The position numbers and the translations under genes were made by a program. The notes under the pieces are model-generated. The model made no database searches. It was not told where the DNA came from and was given only the letters and a program-made list of their open reading frames with translations. Positions 1-64,000 of a stretch of DNA of 64,000 nucleotides are shown in pieces. The DNA is from Actinomycetes bacterium (lineage in GTDB: Bacteria > Actinomycetota > Thermoleophilia > BMS3ABIN01): contig JAJYOG010000002.1 of the NCBI GenBank assembly GCA_021785935.1, positions 1-64,000 on the forward strand, written 5' to 3'. How positions within the stretch are numbered: the first letter of the stretch is position 1; every line of letters begins with the position of its first letter.

Positions 1-15
1 GATACGTTAGATATT

Positions 16-375
16 ATGGCTTTCGGAGACAAACTAAGACAAATACGCTTGGAGAAGGGCTTATCCCAGGAGAAGGTAGCAAATGTACTGGGATATCCCA
101 ACAATACCTACATTTCAGATGCCGAACGGGGTAAATTCATCCCCGGTCCGGACAAGCTCGAAAAGTGGGCTCAGGCTCTCGGCATGAGCTTTGAAGAGAT
201 GGAAGACCTCCTGCTTGAATCCAAACTGCAGGATTTGGGGCTGGATGATCCGGGCTTCACCCTTATGTTCAAGGAAGTCCCCAACATGACCAGAGAAGAA
301 AAAGCATCATTAATTCGGGCTTATGAGAATGTCATAAAGGCAAGAAGGCCCGAGAGGAAAAAAAGATCGTCATGA
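16..375 (+). CDS. XRE-family helix-turn-helix transcriptional regulator
   Basis: N-terminal HTH pattern (LRQIRLEKGLSQEKVANVLGYPNNTYISDAERGKFIPGPDKLEKWAQALG); 4-nt overlap with the ImmA-like gene. Confidence 0.9.
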   Translation: MAFGDKLRQIRLEKGLSQEKVANVLGYPNNTYISDAERGKFIPGPDKLEKWAQALGMSFEEMEDLLLESKLQDLGLDDPGFTLMFKEVPNMTREEKASLIRAYENVIKARRPERKKRSS

Positions 376-839
376 AGCGAGTAATCGAGCATGCAAACCG
401 AATAAGTGAGATTCACGGAGCCGACCTAGACCAGATAGCAGATAGTCTAGGTCTAAATGTCGTTCCGCAAAAGATGGAAGGCCGCTTGAGAGAGTTTTAC
501 TTCTCCGGCTCGGTCGTAATCAATGAGAAGCTTTCAAATAGAGAGAAGCGCGAACTGATAGCTCATGCAATCGGTCATCATTTGCTTCATGCTGGAAACC
601 ATCTTGCAATGCAGAAGAGGATTTACTCTTTCGGCAATTATCACGAAAAGCAGGCAAATGTTTTTGCCGCCTGCCTCCTCATGCCGCTTGAGGATCTGGC
701 TAGCTTCATCGAGAACAGAAGCAGAATTGACGAGATCGCCAATCATTTTCAGGTTCGTGAAGACCTGGTGAGGCTGCGGCTGAAGATATGGGCTAATTTT
801 GAAAAAGATTTAACCGGCGAAACTGCCAAAGCGAGTTAG
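372..839 (+). CDS. ImmA/IrrE-like (DUF955) domain protein; HExxH site reads HAIGH
   Basis: AHAIGHHLLHAGNH and EKQANVFAACLLMP match the ImmA/IrrE pattern; coupled to the XRE gene and recombinase. Confidence 0.85.
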   Translation: MKRVIEHANRISEIHGADLDQIADSLGLNVVPQKMEGRLREFYFSGSVVINEKLSNREKRELIAHAIGHHLLHAGNHLAMQKRIYSFGNYHEKQANVFAACLLMPLEDLASFIENRSRIDEIANHFQVREDLVRLRLKIWANFEKDLTGETAKAS

Positions 840-841
840 CA

Positions 842-2368
842 ATGAAGTGCATCATCTATCTTCGTGTATCAACGAAAGAACAAGCCCAGACTAATGACAA
901 GGAAGGGTATTCGATCGCTGCCCAGAGGAAAGCCTGTGTCGCTTATGTTCGAAATGAGGGCTGGGAACTCATTGATGAATATGTGGATCGTGGTGAGTCA
1001 GCCAGGAGTATTCATCGCCCTCAGCTGCGGGAAATGCTTTCTCACATTCAAAAAGAGAAAGACATCGATGCCGTTGTCGTTCACAAGCTGGATCGCTTCT
1101 CAAGGAACGTCGAGGATCACGTAACGATCAAGGCTATTCTGAAGCGAGCAAACTGCCAGCTGGTGTCAGTTGTAGAAAAGATTGAGGATACCGCCCAGGG
1201 AAGATTCATGGAAGGCATCTATGCCGCGATGGCGCAGTTCTACTCCGACAATCTTGGGGCTGAGGTTACAAAGGGTATGCTGGAAAAAGTGAAGCAGGGT
1301 GGCTGGCCTCACCAAGCACCGCTTGGCTATAAAAACGTAAGGGAAGGCACAAGAAATATTGCAATCGTCGTGCTTGATCCAGATACTGCCCCGTATGTGA
1401 AACAGGCTTTCGAGCTTTATGCGACCGGCAATTATTCGCTGGATGACATCCGCGACTTCTTTTTTGATAAAGGGGTCAGAAACAGAAACGGGACACCGGG
1501 TCCCCTGGCCCTGGACACAATCAGGAATATTTTCAACAATCCCTTCTTCTACGGAACAATCAGGTACAGGGGCGCTGAATATCCTGGCGAGCATAAACCT
1601 CTCATCTCAAGACAGCTTTGGGAAAAGGTTCAGGTTCAACTTGATGACAGACGGGCAGGTGTCAGACAAAGGAAGCATCCTCATTACCTCAAGGGTTCGC
1701 TCTACTGTGGTGAATGTGGCGGTCGTCTAAGTTTTCAGCTCGCCAAAGGGAAATATCCTTACTTCTTCTGCCTGAATAAGCAAAAGAGCAAAAACAGGGA
1801 TTGCCAGTCCAAATATGTGGACGTTGCCTATGTCGAAGAAGAGGTTGAAAAGATTTACAGGGACATTCAGCTTTCCAAGGAAACGGCGGCAGGATTAATA
1901 GAGCGATTTAATGAAGAGCTGATTTCCAAGCAATCGTCTAACGCCATGGAAGAAAAATTTCTGGCGAAAAGAATTGGAAAGCTGGCAGATGAGAGAATGA
2001 GCACTTTACGCGCCTACCAGGCCAAAGCAATTCCGTTGGATCTTCTGAAACAGGAACAGGACAGAATCGCTTCTGAAATGTCGCATGCCGAGTCTCGACT
2101 TGAAGTCATTCACGCTCAACTCGACCAGCTGAGAGCCGTACTTGACCGGGGTATTGCTGTCGCTTCCCGTTGCGGAATGGGGTACAAGAAAGCCAAGTCA
2201 CAAAAAAGAAAGCTCTATAATCAGGCTTTCTTCGACAAAATCATCGTTAAAGATGGAAAAGTGAAGGTCGAATATACCGACCTGTTTCACGCTCTACTCT
2301 CGGAAAGTTCCAATAAGACTAGTTTGGTGGGCCTGGCTGGACTCGAACCAGCGACCGGCCGATTATGA
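842..2368 (+). CDS. Large serine recombinase/integrase
   Basis: Resolvase N-terminus (IIYLRVSTKEQ...KLDRFSRN), recombinase domain, zinc ribbon (CGECGGRL...C...C) and C-terminal coiled coil; the last codons (GLAGLEPATGRL) are antisense to the tRNA. Confidence 0.95.
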   Translation: MKCIIYLRVSTKEQAQTNDKEGYSIAAQRKACVAYVRNEGWELIDEYVDRGESARSIHRPQLREMLSHIQKEKDIDAVVVHKLDRFSRNVEDHVTIKAILKRANCQLVSVVEKIEDTAQGRFMEGIYAAMAQFYSDNLGAEVTKGMLEKVKQGGWPHQAPLGYKNVREGTRNIAIVVLDPDTAPYVKQAFELYATGNYSLDDIRDFFFDKGVRNRNGTPGPLALDTIRNIFNNPFFYGTIRYRGAEYPGEHKPLISRQLWEKVQVQLDDRRAGVRQRKHPHYLKGSLYCGECGGRLSFQLAKGKYPYFFCLNKQKSKNRDCQSKYVDVAYVEEEVEKIYRDIQLSKETAAGLIERFNEELISKQSSNAMEEKFLAKRIGKLADERMSTLRAYQAKAIPLDLLKQEQDRIASEMSHAESRLEVIHAQLDQLRAVLDRGIAVASRCGMGYKKAKSQKRKLYNQAFFDKIIVKDGKVKVEYTDLFHALLSESSNKTSLVGLAGLEPATGRL

Positions 2369-2401
2369 GTCGGCTGCTCTAACCAACTGAGCTACAGGCC
2401 C
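2325..2401 (-). tRNA. tRNA with CAU anticodon (Ile2 or Met), CCA encoded
   Basis: Reverse complement GGGCCTGTAGCTCAGTTGGTTAGAGCAGCCGACTCATAATCGGCCGGTCGCTGGTTCGAGTCCAGCCAGGCCCACCA folds as a cloverleaf; the anticodon stem-loop and variable region resemble tRNA-Ile2(CAU). Confidence 0.93.
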
Positions 2402-2494
2402 GTAAATGTAGGCTTTGCGGAACACGTCTTGCACGAATTTCCCTTAATCTGCGAATACATACCGGGAATTAAGTATTGTGTCCCCGAAATTGAG

Positions 2495-2503
2495 AGTATA
2501 GCA
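2495..2503 (-). promoter_or_regulatory. Candidate extended -10 (TGCTATACT) for the tRNA
   Basis: agtatagca on the plus strand, ~95 nt upstream of the tRNA 5' end; no clear -35. Confidence 0.5.
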
Positions 2504-2516
2504 AAGCGAGGCTTTT

Positions 2517-2525
2517 TGATATACT
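2517..2525 (+). promoter_or_regulatory. Candidate extended -10 (TGATATACT) for rmlA, placed for a leaderless transcript
   Basis: TGATATACT ends 7 nt before the GTG start; no Shine-Dalgarno sequence. Confidence 0.55.
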
Positions 2526-2532
2526 TTCCAAC

Positions 2533-3600
2533 GTGAATCTTAAAGGACTCATCCTCAGCGGCGGCACTGGCAGCCGTCTGCGTCCCATCACCCATACAAG
2601 CGCCAAGCAACTGGTGCCTGTAGCGAACAAACCCGTACTCTTTTACGGCATTGAATCGTTGCGCGACGCCGGCATCACCGACATCGGCATCGTCGTCGGC
2701 GACACGGCCGTGGAGATCGAGGAGGCTGTCGGCGATGGCTCGCGCTGGGGCGTCAACATCACTTACATCCCCCAGGAGGCCCCGCTGGGCCTGGCGCACG
2801 CGGTGCTGACGGCGGAACCTTTCCTGGGAGACTCCAGTTTCGTCATGTACCTGGGCGACAACCTTTTGCGTGACGGCATCAGCGACCTGGTCGAGAAATT
2901 CGTCAAGAACGGGCCGGACGCACTTATCCTCCTGCAGGAAGTGCCGAATCCTGAAGCCTACGGCGTTGCGGAATGCAGGGACGGCGCCGTGGTGCAGCTG
3001 GTGGAAAAACCAGCCGAGCCCAAGAGCAATCTCGCGCTTGTGGGCATCTACATGTTCACTCCGGCAATCCACGAATGCACCAGGGAGATATCGCCATCGC
3101 CACGCGGCGAGCTCGAGATCACCGATGCCATCCAGTGCCTGATAGACAAGGGCAAGCGGGTTGAGCCCCATATAGTGAGCGGCTGGTGGAAGGACACCGG
3201 CAAGCTCGAAGACATGCTGGAGGCAAACCGCCTGATCCTGGACGCGCTCGACACCGACATCCGCGGGACCGTGGAAGATTCTGAAATTCACGGGCGAGTT
3301 GTCGTCGAAGACGGCGCCAAAGTTTCGGGATGCACGATCCGGGGGCCGGTCATCATCGGTGAGCGTACAATCGTGCGCGATTCCTATATCGGGCCGTACA
3401 CATCCATATATTCAGACGTCGAGATCGGCAATTCCGAGATCGAGCACTCGATCATACTCGAGCAGAGCAAGGTGCTCGACCTGCATGGGCGCATGGAAGG
3501 CAGCCTCATCGGCAAAAATGTGCGCATCATCCGGCTTGACCAGAAGCCCAAGGCGTACCGCTTCATGGTCGGCGATAATTCGTGGATCGGGATCGTATAG
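2533..3600 (+). CDS. rmlA: Glucose-1-phosphate thymidylyltransferase, long form with C-terminal left-handed beta-helix
   Basis: LKGLILSGGTGSRLRPITHTSAKQLVPVANKPVLFYGIESL; hexapeptide-like C-terminus; followed by rmlC, rmlD, rmlB. Confidence 0.95.
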   Translation: MNLKGLILSGGTGSRLRPITHTSAKQLVPVANKPVLFYGIESLRDAGITDIGIVVGDTAVEIEEAVGDGSRWGVNITYIPQEAPLGLAHAVLTAEPFLGDSSFVMYLGDNLLRDGISDLVEKFVKNGPDALILLQEVPNPEAYGVAECRDGAVVQLVEKPAEPKSNLALVGIYMFTPAIHECTREISPSPRGELEITDAIQCLIDKGKRVEPHIVSGWWKDTGKLEDMLEANRLILDALDTDIRGTVEDSEIHGRVVVEDGAKVSGCTIRGPVIIGERTIVRDSYIGPYTSIYSDVEIGNSEIEHSIILEQSKVLDLHGRMEGSLIGKNVRIIRLDQKPKAYRFMVGDNSWIGIV

Positions 3601-3683
3601 GAATTTTCAGCGGGAGATAGGCCGCGGCGGATTTCCCGTGTCAATATTATTGAGGCCGCGATTGTGAGGCCACAGAATGATGG

Positions 3684-3749
3684 CCGAGCGGGATGTTTCC
3701 GCGTAACGGCTGTCGAAGACTAAAAGTGAAGCGGGAACATCCCGCTCGG
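3684..3749. repeat. Imperfect inverted repeat (19-nt arms, 28-nt loop) between rmlA and rmlC
   Basis: CCGAGCGGGATGTTTCCGC (3684-3702) pairs with GCGGGAACATCCCGCTCGG (3731-3749), one mismatch. Confidence 0.8.
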
Positions 3750-3755
3750 ATTACG

Positions 3756-3797
3756 GATATTCGGGAGGATCCATTACAGATATGCGGGAGGATCTAT
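3756..3797 (+). repeat. Tandem duplication (23-bp period) containing the rmlC Shine-Dalgarno sequence
   Basis: GATATTCGGGAGGATCCAT and GATATGCGGGAGGATCTAT, 17/19 identical. Confidence 0.75.
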
Positions 3798-4251
3798 GAT
3801 TGACGGCGTGAAAACCAAAAGTTTGCGGGTCATCCCCGACGAACGCGGTCGGCTGGCGGAGATGCTGAGGGCCGATGATGACATCTTCATCAAGTTCGGC
3901 CAGTGCTATATGACCACTACCTATCCCGGTGTGGTCAAGGCCTGGCACTTCCACAAGATCCAGACCGATAATTTCGTGGCCGTGACCGGCATGTTCAAGG
4001 TTGCCCTCTATGATGACCGCAAAGATTCTCCCACACGCGGCGAGGTCAATGAATATTTCCTGGGAGATTTCAATGCGACCCTGCTGCAAATTCCGCCGGG
4101 AGTCTACCACGGCTGGAAGTGCATCAGCGAGCGCGAGGGCATCGTCGTCAACGTTTCCACCGAGACTTATAACTACGATGAGCCCGACGAGTACCGCCTT
4201 CCTTATGACACCGACAAGATCCCGTATGACTGGGACATCCAGATGGGATGA
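3796..4251 (+). CDS. rmlC: dTDP-4-dehydrorhamnose 3,5-epimerase family protein
   Basis: Cupin-type RmlC features (KAWHFHKIQTDNFVAVTGMFKVALYDDR...PPGVYHGWK) in the rml operon. Confidence 0.9.
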   Translation: MIDGVKTKSLRVIPDERGRLAEMLRADDDIFIKFGQCYMTTTYPGVVKAWHFHKIQTDNFVAVTGMFKVALYDDRKDSPTRGEVNEYFLGDFNATLLQIPPGVYHGWKCISEREGIVVNVSTETYNYDEPDEYRLPYDTDKIPYDWDIQMG

Positions 4252-4258
4252 TGAATAG

Positions 4259-5188
4259 TTGAGGATTCTCGTTATTGGCGCGGCCGGGCAGCTCGGCCAC
4301 GATCTTCTTAAAGTCCTGTCTCCAGATCACGAGGTGACCGGCGCGGATATCGCCGGAGCCGGCGCCGGTCTGGAAATAGACATCACCGATCCCGGCGCCG
4401 TCGATTCACTCATAATCGATCAAAAGCCGGACCTCGTCATCAACTCAGCGGCGTTCACCAACGTCGACGGCTGCGAAACTCAAAAAGACCTCTGCTGGGC
4501 TGTCAATGCCGATGGCGCCGGTAATATCGCCCGTTCATGCTCGACCCTCGAATCCGCCACCCTGGGAGAGCTTGGCAAGGCGCCAGCGAATCTGATTCAC
4601 ATCGGCACCGACTATGTTTTTGACGGCAGTCACAGCGAACCATACAAGGAAAACGAGCGCACCGCCCCGCTGGGGGAATACGGCAAAAGCAAATTCGAAG
4701 GCGAGCAACAGGTTCGCAAGGCTTTGCCGGAGCGGCACCTGATCGTGCGCACCGCCTGGCTCTTTGGAGACAACGGCGCCAACTTCGTCAAGACCATGCT
4801 GAAACTCGGGCGGGAACGGGGCGAGCTTAAGGTAGTCAACGACCAGACCGGCTCCCCAACTTACGCCGGGCATCTGGCGGCGGCAATCAAGTTGCTGGCT
4901 GAGAACCGCTTGAGCGATCCCGGTGTCTATCATATGACCAACTCGGGACATTGCACCTGGTATGAGTTCGCAGCGGAGATCTTCCGCCTTGCCGCCATCA
5001 ACGTTGACCTCAAGCGGACAACGACAGCGGAGTATCAGGCGCCGGCGCCCCGGCCCGCTTATTCAGTTCTCGCTAATACACGGGCGCCTGAGATCGTCAT
5101 GCCTCACTGGCGCGAGGGCCTGATAGAATGTCTGGAGCACCTGGGAGAGCTGGAGAACAAAGACTATGCCGGCAAGGGCAGGCAATAA
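4259..5188 (+). CDS. rmlD: dTDP-4-dehydrorhamnose reductase
   Basis: MRILVIGAAGQLGHDLL, INSAAFTNVDGCE, YVFDGS, YGKSKFEGEQ; TTG start. Confidence 0.95.
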   Translation: MRILVIGAAGQLGHDLLKVLSPDHEVTGADIAGAGAGLEIDITDPGAVDSLIIDQKPDLVINSAAFTNVDGCETQKDLCWAVNADGAGNIARSCSTLESATLGELGKAPANLIHIGTDYVFDGSHSEPYKENERTAPLGEYGKSKFEGEQQVRKALPERHLIVRTAWLFGDNGANFVKTMLKLGRERGELKVVNDQTGSPTYAGHLAAAIKLLAENRLSDPGVYHMTNSGHCTWYEFAAEIFRLAAINVDLKRTTTAEYQAPAPRPAYSVLANTRAPEIVMPHWREGLIECLEHLGELENKDYAGKGRQ

Positions 5189-5206
5189 CGAAGCTGGAGG
5201 AGTAAC

Positions 5207-6205
5207 TTGAAGCTACTGGTCACCGGAGGCGCCGGATTCATCGGCAGCAATTTCATCCGGCTAATTTTGAACAAATATCCCGATTACGAGGTCATCAACC
5301 TCGATCTGCTTACCTATGCCGGCAATCTCGACAATCTTAGGGATATCGAGAAAAATGAGAATTACCGTTTTGTCCAGGGTGACATCCGCGATGAGGACGT
5401 TGTCGACAAGGTGATGAAAGGCGTCGACGCCGTGGTCAACTTCGCCGCCGAGTCCCACGTGGACCGCTCGATCGGCGGTCCCGCCGATTTCATCCAGACA
5501 GACGTGTATGGCACTTATGTCCTCCTGGAGGCTTCACGCCAACATGGAGTCGGGCGCTACCTGCAGATCAGTACCGATGAGGTTTATGGTTCAATCAAGG
5601 AAGGCTCGTTCGTGGAGAGCGACCGCCTGGAACCGAGCAGCCCTTACTCAGCCAGCAAGGCCGGCGGCGACATGCAGGTCATGGCCTACAACACCACCTA
5701 CGGCCTGCCGACGCTGATCACCCGCAGCTCCAACAATTTTGGTCCCTATCAGTACCCGGAAAAGATCATCCCGCTGTTCATCACCAACCTGGTCGAGGGC
5801 AAGAAGGTGCCGCTCTACGGCGACGGCATGAACGTGCGAGACTGGATCTACGTCACCGATAACTGCGAAGGCATCGATGCGGTTTTGCACAAAGGTGAGA
5901 TCGGTGAAATCTACAACATCGGTGGCGGCAACGAGCGCAGCAACATTTTCATCACCAAGACTATCCTTGAAGCCCTGGGCAAGGGTGAGGACATGATCGA
6001 AACCGTTGCCGACCGGCTGGGGCATGACTTCCGCTACTCGATCGACTGCAGCAAGGCGAATGCCCTGGGATGGCAGCCATCGCACAGCTTCGAAGGCGCC
6101 ATCAGGGAGACGATTGACTGGTACGTCAACAATCCGCAGTGGTGGCAGAAGATCAAGAGCGGCGAGTTCGAAGCCTACTACCGCGAGCAGTACCAGAGCC
6201 GCTAG
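5207..6205 (+). CDS. rmlB: dTDP-glucose 4,6-dehydratase
   Basis: MKLLVTGGAGFIGSNFIRLIL, NFAAESHVDRSI, STDEVYGS, YSASKAGGD; TTG start with SD GGAGG. Confidence 0.96.
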   Translation: MKLLVTGGAGFIGSNFIRLILNKYPDYEVINLDLLTYAGNLDNLRDIEKNENYRFVQGDIRDEDVVDKVMKGVDAVVNFAAESHVDRSIGGPADFIQTDVYGTYVLLEASRQHGVGRYLQISTDEVYGSIKEGSFVESDRLEPSSPYSASKAGGDMQVMAYNTTYGLPTLITRSSNNFGPYQYPEKIIPLFITNLVEGKKVPLYGDGMNVRDWIYVTDNCEGIDAVLHKGEIGEIYNIGGGNERSNIFITKTILEALGKGEDMIETVADRLGHDFRYSIDCSKANALGWQPSHSFEGAIRETIDWYVNNPQWWQKIKSGEFEAYYREQYQSR

Positions 6206-6208
6206 CGT

Positions 6209-8497
6209 TTAGTAAGGCCACACGTTGATGCCGCCTGGTGCGTACTGGTAGTAGAGGCCGCCACCGATGGAGCGCACCAGATCCTCGACCTGACCCGTAT
6301 CCTGTGACTCCAGCGGATTAATCTTGCGGGAATTCTCCACGGCGTTCACAGCCTGGTCGACTTTCTTTTCCTGTACGTAAAGGCGCGCCAAAACCCGCCA
6401 GGTCTTGTCGTTCTTGGGATCCTTATCAATGGATTGCAGTAATAGTTGCTCGGCCTCATCAAGTTTGCCCAGACCCATCTTCGCCTTGGCCTGATACATC
6501 AGCGGCTCGCCATCCAGAGGGCCGAAGCGCTCGGCCGTGCGGGCGGCAGCGTCCAGGTTGACAAAATCACCCTTCTTGTCGTAATCCTTGACCACATCCA
6601 TGCGGTTGGATTCGAGTATGGGCGGTATCGTTAACGCCATCGCCACCAGGCAGAGAAGGCCAATAAGCCCCGTCCAGCCAAACAGATGCCTGAATTTCCA
6701 GCCACCGGCACTGTTGCCGGCAGCTTCATCAACAGTTGTCTCCTCGCCTGTTTCAACAGCGCGGCGCGACAGCTGTCCATAGCGCAAAAGGCCGCCGGCA
6801 AACATGAAAAAAGCCAGAAATATGACCGGCATCTCCCAATCCCAGTCGATCATGGCATGGATCAGCAGGGCTGCGCAGGCGGCGAAGAAGGCGCCATAGA
6901 TTTCGCGTTCCCGCCCTCTTTTTAGAAAACGCAGATCCTTGATCGAAATCAGGGTGAATACCACTACGAAGGCGATCATCAGGCTGGCGCCGATAATGCC
7001 AAGCTCGGAAAGATTTTCAAAAAACCAGGAATGGCCGTCCTTGCTGATCATGTCGAACGGCCTCCATTTGAGCCAGCCGACCACCCAGGTGGCCGCGCCG
7101 GTGCCCGTCAGCGGTTTCTCCTTGAAAGTCTCAACGGCCGCCGACCATTCCTGATAACGTTCTGATTGCGATGAGAAGAGCCGTTCCTCCACCGTAGCCG
7201 TTGACTCCGCCTTGGTGGTTGACGTAAAAGCGTCGATGCGAGATTTAGTCCAGCTGAAGGGTCCGCCGCGGCCGCCGGCGGAGGTGAATCCAAGAAAGCC
7301 ACCGACGACGATTACCGCGCAGGAAATAGCCAAAATCATTCCAATTTTCCGTCCGAGCGCCTCGGTAATGGTGATCTTTCCTTCAAGCCGCTTGAGAACC
7401 CATTGCGTACTGGCGGTCACTACCAGTAACAGGATGAGCACCAGCGCCAGCTTATGCCCCTCCCCCACCTTGAGATCCTGCGCCGGCTGGCTTTCTATCA
7501 TCGCCGGCAACCACTTATAACTAATGAGAACAACGATGCCCATCCAGAAGAAGGCGACGCTTGTCTGCATGACCGCTCGTAAACGATGCATCGAGGTCAA
7601 AAGGAATATGCCTATGGCCACACCAAGAAGCACAATGCCCGCTCGCGATACGGTGTAAAAAATAACAACGAGGAAGAGGAACAAAATCGGACCATAAATG
7701 CAACGGGTTGCCAGGCGCGTAGCCTTGTCGGCGATAACCCGAAGCCCGATGACAAATGCCATGCTCATGAACAGCGCCAGTGTGTTCCAGTAGGTGATCG
7801 GATAGTTGAGGCGATTAGCGCCGAACGGGTCTGGATCGATTATATGGTCGGGAAGAACTTTGCCCAGAAGGGAACGTATGGCTATGATGACAGCAATGCC
7901 CACAAACAGATGGCCCAACCAGGCCAGCCATTCCCGCCGCGCCAGATAGAGGTAAAAGAGCCCGAAGCCGGCCAGATAGAGGGCCGCCCTGATGAATTCA
8001 TCAAAACTTTTTGAGGGATAAAACGACCAGCCAACCGAGGCCAGATTCCAAAGGGTGAAAGCTCCGAATATACCTGCTTCGGCCCATCCCAGGCGCGGCA
8101 TTCCACCTCTCAGCTGCAGACTGAATAGCAGCCCCAGCACCAGTAAATAAAGAACCCAGAGTTCGCCATAACTTCGTTGAGCAACAAAATAGCCACCGGC
8201 TGAGAGAGCATAGTAAAGGATGACCAGGAGACCGCCGCCGAGAATGCCGAGGCGGCCGAAATCCTTGCGAGAGTAACCGTCGGTCGAAAGACGATTGTCG
8301 ATGCCGGAGATAAACCGTTCTGCGCGCAAAGCGCCTGAACTAGTCTTCTTCTTCTTCTTCGATTCAGTTGCCGGCAGCTTGCGTTTTGCTTTCCTGGGAG
8401 CCGATTTAACCGGCGGCGCCGCTTTTACGGGCGCCTTGCGTTTCTTCTTCTTGGCGAAGAGAATGGGGCCGCCCACCGGCATGGCGCCCTCGAGCAT
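6209..8497 (-). CDS. O-antigen ligase/polymerase-like membrane protein with Lys/Ala-rich N-terminus and C-terminal TPR repeats
   Basis: Multiple TM segments, Wzy_C-like GTGAATW...DGHSWFFENLSELGIIG, C-terminal TPR-like repeats; start set at MLEGAMPVGG just after the upstream GT stop. Confidence 0.85.
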   Translation of the reverse strand: MLEGAMPVGGPILFAKKKKRKAPVKAAPPVKSAPRKAKRKLPATESKKKKKTSSGALRAERFISGIDNRLSTDGYSRKDFGRLGILGGGLLVILYYALSAGGYFVAQRSYGELWVLYLLVLGLLFSLQLRGGMPRLGWAEAGIFGAFTLWNLASVGWSFYPSKSFDEFIRAALYLAGFGLFYLYLARREWLAWLGHLFVGIAVIIAIRSLLGKVLPDHIIDPDPFGANRLNYPITYWNTLALFMSMAFVIGLRVIADKATRLATRCIYGPILFLFLVVIFYTVSRAGIVLLGVAIGIFLLTSMHRLRAVMQTSVAFFWMGIVVLISYKWLPAMIESQPAQDLKVGEGHKLALVLILLLVVTASTQWVLKRLEGKITITEALGRKIGMILAISCAVIVVGGFLGFTSAGGRGGPFSWTKSRIDAFTSTTKAESTATVEERLFSSQSERYQEWSAAVETFKEKPLTGTGAATWVVGWLKWRPFDMISKDGHSWFFENLSELGIIGASLMIAFVVVFTLISIKDLRFLKRGREREIYGAFFAACAALLIHAMIDWDWEMPVIFLAFFMFAGGLLRYGQLSRRAVETGEETTVDEAAGNSAGGWKFRHLFGWTGLIGLLCLVAMALTIPPILESNRMDVVKDYDKKGDFVNLDAAARTAERFGPLDGEPLMYQAKAKMGLGKLDEAEQLLLQSIDKDPKNDKTWRVLARLYVQEKKVDQAVNAVENSRKINPLESQDTGQVEDLVRSIGGGLYYQYAPGGINVWPY

Positions 8498-8525
8498 CGG
8501 CGCCGGCGCGGACAGAATATTTTTC

Positions 8526-9659
8526 TTAAGCTGCCAGAACTTCCGTGTATAACTTTTCAGTTTGCTCAGCAATTCTGTCCCAATCGTTCGCGATTTGCAC
8601 ATGCTTGCGGCCAGCCGCAGCCTTGTGCTTGAGTTCCCCAAGGTCACCAAGGTTAAGCACCAGTTTCCTGGCAAGATCCTCTGCGTCACCGGCGCGATAA
8701 AGAGCGCCGAACTCACCTTCTTTTAAGACTTCACGCGACGGTCCGATATCGCTCGCAAGCACGGGCACACCCAGTGATAACATTTCCAGCACGACGATCG
8801 GCAGCCCTTCCAGCAACGACGGCAGGACGAAAAGCCCGGCGTGCCCGGACAGCTGCCTGAGAAGCTCGCCTTCCACATTGCCGGTAAAGATCATCCGGCC
8901 GGAAGATCCGGACGGCGCCTGCGCCAGGCGCTTCAGACTATCCACATAATCATCCGAGTGGCTGGACCCGCCCGCGATTACCAGAGGCAGGTCGATACCA
9001 TCAGCTTCAGATGCTTGCCAATAGGCCTTTATCAGATCGTGGCAACCTTTCTCCGGCACCAATCTTCCCAAAAAGAGGATGTACCGGCCTGCCTCCAGGC
9101 CCAAAGCTTCGATCAAACGAGACGATCGTGGCGGCGGTCCCATCACAACCCCATTGGGGATGTAATCCGTAACGCGTCCGTAACGCTCGCGAAAATACAT
9201 CTGCAGATCGCGGGAAACAACAATCGTCCGCTTGGGAAAGCCTACCGATGCCCTCTCGCCTGCTTTTAAAACAGCTCGGCCGACGCGTCCCCACTTTTCC
9301 CGCTGCCAGTCAAGTGCATGCACGGTGGCCACGGCCTTTTCACCCCTGAAGCCAGGCATGAAACTAAACAAGGACGGTCCGATCGCATGATAGTGCACAA
9401 TGTCAAAATCTTCCCTCAGTGCGGTTAAGGATGCCGCCGCGGTATGCACGAAGGCATCCAGGCCCTTCTGGTTTACTGTCGGGGCGCCCCGTAAAAAAAC
9501 GCCTTTGTAAAAACCTCTGGCCGGCGTATACCATCCACGCACAAAGACTGTTACCTCATGGCCGCGGCCCGCCAGCCTCGGATAAAGTTCTTCACAATGC
9601 CGCTCGATGCCGCCAAACCGCGCCGGCATCCCCTTGGTTCCGATTACCGCAATCCTCAT
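8526..9659 (-). CDS. GT4-family glycosyltransferase
   Basis: IGTKGMPARFGGIERHCEELYPRLAGRGHEVTVF; LFLGRLVPEKG; PSLLEGLPIVVLEMLSLGVPVLASDIG. Confidence 0.92.
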   Translation of the reverse strand: MRIAVIGTKGMPARFGGIERHCEELYPRLAGRGHEVTVFVRGWYTPARGFYKGVFLRGAPTVNQKGLDAFVHTAAASLTALREDFDIVHYHAIGPSLFSFMPGFRGEKAVATVHALDWQREKWGRVGRAVLKAGERASVGFPKRTIVVSRDLQMYFRERYGRVTDYIPNGVVMGPPPRSSRLIEALGLEAGRYILFLGRLVPEKGCHDLIKAYWQASEADGIDLPLVIAGGSSHSDDYVDSLKRLAQAPSGSSGRMIFTGNVEGELLRQLSGHAGLFVLPSLLEGLPIVVLEMLSLGVPVLASDIGPSREVLKEGEFGALYRAGDAEDLARKLVLNLGDLGELKHKAAAGRKHVQIANDWDRIAEQTEKLYTEVLAA

Positions 9660-10762
9660 AGAACCGGTTTGCCCAGATGTGCTTTGGCCTTGCCGGCCAA
9701 AACCCAGCCTGCCACCTTGATGGAATTACCTTTCATCGCCGAGCGTGCGGTGCACACCATCCAGCAACCCATCTGGCAGGCCGCAACGCTCTCACGCGCT
9801 TTCACGGCTGTTTCGGAATCCCATATCTCTTCGAAAGAGGCGTCGCGCAGATTTCCCAGGGGGAGGTCCAAGACATTACATGCATAAATGGTACCAGCGG
9901 GGCTTAAAAAAAAGAAGTCATCGGCAGCGCGGCAGGAGAGCGGCCGCCCACCGCCACCAGCGAAACGATTGAGACCACGGTTGAAATAAGCCCGCGCCCA
10001 CCGTTTGGGCGAGTAGGTAACAAGCTCCTCGGAGGCTACCCTGCCCAACTGTTGCCGCAGATCGTTCCTGGCTGCCGGTCTTAATCCTGTTCCCTGAAAA
10101 TAATGGTCGGATCCCTGAGCAACAGCTGAGGTGAACTCAAGTCCCAGCCGGCGCGACAGCTTATAGACATCGTAGTAATCCTTGACGTTCTCATCAACTA
10201 TCGTAAATGCCAGCCGCAGATTAGCCATCCCGTCTTCCCGCAAACCCTTGATCGTCGTGAGAGCGCGTTCGAAAGCGCCATCGATACCACGAATGCGGTC
10301 ATGAGTCTTTCCCATCCCATCAATGGAGATACCGATGCCGATGTTGGGGCTGATCTCCCGAATGCGAGCCATATCCTCGCGCATTCTTTTTTCCGGGATG
10401 AGAGCGTTGGTGGAGATAATAATCTCGGCCTTCGGGCAGGCCTTGACTATCTGCCCGACCATGTCAGGCAGATCGCGCCGGAGAAAAGGCTCTCCCCCAC
10501 TGATATTGATATATCTCAGTGAGTCGGGGAGCTTGTCCACCAGGTCGATTTCGAGATCTCCGGCATCTTTTGTCTGCCAGATGTTGCACATCAGGCACCG
10601 GGCGTTACAGCGATAGGTTACAGCGATTACGGCGTCGTATGGGAGACTGATTTCTAGGTCCTTTTTACTTGCTGATACGTGGACATGATTTTGGTGTAGT
10701 GCGCATCCGGAGAATATTCGGTTTCGATCAGGCCGCGTGCCGCCAGGCCCATTTTGCGGCAT
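9656..10762 (-). CDS. Radical SAM/SPASM-like protein
   Basis: YRCNARCLMCNIW (CxxxCxxC), INISGGEPFLR, C-terminal Cys cluster; true start uncertain because the ORF overlaps the upstream gene by ~109 nt. Confidence 0.9.
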   Translation of the reverse strand: MPQNGPGGTRPDRNRIFSGCALHQNHVHVSASKKDLEISLPYDAVIAVTYRCNARCLMCNIWQTKDAGDLEIDLVDKLPDSLRYINISGGEPFLRRDLPDMVGQIVKACPKAEIIISTNALIPEKRMREDMARIREISPNIGIGISIDGMGKTHDRIRGIDGAFERALTTIKGLREDGMANLRLAFTIVDENVKDYYDVYKLSRRLGLEFTSAVAQGSDHYFQGTGLRPAARNDLRQQLGRVASEELVTYSPKRWARAYFNRGLNRFAGGGGRPLSCRAADDFFFLSPAGTIYACNVLDLPLGNLRDASFEEIWDSETAVKARESVAACQMGCWMVCTARSAMKGNSIKVAGWVLAGKAKAHLGKPVL

Positions 10763-11889
10763 AGCTCAGGTTCCCGCCACAACCGTCTGATTGCCTCACG
10801 CAGGTCTTGCTCGTCACCTGGTTCGGCCAGCAGGCCAGTTTCCCCTTCCCTGACCATTTCCGGGATGCCGCCGATGCGGCTGGCAACCGCTGGCTTCCCG
10901 CATCCAAAAGCTTCCAGGACGGACATGGGCGAGTTCTCGTACCAGATCGATGGGGTGCAGATGAAACGCGATCCCTGGATCAGGCGCCGCAATTCGTTTT
11001 CAGATTTAAATCCCACAAATTCGATGTTTTTAGCGCCAAGCTCGCGCGCGACCTGTCTCACGGATGCATCGAGCATGCCGGCTCCCGCGATTTTTAACGT
11101 GATGTCCGGCAACCCGGCCATAGCGCGGATAAGGGTTTCGACCCCTTTTTCGCTTGATAGCCTCCCCGAGAACAGCACATAGGAGCCGTCGCCTACTATT
11201 TCACCGGGGGTCCAGCGCTCGAGGTCGACAAAGTTAGGTATTACCGTTACCTGTTCAGGCGGCAGGCCTCTCGCCAGCAGCTTGTCCGCAACGAAGCGGC
11301 TGGGTGCGATAAAGCGGTCGACCCGGCCAGTATATGCCTTGGTGATATCGTGGAAAAACATTTCCACCGCGCAAAGCGCGCTGGCCGCACGCGAACCGTG
11401 CACACAACGGCCGCTGATACAGCTGGCGTAATGCAGTGAACGGCACTTCTCGCACACCTGTCCGTCGTTGTAGAAGCGAAGGGCTGGACAAAGCAGCTTG
11501 TAATCGTGGATGGTCATGACCGTGCCGATGCCACGGTCTACGAGCGGTTTTAATATTGAAGGTGAAAGATGGTGATAAATATTGTGCAGATGGGCGACGT
11601 CGGGAGTGGAGAGATCCGTCAGGATGGCGATCCGGCTGGCTGCTTCCCGGGATGACAGAATCCGCTTGGCAATGCCAATTCGTTTCATGATCGACATGCG
11701 GTAGGGGTCGGAAAGCTCCACCGGCGAGACGAACAGCGTCGAAAAGCGGCTCGGTTCATTGGCGGGGTCCTCCATGGCGAAGGGGATGATTTCATGGCCG
11801 CGGTCACTCAACATGCGCGAAAGCTCAAACACATAGCGCTCGCTGCCGCCACGCACGCGCCAAAACTTGTTGACCTGCATTATCTTCAT
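10654..11889 (-). CDS. GT4-family glycosyltransferase
   Basis: MKIMQVNKFWRVRGGSERYVFELSRMLSDRGHE; LFSGRLSSEKGVETLIRAM; E-x7-E motif region. Confidence 0.92.
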   Translation of the reverse strand: MKIMQVNKFWRVRGGSERYVFELSRMLSDRGHEIIPFAMEDPANEPSRFSTLFVSPVELSDPYRMSIMKRIGIAKRILSSREAASRIAILTDLSTPDVAHLHNIYHHLSPSILKPLVDRGIGTVMTIHDYKLLCPALRFYNDGQVCEKCRSLHYASCISGRCVHGSRAASALCAVEMFFHDITKAYTGRVDRFIAPSRFVADKLLARGLPPEQVTVIPNFVDLERWTPGEIVGDGSYVLFSGRLSSEKGVETLIRAMAGLPDITLKIAGAGMLDASVRQVARELGAKNIEFVGFKSENELRRLIQGSRFICTPSIWYENSPMSVLEAFGCGKPAVASRIGGIPEMVREGETGLLAEPGDEQDLREAIRRLWREPELCRKMGLAARGLIETEYSPDAHYTKIMSTYQQVKRT

Positions 11890-13041
11890 TTAAGCCTCGT
11901 TATCATTACCCGTTATCAAACCGTAAATATCTCTCGTCTGTAATGCTATTGCCTTCCATGAGTGCCGCTCCCTGGCGGCTGTCCAGCCCTGGGAAAAACG
12001 GTGGCGGATTTCCTGATCTCCCGCGAGCCGGGCCATCGCCGTCCTTAGGGCCGGTTCATCACCGGGCGGGACCATGAGACCGGTGACGCCATCCTCAATG
12101 ACATCCGCCATACCGCCAACATTCGTCGCCACGACGGGCAAATCGAAACCCATGGCCAGATGCGCGATGCCGCTCGTGGAGGATTCGCGATACGGCAGCA
12201 CAACCGCGTCCGCGGCGCGAAAATATAACTGGACATCCTCCACCGGGACATGCCCGGGAATGAGTTTGACCCTATCTCCCAGGCTTTGCCCGGCAATCAG
12301 ACTCGTATACTCTTCGAGCCCGCCACGTTTGGGATTACCGGCAATAATCAATCCGGCTCCGTCGAGCGCGGGAAACCTGCCATCACTGGCAGCCATTGCC
12401 CGTAATGCCAGATCAATCCCTTTATGGGAATCGATGCGCCCGAAAATTAAAAACCAGAACTGCTCCTGCCTGAGACCCAGCCGCCGGAGCGCCTCCTCCC
12501 GGGTCAACTTCGGATCGGTTGCGAAAAAACCATAGTCGCCGTGTGGAATCACTGCCAGGCGTTCACGTTTGACGCCAAGCGTCCCGCTGAGAAAATTCCG
12601 GCCCCGCTCTGAATGGACAACAACACGATCAAATGCCCGGTAATAGCTCCCGAGCACATGCTTATGATAAAAGCGCTCGTGATGCGGAAGCCAGTCGTGC
12701 GCAGTGCAGACGAGTCCGGTCCCTTTCTTCTTCTGTAATTCTAGCAGTAGCAGCTCCGCGGCGGGAAACTTGAGAAAAGACTGGTAATGAACGATATCCG
12801 GCCTCTGCCGCCGGTAAAGATTCCAAAAGCTGCTCATATCGGCAGGATATCGGCGGCTGCGGTGAAAGATCTTGATAATGGGGAATTCCGCCGGCATGAA
12901 GTCGAGTTCATAATTGGCGTTTGTCACCAGGGTGATATCCGCTCCTTCCTCGGTGAGAGCCCGCGCCAGACAATAGCTGTAATGGGTGAGGCCGCTGTTG
13001 CCGGTGAATACGGTTATCCAGATTTTAGGATATAGTGTCAT
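11890..13041 (-). CDS. GT4-family glycosyltransferase
   Basis: GNSGLTHYSYCLARALTEEGADITLVTN; IFGRIDSHKGIDLALRAM; GIAHLAMGFDLPVVATNVGG. Confidence 0.92.
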   Translation of the reverse strand: MTLYPKIWITVFTGNSGLTHYSYCLARALTEEGADITLVTNANYELDFMPAEFPIIKIFHRSRRYPADMSSFWNLYRRQRPDIVHYQSFLKFPAAELLLLELQKKKGTGLVCTAHDWLPHHERFYHKHVLGSYYRAFDRVVVHSERGRNFLSGTLGVKRERLAVIPHGDYGFFATDPKLTREEALRRLGLRQEQFWFLIFGRIDSHKGIDLALRAMAASDGRFPALDGAGLIIAGNPKRGGLEEYTSLIAGQSLGDRVKLIPGHVPVEDVQLYFRAADAVVLPYRESSTSGIAHLAMGFDLPVVATNVGGMADVIEDGVTGLMVPPGDEPALRTAMARLAGDQEIRHRFSQGWTAARERHSWKAIALQTRDIYGLITGNDNEA

Positions 13042-14270
13042 CCTGTTTTGATCCCGTCGGTACCGGCTCCAATGCCGGCTCCGGCTACTTCTGTAATCGC
13101 GGCCTCCAGCTTCGCCGCCAGGACCGGCCAGTCATATTTTTCCTCGACCAGCGCGCGAGCGCTTACACGCAGTTTCTGATAGAGCTCGTCGTCCTCGCTC
13201 AGACGTGTGACTGCCCAGGCGAAATCCTGGGGAGAATCGGCAATGAGAAGATGGCGTCCGTCTTCGACTTCGAGACCTTCCGCCCCTTTGGACGTTGAGA
13301 TTACCGGGGTCCCGGCTGCAAATGCTTCCAGAATCTTCAGCCGGGAGCCACCACCGGAGCGCAGCGGCGCCACCATGATCGAATTGGCGCGGTGCCAGGG
13401 ATGAATATCGTCGACATATCCCAGGACTCGAACCGTCGTGCCATTGTCGAGAGACAGAATTTCGGGCGTCGGATCTTTCCCCACTACACTGAAGACCGTG
13501 CCAGGATGCCGATCAGAGACCAGGGGGAAAATCTCGTCGGCAAACCACCTCACCGCGTCAATATTAGCCGGATAGCTCATCAGGCCGACAAAAAGCAGGC
13601 TGTCTCCTGGTCCTTTCGGTGCTGCCGACATCTCGGCGTACTCATCGCAGTCAACGCCATTTTCGACCACACTGACCGGGAGCTTCGGCGCCAGGGCTTT
13701 AAGCCTGGCGGCGTCATTTACGGTAACGGCGGTCGCCCCCTGGACGCGGCGCAAAACCTTCTTTTCATAATGAGCGATCCAGACGGCGCCAATCATCTTG
13801 AACCAACGCCGCGGAATTCTTTCATGGCGCACAAGAGCCTTGGTCAAGTCGCCTTCGATGTTGTGCTCGACAAGAATTTTCGGGCAATCGGCCGCCAGCA
13901 AAAAACGCCCCATGAAAAGATGTTCGCCAAGAGCTACATCGAATCGCTGCTCGTGTTGAAGGTCCTTCAGCGATTTATAGATCGTATTTTCCCAGGAGAG
14001 GATCAGCTCGGGAGGGACTCCCTGCGCCAGCCGCTTGAGATAGGCGGTGATCTTGTCCTCCGGGGATAAAAACGGCTTAAGCGCCACGGTCAGGCCCAGC
14101 CCCGCCTCCGCCAGAGCGCTTTCCTGCTCCAGGCTTGGGGCCATCCTGCTCAGGCAGAACAGATGGACCTCATGCCTTTGCGCCAGTTCGCGGCAAAGAT
14201 TAAAAATGCGAAGCCGCAAACCATCGGCCGTTGGATAGGGAATAACCGGTGCGCATATCAATATTTTCAT
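13038..14270 (-). CDS. GT4-family glycosyltransferase
   Basis: MKILICAPVIPYPTADGLRLRIFNLCRELAQRHEVHLFCLSR; PLRSGGGSRLKILEAFAAGTPVISTSKGAEG; ATGA overlap with the upstream gene fixes the start. Confidence 0.92.
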   Translation of the reverse strand: MKILICAPVIPYPTADGLRLRIFNLCRELAQRHEVHLFCLSRMAPSLEQESALAEAGLGLTVALKPFLSPEDKITAYLKRLAQGVPPELILSWENTIYKSLKDLQHEQRFDVALGEHLFMGRFLLAADCPKILVEHNIEGDLTKALVRHERIPRRWFKMIGAVWIAHYEKKVLRRVQGATAVTVNDAARLKALAPKLPVSVVENGVDCDEYAEMSAAPKGPGDSLLFVGLMSYPANIDAVRWFADEIFPLVSDRHPGTVFSVVGKDPTPEILSLDNGTTVRVLGYVDDIHPWHRANSIMVAPLRSGGGSRLKILEAFAAGTPVISTSKGAEGLEVEDGRHLLIADSPQDFAWAVTRLSEDDELYQKLRVSARALVEEKYDWPVLAAKLEAAITEVAGAGIGAGTDGIKTG

Positions 14271-15280
14271 TCCAGCCACCCGTACCGGTTCTTGCCGAAT
14301 TTGCCGGCGAGATAGTCTGCCAGACCACGCCAGATTGCGAGGATATACCGCCCGGCGCGTTTCCTGTGAGCACGAAGCATGGTGATGGTCTGCATCACCA
14401 CCAGGCGCCAGGCTATCCTGGCAATAGCGAGGGAAACCCTGGATCCACCCAGATTCTTGTGATAAACCTCGAGCAGATTTCTGGTCTGGTAATAATAATA
14501 CACAGGTCGATAAGCGCCACCCATGGAGCGGGATACGCGGTGGCGAATGACAGAAGCAGGCTCATAATAACTGCGATAGCCGGCGCGGCGTGCGCGCAGG
14601 CAAAAATCTACTTCTTCGCAGTACATGAACAGGCGCTCATCGAGCAGCCCCAGGCTTCGAAAGAGCCTGGCGGGCACCAGAAAAAGACAGCCGGTGATGT
14701 AATCGACCGGCCCTGCCTCATTGAATGCCAGAGAGTCTGCCTGATCCTGACCAGTATGGCTGGTAAACCCCGTACGCCTGTCGATAACGCCACCGGCAAA
14801 CCAGATAATCTCACCAGGTTCATCATAAAAAATCTTGCCGCCGGCAACGCCGATGCGCGGTTCACCGGTCTGCCGTGAAGTGTCTGCATCCACCAGATGA
14901 TTGCCCGCAGTCTCCGCCGCAAACCTGGCCACCAGCGGCTCGATGAACCCCGGTTCGACCAGGGTATCGTTATTGAGCAGGCAGATAAAGTCCGCGCCCG
15001 CTTTCAGCGCCTCTCTGATGCCCAGATTGCAGCCACCGGCAAAACCAAGATTATGGGTGGATACAATGTGACTGAACTCCGGGAACTCCCGCCGCAGGCG
15101 GTCTCCCGATCCGTCGGTGCTGCCGTTATCGACCAGTGTCACGGACAGATCCGGCCAGGTAGCCGCTTTCAGGCTCCGCAGGCAATCGGCGGTATCACTG
15201 TAGGAATTGTAGGCGACGATGACGACCCATACAGATCCGGTCTGAGGTTCAGCCTGAGACTTTACCTGCCCACTCATCAT
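14267..15280 (-). CDS. GT2-family glycosyltransferase (rhamnosyltransferase-like)
   Basis: VVIVAYNSYSDTADCLRSLKAATWPDLSVTLVDNGSTDGSGD; FICLLNNDTLVEPGFI. Confidence 0.92.
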   Translation of the reverse strand: MMSGQVKSQAEPQTGSVWVVIVAYNSYSDTADCLRSLKAATWPDLSVTLVDNGSTDGSGDRLRREFPEFSHIVSTHNLGFAGGCNLGIREALKAGADFICLLNNDTLVEPGFIEPLVARFAAETAGNHLVDADTSRQTGEPRIGVAGGKIFYDEPGEIIWFAGGVIDRRTGFTSHTGQDQADSLAFNEAGPVDYITGCLFLVPARLFRSLGLLDERLFMYCEEVDFCLRARRAGYRSYYEPASVIRHRVSRSMGGAYRPVYYYYQTRNLLEVYHKNLGGSRVSLAIARIAWRLVVMQTITMLRAHRKRAGRYILAIWRGLADYLAGKFGKNRYGWLE

Positions 15281-16719
15281 TCGCTAGCTTTCAGCCGGCG
15301 GAAATAACCAAGGTCATCCTGGGAAATGACCCTAAAGAGAATGAGCGAGGCGGGATAAAGGACCAAACAGGCGATCGCCGCCAGAATCACGGAGTAACTC
15401 CACACAAGCAGTACGGCGCCAAAAACGGCGCCGGCTACCAAGCTGGTCAAACCAAATACCTCGATGATTCTTACGTGACCCAGGAAATGCGCGGTGAACC
15501 CGTAGAAAAGAACGAAACTGAAGAGCTCGGAGCAAAGCGTGGTGGCCGCGGCGCCCATGACACCATAGCGCGGAATCAGTATCAGGTTAAGTCCGACATT
15601 TACCGCCAACGAAGCCAGCGACCATTTCGCCATGCGCTTCTGCAATTCGATGGAAATAAAAAGATTGCCGAACAGAACACAACCAACCATGAAGGGCAGA
15701 GTTACTCCCAGCACCATAAGTACATTGATAGCCGGCTCATACTCGGCCGGAAGCAAGGTCTCGACGATCGGCCTTGCCAGAACGGCCGTCAGTATCGCAA
15801 CCCCTAATCCCGCTACCCAGATGTACTTCATTGCCTTTTCAAACAAGCGGGCCAGGCTGTCTTTTGATTCATGGAACATCCGGGACATAAGAGGCAGAAG
15901 CGACTGCACCGCTAACCAGCCGAACATGACCGGCACTTCAAAAAGCTTGTACACGGCTGCATACCAGCCAACCTCAGCTTCGGTTCTGAAAGCTCCCAGA
16001 ATCAGGACATCCACCTTGTAGTAAGCGACACTCACCAGCTGCCAGTAGAGCACGGGAAACGACTCCCGGGCCATGCCGAACAGACCGGCGCGATTAATAC
16101 GCCAGGCGCCGCCGCCCCGATCGGTTCTTTTGACGAGACGCCTGTAAATGGTAAAAGAATAACCGAACCGGACCACATTGGCGGCTAGATAAACTTCAGT
16201 CATGGCTATAACGCCGCCGCCGCCAAAAACCGCAAGAGCACCAACAGTCGTCAGCACCAGTGAAAAGATCACGTCCGCAAGAGCGCTAAGATCCATGCGC
16301 TCGTACCCCTGCAGGGCGGCTTCAACCGCCGTCGAAAGCGATGTCGGGATGATGGCTAAGGTTGCGATTGTGAGCGGCAGAGCAAAGTCAGTCTCGATCT
16401 GCGACGCCAGGACAACAGCCGCAACGCCGGCGGTGACGAAAACAGTTGTCGCTGCCCGGATTAAAAGTGTGGCGCCCAGTAGCGAGTTCGACTCGCCGCG
16501 CCGCCGGCTTACTTCCCGGATAAGGATATTGGCCGTACCAAAATCGGCTGCCATGCCGGCCATCATGACTATGACTATGATCAGCGAGTAACGGCCGTAG
16601 CCGGCATCCGCCAGGCGGCGCGCCAGCACCAGATTGAGAGCCAGGCCCAGAAGGCGGCTAACCGCCTGATAGGCAAAAAGATACGAGATGTTCCTGGCTA
16701 CGCGCCGGACAACGTTCAT
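15277..16719 (-). CDS. Wzx-like oligosaccharide flippase
   Basis: NISYLFAYQAVSRLLGLALNLVLARRLADAGYGRYSLIIVIVMM; ~12 TM helices; ATGA overlaps with neighbours. Confidence 0.92.
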   Translation of the reverse strand: MNVVRRVARNISYLFAYQAVSRLLGLALNLVLARRLADAGYGRYSLIIVIVMMAGMAADFGTANILIREVSRRRGESNSLLGATLLIRAATTVFVTAGVAAVVLASQIETDFALPLTIATLAIIPTSLSTAVEAALQGYERMDLSALADVIFSLVLTTVGALAVFGGGGVIAMTEVYLAANVVRFGYSFTIYRRLVKRTDRGGGAWRINRAGLFGMARESFPVLYWQLVSVAYYKVDVLILGAFRTEAEVGWYAAVYKLFEVPVMFGWLAVQSLLPLMSRMFHESKDSLARLFEKAMKYIWVAGLGVAILTAVLARPIVETLLPAEYEPAINVLMVLGVTLPFMVGCVLFGNLFISIELQKRMAKWSLASLAVNVGLNLILIPRYGVMGAAATTLCSELFSFVLFYGFTAHFLGHVRIIEVFGLTSLVAGAVFGAVLLVWSYSVILAAIACLVLYPASLILFRVISQDDLGYFRRLKASE

Positions 16720-18260
16720 GAAAGGGCGGAATCCCGGCGCCGTTCCGAAAGAATAATCGCCTCGATCAAGCCAAGGATCATTGCCACCGCCGGCACGGTA
16801 GCATAATCATAGAATTTTGGCGCCGCGAAATTCGCCGCAATCATAGTTACTACCGCGAAAGCAAGGCCGATTAGCGCCGCCTGCAACATGGGATCCGTGA
16901 TCCGCTTCCAGTTGAAAGCGCTCCGGACAAGAGCCGTAACCATGATTGCCAGAAAAGCTCCCAGACCAATTATCCCATAGTAAGTCCAGAACCAGATGTA
17001 GGTATCATGGATGTACCACCTGAGGTTATCGAGCAGTCCTGGGACCGGCGGCCGGTAGTACTCGTCGAGGCCGATGCCAAACAGGGGCGCCCCCCTGATG
17101 CTCTCCCAGGCGTAATTCTGCTCGATCTGACGGCTGGTCAGACTCTGTGATTCCAAAGACTGCGAGGATAGGGCCGTGCCGAAGCGCACTGTAGCCGCAT
17201 CGATGTATTTTTGCGTCGAGCCGGTGAAAGCCGCGAGCAGCGCCAGCACCATGATAGTCACAGCCACGACCGTCAACAGCTTGATCCGCACGTTCTTGCG
17301 GTTCAGCAGCATCACCAGAACCAGCAAACCCCCCATGGGAAGGATATAACTGCGATTGAACTCGAGGATCATCCCCGCAAGCATCACCAGCGTGAAGGGG
17401 ACGTAAAAAGCCAGCCGCTTCCAGGTCCATGACTGGAGAACCATAAACATGATCCCCGTCCAGAAGCAGGCGAGAACGATTGTTCCCCCGGGCGATCTCA
17501 ATCTTTGCACGGACACGTCAACAAACGGTGTCTCCGTTGCCAGCGGTTCCGAAAGCGATATATACGTCCAGATGCCCCAATGAGGAAAAATCAGCTGCAG
17601 CAAGATTCGAACCATCGTGAAAATGCCGAGCGCATACATCACCCTGACCATCCAGCGGACCCTGTCGCGCGTATCGAGCAGGAGCAGTACGGGAATAAAC
17701 AGGAGATAAAAAGTGAGGCTGCGATTGAAATTGTACATCGAGGAGATGGTGCTGAATTCAAACCGGCGCTCGATCATGATCGCCAGCGCCTTGATCAGAA
17801 CCACAGCGAAAAAGATGGTGAAGGCAATCATCTGCGGTGATGAAAAAAGCCGGGTGAAGATGCCGATGCCCGGGTTCCGGCGAGACCAGGAAATCAGCGA
17901 AGCCGCAACGATTAAAAAGAGCAGTATTTCCTGAGCGTAATAGACAAAATTTGTGTTGACATACGAGCCAAGAAATTCAGGCGCCAGAATCGTCGACATG
18001 AAAGCGATGATCAGCACAAGGCCCCAGCGCGGCCACTTGATGACCGACCAGAATAAGGCGGCGCCGGCGATAACTACCACTATCATTTTGAAATCGTAGG
18101 CGGCGGATATGTAGCCAACCAAAACCGCGAGGATTAAAACGGCAGCGATAATCCACTGCAACTGCCGCCTCGGAAGCCGCCGCGGCAGCGCGCCATACAG
18201 ACCCTCGCCTGCTTGTGGGGTACTACCCGGCAATCCTGATGTCCCGATCTGATTCTTCAT
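16716..18260 (-). CDS. O-antigen ligase/polymerase-like membrane protein
   Basis: Polytopic, with GAPLFGIGLDEYYR...IHDTYIWFWTYYGIIGLGAFLAIM near the C-terminus. Confidence 0.85.
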   Translation of the reverse strand: MKNQIGTSGLPGSTPQAGEGLYGALPRRLPRRQLQWIIAAVLILAVLVGYISAAYDFKMIVVVIAGAALFWSVIKWPRWGLVLIIAFMSTILAPEFLGSYVNTNFVYYAQEILLFLIVAASLISWSRRNPGIGIFTRLFSSPQMIAFTIFFAVVLIKALAIMIERRFEFSTISSMYNFNRSLTFYLLFIPVLLLLDTRDRVRWMVRVMYALGIFTMVRILLQLIFPHWGIWTYISLSEPLATETPFVDVSVQRLRSPGGTIVLACFWTGIMFMVLQSWTWKRLAFYVPFTLVMLAGMILEFNRSYILPMGGLLVLVMLLNRKNVRIKLLTVVAVTIMVLALLAAFTGSTQKYIDAATVRFGTALSSQSLESQSLTSRQIEQNYAWESIRGAPLFGIGLDEYYRPPVPGLLDNLRWYIHDTYIWFWTYYGIIGLGAFLAIMVTALVRSAFNWKRITDPMLQAALIGLAFAVVTMIAANFAAPKFYDYATVPAVAMILGLIEAIILSERRRDSALS

Positions 18261-18288
18261 TTTCCGGCATTATGCATTCCTGTCCAGT

Positions 18289-20061
18289 TTAGACCATACA
18301 TTCATCATTCGATAAGCTAATGACCGCCCCTCCCCGGCGCCAGGGGCGAATATTGGCGTAGAGGGCTCCGACAGCGGCAATCAGCACCAGGCTGGGCTTG
18401 TCATAAAGAATCATCAGGTGACCGCCGTGAAGGAATAAAATCAGCAGCGAAACCAGTACCAGGGTGGCCGGTGCTCCCGGCCGCTTCCAGGCGTGCCGCC
18501 CCTCATTGATGAAAAACAAAACCAGTCCCCCAATCAAAAGGAACCCCAGCCAGCCGAATTCGTTCAGCCAGGTCAGCGGCAGACTGTCCACCGCATGATG
18601 ATCGGTACCTGGAGAATTGAAGAGGCCAACACCAAGCGGATTTGTAAACAGAAGATCGCGGGTAACCAGGGCCAGGTTCGCGCGAGTGCTGATTGAGTCC
18701 CCACGGGACATCCACTGCTGGGCAACAACATCGGGCAGCTTTAGCCTGCCCTTTTGCACGACAACCTGGCCCACGGTAACGGCGCTATCCTGATCAACAA
18801 TGCGAAAGTCCGTCCCGGCGTTCTCGCGATGTTCAAACCGCGGGTTCTCCAAATAGAACGCAGCCGTAGTCCAACTGCCGGTATCAGTCTTGTTGAAGGA
18901 AGGAGTAGCGGTGTACGCTCCCGCGCCGATTCCAGCCGTTTCATTCTTGGAGTCGTATTCCACGTGCACGGCTCCCAGGCCACGATCAATGTAGCGCATG
19001 GTCAGAGTTACGGGCCCGGGACCGTCGTCCCCAAAAAATCCCTGGTCGATGTCAAAATAAACATATTTGTTTCTCGGAGAAACACCACCGGCATCGCCAT
19101 CGTTAAACGAAACCGGACCGTCGTTTGCCTGGATCATGTGTAGTCCTGTTTCACTAACCCCACCGCTGAAATCCGCGGTGACTTCTTCCCGGTTAACATA
19201 ATCAAAAGTCACCAGTGCCACTGCCACAAGTGCGATCGGCGCCACCCAGCGGATGTTCCTGACAAACCAGCGCCTGGCCAGGAAAAACAGACCGGGTAGC
19301 AGAATCGCCAGCCCAATCAGCCAGGAGCCGCGGCTGAATGTCAGAAAAACCGCAACGAACATAAGTGTAATGGCGGCAACCGCTAGCAGACGCCGGCGCC
19401 AGAAGAGCAACAGGGCAAGGGGCGCCGATCCGAGCAGAATGGCGCCTACAAACCCGGGATGGCCGACCAGCGAGCGTATGCGATAGAACTGATCGCTGGC
19501 AGCCACGCGCGCGTCGGCGCCGATCACATCTATCTGGATGGATTCAAAGAGCGGATTTGATTTGAGCGCGTACTCGATCACTCCAAAGGCGCTGATCACT
19601 AATGCGGCGCCAACGAGAGCGGCCAGAACCAGCTTCACATCAAAAGCATCGCGCATACCGAAACGGACCAGGAAAAAGACGCCACACCCAGTGACGATCC
19701 AATTGATCGTGACGGTGAGCGTCTCCGGCGTAAAGGCGCCACGGACCAGTAAAATCATCGCGAGCAGGGCCACCATCCCATCGGTGCGGTCCACTCGGGG
19801 CAGCTTCTTCTCCACCGCCCAGCGGGCAGCCAGCAACGCCCAGGAGATGACAAACGAGGCCCGGAAAAAAGTAATCAGCGCCGGGCCGAAGCCGGCACGG
19901 CCGGTCCCGATCAGATTGAGAAGGTGGAAGATACCCGTGGCCAGGGTGATGACGATGCTGACCCGCCATGCCTGGTAAAGGCAGTTCGAGCCAAAAAAGC
20001 GGCGCCTGCCGCCACCGCTTGACGCCTCTTCAGATTCGGGAGAGTTGACGCAGGGCTTCAT
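18289..20061 (-). CDS. O-antigen ligase/polymerase-like protein with an inserted extracellular beta-rich domain
   Basis: TM segments flank an insertion (~aa 295-437: KYVYFDIDQGFFGDDGPGPVTLTMRYIDRGLGAVHVEYDS...GTDFRI) before the ligase-like C-terminal part (NPLGVGLFNSPGTDHHAVDSLPLTWLNEFGWLGFLL). Confidence 0.82.
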   Translation of the reverse strand: MKPCVNSPESEEASSGGGRRRFFGSNCLYQAWRVSIVITLATGIFHLLNLIGTGRAGFGPALITFFRASFVISWALLAARWAVEKKLPRVDRTDGMVALLAMILLVRGAFTPETLTVTINWIVTGCGVFFLVRFGMRDAFDVKLVLAALVGAALVISAFGVIEYALKSNPLFESIQIDVIGADARVAASDQFYRIRSLVGHPGFVGAILLGSAPLALLLFWRRRLLAVAAITLMFVAVFLTFSRGSWLIGLAILLPGLFFLARRWFVRNIRWVAPIALVAVALVTFDYVNREEVTADFSGGVSETGLHMIQANDGPVSFNDGDAGGVSPRNKYVYFDIDQGFFGDDGPGPVTLTMRYIDRGLGAVHVEYDSKNETAGIGAGAYTATPSFNKTDTGSWTTAAFYLENPRFEHRENAGTDFRIVDQDSAVTVGQVVVQKGRLKLPDVVAQQWMSRGDSISTRANLALVTRDLLFTNPLGVGLFNSPGTDHHAVDSLPLTWLNEFGWLGFLLIGGLVLFFINEGRHAWKRPGAPATLVLVSLLILFLHGGHLMILYDKPSLVLIAAVGALYANIRPWRRGGAVISLSNDECMV

Positions 20062-20077
20062 ATGTCGTCAGGACCGC

Positions 20078-21145
20078 CTACTTTCCAAAAAGTTTCTTGG
20101 CGACCAACCGTTTGGGACTGCGCCGGGGCAAAAGGTCAATCTTCGCCCGGGCGAACTCGCGCTTGATGGGAATGTGGTAAGGACAGTCCCGTTCGCATAT
20201 GCCGCAATTATCGCAGGCTTCGAGATTGGGTTTGATCACCCCGTAATGAGCGCGAACCCAATCAGCGGAATGGTAACGATCGAAGTACTCATACCAGCGC
20301 AACAATGTTTTGATGTCGATGCCCTGAGGGCACGCCACGCAGGTATCACAGCGGCGGCAAAAAACCTTGAAACATTTCTTTTCCGATTCCGCGATCGCGT
20401 CCATGATCTCATCACGGCTAACCGGAATGGAATTGGCTTCAGTATCCAGATTCTGCTTAAGCTCATCCAGGGAATAGGTGCCAACAATGGTGGCGTCCGG
20501 CCGGCAGTCAAAGACATAACGCAGGGCTACGTCCGCCTTGCCGACATAGCCGAAAACCATGGGCTTGATCGTAACCAGGCCAATGCCACGGCGCCGCAGC
20601 TCCTCAATCAGCTTTTCGGACCCTTCGGCCGCCTCGCGGTCGACATAATTCAGTGGAAACTCGACAACGTCGAATGCTGCCATCTCCAGAGCCGCCAGGA
20701 TCGTCTCGGGCTGATGGGCGCTGATGCCAACATACTTGATGTAGCCGGCGCTCCTCATCTCGTCGAGGGCGTGATAGGCGCCGCCCGGACTCATAATTTC
20801 CTTCAGTACCGGCAGCGTCAGAACATTATGAAGCGAATAAATATCGATAACGTCAGTGTCGAAGTTGCCCAGGCTCTCCCTGATCTCCTTCAGCGCCTCG
20901 TTCTTCTTGCGCTTGTGCGTGCTCGTGCCGAGCACCACCTGGTGCCGCTGTTTGCGTAAAGCCAGGCCGATCTTGTTTTCAGAATCGCGGTACATGCGGG
21001 ACGTATAGAAAAGGTTGACCCCGCGCTCCCGCGCCGTGCCGATGATATCACCGGCCTCCTTCTGGCTGATGTACTGAAAAGGTATGCCGCCCAAACCGAG
21101 CCTGGAGACTTCCACCCCTGTATTTCCCAGTTTATGCTTCTGCAT
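20078..21145 (-). CDS. Aldo/keto reductase with C-terminal 4Fe-4S ferredoxin-like domain
   Basis: MQKHKLGNTGVEVSRLGLGGIPFQ; C-terminal CRRCDTCVACPQGI and CDNCGICERDCPYHIPI. Confidence 0.93.
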   Translation of the reverse strand: MQKHKLGNTGVEVSRLGLGGIPFQYISQKEAGDIIGTARERGVNLFYTSRMYRDSENKIGLALRKQRHQVVLGTSTHKRKKNEALKEIRESLGNFDTDVIDIYSLHNVLTLPVLKEIMSPGGAYHALDEMRSAGYIKYVGISAHQPETILAALEMAAFDVVEFPLNYVDREAAEGSEKLIEELRRRGIGLVTIKPMVFGYVGKADVALRYVFDCRPDATIVGTYSLDELKQNLDTEANSIPVSRDEIMDAIAESEKKCFKVFCRRCDTCVACPQGIDIKTLLRWYEYFDRYHSADWVRAHYGVIKPNLEACDNCGICERDCPYHIPIKREFARAKIDLLPRRSPKRLVAKKLFGK

Positions 21146-22166
21146 TTTGTCCCCTGTCATCCCGGCACGACTCCCGTTTGACCGCATAGACCGTCATCGC
21201 CGACGAGCGGCTGGTGCCGTTCACGGCCCGGCGATAATATGAAAGCAGCTTCGTCATTACGCGATCCACGATCGTCGGATTGTGAATAACATCATTCTTG
21301 CTCCCGAGCCGCCGCTCCTTGAAATATTGCCAGTTCATCTGGCAGTAATAAAGTGGGGTCTCATAAACAGTCTCCGCCACACAAAAACCGGCAGTCGCCA
21401 GCAGTTTGGCAATTGAATCCGGAGTGAAGCTGTACAGGTGCCTGGGAAGCTCGTAGATAAACCAGTCGCGGCCCAGCCAGCGGGCTTCAGGAGCCGCCGC
21501 GTTCTGCGTGTATATAACCAGCAGCGCGCCATCGGGAGTGATGCGGCTGATCTCTTCAAGCGTGTGGCGGGGACTCTGCACATGCTCGAGCACGCCCCAA
21601 AGTGTGACAACATCGAAAGATTCGTCGGGAAATTTTGCGTCTTCCAGCTGACCGGTCACGGCGTCGATGCCGACGTCCTTCACCAGCTCAACCATCCGCT
21701 CGTTATAATCGACTCCGGCAACGTCCCAGCCGCACTGCTTCATGAAGTAAAGGAAGGAGCCATCGCCGAATCCGATATCCAGCAGCCGGCCGCTATCACG
21801 ATATCTGTCGATATGTCCCTTGCGCGGGCCCAACAACCGGCCGAGCTCATCCATGCTTCGATCTTTTAGACCCGCCGCCTTGTTGTAAAGGTCGTAATCA
21901 TCCTGGGGATAAAAACGGGCCATCTCTTCATAGGAGGGTCGCGGGTTAACGAAAACCAGTCCGCAATCCTGACACCGTACCAGCGGAAACTCGCCCTCGA
22001 TGCCAAAAAGCCGGTCGCCGCCCACAAAAAGGAGTTCGTGATGGGTGCCACCACACAGATCACAGGCGCCGGTCCGCGCACCATGGCCGGCTCCCACGTC
22101 CTGGCCGTTTTGCACGCCCCGGTTCGATTGGCTGGCGGCGCCGGCTGCGTCCTGTCTGGGACTCAC
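21132..22166 (-). CDS. Class I SAM methyltransferase with N-terminal zinc ribbon
   Basis: CDLCGG...VRCQDCGLVFVNPRPSYEEM; LLDIGFGDGSFLYFMKQCGWDVAGVD; GTG start overlaps the upstream TGA. Confidence 0.9.
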   Translation of the reverse strand: MSPRQDAAGAASQSNRGVQNGQDVGAGHGARTGACDLCGGTHHELLFVGGDRLFGIEGEFPLVRCQDCGLVFVNPRPSYEEMARFYPQDDYDLYNKAAGLKDRSMDELGRLLGPRKGHIDRYRDSGRLLDIGFGDGSFLYFMKQCGWDVAGVDYNERMVELVKDVGIDAVTGQLEDAKFPDESFDVVTLWGVLEHVQSPRHTLEEISRITPDGALLVIYTQNAAAPEARWLGRDWFIYELPRHLYSFTPDSIAKLLATAGFCVAETVYETPLYYCQMNWQYFKERRLGSKNDVIHNPTIVDRVMTKLLSYYRRAVNGTSRSSAMTVYAVKRESCRDDRGQNAEA

Positions 22167-23113
22167 TTCCAACCCTTCCCCGCCGGATACCAGACGTTGC
22201 GGGTATAGGCCCAGTAATTGCAATCGCGGCAGAGATCGATCTCATTCCAGCGTCCCTGCTTGTGAAGATCACGATAACGTTTGAATTCGGGGCTGTTCCA
22301 GACTTCAGCGATCGTCTGCTGGTTCAGATCCCCGATAATGCCCAAATGATCGAAGTCGACATTGCAGAAGCTGACCTTGCCATCCCAATTGATGGAAAAA
22401 GAATTCCACAGGAAAGTGCAGGGATAGCGTTTTTTCGGTAGCTGCATCAAGCTCTGCACCTCGGGCCTGTGACCTCCCCAATTGATCGCCGGGATCAACA
22501 GCACGTCCACTTCGTGAGGGCCCCACTGCTCGCGGAATAGACCGATCTCGTTTTTAGTCTCCGCCATCACGATCAGCTGCACCTTGACCTTCGGCCAGAC
22601 GAAGCCTCGCTCCTTGCGCATGGCCAGAAAGCGCTCGATGTTGGTGATGACTTCGTCATATTTAGTCGAACCGCGTACCTTTTTGTAGGTCTCCGCGGTA
22701 GCGGCATTGACGCTGAAAAGGAGAACGTCCAGCTTGGAATTGAGGATCTTCTCAGCCTTTTCCTCGTCCAGAAGCAGGGCGTTGGTGTCCATGTTGAGTA
22801 GCGTACTCGGCGCCGCCGTCTTGATGCGGTCGATGAGCTCGAAAATGTGTGGCGCCTTCAGAGGCTCGCCGTCCTTGTGTAGACGCACTTCGGCCGGGGC
22901 GAAGTGCGAGATCTCCTCGGCCAGCTTGTCGAACAGCGCCATGTCGATCTCACCCACCGGGCGTGTCAGATCCTTGCGCGGGCACATGTTGCAACGCAGG
23001 TTGCACTGGTTGGTGGGCTCGATATTGATGCGTGACGGAAAGCCGGGATTGACCTCCTGTGAACGCAGGGCTTTATCCTTGACGAGCGTTTTGGCTGTAG
23101 ATTTAAGCGACAT
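22163..23113 (-). CDS. Radical SAM/SPASM protein
   Basis: NIEPTNQCNLRCNMCPRKD; C-terminal FCNVDFDHLGIIGDLNQQTIAEVWNSPEFKRYRDLHKQGRWNEIDLCRDCNYW. Confidence 0.93.
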   Translation of the reverse strand: MSLKSTAKTLVKDKALRSQEVNPGFPSRINIEPTNQCNLRCNMCPRKDLTRPVGEIDMALFDKLAEEISHFAPAEVRLHKDGEPLKAPHIFELIDRIKTAAPSTLLNMDTNALLLDEEKAEKILNSKLDVLLFSVNAATAETYKKVRGSTKYDEVITNIERFLAMRKERGFVWPKVKVQLIVMAETKNEIGLFREQWGPHEVDVLLIPAINWGGHRPEVQSLMQLPKKRYPCTFLWNSFSINWDGKVSFCNVDFDHLGIIGDLNQQTIAEVWNSPEFKRYRDLHKQGRWNEIDLCRDCNYWAYTRNVWYPAGKGWK

Positions 23114-23178
23114 ATGTATCCATTATAGTAATAGCATTGGAGCTTCCGCCAGGTCAGCCTGACTGCTTGGCCTGATGC

Positions 23179-24129
23179 TTAGGCCTTCCGGCTGTAGGAC
23201 TCGATCATGATCCCCTGCCCCAGCTTCGGTGTAATCTTGGCCGCGGGAGCAATAACGGCTTTACGCAGGACACGATCGAACCTGGATGAAGGAAAAACCT
23301 TGCCCCGGCGGTTCTCGATGCTGCGTTCGGTGACGAAAGCAGCTCCATAATGCAAGAGGCCTTCCTGTCTGAAATCATTTTTTCCCAAAAGCCTTCCCAG
23401 GGTACCTGGCGAAAAGTGCCATACATGCCTCGGTGCTTCGACGTTGAACCAGTGCGGGCCGAACAATTTTGCTTCCCAGCAATCGATATTGTGGGTCTGC
23501 ACTACCAGCAGCCCGTTATCTGCCAGGTGCTCGTGGCATCGTTTCAGACAGTCGTTGGGATCGTCCAGATCTTCGATCACCCCATAGAGGGTGATGCAGT
23601 CGTATTTGCCGCCCCAGTCCTGTTCGTGTTCGGCGCCTCCCTTGACGTCGAGCCCCAGCTGATCGCGTGCGTAGGCAGCCACGTTTTCGTTAAGTTCGAT
23701 GCCGCCAACCTCCCAGCCCCGGCGTTGCATGCCCAACATGAAATAGCCGTCACCACAGCCGACATCCAGAAGCTTGCCCGGACGCTGACGCCGGTTGATC
23801 TCGTTTATCTGAGTGGAGAACTTCGCGATGCGCTTGTCCGCCTGGGCGCGCTTGCGGCCGAGCGCCCAATCAAACAGGGGATAAAGATCGGAAAAAGAGC
23901 GCCGGCGCTCTTCAAAAGCAGGACGCGGTGACATGCGCAGGGTGCCGCAATCAGGACAGCGGACGATGCGATATTCCTCGACCGACCCAAGGAGAGTATC
24001 TTTCACTTTCCACCATGGACGTGAGAGGGCGCTACCGCAGACAGCACAATCAACTACCGTTTCGGCTTCTTCAAACGTGGGAAATTCCGAATCCGTCAAC
24101 GGGCTTTCCGTATTTTCGGTATCAGCCAT
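23179..24129 (-). CDS. Class I SAM methyltransferase with N-terminal zinc ribbon
   Basis: CAVCGS...VRCPDCGTLRMSPRP; LLDVGCGDGYFMLGMQRRGWEVGGIELN. Confidence 0.92.
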   Translation of the reverse strand: MADTENTESPLTDSEFPTFEEAETVVDCAVCGSALSRPWWKVKDTLLGSVEEYRIVRCPDCGTLRMSPRPAFEERRRSFSDLYPLFDWALGRKRAQADKRIAKFSTQINEINRRQRPGKLLDVGCGDGYFMLGMQRRGWEVGGIELNENVAAYARDQLGLDVKGGAEHEQDWGGKYDCITLYGVIEDLDDPNDCLKRCHEHLADNGLLVVQTHNIDCWEAKLFGPHWFNVEAPRHVWHFSPGTLGRLLGKNDFRQEGLLHYGAAFVTERSIENRRGKVFPSSRFDRVLRKAVIAPAAKITPKLGQGIMIESYSRKA

Positions 24130-24132
24130 GGA

Positions 24133-25581
24133 TTATTTCCCGCCGCCACGGCGTTTTTTAAGTTGCCACTCGATCGGGACCCGGAAATCCCGCTTGCCGA
24201 CACGCCAGGACGCCAGTTTGTGCATGGACCGGTAGGCGTAGCCCTTCGGCCCACCGGCGGCCATCTTCTGCTTGAGTTCCGGCCCCGGCGAGGCAAAGGG
24301 CATATAGAAATCGATAATCATGTCAACTTTTTCCTTGTAGACGGGATCGACCCAGGGCGTGTGCAGCCTGGTCAGGTCGAAGTCAGCCCAGCCCTCGAGC
24401 GTTTCCGGTGGTTTGAAACCCAGGCGCACCGCCTCGTCATAAAGAGGCGCTCCCGGATACGGGGCAAAGAAGAAACCGTGCACCTCGAAATTTTCGTTGA
24501 TCGCCTTGATCCCCTCGATCATTCGCAGCGTGGCTTCGATATCCTTTTCCGGCTCTCCAGGAAATCCGAACATGGTAGTGAAGCGAGCGATGATTCCCAG
24601 CCGGTCGCAGATTCTCGATACATGCAGGGTGTCATCCACGGTAGTCTGCTTGCCGATCTGCTCCAACGCCGCCTGCGAACCCGATTCGGCTCCCAGCAAC
24701 AGGCGCCGGCAGCCCGCGTCGTAGACCAACTGCCTCAACTCAGCGGGAAAATCGATGAACTGCTTCGTCCGCACATCGGCCGCCCATGTAAACTTGAGGC
24801 CCCGCTCGATTATTTTCTCGCAGATGGCATGAACCCGTTTTTTGCTCACAAAAAAATTGGTGTCGGCGAAATCAATGGCGTTGACGCCGTAATCATTGAC
24901 CAGGCGCTCGAGGTCATCGACAACGCGTTCGGGCGAGAAACCAACCCAGCCGCGTCCGTACATCGAGGTCTCGGCGCAAAACCCGCAACCGAAGGGACAG
25001 CCCTGTGAGGAAAAATATTTCATGGTTCTGGTGCCCAGATCCGGCACCATGTACTTCTCAATGTCGATGATGTCATATGGCGTGGACGGAAACTGGTCGA
25101 CCTCCAGAAGCTTGGGATGTTCGGTAATCACTGGTTTGCCGTCGACCTTGTAGCATAGCCCGGTGATTCCTTCTGGAGATGTTCCGTCACGCAGACATCG
25201 CGCCAGTTCCGTAGCCGCAATCTGGCCCTGGCCGCGGATAACGTAATCGATATAGTTTTCCGCCAGTGTCTGCTCCGGCAGCATGCTGGCATGGTATCCG
25301 CCCCAGACCACCGGTATATCCGGATAAGCTTCCTTGATCGCACGCGAAACAGAGACAGCATCACTTATCTGCCATCCTGTCATCACCGAGAGCCCTACAT
25401 ACAAGGAACCCCGTGCCGCCGCCAGTATCTTGGGGAGATGAGGATTGATGACGCGGCCATCCACCAGTTCAACCTCGAATCCATCGGCGATTAGCGGCGC
25501 CGCGACGGCCTGCAAGGGCAGAGGAGCCCAGACATTGCTCTCGCGCTTGAGGCGCGGAAATACCAGTGTAACCTTACTCAA
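24133..25581 (-). CDS. Radical SAM protein with N-terminal cobalamin-binding-type domain (BchE-like)
   Basis: VVWGGYHASMLPEQTLAENYIDYVIRGQGQ; SSQGCPFGCGFCAETSMYGRGW; FPGEPEKDIEATLRMIEGI; TTG start. Confidence 0.93.
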   Translation of the reverse strand: MSKVTLVFPRLKRESNVWAPLPLQAVAAPLIADGFEVELVDGRVINPHLPKILAAARGSLYVGLSVMTGWQISDAVSVSRAIKEAYPDIPVVWGGYHASMLPEQTLAENYIDYVIRGQGQIAATELARCLRDGTSPEGITGLCYKVDGKPVITEHPKLLEVDQFPSTPYDIIDIEKYMVPDLGTRTMKYFSSQGCPFGCGFCAETSMYGRGWVGFSPERVVDDLERLVNDYGVNAIDFADTNFFVSKKRVHAICEKIIERGLKFTWAADVRTKQFIDFPAELRQLVYDAGCRRLLLGAESGSQAALEQIGKQTTVDDTLHVSRICDRLGIIARFTTMFGFPGEPEKDIEATLRMIEGIKAINENFEVHGFFFAPYPGAPLYDEAVRLGFKPPETLEGWADFDLTRLHTPWVDPVYKEKVDMIIDFYMPFASPGPELKQKMAAGGPKGYAYRSMHKLASWRVGKRDFRVPIEWQLKKRRGGGK

Positions 25582-25923
25582 TCAAATCGCCCCGATCCGG
25601 TGGGATGTCTCGAAACCGCAAATGAGGATAATCCATTGTGATGCTACATTTAATTTTATAACACCCTTGGCTCCAGGCAAACAAACTGGGTGTAATGTAT
25701 CGGAATTTGCCGGCGCGGGATGAGAAATACTCCAAACCCGTCGGCTTTCTCTCGTGCTCACATGAAAAACGAAAAAAATCCGTAGGGGTAATCCCTGAAT
25801 TATTTAAGAAAATTTGTAGCCGCCTTCGGACCAATGCATCTATATACCCTTATTTGCAGGCATTATATATAAACTATTACGCCTAGATTCATAATATAAG
25901 TATATTAGTATAACCGATTTTGT

Positions 25924-25952
25924 TTGACATGTTCTTATACTAGTAGTATGGT
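25924..25952 (+). promoter_or_regulatory. Sigma70-type promoter: TTGACA, 17 bp, TATGGT
   Basis: Exact -35 consensus at 25924-25929, TATGGT at 25947-25952, in an AT-rich intergenic region upstream of the beta-helix gene. Confidence 0.65.
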
Positions 25953-26057
25953 TCACACACCGCTTTCGGGGATAGATCAGCGTTTACCAACGTGTTTCCG
26001 GATACTATTTCGTGCATGGCACCGTAATCCGCCAAAATGGGAACAAGGGGAGCTTCC

Positions 26058-27449
26058 ATGCGAAAAAGGCTCATCTTCACCGTCTTTATCCTGATCGTTG
26101 AAGCTGCATTCTGCAGCATGGGCGACTTCTTTGTGGAAGAAGCCGATGCGATCTCAAATTTTTACATTCGCGATAACGCCAGTGGCGGCAGCTGCCTGGT
26201 GCTCGGTAATTGGAACAACGTAACCAAGACCTGCACCCTTACCGCGGATATAAACTACGGCAAGATATTAATCGAGAGCGATGGCGTCACCCTCGACGGA
26301 GGCAATCATGTCATGAACGGCGACGGCACCGGTGGCAACAACGACGGTGTGCAACTCAACTCGAGAAGAGGCGTCACCATCAAGAACCTCCGCTCCAACA
26401 ATTACAGGTATGCCGTCAACTTTAATAATTCCCATAATAATACCGTAACCAACATTACCTCGTGGTCAAACGAAGCCTCGGGCATATCCCTCAGTTACGC
26501 GACCGGCAACAAAATTCTCCACAATAACATCAGCAATAACAATTCCGACACGGGCATCTGTATCGGTTATGAAAGCACCGATAACGAGATCCACGGCAAC
26601 ACAGTGGTAGGCTCAGACAGAGGCATTTACCTTCATACCTACTGTGACGGCAACGATATTACGGAAAATACGGTTACGACCGATCTGGAAGCGATCACCC
26701 TGGCCGATTCCGACAGCATGAACACGATAGTCAACAATACCGTCACCTCGAATACCTCGGCAATTTTTCTCGATTATCTCAGCAATGCCAATATAATCCG
26801 GGGAAACACCATCGCGAGCAATGTCCGCGGTTTTGCCCTTGCCAACGGCGCCAGCTTCAACCAGATCTACAACAACAACTTTATCGATAATATTTCCTTC
26901 CAGGCTAACGCCAGTGGCGGCACTGATAATGTCTATAACCTGTCCACCCCCACCGGTGGCAATTACTGGAGCGATTTCGACACCCCGGCCGAAGGATGCA
27001 ACGATGTAAATATCGATGGGTTCTGCGACGCCCCCTACACTTTCTCCGGTGGTCAGGACAATTTACCCCTGGTAAGCAGGAATGGCTGGATCTGTGCAAC
27101 TCCCAGCCTTAGCCTGCAAATGCCGGGTCCAGCTTACTGGGTTGATTTCGATGACTATACAAATGACAAGCTTTCGATCAACTGGTTTATTCGTAATGAT
27201 GGGAGCTCCGTCGCCAAGAATGTGCAGCTGATTGCCAATTATCACAGTAACGATGTAAGTACGATTACGCCACTGCCGCTCAGCTTGGGCAACATCGCCG
27301 CAAATGGCGGCATGGCAAAGGCAACGGTAAAGACCCAGTTGCCTCATGGCACACCTTCATTCCGGAGCTGGGTATTTGTCAAGGCAGAGGACACCTGCAG
27401 CGCGCTCCATTATTATCCCGGACAGCCGCCGCAGCAGCCACCGATATAA
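26058..27449 (+). CDS. Secreted right-handed parallel beta-helix protein (NosD-like) with a C-terminal beta-rich domain
   Basis: Signal peptide MRKRLIFTVFILIVEAAFC; repeated N/H/G-rich beta-helix rungs (HNNTVTNITSWSNEASGISLSYATGNKILHNNIS); SD GGGGAG before ATG. Confidence 0.87.
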   Translation: MRKRLIFTVFILIVEAAFCSMGDFFVEEADAISNFYIRDNASGGSCLVLGNWNNVTKTCTLTADINYGKILIESDGVTLDGGNHVMNGDGTGGNNDGVQLNSRRGVTIKNLRSNNYRYAVNFNNSHNNTVTNITSWSNEASGISLSYATGNKILHNNISNNNSDTGICIGYESTDNEIHGNTVVGSDRGIYLHTYCDGNDITENTVTTDLEAITLADSDSMNTIVNNTVTSNTSAIFLDYLSNANIIRGNTIASNVRGFALANGASFNQIYNNNFIDNISFQANASGGTDNVYNLSTPTGGNYWSDFDTPAEGCNDVNIDGFCDAPYTFSGGQDNLPLVSRNGWICATPSLSLQMPGPAYWVDFDDYTNDKLSINWFIRNDGSSVAKNVQLIANYHSNDVSTITPLPLSLGNIAANGGMAKATVKTQLPHGTPSFRSWVFVKAEDTCSALHYYPGQPPQQPPI

Positions 27450-27490
27450 GGCAGCAGTAGGCACATGACTAGCCAGTGGGGGTACTTGAG

Positions 27491-28915
27491 CTAGGCGTTC
27501 ATCCAGGTTGGTTTCTTGTGCTTGAGGGTGGCGCGGCTGATGAGCTTGCGCGAACCATGCCAGGCCTTGAAGGCCACGGGGTGTTTCTCGAGAAAGTACA
27601 TGATCGGCCACAAACTCCGGCTGCGCGTTCCGAATGCCAGCATCAATTCGCGCAGACGCACCAGGTAGTCACTGGGAAGACCCGGCTGGTTGAGCACCGA
27701 TCCCTTCCAGATTTCCGTCAGCCTCTCGTGATCCTTGCTGATCAGGCCTTCCTTCAGGCAAAAATCGTAAAACGGGGTCCCCTCGAAGGGATAGAAGATC
27801 GTGATCTGGTAAATATCGGGATGCAGAAGGTTGATCAGCTCGAGCGTATCCTGGATAAGGGCGCGTGTTTCCTTGGGCAGCCCGATCATGACAAAGGCAA
27901 AGGTCTTGATGTCATATTTTTTTGCCAGGGCCACGGCGTTGATAACCTCTTCCTGCTTGGTTTTCCGGTTCAACATCTCGCGGCGATACTGCTCGTTGCC
28001 TGATTCCAGCCCGAAGGAGACCGCCCGGGCGCCGGCTCCGGCCAGGAGCCGCATCATCTCATCGCTGGCCGTCTCGGGGCGCGTGCTGAACGAGAACGGC
28101 AGATGGATGTCCTGATACATCTCGCAAAACTCGCGCAGGCGCTTGCGGTTAAGGATGAAGGTCTCATCCACGAAGCGGACGTAATCAATCTGCTTGTCCC
28201 GCCTGAATTTCTCCACCTCGGCGATGATGCGCTTGGCTGATTTTTCGCGATGGTATTTGCCCTTGCCCTTGTATATCTGCTGCATGACCGGGGTCAGGCA
28301 ATACGGGCAGCAGTAGGGGCATCCGCGCGAAGTCTCGAGATCGCCGAAGATCTCTGCTTCGGGACTGAAAACTTTCTGGTAATGATTACGGAAGTGGCGG
28401 TCGTCCCAGATATCCCAGGTCGGCATTGCCAGAATATCCATGTCCTGCACCAGGTCCCGCACATCGTTTCTGTAGATCTCTCCATCCTGTTTCACCCACA
28501 GGTTAGGCATATCGCGAAGATCGGCACCGCTCTCAATGCGATCGATGAGATCGATGAGCGAGGCTTCACCCTCGCCGCGCACGAGCATGTCTACCCGCTC
28601 GTCGGCGATAACTTCTTCGGGGGCGATGGTTGGATGCGGACCGCCGACGACGACAGGCACGCCGGGGTCAGCCATTCGCAGGATAGCTTGCGCGGTCTCC
28701 CATTCGGTGCTGCGGCAGGAGACTCCGATCATGTCGGGTTGGTACTCCTCCAGGGCCTGGCGATAGGCGGGCGCGACCTCATGGTCTTCAAGGAAAGTAA
28801 TGTCCATCAACCGGCAATCATGGCCTTCCCTTTCGAGGGTTCCGGCCAGGGAGCTGAGACCCACCTGCGGAGAGCGGGCGCGCGCGACATTGGGATAGAT
28901 AAATAATATCTTCAT
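27491..28915 (-). CDS. Radical SAM protein with N-terminal cobalamin-binding-type domain
   Basis: MKILFIYPNVARARSPQVGLSSLAGTLEREGHDC; VVVGGPHPTIAPEEV; SRGCPYCCPYCLTPVMQQIYKGKGKYHREKS. Confidence 0.93.
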   Translation of the reverse strand: MKILFIYPNVARARSPQVGLSSLAGTLEREGHDCRLMDITFLEDHEVAPAYRQALEEYQPDMIGVSCRSTEWETAQAILRMADPGVPVVVGGPHPTIAPEEVIADERVDMLVRGEGEASLIDLIDRIESGADLRDMPNLWVKQDGEIYRNDVRDLVQDMDILAMPTWDIWDDRHFRNHYQKVFSPEAEIFGDLETSRGCPYCCPYCLTPVMQQIYKGKGKYHREKSAKRIIAEVEKFRRDKQIDYVRFVDETFILNRKRLREFCEMYQDIHLPFSFSTRPETASDEMMRLLAGAGARAVSFGLESGNEQYRREMLNRKTKQEEVINAVALAKKYDIKTFAFVMIGLPKETRALIQDTLELINLLHPDIYQITIFYPFEGTPFYDFCLKEGLISKDHERLTEIWKGSVLNQPGLPSDYLVRLRELMLAFGTRSRSLWPIMYFLEKHPVAFKAWHGSRKLISRATLKHKKPTWMNA

Positions 28916-28942
28916 GATTCATTCACCTTTTTAAACTTCAAA

Positions 28943-28951
28943 AGTATATCA
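28943..28951 (-). promoter_or_regulatory. Candidate extended -10 (TGATATACT) upstream of the radical SAM gene
   Basis: Between the asnB-like stop (28972) and radical SAM ATG (28915), followed by an AAGGTGA Shine-Dalgarno. Confidence 0.5.
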
Positions 28952-28971
28952 GGGATAAAAGCGCTCGGGCG

Positions 28972-30858
28972 TTACCCATCAATGAAGCTGCGGTTCCAGA
29001 GCTCGAAAATGAGAAGCATCCAAACCTGCCATACACCCTTGCCCGTTTTTTCGTGCCGGTCTACCACTGTCTTCAGATAAGCCTCGTCGAACAAGCCCCG
29101 GCTTCTGGCCTGATCGGAAAATATTATGTCGCGCGCGGTTTCGCGCAGATGCCCCTGCAACCAGGGAGAAGCAGGCGCCGCGAAGCCTGATTTATCACGA
29201 TAAATCGTATCGTGCCTGAGAATCCCCTCACCCATCTTCTTGAGGATGTACTTGGACTCTGTTCCCTGCAGCACTGCATCATCGGACAGGCTGGCGGCAA
29301 ACTCAACAAAATGATGATCGAGATAAGGTGTCCGCGCCTCGACGGCAAACGCCGAGCAGGTTCGATCAAGAATGCGCAGCATATTCGGCATCATGTTCTT
29401 CATGTCCAGATACTGCATGCGATCGATGATCGTACTCGCGGGAGCTGTGGCGAAACCGGTGAGATACCGTTGGTCCGTCGAGTAGCCGCCCAGATCCGCC
29501 TTCAGCTTCCCCGAGAAGAGCTTTGCCTTTTCGGAGGGTTTGAAGGTCGAAACGATACGCAGTGACTTTTCACCCGAAGGCTGCATGATGCTGCCAAGCA
29601 ACCCCTTGATCGTATTCCTGCCAAAGAATCCCATCGTGGCTGAAGCCTGCTTCCAGGCGCCGGCTGGATTTAAGTGTTTAAGTGAACCGGCGAATTTCTC
29701 GCGGATGTCCGCCAGAATGTAGCGGTTATAACCCGCCAGCAGCTCGTTACTACCCTGCCCTCCGAGGACCACTTTGACAAAGCGGGCCGTGAATTCGTTG
29801 AGGATGAAATATGAATGCAGGCCGGGGCTTACCGTAGGTTCGTCCACGTGCCAGATGGCCTTTAACATTGTATCCATGAAGGTTTCAACAGTCGGAAAGA
29901 CCTCGATGGTCTCCTGCCTGACGTTGGCGTTCACGGCCGACTCATTGGCAAAGTCACGCTCGTCGTAGGTTTTTTCCCGGAAGCCTGCGGTAAGGGCGAT
30001 GATATTTTCGCGGTCGGTTCTGGCGGCGAGTGATGTCAGAAAACTGGAGTCGATACCGCCGCTCAAATGGATTCCCAGAGGCGTAACTCCCTCGGATTCA
30101 AGCGCCACGGCCTCCTCCAGAATCGCCAGGCCCCGCTGCTTGAGTTCGTCTTCGTCCCAGGGATGATTAGGCTCGAAATACATGTCCCAGTAGTGTTCGA
30201 TCCGGCCTTTGCCGCCCTCGACGCTGCCGTCCAGCACATACATCGAGCCGGGAGGTACAGCCATGATGTCCTCGAACATCGTCTCGCTGTCAAAGATGTA
30301 GGAAATGCCGAAGAAGTCCGCCATCCCCCTGCTGTTGACCTGCCTTTTAGTCCTGGGATCGGCGAGAATACCCTTGATCTCCGAAGCAAACAACAGGCCG
30401 GAAGCGCCGTGAGAATAATAGAGCGGCTTGATGCCGATCCGGTCACGAGCCAATATCAGGCGCCGGTTGCGGGCATCCCAGAGAGCCAGGCCGTACATAC
30501 CGTTGACACGGTCGAGGAATTTCTCTCCCTCGTCCTCGTATAGATGAAGCAGCACCTCGCAGTCGCTCGAAGTCGAAAACCGGTGCCCTCTCGATTCCAG
30601 CAGCAAGCGCAGCTCGGCGTGATTGAAGACGCGGCCGTCACAGACCAGGGTCAGGTTTCCATCTTCATTTTTTAGCGGTTGGGGAACAGAGACCGTCGAA
30701 GGGATCTTTAAAAAACAGTGGCTTAACCCTACATTGCCGTCCGTGAAGCTGGAGCGGTCATCGGGTCCGCGGTGAGCTATCGCCGCCAACAGAGGGGTCA
30801 GCTCTTCTTCAGTTACAACGGAGGTTGGTGATTTGAGGATACCGGCTATGCCACTCAT
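28972..30858 (-). CDS. Asparagine-synthase-like protein with degenerate glutaminase domain (MSGIAG; Cys2 to Ser)
   Basis: AsnB architecture (HRGPDD, DRIGIKPLYY, LSGGIDSSFLTSLAA) but Ser2 replaces Cys2, CDGRVFN replaces the YNGEIYN motif and GSNELLAGY replaces GSDELFGGY. Confidence 0.9.
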   Translation of the reverse strand: MSGIAGILKSPTSVVTEEELTPLLAAIAHRGPDDRSSFTDGNVGLSHCFLKIPSTVSVPQPLKNEDGNLTLVCDGRVFNHAELRLLLESRGHRFSTSSDCEVLLHLYEDEGEKFLDRVNGMYGLALWDARNRRLILARDRIGIKPLYYSHGASGLLFASEIKGILADPRTKRQVNSRGMADFFGISYIFDSETMFEDIMAVPPGSMYVLDGSVEGGKGRIEHYWDMYFEPNHPWDEDELKQRGLAILEEAVALESEGVTPLGIHLSGGIDSSFLTSLAARTDRENIIALTAGFREKTYDERDFANESAVNANVRQETIEVFPTVETFMDTMLKAIWHVDEPTVSPGLHSYFILNEFTARFVKVVLGGQGSNELLAGYNRYILADIREKFAGSLKHLNPAGAWKQASATMGFFGRNTIKGLLGSIMQPSGEKSLRIVSTFKPSEKAKLFSGKLKADLGGYSTDQRYLTGFATAPASTIIDRMQYLDMKNMMPNMLRILDRTCSAFAVEARTPYLDHHFVEFAASLSDDAVLQGTESKYILKKMGEGILRHDTIYRDKSGFAAPASPWLQGHLRETARDIIFSDQARSRGLFDEAYLKTVVDRHEKTGKGVWQVWMLLIFELWNRSFIDG

Positions 30859-30873
30859 AGGCCGGCTGAAAAA

Positions 30874-30890
30874 TCATCTGAGGCAGATGA
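30874..30890 (-). other. Hairpin (7-bp perfect stem, 3-nt loop, then UUUUU) just upstream of the degenerate asnB-like gene
   Basis: Minus strand TCATCTG-CCT-CAGATGA-TTTTT, ~15 nt before ATG. Confidence 0.5.
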
Positions 30891-30999
30891 TGGTAAGTTG
30901 GTTTCTCTGATCGTCATCTCGGTGATTAGCACCCCTGTAAACAGCATGGTTGCAGCGTGTTAACGCATATCGCCAAAAAATAATTGTACACTAAAACGC

Positions 31000-32895
31000 T
31001 CAGGCGGAATAATCCGGGCCCTCACCGTCTATGAAAATGCGGCACCACATTTCAAAGGTGACAAGCGACCAGACTCTCCAGATGTCCTTCCTCTTTTCAA
31101 GAGCATTGGTGATTAGCCCGTCGACGGCGCCGCGATTGAAATATCCTCTTCCGGCCGCGGGCCCATCCAGGAGAAAAGTACGGACCTCACCGCCGAGCGC
31201 ACCCGTAAACCAGCTGTCGATCGGGGCCGAAAAGCCCTGTTTGCGCCGGTCGATAATGCTATCCGGCACCTTGCCGCGGGCGACAGATTTTAGTATCAGC
31301 TTGGGGTCGTCACCGCTGACCTTTTCCCGTGAAGAGATGGAAGCGGTCAGCTCGACGAGGCGATGATCGAGGAACGGAACCCTCGATTCGATCGAGTGCG
31401 CCATGCTCATGCGGTCTTCGGTGCGCAGAATGCTCGGCAGCATGTTGTGAAAATCGTTAAACAGCATCCGGTCGATCAGGTCCTTCGAATCGCATTCATC
31501 AAGCGAACGGAAAAATGAAATCATGGGATCGTAACCCGATACCTCGCGCTTGAACTCTTCACTAAACAATCCCGGCAGGCGCCGGGGATGAAAACCGCTG
31601 ACGATTTCGTAAATGCGGCGGCTGTCAGAAGCGTTGAAGCGCCTGAGCTCATTCTTGAGACCGCCCGAGCCATAACGCTTCTTGTACTCCATGAGGCCGT
31701 TGGCCAGATGCAAAAGTCTGCCGCGCCGCAGGGACCCGGCCAGATTGCGTTCCAAAAGTCCCATGCGGTAGCGGGGATAACCACCAAAAAGTTCGTCGCT
31801 GCCCTGTCCTCCCAGCACGACCTTGACTGAAGTGGCTACAAGACCGCACAGGAAGTAATAGGGATACACCCCCGGGCTCAGCGTCGGCTCGTCCATGTGC
31901 CAGATGATCCGGCGCAGGTTGGTCAGAAAATCACTGGGCCCAACCTCGATCTCATGATGGTTTGAACCAATGCTTGCCGCCATTTCCCTGGCGTAGGTAC
32001 GTTCGTCCACCGCCTCCTCCCCGACAAAACCCGCGGAGAAAGTATTGAGGCCGGAAATATACTCATCAGCGATCGACGATACCAGGCTGGAATCGAGGCC
32101 TCCGCTCAGATACGTGCCCACGGGCACATCACTGACCAGGTGGCTCTTGATCGCATCGGTCAGGAGGTCGCTGACGGCATCCGTAAGCTCGATGCCTGCC
32201 AACCGGGTCTTAACCTCGTAGGACGGCCTCCAGTAACGCGTTGCCTGCGGCTTGCCGCTCCCCTCCCAGACCAGCGTATGCGCGGGCAGCAGTTCGCTGA
32301 CGCCACTGAAAGCGGTCCGGCCTTCCTGGATCACGCTAAGGGCAAAGAAGTCGAGAATGGATTGCGGATCCGGGCTTGAAAGCCGCGGCGCCGTCTGCAC
32401 CAGAGCCTTGGCTTCAGAGGCGAAGCGCAGAGCGCCGTCGGCAAAGCTGTAATACAAGGGCTTGATGCCGATGCGGTCCCGGGCGAGCAGCAACCGCTTT
32501 TTATTTTCATCATAGAGAGCGAAGGCAAACATGCCATTGAGCTTCTCGACGCAGGCAGAGCCTTCTTCCTCATACAGATGGATAATGACTTCGGTGTCGC
32601 AGTGGGTCTGAAAGACATGCCCCGCCGCCAGCAGCCGCTCCCTTAATTCCCGAAAATTATAGATCTCGCCGTTGTAGGCAAGCCAGATGGAGCCATCCTC
32701 GTTCGACATCGGCTGATGCCCGTGCGCCAGGTCGATGATGGACAGGCGCCGGTGGACAAACACATAATTTTCAGCCTGGCGGATGCCTTCATCATCCGGA
32801 CCCCGGTGACGGATGATCTTCGCCATTTTCTGAGCCCGGGCAATATCGGTTTCATTGATCCCCCCCGCTCTCACGACGCCGGCGATGCCGCACAT
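31000..32895 (-). CDS. asnB: Asparagine synthase (glutamine-hydrolyzing) family protein with intact Cys2
   Basis: MCGIAGVVRAGG, RHRGPDDEG, YNGEIYNFREL, LSGGLDSSLVSSIA, GGQGSDELFGGYPRY. Confidence 0.94.
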   Translation of the reverse strand: MCGIAGVVRAGGINETDIARAQKMAKIIRHRGPDDEGIRQAENYVFVHRRLSIIDLAHGHQPMSNEDGSIWLAYNGEIYNFRELRERLLAAGHVFQTHCDTEVIIHLYEEEGSACVEKLNGMFAFALYDENKKRLLLARDRIGIKPLYYSFADGALRFASEAKALVQTAPRLSSPDPQSILDFFALSVIQEGRTAFSGVSELLPAHTLVWEGSGKPQATRYWRPSYEVKTRLAGIELTDAVSDLLTDAIKSHLVSDVPVGTYLSGGLDSSLVSSIADEYISGLNTFSAGFVGEEAVDERTYAREMAASIGSNHHEIEVGPSDFLTNLRRIIWHMDEPTLSPGVYPYYFLCGLVATSVKVVLGGQGSDELFGGYPRYRMGLLERNLAGSLRRGRLLHLANGLMEYKKRYGSGGLKNELRRFNASDSRRIYEIVSGFHPRRLPGLFSEEFKREVSGYDPMISFFRSLDECDSKDLIDRMLFNDFHNMLPSILRTEDRMSMAHSIESRVPFLDHRLVELTASISSREKVSGDDPKLILKSVARGKVPDSIIDRRKQGFSAPIDSWFTGALGGEVRTFLLDGPAAGRGYFNRGAVDGLITNALEKRKDIWRVWSLVTFEMWCRIFIDGEGPDYSA

Positions 32896-34358
32896 CAGGC
32901 AACCCTCCCATGCTGGTCTCGATGTTTATGCTCCAAAGCTCTGAGCACGAGCACCGTAGCGCCGTAGACGGCCAGACCGGCCACCAATGAAAAGGCGATT
33001 CCAGCGGATGAAACAACCAGAGCGGCTCCCGTCATGAGGATGCCTCCGATCACGGGCATCGAGAAAGTTCTATAAAGCCGGTGTTGAGCGGCAAAAACAT
33101 ACTTTGACAGCAGGATATAGGTTAGAGCCGACCATAGAGCTGTGGTAACGACCATGGCAACGGCGGCGCCGCGGGGACCATATCTCGGTATCAAGGCCAA
33201 ATCCATGGCGACGATCATCACCGCCGCAAAAGCCGACGTATGAGCCCCTTTTTTCTCCTTGTCGCGAACCGTCAGGGAATTGAAGCTCATGCTCACCAGC
33301 ATCAGGGTTGGAATGGCCCACATTAGAATCCGCAGCGTAACCACCGACTCGGAATAGACGTTCGGCATCAACGTGTCGATGATCGGTCCCGCCAACATGG
33401 TCATGATGAAAGCAACGGCGACCCCGGTGACGCCCGCGAGACGGTACCAGTACCAGCTGGCATACTCGGCCTCAGCCGGATTATCCCGGTAACGGGCGGT
33501 TAATACCGGCAGCAAAGCTCTTGACAGCACAATGGGAACCCAGACGAAAAATGAAAAGAACGAGTAGGCGGCGCTATAGATACCCACATCGGCATCGCCT
33601 CTGATTATCTCCATGATGATTGTGTCAGCGCGGTAATATACCAGTGTTGCCAGAGCGGTCGCCGCAAATGGCAGGGTCCCCCGCCCCACTTTTTTAGTGT
33701 CGTCCCAGGTGAATTTAAATGAGAAGCGGGTGACTTTCGTGATCACATAGCTCATCCTGACCAGACTTTCGATCGCCATGCTGGCCAGGTATGCCCACAT
33801 GACCGCCACGACCGAATATCCAAGGCCTAAAACCGTAAAGCCTGCGACCAGGTATACCAGCCGCCCCAGAATGGCGAATAGCGCCGAGGCGGCAAAATTT
33901 TTTGCGGCGGTGAATATCGTCTCGGTGGTGTAGACAAAAGCCGAGAGGAGGACAGCGCCGAGTCCCAATAACAACACCTGCATTTTCGGTGAGTCCGGAC
34001 GGGCGATCAGAACCACGATCAGCCCCCCGCCCGCCAGCACCACGGAAGTAAAAACCTGCAGGGAAAGAAGAATGCCGACAAACCGGGCCTGGTCTTTTTC
34101 TTCCCGGACCAGAAATCGGGTGCCGTATCTTGAAAGACCAAAATCACCCAGCGAGGAGACCATTTCCACCGTCGCCAGCACAAACGAAAAGACACCAAAA
34201 AGCGACGGGCCGAGCGTTGCGGCCACGTATAGCAGAAAGGGAACCGAGACCACGCGGACGAAGAGCTTCGCCAGCATCAGGTACCCGGAATTCTTAAGAA
34301 CTTCTATGCGACTTAACAAGGCAAGATTCAGCGTAACCTGTTTAGGAACGCGTAGCAA
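32895..34358 (-). CDS. Wzx-like flippase
   Basis: LAKLFVRVVSVPFLLYVAATLGPSLFGVFSFVLATVEMVSSLGDFGLSRYGTRFLVRE; polytopic; TTG start assumed. Confidence 0.9.
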   Translation of the reverse strand: MLRVPKQVTLNLALLSRIEVLKNSGYLMLAKLFVRVVSVPFLLYVAATLGPSLFGVFSFVLATVEMVSSLGDFGLSRYGTRFLVREEKDQARFVGILLSLQVFTSVVLAGGGLIVVLIARPDSPKMQVLLLGLGAVLLSAFVYTTETIFTAAKNFAASALFAILGRLVYLVAGFTVLGLGYSVVAVMWAYLASMAIESLVRMSYVITKVTRFSFKFTWDDTKKVGRGTLPFAATALATLVYYRADTIIMEIIRGDADVGIYSAAYSFFSFFVWVPIVLSRALLPVLTARYRDNPAEAEYASWYWYRLAGVTGVAVAFIMTMLAGPIIDTLMPNVYSESVVTLRILMWAIPTLMLVSMSFNSLTVRDKEKKGAHTSAFAAVMIVAMDLALIPRYGPRGAAVAMVVTTALWSALTYILLSKYVFAAQHRLYRTFSMPVIGGILMTGAALVVSSAGIAFSLVAGLAVYGATVLVLRALEHKHRDQHGRVA

Positions 34359-34414
34359 CTGGGAACATGGTTATGACAAGGTAATAAGCCCCTTATTCCA
34401 CAAAGGTGAGTGGC

Positions 34415-34612
34415 ATGGATTACAAGGAACTGGAAGATTCGCTGAGGGCTGAGGCCGCCATCGTGGCCGGCGAAAAACGCACCTGGAGAGCCGATGAAGT
34501 CTCCCTCCGCATCACTCAGATAGCGGAACAGCTGGCCAGGATCCGCCGGGAGCATGCGGGCGGCATCGATGCGTCAATGGGAAAAAGGTCGGGCTGGAAG
34601 GTTGAGATCTAG
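34415..34612 (+). CDS. Small uncharacterised protein (~65 aa, predicted helical)
   Basis: MDYKELEDSLRAEAAIVAGEKRTWRADEVSLRITQIAEQLARIRREHAGGIDASMGKRSGWKVEI; GC-rich third codon positions; AAAGGTGAG upstream; occupies an otherwise empty gap. Confidence 0.65.
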   Translation: MDYKELEDSLRAEAAIVAGEKRTWRADEVSLRITQIAEQLARIRREHAGGIDASMGKRSGWKVEI

Positions 34613-34623
34613 GGATCGCTGGC

Positions 34624-36111
34624 TCAGCCTTCTGATATTGCCCCGCGCACACCTCGAAGAAGCCACCAGTCCAGAGGCAGGCCCCAATAGTGGTGGCGGC
34701 ACCTGGTCGCGCTGATGCCGCTGGCTGTCTTCACGTAGATGCGGCGTAGCAAGCTGCGCGCGGCCCGGCGATGGACCCATTCCGATGGGTATCCGTAGAC
34801 CAGATAGAATTCGCGCTGCTTCTGGCGATTCTGAAAACTCTTGCTCATCCAGGGGAGCCGGCCTAAAACTGTGCTGAACTTTGCCCACTGCTCGAGCGAC
34901 GCCGGTCCTTGCAGCCCCAGCTCCTCAGCCTTTTGATAGAGGGCGTTCCCCGGCGTCGGCGCATAGAAATGAAGCTGCGAATTATACTCGCCGACGATCT
35001 TGGATACCTGCTCCATCACATCCCAGGTTTCCTCGATCTCCGGCTCTGTTTCGCCCGGAAAGCCAATGATGAAGCTGTAAGAAATCTTGATGCCGTGCTT
35101 GCTCGCCTGACGCGCCGCCTCGAGGATATCCTCGGGCTCGATATCCTTTTGCATCGTAGCCAGCTGCGATTTCGAGCCGCTCTCGGCGCCAACCAGAAAA
35201 GCCCAAAGGCCACTCTTCTTGAGAATGTCAAAAGTGTCATCCGCAAATTTTCCCAGTTGGGGAGCCCGCGCATTGGCGGCCCAGCCGAACTTCATGCCCC
35301 TGTCGATCATGCCCTGTGATATCTCCCGGGCACGCTGCTCCTTGACGAAGTAAGTAGAATCGAAATACATGACCCCGTTAGCCCCCATGAAATCCTTCAG
35401 CCACTCGAGGTCGGATAGCACCCGGTCCGGCGTGTAGGCTTTCCAGGCGCGGTCGTAAACGAGAGGCTCGGCGCAGAACTGGCACCGGGCCGGGCAGCCC
35501 TGGCTGGAAACATAATTAATGGCCCGCGTGCCCACATGCATGTTGTTCAGATATTGTTTGGGATTATCCAGCTTCTCGTATGGCAACCGTGGAAAATTGT
35601 TGATGTCCGCGACGGGACGTGATGGGTTCGTAACCGTCTCACCGTCACGGGTGAAGGTGATGCCGTCGATCCCCGCAAAATCCTCTCCCTGGCTCAAACT
35701 ATCGGCAAGCGCCAGCAAGGTCACTTCGCCCTGGCCGCGCACGACAGCGTCAACATATTGATTCTGGCTGGTCTGCTCCGGCAAAATCGAAGGGTGATAC
35801 CCGCCCCAGACGACCGGCAGCTTCAGGCCGGCCGTGCGCACCGCCTTGGCGGCTTCAAGAGCGTAGTGGATCTGCGGCCCGGTCATGCAGCTGATCCCCA
35901 GCAAAATCGCGTCCCGGCTCTCATCGACAACACGTTGCCGCCAGTGCGGGTCTACGTTGGCGTCTATCAGTTTTACGTCATAACCCGCAGCGAACAGCGG
36001 CGCCGATGCCGCCAGGATCGGCAGGGGAGCCCAGGTCCAGGGATGATAGATCTTCTGAAAATGGTTCCTCGGATAAAGCAGTACTATTTTATTGCTTTTT
36101 GGCATCGTCAT
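34624..36111 (-). CDS. Radical SAM protein with N-terminal cobalamin-binding-type domain
   Basis: VVWGGYHPSILPEQTSQNQYVDAVVRGQGE; SSQGCPARCQFCAEPLVYDRAW; paralogous to 24133..25581. Confidence 0.93.
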   Translation of the reverse strand: MTMPKSNKIVLLYPRNHFQKIYHPWTWAPLPILAASAPLFAAGYDVKLIDANVDPHWRQRVVDESRDAILLGISCMTGPQIHYALEAAKAVRTAGLKLPVVWGGYHPSILPEQTSQNQYVDAVVRGQGEVTLLALADSLSQGEDFAGIDGITFTRDGETVTNPSRPVADINNFPRLPYEKLDNPKQYLNNMHVGTRAINYVSSQGCPARCQFCAEPLVYDRAWKAYTPDRVLSDLEWLKDFMGANGVMYFDSTYFVKEQRAREISQGMIDRGMKFGWAANARAPQLGKFADDTFDILKKSGLWAFLVGAESGSKSQLATMQKDIEPEDILEAARQASKHGIKISYSFIIGFPGETEPEIEETWDVMEQVSKIVGEYNSQLHFYAPTPGNALYQKAEELGLQGPASLEQWAKFSTVLGRLPWMSKSFQNRQKQREFYLVYGYPSEWVHRRAARSLLRRIYVKTASGISATRCRHHYWGLPLDWWLLRGVRGAISEG

Positions 36112-36146
36112 AGTTTACCGGAGTTTCAAGGAGTTCGCTTCCCGCA

Positions 36147-37775
36147 TTAGTCCTTTACCAGTTGAAATATCAGCGTCTCCTGATCGCTTCCAGGGCGGAT
36201 CGTCTTAACCAGCTTCCATTCAGGATGCTCTGAAGAATCATCCAGCAGCCGCACCAGCTCCGGCCTGAAATCGTATATCGCCTGGCGGCCGAGAACTATG
36301 TAATCGACGCCTCTGGACCTGGCGAACGTTGTGAGATGATCGTAATCAGCATATGGAAGTCCAATGGAGACGCCGCCCGAATAGTAGGACGAGGAGGATT
36401 CCCAACGCCCCATAACTATTTTGCCGCTGCCAGCCTCCTGCTTGATCCACTCTCCGGCTTCGCGGTATTGCATGTCGTAGCTGGTACCCAGCAAGCCTCC
36501 GAAAGTGAACAGGATCACCGGCGCCAGCACGGCAAAACCAATCAGCCAGGGAACAAGCTTGCGCCAAAGCTCCCGTCTCGGCCCCCGCAAGCTCAGTGAA
36601 ATCGTCTCAATGCCCCACTGCTCCAGCTTCCGCCAGCCGATGGCCACCAGAATTAGCGCCGGGGGCACAAATGGCATGAAGAAGCGATCGGTTGCGTACA
36701 TGGCCAGGATGATGAGCGCGGGCGACATCATTAAAAAGATGAAGCCGACAGCCGCCGCCCGCCGGCGGTCCCAATCGCGAGCGAATAACCCCAGCCCCAG
36801 TAACATCAGCAGCCAGAGGGGCATGACCCGCGCCAGCTGTTCGGTGTAAAAAACATTGCTTTGATTGACGAAAATCTTGATCGCCTGCTTGGGGTGGAGC
36901 GCCAGATAGCTCACGATGTCATCGCCGCTTTCAGCACGGGCCATCCATGACTCCCTGCCGTCGTCGGTCAGCGCCGATGCCTGTTTTTCCCATTCGAGGG
37001 TTCCATACCGCAGGTTGTGGGTTGCGGTAAAGACCTGCTCGTATGATTCCTTGCCCGTATATGTCCATTTGCCCGTGACGTTATGAATAAACGTGATATA
37101 CGGCAGGGCGAAAATGCTGAAAACAGCCAGAAACAGGACCAGAGGCTTCAGCATCTGTTTAAAGGCGCGTTGCTTCAGTGATACAACCACGGCCAGCCCC
37201 ACGATCAAAAAGATGTAGAAAACGGTGGAAGGATTGACGAGGTACGCCAGCCCCAGGGAAAGCCCAGCCATCGCCGCACACGGCAGCCGGCGCTTGCCCA
37301 GCATCTGCCAGGCAAAGAAGAGAGCCATCATGAGGAAAAAGATGTAGACGCTTTCGCTGTACAGCCGGGAAGAGTAATCGACAAAAAGCGGTATGACCGC
37401 GATGAGCGCAGCCGCCATCAGACCCACCCGCTCACCAATCAATTCTCTGCCGAGCAGATAAGTGGGAATGACGATCAGGGTGCCAAACACAATCACCACG
37501 GCATAACCGGCGATAGCGTAATCCCTGAAGATCATAGACACCGCGGCGATGATGGCAGGGAACAGCGGCGAGAAATGAGCTGTGGCATTGCCGGTGAGGT
37601 CGACAAATCCCTGGCCGTTGATCAGGTTCTCGGCCATCCTGGCATATATCGTCTCATCCAGTTGCAGCATCGGCCGCGTCAGCACCGCCAGGAGCCGCAT
37701 CACGAAAGCCAGGAGGGCGATCATGATGAGAGCCTTTCGCGGCGAAAGCCAGCTCTTCTTTTGCACGTCTTCCAT
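36147..37775 (-). CDS. GT39/ArnT-like membrane glycosyltransferase
   Basis: LLAVLTRPMLQLDETIYARMAENLINGQGF; polytopic; paralogous to the next gene. Confidence 0.9.
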   Translation of the reverse strand: MEDVQKKSWLSPRKALIMIALLAFVMRLLAVLTRPMLQLDETIYARMAENLINGQGFVDLTGNATAHFSPLFPAIIAAVSMIFRDYAIAGYAVVIVFGTLIVIPTYLLGRELIGERVGLMAAALIAVIPLFVDYSSRLYSESVYIFFLMMALFFAWQMLGKRRLPCAAMAGLSLGLAYLVNPSTVFYIFLIVGLAVVVSLKQRAFKQMLKPLVLFLAVFSIFALPYITFIHNVTGKWTYTGKESYEQVFTATHNLRYGTLEWEKQASALTDDGRESWMARAESGDDIVSYLALHPKQAIKIFVNQSNVFYTEQLARVMPLWLLMLLGLGLFARDWDRRRAAAVGFIFLMMSPALIILAMYATDRFFMPFVPPALILVAIGWRKLEQWGIETISLSLRGPRRELWRKLVPWLIGFAVLAPVILFTFGGLLGTSYDMQYREAGEWIKQEAGSGKIVMGRWESSSSYYSGGVSIGLPYADYDHLTTFARSRGVDYIVLGRQAIYDFRPELVRLLDDSSEHPEWKLVKTIRPGSDQETLIFQLVKD

Positions 37776-39434
37776 TTATTTGACCAACTCGAAGACAAGT
37801 GTTTCCGTATCGCTGCCGGGGCGTATTGTCTGGACCAGCTTCCAGTCCGGATGGCTCGTGTCGTCATTTAGCAGCTGCTGGAGTCCCGGGCGCCAGTCGA
37901 CGATGGCCTGACGGCCGACGATCAGGTAATCGACATCCTTGAGGCGTGCATAGCTGGTCGTGCGCTCATAGGTGTCATAGGGGAGAATCACAGCGATGCC
38001 GCCGGCATAATAAGCCGACGAATATTCGCGGTTCATGACCTTCTTGCCCGGGCCCGCGTAATCCTTCAGCCATTGACCGGCGTCTTTATATTGGGTCGGA
38101 TAGCTCTGCTTGAGAACGGTTGCGCCCGCAAAGGCCAGCAGCGGCAGCAGCACCGCCGCGCCGATCACCCAGGGCGCCAGGCTCAGCCAGAGCGCCTTTC
38201 GCTTGGCTGACATGAAAGTGGTCGTAATCGTGCCCTGCGCCCATTCTTCCAATCGAAGCCAACCGGCCGCTGTCGGAATTACGGCGAACGGTATGAACGG
38301 CATGAAGAACCGGGGAAATGCCAGCATCGAAAGGACCAGCAACACAGGCAGCATCATTACCCCAAGATAACCGATGGCAAGGGCGCGCCCGCGATCCCAA
38401 CCGCGCGCGAACAGCCCCAACCCCAGCAGCATCAGCAGCCAGAGCGGAAATACCTGTTGCAGTACCTTCGCGTGCAATTCATATACCTGCTTCACAAAAT
38501 TCTTGGCTGCCTGCAGCGGATAGGAAAGCACGAAATTTACTGGATTGTTGAGCGTCGTATCCTTCTCCAACTCAAGAACTTTGATCTCGGTGCCATCCTG
38601 GTTCAGCGGCAACAGTTCCTTTTCCCAATCCTTGATATCGTCGCGCGGGATGTTGTGAGTCGCAGAATAGGTGTTGCCGGCGATAAATTTGCCACTGTAG
38701 GTCCACCGTCCCAGTTCATGATGCATGTACCAGACGTACGGCGCGGCAAACAGGGAGAAGCATAAGAGAAACAGTCCCACCGGCACAGCCAGCCTTCTCC
38801 ACGAGCCTTTCCTCCAGGCGACAGCAACGGCCAGGATCAGCAGCGTCAGCAGATAAAAAAGACCGGAAGGATTTGCCAGATAAGCGAGTCCCAATGAAAC
38901 ACCCGACAGCACCCCACAGGCCGGCCGGTTTCTCTTAAGCATGGTCCAACCGAAATAAAGCCCCGACAGCAGGAAAAACACGTAGACCGTTTCGGTGTAG
39001 ATGTATTCTGAAGTGCCCACGTAAAAAGGCATGATCGCCATCAGGGCCGCGGCCATCAGACCCACCCGCTCACCAATCAATTCTCTGCCAAGCAGATAAG
39101 TCGGCACCACCAGAAGCGTGCCGAAAATCGCGACGACCACATAGCCGGAGAGAATGTAGTTTTTCAGGATCACGGCGATGGCTGCCATGAAAATTGGCAG
39201 AAGTGGTGAATAGTGTGTGGTGGTCAGACCGCTGATGTCGAGCAGACCATTGCCGGCGGCGAGGTTCTCCGCCATGCGCACGTAAGCGGTCTCATCGAAC
39301 TGAATCATGTGGCGGGTGAACGTCGCCAGAACCCTCACGATCAGGGCCAGCAGCATGATGAGCAGCAACACTCGGCCCGGTGTCAAAAACTTGCGGGCAC
39401 TGGCAGACACTCTTGTGTCTTTCTTTAAATTCAT
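37776..39434 (-). CDS. GT39/ArnT-like membrane glycosyltransferase
   Basis: VLATFTRHMIQFDETAYVRMAENLAAGNGLLDISGLTTTHYSPLLP; tandem paralog. Confidence 0.9.
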   Translation of the reverse strand: MNLKKDTRVSASARKFLTPGRVLLLIMLLALIVRVLATFTRHMIQFDETAYVRMAENLAAGNGLLDISGLTTTHYSPLLPIFMAAIAVILKNYILSGYVVVAIFGTLLVVPTYLLGRELIGERVGLMAAALMAIMPFYVGTSEYIYTETVYVFFLLSGLYFGWTMLKRNRPACGVLSGVSLGLAYLANPSGLFYLLTLLILAVAVAWRKGSWRRLAVPVGLFLLCFSLFAAPYVWYMHHELGRWTYSGKFIAGNTYSATHNIPRDDIKDWEKELLPLNQDGTEIKVLELEKDTTLNNPVNFVLSYPLQAAKNFVKQVYELHAKVLQQVFPLWLLMLLGLGLFARGWDRGRALAIGYLGVMMLPVLLVLSMLAFPRFFMPFIPFAVIPTAAGWLRLEEWAQGTITTTFMSAKRKALWLSLAPWVIGAAVLLPLLAFAGATVLKQSYPTQYKDAGQWLKDYAGPGKKVMNREYSSAYYAGGIAVILPYDTYERTTSYARLKDVDYLIVGRQAIVDWRPGLQQLLNDDTSHPDWKLVQTIRPGSDTETLVFELVK

Positions 39435-39463
39435 GGGGCGGAAAAACCTGTGCGCCCAGGCCG

Positions 39464-40882
39464 CTATCGCAGATGGGTCAGGTAATTCTTGAGCGTTTTG
39501 GCGAAATAGACCACATCACTGCCGGAGCGGATCTTGTTGAGATTATGAAGGACCAGGCGGGGCTGGCTGTAATATCGCATAACCGCCCGTTCACGCGCCT
39601 TCGTTACCTCTTTCGATTCCAACCGCGGTGTTGTGATCACGGAAAAATTCTGCTCGTAACGTTTCCAGTCAAGGGTATCAAGCCAGCCGTTCTCATTGCA
39701 CTGATCGAACAGCCTGGAGCCCGGGAAGGCCACGGCGCAATAAAACTGCGCGTAATCGATCTTGAGGAACTTGGCAAACTCGACGGTCTGATTCATGGTC
39801 TCCTTGGTCTCCCCCGGCAATCCAAGTACGCAGTGGCCGGTAACTTCCAGGCCGGCATCGTGCGCCATCCGCACCGCCTGAATTGCATCCTGGAGAGTGG
39901 CGCCCTTTTTGATCGAATCAAGGACATCCTGATTGCCGCATTCGATGCCAAACCCGATCATAAAGCAGCCGGCCTCCTTGATCGTTCGCAGTAACTCAGG
40001 TGAGACCGTATCGACACGGCTGTTGCAGACCCAGGTGACCTTGAGGCCGCGTTTGATGATCTCGCGGGCGGTATCGATGGCGTTCTGCTGATCGGTTGTG
40101 AAAGACTCCGACCAGAAGAGAAAATCGTAGATGCCGAATTCCTTGCCCGCCCATTCCATTTCGTCAACGATTCGCTCGGGCGACCGCTGCCTGACCTTGG
40201 CTCCGTAGTAAACCTTGTTGGTGCAATAAGAGCAGCCATAAGGACATCCCCGCGCGGTGCCCACCAGCAGAAACCTGTTGCCGCTAAAGGGCATGCGATA
40301 GTAATTTGTGTCGATTAGATCCCAGGCAGGATACGGCAGCGCGTTTAAGTCTTCGATAAATGGGCGTTTCTCGTTGTGGTGAATTTCTCCATCGCTGCGC
40401 CATGAAAGCCCCAGCACGTTACCCAGATCGCTGCCGTCGCGCATAGCCAGAGCGGCATCACGGATGGTGTACTCAGGCTCGCCCCGGGCCGCCATATCCA
40501 AATTTTCATCGATAGCGAAGCAGTCATCGGGACGGGCACTGGGGTGAATGCCCAGCACGATCGTCTTGGCCTCAGGGTAAGCATTCTTGACCAGGGATGC
40601 CGTACCCACGTCATACTCGATGGACGAAGTGGCGGTGTTGATAACCACCAGGTCAGGCTTCCAGTCGGAGATGATGTTCGACACCTGCTCCCTGGTCAGC
40701 TCCTCCACGCTGCCATCGGTGATCCTGACCTCCATGCCCTTGTCTCGCAAAATCGCGGCCGAGGTTGCCAGGGAAATGGGTGCCCAGACGGCGGTCCAGG
40801 TCGAAGTCCGCTGCATGCAGCGCCCTTCACGGACAAGATTAAGTCCACCATCAGCCGGTGGATTTAGCAGATAAACTCTCAT
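39464..40882 (-). CDS. Radical SAM protein with N-terminal cobalamin-binding-type domain
   Basis: MRVYLLNPPADGGLNLVREGRCMQRTSTWTAVWAPISLATSAAILRDKG; TARGCPYGCSYCTNKVYYG; GLPGETKETMNQT. Confidence 0.93.
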   Translation of the reverse strand: MRVYLLNPPADGGLNLVREGRCMQRTSTWTAVWAPISLATSAAILRDKGMEVRITDGSVEELTREQVSNIISDWKPDLVVINTATSSIEYDVGTASLVKNAYPEAKTIVLGIHPSARPDDCFAIDENLDMAARGEPEYTIRDAALAMRDGSDLGNVLGLSWRSDGEIHHNEKRPFIEDLNALPYPAWDLIDTNYYRMPFSGNRFLLVGTARGCPYGCSYCTNKVYYGAKVRQRSPERIVDEMEWAGKEFGIYDFLFWSESFTTDQQNAIDTAREIIKRGLKVTWVCNSRVDTVSPELLRTIKEAGCFMIGFGIECGNQDVLDSIKKGATLQDAIQAVRMAHDAGLEVTGHCVLGLPGETKETMNQTVEFAKFLKIDYAQFYCAVAFPGSRLFDQCNENGWLDTLDWKRYEQNFSVITTPRLESKEVTKARERAVMRYYSQPRLVLHNLNKIRSGSDVVYFAKTLKNYLTHLR

Positions 40883-40918
40883 ATCGATATAACTCCCGTT
40901 TTCAGTCCGGTCATTTGT

Positions 40919-41602
40919 TTAAACCATGTTTTTGATCAGGTTCCAGGCGAACTTGTGTAAAACTTTCCAGACGGTAATCTGGGACTCCCCCGCCTGGCGA
41001 ACGTATTCATGTGTAGGTACTTCCTCAACCCGGTAGCCCTTTTTCAGGCTTTTCATCACCATTTCCTGCTCGATGGTGAAGCCTTCTTCTTCCAGCTCCA
41101 GGTTGCCGGCGACCTTTTTGGAAATGGCGCGAAAGCCATTTTCGCAGTCGGTGAGCATAACGTGCCAGCGGCAATTGATCAGCATGGCGATAAAAGCGCT
41201 GCCGGTGCTGCGAATGAACATGCTCCAGTCGCCGCCCAGCTCATCGCTGCCGCCTTTCCAGCGGGAACCGACCACCAGATCCGCCGCGCCCTCGTTTATG
41301 GGCGCGACCAGTTTCGGAATATCGGCGGCGTCATGGGAACCATCAGCATCAAAAAAGACGATGATGTCCCCCGCGGCCACTTCGATCGCCTTCCTGATGC
41401 CATCGCCCTTGCCGCGCCCGGCGTCGCGAAAAACGCCGACGCCAAGGGATTCGGCCAGCTCACGGGTTCCGTCGGTAGAGTTGCCGTCAACGACAATTGT
41501 TTCCTGAGCATGAGGCAAAACCGAACGGATTACGTTTTCAATCGTGGCCTCTTCATTGCGCGCCATTATGGCCACGGTTACCTTGTTGTCCACCGTACTC
41601 AA
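40919..41602 (-). CDS. GT2-family glycosyltransferase (polyprenyl-phosphate sugar transferase-like)
   Basis: VTVAIMARNEEATIENVIRSVLPHAQETIVVDGNSTDGTRELAESLG; FFDADGSHDAADIPKL. Confidence 0.92.
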   Translation of the reverse strand: MSTVDNKVTVAIMARNEEATIENVIRSVLPHAQETIVVDGNSTDGTRELAESLGVGVFRDAGRGKGDGIRKAIEVAAGDIIVFFDADGSHDAADIPKLVAPINEGAADLVVGSRWKGGSDELGGDWSMFIRSTGSAFIAMLINCRWHVMLTDCENGFRAISKKVAGNLELEEEGFTIEQEMVMKSLKKGYRVEEVPTHEYVRQAGESQITVWKVLHKFAWNLIKNMV

Positions 41603-41641
41603 TCAGTCACTCCATTTTTCCAAGAATAGCATAATATCAGC

Positions 41642-42742
41642 TCAGGTTTGCGCCACAAATTCGCGCAGCGCGAGCACAACCGCCTGCAGCTGCGCCTCGG
41701 AAATCTCGGGAAATATTGGTATCGATAATATTTCATGAACTGCCTGCCCGGTCACCGGCAGCGAGGCCGCCGCAGCGTCGGCGTATGCCGGCTGTAAATG
41801 CGCCGGCACCGGGTAGTGCACCAGGGTCTGAACACCGCATCTGGCTAAAAATGCCTGCAGCTCGCCTCTTTGGGGAGACCGGATGACGTATAGATGATAA
41901 ACGTGGCGCGCCCATCCCTTCTCCACCGGCAAATTGAGAACGCCATTTAGATTCTTGCGATAATAGTCAGCCACCTGGCGGCGGCGCTCGGTGGCGTGAT
42001 CCAGCACCTTGAGCTTTACGCGCAGGATCGCGGCCTGCAGCTCGTCCAGCCTGCTGACTTCACCCCGGTAAATATTGCGATATCTTTCGCTTCCCTGGCC
42101 GCAATTGGACAGCGACCGGATCCTGGCGGCAAGATCGGAATCATCGGTGGTTACTGCTCCACCATCTCCGCAGGCGCCAAGGTTCTTGGTCGGATAAAAA
42201 CTGAAGCAGCCGGCGACGCCCATGGTGCCAACGCTCCTGCCGTTGAAGGCCGCTCCGTGTGCCTGGGCGCAGTCCTCGACAACAAACAGGCCATGTTTTT
42301 CAGCGAAATCGAGGACTGGGTCCATATTGACGGGATGGCCATAGAGATGAACCGGAATAACCGCCTTCGTTTTTTCCGATAGGGCGGCTTCCAGACCGGC
42401 GGGATCCAGGCAATAAGTATCGGCCTCGATATCGATGAAAACCGGGGTGGCTCCCGCCTTTGAAATCGACAATGCCGTGTTCACGGCTGTATGGGAAACC
42501 GTGATGACTTCATCACCGGCGCCGATTGCCAGCGCCTTGAGCGTCAGATAGAGCGCGTCGGTTCCGGAACCAACGCCGACCGCATGCGAGGTCCCGACCC
42601 AGCTTGCGAATTCATCCTCGAAAGCAGCCAGGTTGCCGCCAAGTACATAGGCGCCGCTGGCGAGTACACTCAGGACAGCCTCGTCAATCTCTTCTTTCAG
42701 ACCGCGATAGCCCGCAGCCAGATCAACGTAGGGGACATCCAT
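41642..42742 (-). CDS. DegT/DnrJ/EryC1/StrS-family PLP sugar aminotransferase
   Basis: VPYVDLAAGYRGLKEEIDEAVLSVLASGAYVLGGNLAAFEDEFA; FSFYPTKNLGACGDGGAVTT contains the PLP lysine. Confidence 0.95.
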   Translation of the reverse strand: MDVPYVDLAAGYRGLKEEIDEAVLSVLASGAYVLGGNLAAFEDEFASWVGTSHAVGVGSGTDALYLTLKALAIGAGDEVITVSHTAVNTALSISKAGATPVFIDIEADTYCLDPAGLEAALSEKTKAVIPVHLYGHPVNMDPVLDFAEKHGLFVVEDCAQAHGAAFNGRSVGTMGVAGCFSFYPTKNLGACGDGGAVTTDDSDLAARIRSLSNCGQGSERYRNIYRGEVSRLDELQAAILRVKLKVLDHATERRRQVADYYRKNLNGVLNLPVEKGWARHVYHLYVIRSPQRGELQAFLARCGVQTLVHYPVPAHLQPAYADAAAASLPVTGQAVHEILSIPIFPEISEAQLQAVVLALREFVAQT

Positions 42743-42745
42743 GCG

Positions 42746-43840
42746 TTAGATAAACTCCAGGTGCTTTCTGTTTTCGACGATCCAGGCGCGGGCAAGAGTT
42801 GCCGCCTCGTGGAAAGGACAATCAAAAATAGCGCACTCTTTCGGATTGGTGCTGCGAAATGCTTCGTAATGCTTCTCGCTGTACCAGATCTCAGGGAAAC
42901 TCTTTTCATAAATGTTACCGATCTTGTGGCTGTCCTTGCGGTGATGGAAAAAGGCGCACAGGTACATATCTCCCTTGGCATCAACAACCGGATGAATCGG
43001 ATTGAGGAAGCAGCGCCCAATCGGCTTGGTCTTCTCGAGGCTGCCGAACACCTGGAAATCCTCATTGCTAAGTTCCTGAGCCCGGCGGGCCACTTCGCGC
43101 GCCTTATCGAGAGTCTCGCCCCCAATCGTGAATTTACTGGCCCTCAAGGCTTTGAACTGGAGATAATCAAGCCCGATTTCACGCGCGAGTTCGGCGGCCT
43201 GAGCCAGCTCCTGCCAGTTCTTGGAGGAAACCAGGTACTTGGCCCCCACGGTCGCCGTCCCAAACTTTTGGTCGCTCGACCGGCGTGGACCACCCTTGCC
43301 AGCTTTCCCCCGGGCTCCGTTCCTGGTCTTGTAGCCGATCACCGTCTTCAGATTGCCGATCAGCTTTTCGAAATCATTTCGTCCATGGATCTTCCTGTAG
43401 GTTTCCGGGGTGCCAGCATCGAAGGCAATGCGAAGAAACAAAAGGTTCTGCACCAGGAACTCCGCAAGCTCGTCTGTAAGAAGGGTGCCGTTGGAAAACA
43501 TCCCCACTTTGAGCCCTTTGCCGCGCATGTAAGCGATCGCCTGAATGATTTGGGGATACATCAGCGGTTCGCCTCCCCCCGATATTTCCACACCCTCAAC
43601 GCCGAGTTCGGCAAAGTCAGATACCACATCCTTCATGGTGTCAAAGTTGAGAAACTGGTCTTCCGATTTATGCATGTAACGTGAATGGCAACCGGCGCAT
43701 GCATGGTTGCAAACGTTCGACAGAAAGAACTCCATCGTCCTCGGCACCGGCATTTTACCGGATAGTATCTGCTGCACCTCGTGGTAGCAGGAGAGAATCT
43801 TCATGGCCCCAATGGGGGCTTTATCGATGCTTACTTCCAT
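42746..43840 (-). CDS. Radical SAM/SPASM-like protein
   Basis: SNVCNHACAGCHSRYMHKS; VEISGGGEPLMYP; C-terminal MYLCAFFHHRKDSHKIGNIYEKSFPEIWYSEKH. Confidence 0.92.
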   Translation of the reverse strand: MEVSIDKAPIGAMKILSCYHEVQQILSGKMPVPRTMEFFLSNVCNHACAGCHSRYMHKSEDQFLNFDTMKDVVSDFAELGVEGVEISGGGEPLMYPQIIQAIAYMRGKGLKVGMFSNGTLLTDELAEFLVQNLLFLRIAFDAGTPETYRKIHGRNDFEKLIGNLKTVIGYKTRNGARGKAGKGGPRRSSDQKFGTATVGAKYLVSSKNWQELAQAAELAREIGLDYLQFKALRASKFTIGGETLDKAREVARRAQELSNEDFQVFGSLEKTKPIGRCFLNPIHPVVDAKGDMYLCAFFHHRKDSHKIGNIYEKSFPEIWYSEKHYEAFRSTNPKECAIFDCPFHEAATLARAWIVENRKHLEFI

Positions 43841-43865
43841 TCAAGCCATCCGTTCATACTGCTTT

Positions 43866-44600
43866 TCAAACAGCTGCGCGTCCCTGATGTTGCTGCCGGG
43901 TGAGGCGCCGTTTGACCCTGAGGGTGCCTTTAAGCATTTTCACACTCTCGCTCCATACTTCTGTTTCACCGCTGGTCGTGTCGTGAAACCAGGGAAGCCC
44001 CACTTCGACAACTTTGTAACCGGCGCCATGTGCAAGAGCAATGAACTCTACCAACATTTCAAATCCATCCGCACTGAGTTCGACAGACTGTAATAGCCTC
44101 TTGTGAAACCCGATAAAACCTGTTTGCGTATCGACAATATCCAGATGAAACAATAACCGTGTCAGAACCGTATAACCCTTGCTGAATATCCGGCGCTTGA
44201 GCGGATAGTCAGCCTTGATGCCCACATATCTCGAGCCGACTGCGAAGTCAGCTTCCTTAAGAGCGGCCAATAAAGTCGGAATCGTCACTTCAGCCGGCAT
44301 TGCCAGATCGCAATCCATTTGAATGATGATTTCACCCCGGGCGGCCGCATACATTTCCCGATAGGTAAAACCTGCCCCCCTGTTGGGGAAGTGGCTGGTT
44401 ATCCGCACAGCTGGGTCGGCTGCGGCAATCGCCTCGAGTTTCGATAAAGTCGAATCGCCGCTTCCGTCGTTGCCAAAAATGATCTCATACGAAACGCCCT
44501 GCGCTTCGCACGTACCCTTGACGCGGCGGTAACTTGCGTCAATTATCGCCTCTTCATTGTAGCAGGGCACGACTACACTGATCGAGGGCACAGACTTCAA
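43866..44600 (-). CDS. GT2-family glycosyltransferase
   Basis: ISVVVPCYNEEAIIDASYRRVKGTCEAQGVSYEIIFGNDGSGDSTLSKLE; IIQMDCDLAMPAEVTIP. Confidence 0.92.
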   Translation of the reverse strand: MKSVPSISVVVPCYNEEAIIDASYRRVKGTCEAQGVSYEIIFGNDGSGDSTLSKLEAIAAADPAVRITSHFPNRGAGFTYREMYAAARGEIIIQMDCDLAMPAEVTIPTLLAALKEADFAVGSRYVGIKADYPLKRRIFSKGYTVLTRLLFHLDIVDTQTGFIGFHKRLLQSVELSADGFEMLVEFIALAHGAGYKVVEVGLPWFHDTTSGETEVWSESVKMLKGTLRVKRRLTRQQHQGRAAV

Positions 44601-46021
44601 AGCAGGTCCCTCCGGTTTGGATCGCGCCGGGAGGCGACAGCATAACGCAAGAAGTCGCGCGACGCCTTGAGGGTTTCCCCGGGATGACGCGCCAGGTTGC
44701 CGAACTTTCCGGCAATGAACGACGGCCTTAAATAATAACGGCGATAAAATTCCGCTTCGCGCTCCGTCCCGGCCTGGTCCTTGAATTCACAGGTGTACGG
44801 TAACAACGCGAAGTCGATATTATCCTTCTCGCTTTCGTAAAGCTCTGTATTGGGATAGGGCACCAGAGTAGAAACGGCGATAAACTCAAGATTCAGGTCT
44901 CTCGCCAGCTTGAGGCTCATCTCGAAATCATCCCGAGTTTCCACGGGTGCGCCGACTATGAACCAGCCGACCATTTCCAGGCCGCTGGCACGAACCTGCC
45001 GCAGGTTATCCATTACCTGTTCCAGCTGGTATCCCCTCTTAAGGTAGTCGATCACCTTCTGCGAGCCGCTCTCGATGCCCACGTAAACACGGCTGCAGCC
45101 GGCGCTTCGCAGGGCTTCGGCTATTTCACCGTCAATGGTATTCGGCCGGGTCAGACAGCTCCAGGTTATGTCTGCGCCCAGGGCTTTCAGTCCCTCACAG
45201 ATCTCTAGAACCCTGCGCCTGGAAGCGGTGAAGGTATCGTCCATGAAGCGGAAGTACTTTATTCCGTACCCTTCAACAGCCGCCGCAACTTCGCCAACGA
45301 CATGGCCGGCGGAGGCCATGACAAACTTGCGGCCGTAGGTGCGAACACAATAGGCGCAGGGAAAAGGGCAGCCGCGTGAAGACAGAAAAGTCGTGTAGGG
45401 ATGGCCGAAAAAGGGCTCGCCGTAGAGCGAATGATCGATGGCCCCCTGATCGGCATAAGGCAGATCGTCGAGTGAAGGGTTGCGCTGGAACTCCGCCGGT
45501 TCGAAGCCCGACTCTCCCAGAATCGCCACTCCCTCACCAGCTAGCTCCCCGCCGCTTGCCCGCCTTTCCAGCAGAGCGCGAAAAACCAGGTCGGGCTCGC
45601 CGGCGAGGACAAAATCGGCGCCGGTGGCTTTCATCGTCTCCTCGCCGTAATTGCTCGGCAGATGCCCAAAGCAACCGACCAGTGCTTCTGGTTGCTGATG
45701 CCGCAAACGCGCGAGGAAATCGACGTCATTGTCGAAATACTCGATCGCCATGATGGATAGGATGATATCCGGATCAAAAGCGCTCACTGACCTGAGTGCC
45801 TCCTCCACGGAAAGCCGCTCGGCGATGCAATCAAGAAGCCGGACTTCACAGCCGTCGACCAGCTTGGCCTGCGCCGATAGATACATGAGCTCAAGCGGTG
45901 GAAAAAGGAAGTTGGGCGCATTGTAAGAACAAACATAGCGCCGAATAATTTGTGAATGGTACGGAGGATTGATTAATAGAATTCTCAAGGTCCCTTTATC
46001 TACATATCGAAGTGCGGGCAT
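44597..46021 (-). CDS. Radical SAM protein with N-terminal cobalamin-binding-type domain
   Basis: RILLINPPYHSQIIRRYVCSYNAPNFLFPPLELMYLSAQAKLVDG; SSRGCPFPCAYCVRTYGRKF; start set at MPALRYV because the candidate -10 overlaps the upstream TTG. Confidence 0.92.
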   Translation of the reverse strand: MPALRYVDKGTLRILLINPPYHSQIIRRYVCSYNAPNFLFPPLELMYLSAQAKLVDGCEVRLLDCIAERLSVEEALRSVSAFDPDIILSIMAIEYFDNDVDFLARLRHQQPEALVGCFGHLPSNYGEETMKATGADFVLAGEPDLVFRALLERRASGGELAGEGVAILGESGFEPAEFQRNPSLDDLPYADQGAIDHSLYGEPFFGHPYTTFLSSRGCPFPCAYCVRTYGRKFVMASAGHVVGEVAAAVEGYGIKYFRFMDDTFTASRRRVLEICEGLKALGADITWSCLTRPNTIDGEIAEALRSAGCSRVYVGIESGSQKVIDYLKRGYQLEQVMDNLRQVRASGLEMVGWFIVGAPVETRDDFEMSLKLARDLNLEFIAVSTLVPYPNTELYESEKDNIDFALLPYTCEFKDQAGTEREAEFYRRYYLRPSFIAGKFGNLARHPGETLKASRDFLRYAVASRRDPNRRDLL

Positions 46022-46029
46022 CTTCTGGT

Positions 46030-46038
46030 AGTATAGCA
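46030..46038 (-). promoter_or_regulatory. Candidate extended -10 (TGCTATACT), near-leaderless for the radical SAM gene
   Basis: 8 nt between the -10 end and ATG at 46021. Confidence 0.45.
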
Positions 46039-46087
46039 AGTAATCGGGGCGCGCAAGCCCTTACCCACGCTGTTTTTAAACTGACTT

Positions 46088-46468
46088 ATGATCCTAATTA
46101 TTATCGTCATTACAATCTTTGCCAACCTCGCTGATCTGTGTTTAAAAATCGGCGCCAACCGTGCCGGCGACGCGCTCGGTGACCCTCTCGCGATTTTTCT
46201 AACTCCCTGGATCTGGCTGGGAGCAGTCCTCGGTATTGGCTCGATGGCCCTCTGGATTTACATTCTGGGACGCCATCACATCAGTCATGCTTACCCGATA
46301 TTTGTCGGGCTGGGGTTTGTCAACATCACTCTGGCTTCCTGGCTCTTCCTGCATGAGGAGATCAGTTCCACACGCCTGGCCGGCATCGCCCTGATACTGA
46401 TGGGCATTGTGATTGTCCATTTTCAATCAAAGGAACCGGCAGCCGGCACATCCAAGGCAGCCGGCTGA
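46088..46468 (+). CDS. Small four-TM EMR/EamA-like transporter (first of a pair)
   Basis: ~126 aa, four TM segments; resembles SMR-type or ArnE/F-like proteins; immediately followed by a second such gene. Confidence 0.85.
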   Translation: MILIIIVITIFANLADLCLKIGANRAGDALGDPLAIFLTPWIWLGAVLGIGSMALWIYILGRHHISHAYPIFVGLGFVNITLASWLFLHEEISSTRLAGIALILMGIVIVHFQSKEPAAGTSKAAG

Positions 46469-46469
46469 G

Positions 46470-46835
46470 GTGCTCGCCGTCAAAATCATACTGGTGCTTC
46501 TGATCTCAATCACCGCTTCGCTGGGCAACACCTTGCTCAAGATTGGTTCCTCAACAGGGGATGGTGAAGAACTGCTCGTGCTGCGGCATCTTCCCCGCAC
46601 CTTCTTAAAGCCAGCCATTCTTGGTGGAGCCGCACTCTACGCTATTTCCCAGCTGCTCTGGATCACCATGCTCAGAATTGCGGACCTCTCCTTTGCCTAC
46701 CCCTTAATGATTGGACTTAATTTCACCCTGATCATGGGGATTGCCTGGTCTTACTTCAAGGAGCCGGTCTCTCTCGGCAAGCTCGGAGGCATCGTGCTGA
46801 TTTTCGCAGGGATTGTGGCGCTCGCGACCGGGTAA
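46470..46835 (+). CDS. Small four-TM EMR/EamA-like transporter (second of a pair)
   Basis: AVKIILVLLISITASLGNTLLKIGSS...LSFAYPLMIGLNFTLIMGIAWSYFKEPVSLGKLGGIVLIFAGIVAL; GTG start 2 nt after the previous stop. Confidence 0.85.
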   Translation: MLAVKIILVLLISITASLGNTLLKIGSSTGDGEELLVLRHLPRTFLKPAILGGAALYAISQLLWITMLRIADLSFAYPLMIGLNFTLIMGIAWSYFKEPVSLGKLGGIVLIFAGIVALATG

Positions 46836-46892
46836 CTCATTGCTTGTTAGCGTCGCGGCCAAAATATCCGTTGCCCGTAAAATCCGTTGCCT

Positions 46893-48266
46893 CTACGTAC
46901 TGTAATCAACCAATGTCCGCAGCAGCTGCTTGACCTGCGCCGGACGGACTTTTCTGGCAAGACTCAATATCGGCCCCGGGCGCAGATAGAAGCTGTAGAC
47001 CGCCTGCCTCTGTCCGCGTTTAAGCTCAACAACATCCAGCTCACCGATAGCAAAAGGTGTGAAATAGTTGAGCGATTCAAAATCCAGTTGATCCGTACCG
47101 CCGCCCCCCTGAACATACTTATTGAAAATTTCCGATCCAGGGAGCGGCGACAACAGGGCGAAATTAGCGCGGTCGAGTGCGACCGCCCGGGCAAACCTGT
47201 TGGTTTCCTTGATGGTTTCATGCGTTTCCCCCGGTAAACCAATAATGAAGAAACCGTGGGTTTCAATACCGTGCTGTTTAACCATGGCGATTGCATCCGC
47301 GACCTTTTCCAGATCCAGCTTCTTGTTATTGATATCCAGAACCTTCTGGCTGCCGGACTCAATGCCGAAAGCTAGGCTGTAACATCCGGACCGTCGCATG
47401 AGCGATAGCAGCTCATTATCCAGAGAATCTACCCTGACGCCGTTGGGTGTGCACCAGGAGACATCAATTTCCCGCTTTATTATTTCATCACAGACCGCGG
47501 CGGCATGATTGGCGTTCAGAGTGAAGTTGTCATCCTCGAAATGAATCTCCTTCACCCCGAATTCCGTGACCAGGTATTCGATCTCGTCAACAATATTTTC
47601 CGCGGACCGCGTCCGCCATCCCCTTCCCCAAAGAGTCGTCGAGGCACAGAAGGTGCAATCGAAGGGACATCCCCGGCTGGTTATTACCGGCGCCACAGGA
47701 AACTCCTTGCATAGCAGCTGGTGGGGCTGATCGGGATAAGTTCGAGGGTCCATCAGCTCCCAGGCGGGAAATGGCAACGAATCCAGATCCTGAACAAAGG
47801 CGGAACGCGCCGATTGCATGCATTCACCGTCTACCCTCCGGCAGAAGTTGGGAATATCATCGAGAGGATGACCGGCAGCTATGTTATCTACCAGGCGCGG
47901 AAAAATCTGCTCTGCTTCACCAACTACCCCCAGCTCGACATCGAGGTCGCCGATTGCTTTGCCGGCAAGAGCGGTGATATGCGGCCCGCCAACGACGACC
48001 GGAACTACCGGCATCTCTCGCTTGACAATCGAGATCAGTTCACGCGCCTGGAGAAACGCCGTGCTGAGGACGCTCACGCCGATGAGGTCCGGCTGTAGAT
48101 GCTTCAGCGCCTCAGCACCCTGCCGGGGGTCAAGCTGTTCTTTCGCCAGATCGAGGATGGCGGCATCGTGTCCGTTTTGCCGGGTAACGGCGGCAAGATA
48201 ACCAAGCCCCAGGGGCGGCGTAATCGTGTGAGCTTTCGAATCGGGAGCGACAAGAACGACTTTCAT
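46893..48266 (-). CDS. Radical SAM protein with N-terminal cobalamin-binding-type domain
   Basis: MKVVLVAPDSKAHTITPPLGLGYLAAVTRQNGHDA; VVVGGPHITALAGKAIGDLDVELGVVGEAE; TSRGCPFDCTFCASTTLWGRGW. Confidence 0.93.
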   Translation of the reverse strand: MKVVLVAPDSKAHTITPPLGLGYLAAVTRQNGHDAAILDLAKEQLDPRQGAEALKHLQPDLIGVSVLSTAFLQARELISIVKREMPVVPVVVGGPHITALAGKAIGDLDVELGVVGEAEQIFPRLVDNIAAGHPLDDIPNFCRRVDGECMQSARSAFVQDLDSLPFPAWELMDPRTYPDQPHQLLCKEFPVAPVITSRGCPFDCTFCASTTLWGRGWRTRSAENIVDEIEYLVTEFGVKEIHFEDDNFTLNANHAAAVCDEIIKREIDVSWCTPNGVRVDSLDNELLSLMRRSGCYSLAFGIESGSQKVLDINNKKLDLEKVADAIAMVKQHGIETHGFFIIGLPGETHETIKETNRFARAVALDRANFALLSPLPGSEIFNKYVQGGGGTDQLDFESLNYFTPFAIGELDVVELKRGQRQAVYSFYLRPGPILSLARKVRPAQVKQLLRTLVDYST

Positions 48267-48315
48267 GCAGTATTATTACGAGAAAGGCGAGAAATTAAAC
48301 CTGCGGAAATTCTTA

Positions 48316-49197
48316 TTAACGGTGAGACTCTTTGCGAGCCGCGACCATCAGATCGACATTCCTGAGGTTGATCATCCTTTTTCGCAGGCCCAACACATGC
48401 AGAAGGCGGTCAATCAGACGCGCCAGTGTTTCGCTGTACTGGGCCAGTTTACTCACCAGGAAATCCATGCTCACCAGAAACGGGCTGGACTGCATCCTGA
48501 CGATCTCAAATCCCGCTCGCGACATGACCTTGGCGATGCTGCGGCGGTCATAGTAGAAGATGTGCTCCCTGATCTTGGCGTATCCGAACCACTTGTTGCC
48601 CATGGCCCTGGCCCAGAAACTGCCGGCGTCGGGAATGCTGACAAAGAGATAGCCGCCGCTTTTCAAAATACGGCTGATTTGGTTCAGCTCCGCCAGCGGT
48701 TCGGTCAGATGTTCGAGTACGTCCCAGAGAACGACGACGTCGAACTCCTCATCAGCCAGCCTGGCCTCGCTGAGGGTTCCGGTAAAAATTCGCAGACCCA
48801 GGTTCTCGCGGCCCCACTCAGAAGCAAACCTAGAAATCTCCACTCCCTGGACATCGAAGCCCTGACGGGCGGCTTCGTCCAGAAACCATCCCGTGGCGCA
48901 ACCGGACTCGAGCAGCTTTCCTCCCGAAACGTAATTGCTCATGACCTGCAGGCGGCGGCGCGCCGTTTCCCTAACCTCTTCCTCCAGCCGGAAATAATCC
49001 TCATACCCCCACTCCAGGTGCTCACCGCTTTGAAAATATTGCTCCTGGTAACCGGAGAGCAGTTCCTCAAAGGATGAAGGGGGATAGACAAAGATGGCGC
49101 CGCAATCCTCGCATTGTTTCAGATCGATGCCCCGGATGGTGTAGAGACCTTTGACTGCCGGGGAAGAGCAAAGCCCGCAAGTTATCCTGTCACTCAT
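48316..49197 (-). CDS. Class I SAM methyltransferase with N-terminal zinc ribbon
   Basis: CGLCSSPAVKGLYTIRGIDLKQCEDCGAIFVYPP; LLESGCATGWFLDEAARQGFDVQGVE. Confidence 0.92.
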   Translation of the reverse strand: MSDRITCGLCSSPAVKGLYTIRGIDLKQCEDCGAIFVYPPSSFEELLSGYQEQYFQSGEHLEWGYEDYFRLEEEVRETARRRLQVMSNYVSGGKLLESGCATGWFLDEAARQGFDVQGVEISRFASEWGRENLGLRIFTGTLSEARLADEEFDVVVLWDVLEHLTEPLAELNQISRILKSGGYLFVSIPDAGSFWARAMGNKWFGYAKIREHIFYYDRRSIAKVMSRAGFEIVRMQSSPFLVSMDFLVSKLAQYSETLARLIDRLLHVLGLRKRMINLRNVDLMVAARKESHR

Positions 49198-49213
49198 GAT
49201 AAAGGCCGGGGGC

Positions 49214-49909
49214 TCAAGCTCTTTTTTTCATAAGCCCTTTGAGCAGGCTCCAGACATACCGGTACGCTACCTTCCAGACGACAATCTGCGAATCGCCGGC
49301 CATACGCGGATACTCGTGTGCGGGTACCTCGGTTACCCTGAATCCCCGCCTGAGGCAATCCATGATCATCTCCTGCTCGATGGTAAAAATATTTTCATGC
49401 AGCTGGATTGTCTTGGCTGCCTTTTGAGAGATAGCACGAAAACCGTTCTGGCTGTCGGTCAACCGGACTCCCCAGCGATAGTTGATCGAGAGAGTGATTA
49501 CCGAGCTGCCGGTGCTGCGAATGAACTTGCCGATATCGCCGCCAAGCTCGTCGCTGCCGCCTGTCCATCGGGAGCCCACCACCAGGTCTGCTTCTTCAGC
49601 GATTATGGGGGCGGTCAAACTGGGAATGTCAGAGGCCCGATGGGAGCCGTCGGCGTCAATGAAGACAATGGCCTTACCAGCTCCGACCTCCATCGCCTTG
49701 CGGATGCCGTCACCCTTGCCATGGCCGTCGTCGCGGTGTACCGCGATCCCAAGCGACTTGGCGATCTCGCGGGTGCGGTCGGTCGAATTACCGTCGATCA
49801 GAATCGCTTCGTCACAATACGGCAGAACGGACTCAATGACCTTGCCGACCGTCGCCTCCTCGTTACGGGCGATAACGGCTACTGTGACATTTATTTTTTC
49901 CGTATTCAT
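49214..49909 (-). CDS. GT2-family glycosyltransferase, close paralog of 40919..41602
   Basis: VTVAVIARNEEATVGKVIESVLPYCDEAILIDGNSTDRTREIAKSLG; FIDADGSHRASDIPSL. Confidence 0.92.
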   Translation of the reverse strand: MNTEKINVTVAVIARNEEATVGKVIESVLPYCDEAILIDGNSTDRTREIAKSLGIAVHRDDGHGKGDGIRKAMEVGAGKAIVFIDADGSHRASDIPSLTAPIIAEEADLVVGSRWTGGSDELGGDIGKFIRSTGSSVITLSINYRWGVRLTDSQNGFRAISQKAAKTIQLHENIFTIEQEMIMDCLRRGFRVTEVPAHEYPRMAGDSQIVVWKVAYRYVWSLLKGLMKKRA

Positions 49910-49930
49910 TGCTTGATTGCCGGCTTTTGG

Positions 49931-50692
49931 TCACGCCAGCTCCGGAGAGCCAATATAATCCATGATTCCCTGCACATATGTGTCACGTTTTCGTCCTTTA
50001 AGGGCTCCTGACAGCTCCCGCCGCACCGGGCTGTCTGTGACCAGCAGCGCCATGGCGCACCTGATCTTCATCCATGACGCCAGCGCTAACAAGGCTGAGG
50101 CTTCCAGCTCAACGCCCAGATAACCGTCCCGGCTCCAGCCGTCGATCTGCTCTTCCGTCTCACGCAGGACTGCTCCGGTGGTGATGATCGGCCCCGTATG
50201 GACATCCAAGCCCCGGCGGCCAAGAAAATCCGATAGCGACGCAGCTAGCTCCTTATCGGCCGGAATCTCCTGTTCATAATCGAAGCCATAGTGCCGCGAA
50301 AGACCGTCCCCGGCTTTCGCGGTCACCGGCACGATGATATCGCCGAAATCAATTTCCGGTTGGGTAGCGCCACAGCTGCCCAGCCCGATGACCGTATCCA
50401 CACGGGTGAACTCCAGAGCGCGCATGACGCCCTCGATAATAACCGTACCCGGTGGCACCTTGATGTATCCGACCTGGCGACCGGCCAGAATCCCGGAATA
50501 AAGCGCCCCGAAATGACGATGGCGTTGGAGCCGGGGGCTGAGAAAATCCTCACCAAAAGTGACGATCAGCGTTCGCGGTGTAAAATCATGGGGATCACTG
50601 CCCTGGAAAACCCAGCGCTCGGCCATGAAGCGGACGAATTTTTTTTCCCAGGCAGTCATGTAATGGCATACTCCCCGTGTGCGAACTTTCAT
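49931..50692 (-). CDS. Nucleoside phosphorylase-like (PNP/UDP phosphorylase family) protein
   Basis: DTVIGLGSCGATQPEIDFGDIIVPVTAKAGDGLSRHYG; GYLGVELEASALLALA. Confidence 0.85.
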   Translation of the reverse strand: MKVRTRGVCHYMTAWEKKFVRFMAERWVFQGSDPHDFTPRTLIVTFGEDFLSPRLQRHRHFGALYSGILAGRQVGYIKVPPGTVIIEGVMRALEFTRVDTVIGLGSCGATQPEIDFGDIIVPVTAKAGDGLSRHYGFDYEQEIPADKELAASLSDFLGRRGLDVHTGPIITTGAVLRETEEQIDGWSRDGYLGVELEASALLALASWMKIRCAMALLVTDSPVRRELSGALKGRKRDTYVQGIMDYIGSPELA

Positions 50693-50710
50693 TCACCGGG
50701 GATGGTCGAT

Positions 50711-50719
50711 ACTATAGCA
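50711..50719 (-). promoter_or_regulatory. Candidate extended -10 (TGCTATAGT) for the phosphorylase gene
   Basis: actatagca on the plus strand, ~19 nt upstream of ATG. Confidence 0.45.
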
Positions 50720-50746
50720 CAAATACTGTCTTAATCAGGGATTGAT

Positions 50747-52213
50747 TTGACCAATAAAAGCCGCGTTCCCCTTAACGCCTTTCTGCTGAGCTCATCGCAG
50801 TTCATGAGGGCGGCCATCGGTTTCCTTTTTTTCCTCTTCCTGGCCCGCCGTCTGGGCCCGGGCGACTTCGGCAAATACATGTTCGCCTTCTCCCTGGCTG
50901 AAATTTTTTCGATTCTCGGAGACATCGGCCTGCACGAATATAGCATTCGTGAGGTTGCGCGAAAGCCAGACCTGTTGCGGCGCCGGCTTGCCGGAATTCT
51001 GGCCCTGAAAACCTTGCTTTCCAGCACCTCGGCTCTGATCATGGTGGCAATCCTGCCGTTCCTGGGGAAGGACAGGGAGACATCACTGGCGGTGGTGGCC
51101 TTCGCCCTGGCGCAAATCGGCTACTCCTGGTTCTTCGCCTCGACCATCGCCTATGCGGCCAGGCAAGACCTTCACATTCAGGCGTTCCTCTGGCTGCTGG
51201 AAAAAGTGCTCTACGCCGCCGCGGGCGTTGTAGTACTTTTAGCCGGACGCGGTTTTGTCGCGGTCGCCCTCAGTAATACCTTCGTGCAGTTCTTCGGTGG
51301 TGTGCTCGGCGTCTGGATCGCCTGGCGCAAGTATGGTCCATTCCTGTTGCGTCTTGACCGGGACAAGTGGGGCGGCTACCTCAAGGCGGCTCTCCCCTTC
51401 GGGCTCATCGTTGCTTTCTACCTGGTCTATTTCCGCATAGACAGCGTCATGATTTCCTTTTTCCGGGGAGACGAGGAGGTAGGACAATACGGAGCCGCAT
51501 ACAACCTGGTTTCCGCACTTTTGTTTTTACCGTCCGGACTGGTAGCGGCGATGTTCCCCCGGCTGGCCGGTGCTTACAGTTCCCCGAACGACAATCTCGA
51601 CGGCCCCTTTCAGCGAGCAGCGCGCTGGCTTTTAGCGATATCCCTGCCGATGGCAGTCGGCATCTGGCTGCTCTCGGAGCCGCTCGTGCTCGCCCTGTTG
51701 AAAGACACCTATCTGCCCACAGTCACGGCCTTCGCGGTGTTAGGCTGGGTACTGCCCGTCTGGTTCATAACCTTCCTGCAGGGAAACCTGCTTACGGTAG
51801 TGGAAAGACAGAAGGCTGTAGCCGTTGTGGGCCTGGCCAATATGATCCTGAACGTCGGCATGAACCTCATCATCATTCCCCGGTATGGATTCACCGGAGC
51901 AGCGGTAACCACACTAATAACCGAGATCATCGGACTGGTGCAGATGTTCTGGCTGCTTAGGCGGAATATATCCCTGAAACTGACAGCGGCAATGTCCGGC
52001 AAGATCGCGGCGGTGACCGCCCTGATGGGAGTTATATTGCTGCTGCTGAGGGACAGGATGAACGTATTCATTGTCATTGCCGTCGCGGCAACCGCTTATC
52101 TGGTGGCTATTGTCGCTCTGAGGATTATTCCCCTGTCCGAGATCGGGGAGCTTCTGAGGCGTAAACCCGGCCCCCCGGAACCGCCGGAAATACAGCCTAA
52201 CGAGGGTCTTTAG
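50747..52213 (+). CDS. Wzx-like flippase
   Basis: RRLGPGDFGKYMFAFSLAEIFSILGDIGLHEYSIREVAR; polytopic; TTG start. Confidence 0.92.
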   Translation: MTNKSRVPLNAFLLSSSQFMRAAIGFLFFLFLARRLGPGDFGKYMFAFSLAEIFSILGDIGLHEYSIREVARKPDLLRRRLAGILALKTLLSSTSALIMVAILPFLGKDRETSLAVVAFALAQIGYSWFFASTIAYAARQDLHIQAFLWLLEKVLYAAAGVVVLLAGRGFVAVALSNTFVQFFGGVLGVWIAWRKYGPFLLRLDRDKWGGYLKAALPFGLIVAFYLVYFRIDSVMISFFRGDEEVGQYGAAYNLVSALLFLPSGLVAAMFPRLAGAYSSPNDNLDGPFQRAARWLLAISLPMAVGIWLLSEPLVLALLKDTYLPTVTAFAVLGWVLPVWFITFLQGNLLTVVERQKAVAVVGLANMILNVGMNLIIIPRYGFTGAAVTTLITEIIGLVQMFWLLRRNISLKLTAAMSGKIAAVTALMGVILLLLRDRMNVFIVIAVAATAYLVAIVALRIIPLSEIGELLRRKPGPPEPPEIQPNEGL

Positions 52214-53234
52214 GCTCACGCGCCACGATGAAGACGGTGGAGCCCCAATCCGGCGGCAGCAACGGATTGAGGGCTCGCGCCAGAACCCCAGCGGCAAAGC
52301 TGGCCGCCCGGTCCAGCTGTTTATACCGCCCGCAGGCATGACCGATAGCGGCAAAACCCTTGAGCAACCGGGAATGAGCTTCATACTCCGGCCCCAGCCT
52401 CTTGGCATATTCCTCGGGAGGAAAAATTCCGGCACGGAAAAAAGGCCAGTTCCTGACCACTTCAAAACCGGCGGCTTTAAACCGCGATTCTATCTGCGAC
52501 GGCAGCTCCAGACCGACATGGCCGTCAAGTTCGATAAAATATTTCTCAAACAGTTCCGGGTCCCGGCGCACCAGCCGGTAAAACGGCGCCGTACAGTGAG
52601 CCTCGATAATGTGGAGCATCCAGCCTCCGGGTTTTAGCACCCGCCTCCATTCAGCCAGCACCGCCGCTTTCTGCTCGAAGGGAACATGCCCAAAAACGTC
52701 CCAGCTGTTGATGACGTCGAATGTGTTATCCGCAAACGGTAACACCGTGGCATCGGCGGTAGCAACTGCCCGGTATATCTCCATGGCCGACCTAAGCCCG
52801 GCAAACGAAAGGTCGATGCCCACCGTTCGCCAGGGCGCAAGCACTTCATTGCCACCGCCGCAACCGATATCGAGAATCAGGGTTTCGGGGCCAAACCTTC
52901 GAAGAAAGTCGCGGGTAAACTGGTGCTTGACCGTAGTTGAAGACCAGCGGTCGTAGAACGCCTTGATGGAACGCCTGACGCCTGTGCGCCGTGCCACCCC
53001 ATCCTGGGTCGGCGCCGTAAACTTGCCTTCATAAAAACGGTCTTCGGGAACAAAGCAGGGCACATTTTCGCGCTCGGCGTAAACCGAGCCGCAGACCTGG
53101 CATACCAGTTTCGCATTGATTTCCGGGGATTGGGGCTTTTCCGCCGGCTCAGACCGCTCTGCATCAGCCGACATTAAGACAAGTTCTCCCCGGTCGCGGG
53201 GACAGCGGAAGATGTCGGTGGCTTCGATTATCAC
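52197..53234 (-). CDS. Class I SAM methyltransferase with N-terminal Trm112-like zinc ribbon
   Basis: FRCPRDRGELVLM...LVCQVCGSVYAERENVPCFVPEDRF; LILDIGCGGGNEV; INSWDVFGHVP. Confidence 0.9.
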   Translation of the reverse strand: MIIEATDIFRCPRDRGELVLMSADAERSEPAEKPQSPEINAKLVCQVCGSVYAERENVPCFVPEDRFYEGKFTAPTQDGVARRTGVRRSIKAFYDRWSSTTVKHQFTRDFLRRFGPETLILDIGCGGGNEVLAPWRTVGIDLSFAGLRSAMEIYRAVATADATVLPFADNTFDVINSWDVFGHVPFEQKAAVLAEWRRVLKPGGWMLHIIEAHCTAPFYRLVRRDPELFEKYFIELDGHVGLELPSQIESRFKAAGFEVVRNWPFFRAGIFPPEEYAKRLGPEYEAHSRLLKGFAAIGHACGRYKQLDRAASFAAGVLARALNPLLPPDWGSTVFIVAREPKDPR

Positions 53235-54364
53235 TTGCGTTTGCTGCGGCGGGAGTTCTTGCCGGCCGCGCTCAGCGCGGCCTCTGCCAGCTTTTCATCC
53301 ACAAACCGGGAGAATTCTTTCCTGAAGCGCTCCTTGGAAAATTTGGATGCGTGCCTGCTGAGTTTTGCCGGATCATAGTCGGCTGGCCGAAAGCGCGAGA
53401 TGGCATCAATCAAGGCATCAACCGTGGGTTCAGGGAACATAACCGACGTACCGCCGTCGACAGCGCTCTCCAGAAGGCCGCCTCTGCCCAAGCCTATGAC
53501 TGGCCGCCCGGCTGCCATTGCCTCGACAGGAACAATCCCAAAGTCCTCCTCGCCGGGGAACACCAGTGCCTGGCAAGCGGATATCAATCCAGGAAGATCC
53601 GCCTCGGGAACAAACCCCAGAAACTCAATATTAGGCCCGGCCATCTGCTCCAGGCGCGCCCTTTCTGGGCCCTCCCCGACTACCTTGAGAGGCAACCCCA
53701 GCTGCGTGAATGCCGACACCGCCAGATCAACCCGCTTATAGGGAACCAGACGAGAGACCACCAGAAAATAATCGCGGGCGCATTTGACCACAGGGTACCT
53801 TTCCACATCAACCGGCGGATAGATCACGGCCGCTTCGCGGCGATAGAACTTGGCGATCCTTGCCGCCACGTGATTGGAGATACCGATGAAATGATCGACT
53901 CTGTCACTGGCAAGGCGATCCCATAAACGCAGGTAGTGCACAACCAGATCATTGCCTGCCTTGACCAGTGGGTTGGCGTGAGCAAGGCGCCGATCCAGAT
54001 ATGGTTGCCAGGCATAACGCAGCGGAGTGTAGCAGTAACAAATATTCAGGGTTTCCGGCCCGGTCAGGACCCCTTTGGCACAGGCGGAACTCGAGGTAAT
54101 CACCACGTCGTATCCGGTAAAGTCGAAGGATTCGAAGGCCAGCGGAAAAAGGGGAATATATTTTTGCGATACCCGGTGCAGGAAGGGCAGCTTCTGTACG
54201 AATGACGTGCGCACATCCCAGCTCCGCACTGAATCAGGAAGGTTCCGGTCGGACAGGAAGGCCGTAAATACCGGAGCGTCTGGATATTCCTCGAGAAGGG
54301 TCTCCACAACCCGCTCGGAACCACCGAGTGTCGTCAGCCATTCATGGGCTATTGCAACTCGCAA
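53231..54364 (-). CDS. GT4-family glycosyltransferase
   Basis: MRVAIAHEWLTTLGGSERVVETLLEEYPDAPVFTAF; VVSRLVPYKRVDLAV; FPGEEDFGIVPVEAMAAGRPVIGLGRGG. Confidence 0.94.
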   Translation of the reverse strand: MRVAIAHEWLTTLGGSERVVETLLEEYPDAPVFTAFLSDRNLPDSVRSWDVRTSFVQKLPFLHRVSQKYIPLFPLAFESFDFTGYDVVITSSSACAKGVLTGPETLNICYCYTPLRYAWQPYLDRRLAHANPLVKAGNDLVVHYLRLWDRLASDRVDHFIGISNHVAARIAKFYRREAAVIYPPVDVERYPVVKCARDYFLVVSRLVPYKRVDLAVSAFTQLGLPLKVVGEGPERARLEQMAGPNIEFLGFVPEADLPGLISACQALVFPGEEDFGIVPVEAMAAGRPVIGLGRGGLLESAVDGGTSVMFPEPTVDALIDAISRFRPADYDPAKLSRHASKFSKERFRKEFSRFVDEKLAEAALSAAGKNSRRSKRK

Positions 54365-54436
54365 GACCGTTCCTTTCCTCTCACATACCGGTTATGACCC
54401 AGGTGCCAGGATTATCATTTTCAGGGAATCCCCCGT

Positions 54437-54466
54437 TTGTGATTCGACACCACAAAGCATTATACT
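54437..54466 (+). promoter_or_regulatory. Candidate promoter: TTGTGA, 18 bp, TATACT
   Basis: -35 at 54437-54442 and -10 at 54461-54466, upstream of the nucleotidyltransferase-like gene. Confidence 0.5.
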
Positions 54467-54487
54467 TTTTTCTGTGAAGATTCTGTC

Positions 54488-55480
54488 ATGAAGCCATTCA
54501 TCCAACCACTGCCCAACCCCGAAAACAAGCCTCTGCCGGCTGCAACTCCTGCAACCCTCAAGCTGCAGGATGAGGCTATCATTAGATCGCTCTGCTACGC
54601 GGATATCTTCGACTTCCCCTTGACGCTGGATGAGATCGTCCGCTTTGCGCCCAATGTTCCTCTATCCGTCGACGAAGCGGCCTCCAGGCTTGACCCGGTT
54701 GCCCCCCTTGCGGGCATCGTCAAGAAGAACGGCAGCTTTTACCATCTCGAAGGCCGCGCCGAAACCTGTCAGCGCCGGCTGGACCGGGAAGCCGAGTCAC
54801 GCCAACAACTCGAAATCGCCCTTCGGCGACTCGTGCCTCTGCAAGGCATTCCTTTTCTGCGTGCAGCTGCCGTAACCGGCGCACTGGCGGCGCTCAACTC
54901 GCCGGCAGGCGATGATGTCGATCTGCTGATTGTCAGCGCCCGGGGCCGCACCTGGACCGCCTATTTCTTCCTGCGCCTCTGGCGCCGGTTCAGCCACAAT
55001 CCGGACATCTGCTTTAACGTTTTCATTTCAGAGAGCGATCTGGTCTTCAGAAATCAGAACCTGTTCTACGCGCGTGAAATTCTGGGTGCGTTGCCAATTT
55101 TCAACAATGGCGCCTATGATAAGTTCGTCGATGCCAATCGTTGGATCTTCGATATCTTCCCCTCATGGAACCCAAACCCTGACCGTAAGCGCTACCGGCT
55201 GGCAACCAGCCCTCTATGGCGCCGGCGCCAGCATCAGCTTGAGAAACTTCTAAGCGGCCCCATCGGCGACCTGATGGAGTATCTGGTCCGCAGGGTGCAG
55301 TCGAAAAACCTGGTCAGCTCCGCCACAGAGACTTCCATGAGGATGCGCCGCAATCGCATCAAGCTTCACAAACGCGACAACCGCCTCCCGATCCTGGACA
55401 AGTTCGATCAACGCGTCCAGTCCTGGTTGGGAAAATACCACGAAGCTACGGGTGAACCACCAGTCAAGCCGGTTGACTGA
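54488..55480 (+). CDS. Winged-helix-like plus minimal nucleotidyltransferase-like protein of unknown function
   Basis: IIRSLCYADIFDFPLTLDEIVRFA (winged-helix-like) and AVTGALAALNSPAGDDVDLLIVSA (NTase-like hG-x-DxD pattern). Confidence 0.75.
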   Translation: MKPFIQPLPNPENKPLPAATPATLKLQDEAIIRSLCYADIFDFPLTLDEIVRFAPNVPLSVDEAASRLDPVAPLAGIVKKNGSFYHLEGRAETCQRRLDREAESRQQLEIALRRLVPLQGIPFLRAAAVTGALAALNSPAGDDVDLLIVSARGRTWTAYFFLRLWRRFSHNPDICFNVFISESDLVFRNQNLFYAREILGALPIFNNGAYDKFVDANRWIFDIFPSWNPNPDRKRYRLATSPLWRRRQHQLEKLLSGPIGDLMEYLVRRVQSKNLVSSATETSMRMRRNRIKLHKRDNRLPILDKFDQRVQSWLGKYHEATGEPPVKPVD

Positions 55481-55513
55481 TAAACCAGCAGCTACCCATC
55501 GGCCGCGCCAGCC

Positions 55514-56944
55514 TCAGGCGTCACGATCCACGAAAGCAAAAACGGTCTTCAGCAGTATCTTGATATCCAGCCACGGATTCCAGTTCTCAATGTAATAGAT
55601 ATCATGCTCGACCCGCTCGGCGATGTCGGTATCCCCCCTAAGGCCATTGATCTGCGCCCAACCCGTGAGGCCAGGACGAACCCGGTGACGGCTTCCATAG
55701 GAATGGATGTTTTTCTCGAACCGCTCGACGTGCTCGGGACGTTCCGGACGCGGCCCCACCAGGCTCATATCTCCCTTGATCACATTAATCATTTGTGGTA
55801 GTTCGTCAATCCCCAGCGGCCTGATTATCCTGCCAACGCGCGTCCGCCTGGCATCACCCGCGGTCGACCAGCCCGGTTCGTCCTGCTCGGCGTCAAGACG
55901 CATGGAGCGAAACTTGATGATCTCGAAAGGTCTCTCATTTTTCCCCAGTCTGACCTGCCTGTACATAACCGGCCCCCGGGACTCGATCTTGATGGCGATT
56001 GCGACCAGAGCGAAAAGCGGAAGCAGCACGATCAGGACTATTAGCGAAATAACAATGTCCATGGTGCGTTTGACTAAACCCTGCAGGCCAGTGATGCTCG
56101 AACGTTTCAGTCCCAAAACCGGCAACCCGCGGATATGCTCAACCCCGACGCTGTCGCTGAATATTTCGTAAAGGCGCGGCACCATTGTGAACTCCACATT
56201 GTAAGGACGGCAACGTTCCATCAGCTCGACAATAGTGTCGTGCCGGTCGCGTGAGAAACCCACTACCATGTGTTGAATGTTGTATTGCTGCAGCACCTCT
56301 TCCAGTTTTTCGTAATCATCGAAAACGTGGTATGAGCCAACCGCTGTGGCGTTTTCCGACGGCTTCTCATCAAGAAAACCAATAAACCGAAGACCGAGGT
56401 CGGGATTTCTTGTCAACTTGTTGGCGCAGGAAATGCCGACCTGTCCCGCTCCAAGGACCAGAGTGTTCTTCACGTACCATCCGTGGCTGCGTCCATTCCT
56501 TTGCAACGCATAGATTAGAAGACGCATGATCGACACACAGACAATGGTCGTGATCCAGGACAAGACAATAATATTTCGCGAATAGTGGACCACGGGGAAG
56601 ATAAACATGGTGATGGTCAACAGAACCATTGAAGCTTCGGTAACAGCGCTGACGATGGCCGGCAGTACCTCCAGCAAACTCAAATTCAATCGGAAACGGT
56701 AAAGCCCGTGCAGTTTGAAGAGCAACCAGTAAAAAGGCAAAATGACAGCGGCTAGCGCCGCATAGAAATTATACGAAGGTGTTGCGGCCTCACCGGCATA
56801 AAGCACACCCCACTGGATATAGACAAGAAATGCCAGACGGAAGCCTGCCATGACTCCCAGCATATCCACGATAACCAGCGAGAAGTGAGAAAAACGATGA
56901 GAAGTGAAAAATTTTACTGCTTTAGTCAACTTTAATCCCTGCAA
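55514..56944 (-). CDS. Undecaprenyl-phosphate glycosyl-1-phosphate transferase (polyprenyl phosphosugar transferase, WbaP/CpsE-like)
   Basis: N-terminal TM region plus CoA-binding-like domain; KRTMDIVISLIVLIVLLPLFALVAIAIKIESRGPVMYRQVRLG; KFRSMR; RPGLTGWAQINGLRG. Confidence 0.96.
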   Translation of the reverse strand: MQGLKLTKAVKFFTSHRFSHFSLVIVDMLGVMAGFRLAFLVYIQWGVLYAGEAATPSYNFYAALAAVILPFYWLLFKLHGLYRFRLNLSLLEVLPAIVSAVTEASMVLLTITMFIFPVVHYSRNIIVLSWITTIVCVSIMRLLIYALQRNGRSHGWYVKNTLVLGAGQVGISCANKLTRNPDLGLRFIGFLDEKPSENATAVGSYHVFDDYEKLEEVLQQYNIQHMVVGFSRDRHDTIVELMERCRPYNVEFTMVPRLYEIFSDSVGVEHIRGLPVLGLKRSSITGLQGLVKRTMDIVISLIVLIVLLPLFALVAIAIKIESRGPVMYRQVRLGKNERPFEIIKFRSMRLDAEQDEPGWSTAGDARRTRVGRIIRPLGIDELPQMINVIKGDMSLVGPRPERPEHVERFEKNIHSYGSRHRVRPGLTGWAQINGLRGDTDIAERVEHDIYYIENWNPWLDIKILLKTVFAFVDRDA

Positions 56945-57007
56945 TCTATTTTAGACATTTTGCGCCATCTTTAACAGGGCGCCAGAAAAGGACTACAAAC
57001 CTGTTTT

Positions 57008-57037
57008 TTGTCGGCGGTTAGCCGGCAGTGCTAAAAT
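57008..57037 (+). promoter_or_regulatory. Candidate promoter: TTGTCG, 18 bp, TAAAAT, placed for a leaderless transcript
   Basis: -10 at 57032-57037, then 6 nt to ATG 57044; no Shine-Dalgarno. Confidence 0.5.
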
Positions 57038-57043
57038 CGCTCC

Positions 57044-58171
57044 ATGCCGCACATCGGAATAAACGGCCGTTCACTTTCCCGCCAGCTCACGGGGGTCCAG
57101 CATTATGCCCGTGAAGTGACGCATGCGCTCTGCGCGCTTAGCCCCAAAGATGTCAATTTCACCGTCTTCTTCGGCCGCGAAGAACGTACCGCCGTGTCGG
57201 AGCTTCCAGCGGCGGCAAGCTCAATTCCGGCTGGCGGTCCTGTCCGTGGAATTATCTGGGAGCAGACAGCCCTGCGCAGGATGATCCGGAAAGCCGGAAT
57301 TGACGTTTTGTTTAATCCCGCCAACACAGCCCCGCTCAATCCGCCAGCCTCAAGCGTAGTTACCATCCACGACCTGTCTTTCCTGCTTTTCCCCGAATAT
57401 TTTTCTCGCGCTTTTGGAACCTATTACCGGACGTTAATACCGCGAATAGCCAATCAGGCGACTGCGATAATTACCGTTTCGGATAGCTCCAGGCAGGATC
57501 TGATTAACCACTTGGGCATAGCCCCGGAAAAAATAACCGCAATTCACTCGGGCGTTTCCGCTGACTTTTGCAGACGCATCAAGAAGGCCGACCTCGAGGC
57601 GGTTCGCCAACGCCTGGGTCTGCCGCCAAAGTTCTTTCTGTCTGTCTCCAGTCTCGAACCGCGTAAAAATTTGCGCCGGCTGGTGCAGGCATATGGAATG
57701 CTGCCAGCCGACATCACCGAAGAATTCGGTCTTGTGCTTGTGGGGGCCGGCAACCGTATTTTTACCGATCCGGCTTATACCGATGAACTCGCGAGGATTC
57801 CCTCGGGCTCGGTGTTCACGCCGGGCTACGTCACGGAAGATGATATTGCCGCGGTATACCGCCTCTCGGCGGCGCTTGTTTTTCCCTCGCTTTATGAGGG
57901 ATTCGGCTTGCCGGTACTCGAGGCGATGGCGGCCTCCACCCCGGTAATCACTTCCAACCGTTCGTCTCTGCCTGAAGTAGCCGGAACGGCGGCAGCGCTA
58001 ATCGATCCTGACAGCCCGGAAGAAATAGCAGCCGCGATGGAACTCGTGGCCACGGACTCAGGAACCAGAACTCTTTTGATTGAGCGCGGCAAGAAACGCG
58101 CGGCAGCTTTCAAATGGGATAAAACCGCAAAAGCTACGCTTGAAGTCTTGCTAGCCGCAGCCAATCGCTGA
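57044..58171 (+). CDS. GT4-family glycosyltransferase
   Basis: [81 protein letters not shown]. Confidence 0.95.
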   Translation: MPHIGINGRSLSRQLTGVQHYAREVTHALCALSPKDVNFTVFFGREERTAVSELPAAASSIPAGGPVRGIIWEQTALRRMIRKAGIDVLFNPANTAPLNPPASSVVTIHDLSFLLFPEYFSRAFGTYYRTLIPRIANQATAIITVSDSSRQDLINHLGIAPEKITAIHSGVSADFCRRIKKADLEAVRQRLGLPPKFFLSVSSLEPRKNLRRLVQAYGMLPADITEEFGLVLVGAGNRIFTDPAYTDELARIPSGSVFTPGYVTEDDIAAVYRLSAALVFPSLYEGFGLPVLEAMAASTPVITSNRSSLPEVAGTAAALIDPDSPEEIAAAMELVATDSGTRTLLIERGKKRAAAFKWDKTAKATLEVLLAAANR

Positions 58172-58209
58172 TTTTCTGCGCGCCGCCAGAAGAAGGCGCC
58201 CGCTTCGAT

Positions 58210-59976
58210 CTACTCGTCCGCCGGCTCTCCCTCAGAGGCGTATTGCAGCCAGGAAGTTAATCCCAGATAGATGAAGAAAAGGAAGGCCACACCCGTCTGC
58301 CAGAGAAAACAGTCGAGGATGCCGTGAAAAACGTAGGAAGTAAATGCGACGATCAGAGCCAGTGAGACCAGACGCGCGCCCAGCCCCTGCCTGCGGTTGC
58401 GAACCAGCCGGAACTGCTCCGTAAAAACTCGAATCAACATGAACACCATCACGGCCAGCCCGATAACGCCGGTAGTAGCCGCGGCCTCCAGCAATATATT
58501 ATGAGCCCTTACTCGTTCGTCATGCGGCAGCTCGGGCGAATAATCATTGTAACGTTTTCGGAACTGGTCGGGACCCAGACCGAGCACCGGATTGGCCCTC
58601 CATGCCCGGTATGCGGCCCGCCATAGCTGAACCCTTGAGACCGAGGCTACGTCCGGCTCCCCGGCTTCAAACGATGCGGGCGGCTCGCTTGTGACCCACA
58701 GATGGCTGCGGCCGCCCACGAACTCAAGCGGCACAACCGCCGGCGCGACGCCCGCGGTCGAAAATAGGCCAACGTGTTTTTGAGCCAGCTCAAGAAGGAA
58801 AACATACTTGCCATCATGATCCGGCGTCTTAAAATCCAGAACCAGATCAACTTCCCCGCCGGGAGGCACACTATGCGGCAGCTTGGTGACAATGTATTGG
58901 ATGTCCTGCTGGATCTCTTTTTCCGGATAGTTCACCCAGCGGTAAGAACCTTCAACCGCGTCGTCCCCTTCCGCCTCCCAGGTGATCGATCCCAGATTCC
59001 TGATGTGCATTCTGGCTGTGCCGACCTGACCCAGCGATAGGTCCGTCGGCATATTTCGCAGCGTGTACTCGGCGCCGTACCGCTGCGCCTGCCAGGAGAC
59101 ATCCAGCCGGGAGGCCATCTTGTCGCTGAACAGTGTCAGCCCGCCCAATGTAACCGCCAGCACCACCGCGCCCAGTATCAAAAAACCCCAGACGCGGCGG
59201 CCGTACCCAAAGACCGCGGCCAGCGCAGCGCCGCCCAAAAAGGCAACCGGTGTCGATACGAGAGCGGTACGGGTATAAGTGAAGATCTGCAGCATCATCA
59301 CCCCGGTCAGCAGCACCACAACCGCGGCCTCGATCAATAAACGGCGGCTTTTTTCCCGGGCGCGTCCGGCAAACCAAAGCCCAAAAGCGAGGGCAACCGG
59401 CAGTGTCAGCTCCAGATACATCGAGAGCACTGTCGGAAACGGAAGGGTGGATGCGACGCGAATGTTATAGAAGGCGCCAAAGGTAATGATCCCTTCCTGG
59501 AAGGGCTCGAGAATCGATGGCCACTGAGCGGATGGAATCAAATCTTCCATTAAGCCAACCACAGTTACGATTACTAGCGCGGCGGCAATGCTACCGGCGA
59601 TCCACAAATGGCCGCGGGATCTGGCGGGCAAACGGGAAACAGCAAGATAAACCAGGGCGGCATAGGTCATCCTCAGGGAAAACTTCAAAGCCCCGGGCTT
59701 GTCTTCGGCTACCAGCGCCGCGGAAAGGAAATTGACAAAAAGGAAGAGGATGACAGCGACGTCAAGCTTACGCCTTGAGAGATACCAGGACAGGTTGGAA
59801 ACGGCATAAATCAGCGAGGTAAAAATGAGAAGTCCCGCAGCGGCTTCCGAGGTAGTGAAGCCGACAGGGCCTGCCGTGATGACCGGTGTCCGGATTTCAA
59901 ACGCGGTGAACACAGCAGCCAGGCAAGCGGCGATTACAACCAGCCGCGAGCGGATATCCAGACGAGCCTCAGACAC
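58210..59976 (-). CDS. O-antigen ligase/polymerase-like protein with inserted extracellular Ig/NBR1-FW-like domain
   Basis: Ligase-like C-terminal ANPVLGLGPDQFRKRYNDYSPELPHDERVRAHNILLEAAATTGVIG; insertion ARMHIRNLGSITWEAEGDDAVEGSYRWVNYPEK...LPHSVPPGGEVDLVLDFKTPDHDGKYVFLLELAQ; GTG start inside the upstream gene's stop region. Confidence 0.87.
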   Translation of the reverse strand: MSEARLDIRSRLVVIAACLAAVFTAFEIRTPVITAGPVGFTTSEAAAGLLIFTSLIYAVSNLSWYLSRRKLDVAVILFLFVNFLSAALVAEDKPGALKFSLRMTYAALVYLAVSRLPARSRGHLWIAGSIAAALVIVTVVGLMEDLIPSAQWPSILEPFQEGIITFGAFYNIRVASTLPFPTVLSMYLELTLPVALAFGLWFAGRAREKSRRLLIEAAVVVLLTGVMMLQIFTYTRTALVSTPVAFLGGAALAAVFGYGRRVWGFLILGAVVLAVTLGGLTLFSDKMASRLDVSWQAQRYGAEYTLRNMPTDLSLGQVGTARMHIRNLGSITWEAEGDDAVEGSYRWVNYPEKEIQQDIQYIVTKLPHSVPPGGEVDLVLDFKTPDHDGKYVFLLELAQKHVGLFSTAGVAPAVVPLEFVGGRSHLWVTSEPPASFEAGEPDVASVSRVQLWRAAYRAWRANPVLGLGPDQFRKRYNDYSPELPHDERVRAHNILLEAAATTGVIGLAVMVFMLIRVFTEQFRLVRNRRQGLGARLVSLALIVAFTSYVFHGILDCFLWQTGVAFLFFIYLGLTSWLQYASEGEPADE

Positions 59977-61084
59977 GTGACGCGTCGCGGAGGATCTCCA
60001 GGGTCTGTTCGGCCGCCTTCTTCCAGCTGAACCCGGCAGCACGCTCCAACCCCTTTCTCCGCAGGTCGGCCGCCAAATCAGGGTCGCTGAAAATGCTATC
60101 CATGGCCCGGGCAAGCTCGTTGGTATCCAGAGGGTTTACATAGAGGCCACCGTCACCAACTACCTCCGGCAGCGACGAACTCCTGGAAACTATCACCGGC
60201 GTGCCCGAGGCCATCGCCTCAAGCGGAGGCAGACCAAATCCTTCATAAAGGGACGGATACACAAACGCCGCAGCCTGTCGGTAGAGCGCGGGCAGGAAAC
60301 GTTCGCGTACATAGCCGGTAATATGAACACGCCCCAGCAGGTCCAGCCGTTCCAGTTCGTCGAAAATCGCCTGGGCCATCCAGCCGCGGCGTCCCGCGAG
60401 AACCAGGTGCACATCCGGCCTTTGTTTGGCGACCTGGTCGAAGCTCTTGATGAGAAAATTGAGATTCTTTCGAGGCTCGAGCGTCCCCACAAACAGGATG
60501 TACGGTTTGATGATACCGTAATGGCTCATCGCCTCTTCATCTTCAGGATGGGGATCCGGATTGAATTCCTCGGGAGCGCCCTCATGAACAACCGATATCT
60601 TCTGGCTAGGCACACTCATCAGACGCACCAGATCGAGCTTGGTATTGTTGGAAACAGCAATAATATGCCGGCTGCGGCGAGTTGAAATTGGCACCAGGCT
60701 CCGTGCCCAGATGACGTTGCGCAATGAGTGTGTTTTGGGGAACAGCCGGAAGGAAAGGTCGTGAATGGTAAGCACCATGGGACAGGTAGCGGCAATCGAG
60801 AGAACAAAGTTGGTGAAGAAACAAACATCGATGCGATGTTGTCTTAGCAGCATCGGCAAGACAAACTGCCGCCAGGGCTCCTGGTACACCAGGTTGCTGC
60901 GGACAACCGAAACGTTTGACCTGCTGGCTGCGTGATCCTCGAAGCCGGTCTCGCGGCTGCTGAACAAGTATAGCTGCTCATCGGAGCCGAGGAGGTCCAT
61001 CATCTCCTCGACGACGCGATGGGTATACCAGTCCACACCGCTCTTTGTGGACTGAATCGCCGAAATATCAACACCAATGCGCAT
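59969..61084 (-). CDS. GT4-family glycosyltransferase
   Basis: [81 protein letters not shown]. Confidence 0.95.
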
Positions 61085-61123
61085 ATTAGGTTATTCTAGC
61101 TTTACCGGCTGTCTAATGCCATC

Positions 61124-62209
61124 TTAACCGGCAAGGAAATCCCTCAGCAGCGCCTGATTGGCGTCGTCGTCCAGAACGACATAAGAGATGCCCCCGATGT
61201 CGCGCCCGGTCCCCACCATCACGAATTTACGATTCCGGTCTGACGGTGTGCGAAACTTCACCCAGCCCAGCCTCATCAGCTCGTTGGTTGAAATATCCGT
61301 TGTCACATTGCCGATCATGTCTGGCGCCAGCAGCGGCATCCGGGCAAGATTGAACGGACTGTTTATCTTCTTCTGCAAGGCCTCCATGAACTGTTGTTGC
61401 CGGCCCATACGCTGAAAATCGTTGTCGGAGTACCGCACCCGCACATAGACGAGCGCCCGGTCGCCGCTCATATGTTGCAGGCCCTGGTCGAAGTGCACCT
61501 GCGTCCAGTCGTATCCCTGCGGATATTGCGAATCGATAGCGCTGGGAACATCGATATCGACCCCTCCGAGGCTGTCGACAATCGACGGAAATCCCGAAAA
61601 ATTCAGCTCGATGTAATGGTGGATCGGCAGCCCAGTCAATGCTTCTACCGACTTGATCATCAGCGCCGGCCCGCCCCAGGCATAGGCCGCGTTGATCTTG
61701 TCCTCGCCGTATCCGGGAATATCGGCCAGAGTGTCACGTGGTATCGATAACTGCGAGATGGTCTTGGTCTGGCCGTTCACCCGCATGAGCAGGATGGTAT
61801 CGGCGCGCGAATTCTCACCCGGCCGCTGGTCGCTTCCCAGAAAGAGTATATTCTCCGGCGCGGATGAGACGCCACCGGGAGCACTCGCCAGCGTCTGCCT
61901 GACATCGGCTGGGACTTTGGCGTTGCTTTCCTTAACCACCCGGTCCAGCCTCCAGTACGAGATGCCCGCAAACACCAGCAGAGACAGAAGCAGGAGCAAG
62001 AGCGCCAGACCGATGCGCTTGCCCCAGCGGCGAGGCTTTTTTCGATGATAAGACCCATCAACTGGTTGAGGCGCTTCAATATCCCCGAGTGAGGAGGATG
62101 AAGCCCGCCTGCGCCGGCCCTCGTCTTTTTTTAGTGGTTTCTTGGAGCCCAGACGGGAACTTTTATAGCGGGTATATGGTTTTGGTTCCGGTTTTTTCTT
62201 GTTATCCAA
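61124..62209 (-). CDS. LytR-CpsA-Psr (LCP) family cell-wall glycopolymer ligase
   Basis: NILFLGSDQRPGENSRADTILLMRVN; SIPRDTLADIPGYGEDKINAAYAWGGPALMIKSVEALTGLPIHHYIELNFSGF; single N-terminal TM. Confidence 0.96.
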   Translation of the reverse strand: MDNKKKPEPKPYTRYKSSRLGSKKPLKKDEGRRRRASSSSLGDIEAPQPVDGSYHRKKPRRWGKRIGLALLLLLLSLLVFAGISYWRLDRVVKESNAKVPADVRQTLASAPGGVSSAPENILFLGSDQRPGENSRADTILLMRVNGQTKTISQLSIPRDTLADIPGYGEDKINAAYAWGGPALMIKSVEALTGLPIHHYIELNFSGFPSIVDSLGGVDIDVPSAIDSQYPQGYDWTQVHFDQGLQHMSGDRALVYVRVRYSDNDFQRMGRQQQFMEALQKKINSPFNLARMPLLAPDMIGNVTTDISTNELMRLGWVKFRTPSDRNRKFVMVGTGRDIGGISYVVLDDDANQALLRDFLAG

Positions 62210-62276
62210 ATCGGGGTCTGACCGGTTGTATGTTTTATCTGAAGAAGGCGGGCGGGCGAGTCGTGCGAACCTGAAA

Positions 62277-62285
62277 ACTATAACA
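62277..62285 (-). promoter_or_regulatory. Candidate extended -10 (TGTTATAGT) for the LCP gene
   Basis: actataaca on the plus strand, downstream of the terminator. Confidence 0.4.
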
Positions 62286-62306
62286 AAAAAACGTGCTAAA
62301 AATGAA

Positions 62307-62333
62307 AAACCGCCAGGCGGAACCCGGCGGTTT
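62307..62333 (-). terminator. Intrinsic terminator downstream of the DUF5658-like gene
   Basis: Minus strand AAACCGCC-GGGTTCCGCCT-GGCGGTTT followed by TT..ATTTTT. Confidence 0.8.
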
Positions 62334-62350
62334 AAAAGCCCTTCGAGGAA

Positions 62351-62878
62351 TCAGCCGACTATCAGCTGGAAGTAAAGGTGATAGATCACCACAGCGCCAT
62401 AGCACGCGGTTGCGGCGGTCATACCCCGCAAAGCCAGCGGCAGTTCGCGCATTTTCCAGAGGATCAGGCTGCCGGTGCCAACAATTGCCGACTTGAAAAA
62501 CATGCCCAAGGGGAGACCCATGCTGAACAGGCCGGCCATTACCGGATTTGCCTCTGCGAAGCCCAAAGAGAGAGCCCGTGCCGTAAGAATGGAGTCAAAC
62601 AGGTTAAAAGTAACCAGTAACGCGACCAACAGCAGCGGAAATGCGCCTGCATTGCCTTGAGTCAGGCTTTTCGCAGCTGAGGATGAAAAACCGATTCCAG
62701 CAAGTTTGTAGTTTCCTGGAATCCAGTTACTCATGGTTCGCCGGTCCTGATCAGACCAGTGGACCACCTCTATCCGCTGCATGCGCCGGTCCGCTATGAG
62801 GTAGCTGCAACCGTCGCAGACAGACTCGCAACCGGAACGGTGCGAAGGGTCGGCGATGCATACCATTCTTTCAGCCAC
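62351..62878 (-). CDS. DUF5658-like small membrane protein with N-terminal Cys-rich segment
   Basis: FNLFDSILTARALSLGFAEANPVMAGLFSMGLPLGMFFKSAIVGTGSLIL; three to four TM; start uncertain. Confidence 0.7.
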   Translation of the reverse strand: MAERMVCIADPSHRSGCESVCDGCSYLIADRRMQRIEVVHWSDQDRRTMSNWIPGNYKLAGIGFSSSAAKSLTQGNAGAFPLLLVALLVTFNLFDSILTARALSLGFAEANPVMAGLFSMGLPLGMFFKSAIVGTGSLILWKMRELPLALRGMTAATACYGAVVIYHLYFQLIVG

Positions 62879-62991
62879 ATTTTCTCCAATCCGCCTCCCC
62901 AGGCAGGATAGTAGGTCTATTGAACCATTTTAACCTATGTTCCATCAATACCCCATTGGGTATTTTTCCATGATAACTTAAGCAGATCACG

Positions 62992-63000
62992 TGATATACT
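62992..63000 (+). promoter_or_regulatory. Candidate extended -10 (TGATATACT) for the ROK gene
   Basis: Ends 44 nt before ATG at 63045. Confidence 0.5.
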
Positions 63001-63010
63001 CTCGGGCGCG

Positions 63011-63043
63011 GGAGGCGCAATGGAGGCGCAATGGAGGCGCAAT
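63011..63043 (+). repeat. Three perfect tandem copies of GGAGGCGCAAT (11 bp), each a Shine-Dalgarno unit
   Basis: 63011-63021, 63022-63032, 63033-63043, directly before the ROK start. Confidence 0.9.
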
Positions 63044-63044
63044 T

Positions 63045-64000
63045 ATGAGTACGGTTTCAGAGAAACTTGTAATCGGTTTTGACCTCGGCGGCACTAAGAT
63101 GGCCGCCGGACTCATCGACGGCCGCCTCAACCTTATCGACTCCGTTCAAACCAGAACGCCCACCGAAAGCCAGAACAACCTTTTGGCCGGCATTGCCGCC
63201 ATGGTCAAGGATCTGGCTTCCCGCGCCCCTTCGCCGGTTGCCGCCATCGGCTTTGGCATCCCTTCGATGATCGACCAGAAACGTGGCCGCGCCGTGATGT
63301 CTGTCAACGTTCCCCTCGCCGATTTCGATTTCGTGGATTATTTCCGACGGGAGCTGGAGCTGCCCGTCTTCATCGACAACGACGCCAACCTGGCCGCGCT
63401 TGCCGAAGTGCGGGCAGGAGCCGCAAAAGGCGTCTCGGAGGTCATCATGATAACGATGGGAACCGGCATCGGCGGCGGCATCATCGTCAACGGCAAAGTC
63501 TACCGCGGCTCCGTCGGCAGCGCCGCGGAGCTGGGGCACATGGTTATTGATGTCAATGGCCCCAAATGCCAGGGTTCCTGTGAGAACTACGGCTGCTTCG
63601 AGACCCTGGCATCCGGAACGGCAATGCACCGGTATGCTCACGAGGCTGCAGGGCAATATTCCGATTCAGCCCTGGCCAAGGCCAAAGCCGCGGGAGAAAA
63701 GCTTGACGGCTCGCTGCTCTCGCGCCTGGCGCTTGAAAATGACGCCGCCGCCCTGTCCGTCTTTGAAAAAATCGGATTCTATACGGGGGTTGGCATCACC
63801 AGCCTCGTCAATATCTTCAACCCTGAAGTCTTCGTAGTCGGTGGTGGCCTCATTAAGGCGGGAGAGCTTATACTGGGACCAGCCCGTGAGTTCCTGTTGA
63901 AGAGGGGCCTGAAGCCCAATCGTGACGTGGTCAGGATAGTTCCGGCTCATTTTGGTGTTGAGGCAGGCATGTTTGGCGCCGCCTGCCTGGCGTTTGACGG
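63045..64000 (+). CDS. ROK-family sugar kinase (glucokinase-like), truncated by window end
   Basis: VIGFDLGGTKMAAGLIDG, VFIDNDANLAALAE, TMGTGIGGGIIVNGKVYRG, GHMVIDVNGPKCQGSCENYGCFE; open through the window end. Confidence 0.92.
   Translation, partial: MSTVSEKLVIGFDLGGTKMAAGLIDGRLNLIDSVQTRTPTESQNNLLAGIAAMVKDLASRAPSPVAAIGFGIPSMIDQKRGRAVMSVNVPLADFDFVDYFRRELELPVFIDNDANLAALAEVRAGAAKGVSEVIMITMGTGIGGGIIVNGKVYRGSVGSAAELGHMVIDVNGPKCQGSCENYGCFETLASGTAMHRYAHEAAGQYSDSALAKAKAAGEKLDGSLLSRLALENDAAALSVFEKIGFYTGVGITSLVNIFNPEVFVVGGGLIKAGELILGPAREFLLKRGLKPNRDVVRIVPAHFGVEAGMFGAACLAFD

Follow-up and report, generated by a model that had tools for sequence, protein, structure and literature searches.

Beta-lactam synthetase (BLS) and carbapenam synthetase (CarA) are natural AsnB relatives that lack the glutaminase Cys, have no working glutaminase and carry out ATP-dependent acyl activation. 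In AsnB of E. coli, glutamine is held, besides by the Cys nucleophile, by Arg49, Asn74, Glu76 and Asp98 (PMC11296641). At the synthetase site of human asparagine synthetase (ASNS), Asp367 was modelled in contact with the alpha-amino group of the substrate, and the D367N variant keeps a reduced ammonia-dependent activity, whereas D367A and E364Q are inactive (PMC6748925). Members of the AsnB family are also encountered in glycan loci, where WbpS, WbqG and PGN_1234 make uronamides (PMC7468200). The papers searched contain no description of a conserved pair of dead and intact AsnB proteins, or of AsnB proteins with a natural Ser at position 2.

The window considered here is the whole stretch of DNA that was analysed, 64,000 nucleotides long. 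It stems from an uncultured lineage of Thermoleophilia and contains, within a surface-glycan locus rich in B12 radical SAM enzymes, two neighbouring AsnB-type genes, S2 and C2:

28972..30858, minus strand: S2, an AsnB-type protein of 628 aa without glutaminase residues (translation, residue table, Pfam)
30853..30855, minus strand: Ser2 codon AGT of S2, where the Cys nucleophile is expected
30637..30639, minus strand: Asp74 codon GAC of S2 within DGRVFN, where the oxyanion-hole Asn74 is expected
31000..32895, minus strand: C2, the intact AsnB-type paralogue (MCGIAG, HRRLSI, NGEIYN, GSDELFGGY)

Both AsnB domains are matched in S2 by Pfam (Asn_synthase, 7.7e-70; GATase_7, 1.4e-38). Its N-terminus reads MSGIAG. 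Five glutaminase residues were examined and four of them are absent (Cys2 to Ser and, in E. coli numbering, Arg49 to Phe, Asn74 to Asp and Glu76 to Arg), which leaves Asp99, the equivalent of E. coli Asp98, as the sole survivor. The original prediction had pointed to AGT in place of the Cys2 codon in MSGIAG, to DGRVFN in place of NGEIYN with GAC at residue 74, to GSNELLAGY in place of GSDELFGGY and to an intact SGGIDSS, all of which hold up on translation. The losses at positions 49 and 76 come in addition, and the glutaminase site is thus more broadly lost than first noted. That prediction had also named a start-codon error as one finding that would overturn it. The frame upstream of the ATG is open for five codons only (633 codons in all) and these contain neither an alternative start nor a Cys, so that a mis-called start cannot restore Cys2 and this explanation is rejected; the first Cys anywhere in S2 is C48.

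In the synthetase site, the PP-loop SGGIDSS (residues 266-272) is intact and Lys556 corresponds to the essential Lys (E. coli K449, human K466). The segment GQGSNE (residues 367-372) keeps Ser370 and Glu372, Asn371 stands for the Asp of GSDE, and Gln368 stands for the preceding catalytic Glu (human Glu364, E. coli Glu348). Gln368 is common to S2 and C2, which suggests that neither of the two is a genuine asparagine synthetase; Asn371 is found in S2 only. S2 scores 369.6 bits against the asparagine synthetase model TIGR01536, above its cut-off of 267.1, so that automatic annotation would call it a glutamine-hydrolysing asparagine synthase, a label that its residues contradict: the N-terminal Cys and the ligands Arg49, Asn74 and Glu76 of class II (Ntn) amidotransferases are missing, and of the TIGR01536 features the PP-loop and essential Lys are present and the substrate-pocket Glu348/364 and Asp351/367 are not. 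The top NCBIfam model is TIGR03108 (420.8 bits, far below its equivalog cut-off of 816.9), and the lasso peptide/macrolactam cyclase models NF033535 (231.9 bits, cut-off 525) and NF033561 (49.8 bits, cut-off 300) both remain below threshold.

Among 299 genomes of the class searched, close S2 orthologues are confined to the window's own family, where they occur in 17 of 19 genomes with 63-80% identity, some being partial at contig ends. The orthologues recovered by a scan of GTDB contigs come from metagenome-assembled genomes (MAGs) of Thermoleophilia (e.g., Bacterium BMS3Abin01 and SURF_19); outside these, no match above 32% identity stands among the GTDB-contig matches listed, and no orthologue was found in the viral contigs searched. 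Ser2, Asp74, Arg76 and Asn371 are present in 16 of the 16 sequences that cover those sites (the window and 15 other genomes), which excludes chance or sequencing error, and each of the 15 full-length sequences uses AGT or AGC for Ser2. Gly75, Asp99, SGGIDSS, Ser370, Glu372 and Lys556 are also invariant across the clade, and position 49 varies between Phe, Tyr and Leu. The glutaminase positions are lost in all S2 orthologues but are preserved in C2 and in almost every homologue: the other AsnB homologues readable at position 2 in the residue table all have Cys, with the sole exception of a protein designated L100, and every other homologue readable at the position of Asn371 has Asp.

S2 is under purifying selection, strong in both domains. 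Close pairs of orthologues give a dN/dS of about 0.05-0.15, and the three closest (L035/L036, L037/L040 and L041/L046) 0.045-0.105. The C-terminal synthetase part has a median pairwise identity of 0.83 within S2 vs. 0.74 within C2, and the glutaminase domain is about equally conserved in the two (0.67 and 0.70, respectively). Together with the intact frames and the conserved residues, these values lead us to reject a pseudogene or a sequencing error.

C2, which the original prediction had overlooked, lies immediately upstream of S2, with 141 bp between them, and is 36% identical to it. It retains Cys2 and the Arg at position 49, and in 15 of 15 C2 sequences the sites of Ser2, Asp74, Arg76 and Asn371 hold Cys, Asn, Glu and Asp, respectively. 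In a maximum-likelihood tree, S2 and C2 are sister clades, supported by SH-aLRT values of 99-100, and the stems of both are long, indicative of an old duplication and of S2 as a paralogue of its neighbour and not a relative of BLS; the rows of this tree were sampled with S2 as the query, nearer relatives of C2 may exist, and BLS itself is absent from it. The nearest relatives of C2 found outside the family are normal Cys2 AsnBs, 39-40% identical, which bear the motifs DEPFADSS and GDGGDE, the S2/C2 pair having DEPT(L/V)SPG and GGQGS(D/N)E; no S2-like companion was seen in those of their flanks that were examined. All 17 family genomes with S2 also encode C2, in most cases on the same contig and then no more than about 10 kb away. 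Of the two remaining genomes, G012 (98% complete) has neither gene, consistent with joint loss or with absence of the locus, and G099, a fragmented assembly, has fragments of C2 and no visible S2.

A change comparable to that of S2 is found in L100, an AsnB-like protein from a MAG of the Dysgonamonadaceae:

3730-5733, plus strand (own contig): L100, with MSGIAG, no Arg49, and NGRVFN

L100, unlike S2, keeps Asn74 and GADE, and its locus, which is of the glycan type, has no intact AsnB next to it. Since it falls far from S2 in the tree, among Cys2 proteins, the sequences indicate that Cys2 and Glu76 were lost at least twice. An NAD-synthase-like PP-ATPase and an acyl-adenylate ligase-like ORF adjoin L100.

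The genes that surround S2 and C2 look like those of a cell-surface polysaccharide locus:

15277..62209, no strand assigned: surrounding cell-surface polysaccharide locus (ORF translations and partial family searches, the rest by eye)
32895..34358, minus strand: putative flippase of the Wzx type, adjoining C2 on its upstream side (function by eye)
27491..28915, minus strand: B12-binding radical SAM protein, downstream of S2 (Pfam)
24133-25581, 27491-28915, 34624-36111, 39464-40882, 44597-46039 and 46893-48266, minus strand: B12-type radical SAM proteins

The locus contains glycosyltransferases, flippases, a polyprenyl glycosylphosphotransferase and methyltransferases, many of them recognized by eye, as well as several B12 radical SAM proteins and a LytR-CpsA-Psr-like protein. 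An orthologue or paralogue of the flippase stands beside C2 in most loci, according to computed synteny. The radical SAM protein downstream of S2 has orthologues (E<=1e-150, 73-85% identical) in 9 of the 18 other family genomes, i.e., 10 of 19 with the window, usually adjoining S2. At least six B12-type radical SAM proteins are encoded in the locus, three recognized by Pfam and three by eye, and candidate matches number 12-20 per family genome. A lone plus-strand ORF (26037-27449) with parallel beta-helix-like repeats, recognized by eye, is convergent to the radical SAM gene next to S2 and is also found beside it in L035 and L036. Two adjacent and similar minus-strand ORFs (36147-37775 and 37776-39434), membrane glycosyltransferase-like and by eye of the PMT/ArnT type, are apparently a tandem duplication. 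At 842-2368 on the plus strand, upstream of dTDP-sugar genes (2533-6205), a large serine recombinase-like ORF (by eye) perhaps marks a mobile boundary close to the glycan genes.

Starting from the observed residue losses, conservation, purifying selection, pairing with C2 and sister relationship to it, our first choice for S2, because its synthetase site is conserved, is a glutamine-independent, ATP-dependent, carboxylate-activating ligase of the surface-polysaccharide locus. We give this reading an even chance; it is also the one favored by the original prediction, which had proposed ligase chemistry without a glutaminase of its own, and the lost glutaminase site and retained PP-loop support it. 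S2 would be a neofunctionalised duplicate of the neighbouring amidotransferase C2, in which the Ntn glutaminase domain would still fold and, its residues having been lost, would no longer bind or hydrolyse glutamine. The synthetase domain would bind MgATP and adenylate a carboxylate, and the acyl group would then pass to an amine or hydroxyl of the substrate or to free ammonia, in no case to a nucleophile from its own glutamine site. Judging by gene context, the likeliest carboxylate would be a uronic or other acid on a surface glycan or lipid-linked precursor, in keeping with the sugar acid put forward in the original prediction.

Against the ligase speaks the synthetase site itself, where Asn371 replaces an Asp universal among readable homologues and Gln368 is the residue of the inactive human E364Q variant, though C2 has the same Gln. 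With the glutaminase residues gone as well, both domains might be inactive, and S2 might persist in the role of a scaffold or regulator or be heading for loss. Such a dead protein is the least probable of the readings, and a very remote one: both domains are under purifying selection, the PP-loop and Lys556 are invariant, and the synthetase part is more constrained than in C2. Since human D367N keeps reduced activity, Asn371 is not by itself a sign of a dead site; it probably reshapes the pocket for the substrate, and a different substrate is a likelier meaning of this residue than inactivity. The idea, drawn from BLS, that it represents a lost Mg ligand is weakened by the modelled contact of human Asp367 and by the activity of D367N. 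Ser2 and Asp99 are also troublesome for the ligase, their invariance being needless in a merely structural N-terminal domain. With Asp74 and Arg76 fixed too, the N-terminal domain could have turned into a Ser-type Ntn enzyme, hydrolase or transferase, that uses a new donor, removal of Met exposing Ser1 as in Ser/Thr Ntn hydrolases and Asp74 and Arg76 lining a new pocket. In favor of this are the contrast between these fixed residues (and Gly75) and the drifting position 49, the exact N-terminus MSGIAG with its N-terminal strand in the AlphaFold2 model, and the recurrence of MSGIAG with NGRVFN in the independent Bacteroidota protein L100. Fixation is nevertheless weak evidence, since roughly 36% of the columns in the N-domain do not vary anyway; an acidic Asp74 makes a poor oxyanion hole, and the papers searched report no class II amidotransferase whose nucleophile is naturally Ser. 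We regard Ser-type Ntn activity as improbable.

AsnB of E. coli is a dimer, and the chief rival of the ligase reading is a heteromer in which S2 is the obligate pseudo-glutaminase partner of C2. C2 would release ammonia from glutamine, and S2 would contribute another synthetase site, a face that binds the substrate, or regulation; the two chains together amount to 1259 aa. Heteromers of an inactive homologue and an active enzyme have precedents (PMC13060819). The two proteins are sister paralogues, and their constant pairing, including their joint absence from G012, could mean that S2 never acts alone, a point against the ligase. However, genes that are physically linked in one locus would tend to co-occur anyway, other genes separate S2 from C2 in several contigs, and G099 has fragments of C2 without S2. 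On balance, the heteromer is somewhat unlikely. A broader proposal, a two-gene AsnB system in which C2 delivers the glutamine-derived ammonia and the glutaminase-dead S2 brings its own synthetase site or Ser-Ntn chemistry to bear on a glycan acid, we hold to be doubtful; if true, S2/C2 would be a heteromeric AsnB or a Ser-nucleophile enzyme resembling class II amidotransferases. The conserved dead/intact sister pair offers a natural experiment in how an amidotransferase drops glutamine chemistry while the fold stays.

Returning to the ligase reading, comparison with known systems suggests where S2 would stand. The AlphaFold2 model (26 sequences; mean pLDDT 93.2, pTM 0.92) shows two complete domains and the Ntn strand at the N-terminus, and Foldseek places TsnB9 nearest (TM 0.76-0.77), followed by E. 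coli AsnB, human ASNS and then BLS/CarA. This ranking argues for an AsnB/TsnB9-like fold, most likely with an independent loss of the glutaminase residues. AsnB (E. coli 1CT9; human ASNS) and S2 share the two-domain fold, domain order, PP-loop and essential Lys, but AsnB has Cys1, Arg49, Asn74 and Glu76, none of which S2 retains; Glu348/364 and Asp351/367 are Gln and Asn in S2, whose chain is also longer and varies in a stretch around 381-475. The hydroxyamidotransferase TsnB9 (7YLZ), the best PDB match by sequence and fold, is, as S2 would be, an AsnB-type enzyme outside asparagine synthesis; it has Cys-Gly at the position equivalent to Ser2 and takes nitrogen from a glutamyl donor, whereas the donor site of S2 is gone. 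The uronic-acid amidotransferases WbpS, WbqG and PGN_1234 and the XrtA/PEP-CTERM enzymes of TIGR03108 are AsnB-type proteins of glycan loci as well but, unlike S2, possess a glutamine site. S2 resembles BLS and CarA in lacking the glutaminase Cys and having the PP-loop, a link already drawn in the original prediction. BLS and carbapenam synthetase (1JGT, 1MB9, 1Q15) are more distant in fold (TM 0.53-0.58), and S2, unlike them, groups with an adjacent intact AsnB and retains the MxGIxG N-terminus. Derivation from BLS is thus unsupported, and the loss in S2 looks independent. As a ligase, S2 would represent one more family among the few AsnB relatives known to activate a carboxylate with no need for glutamine.
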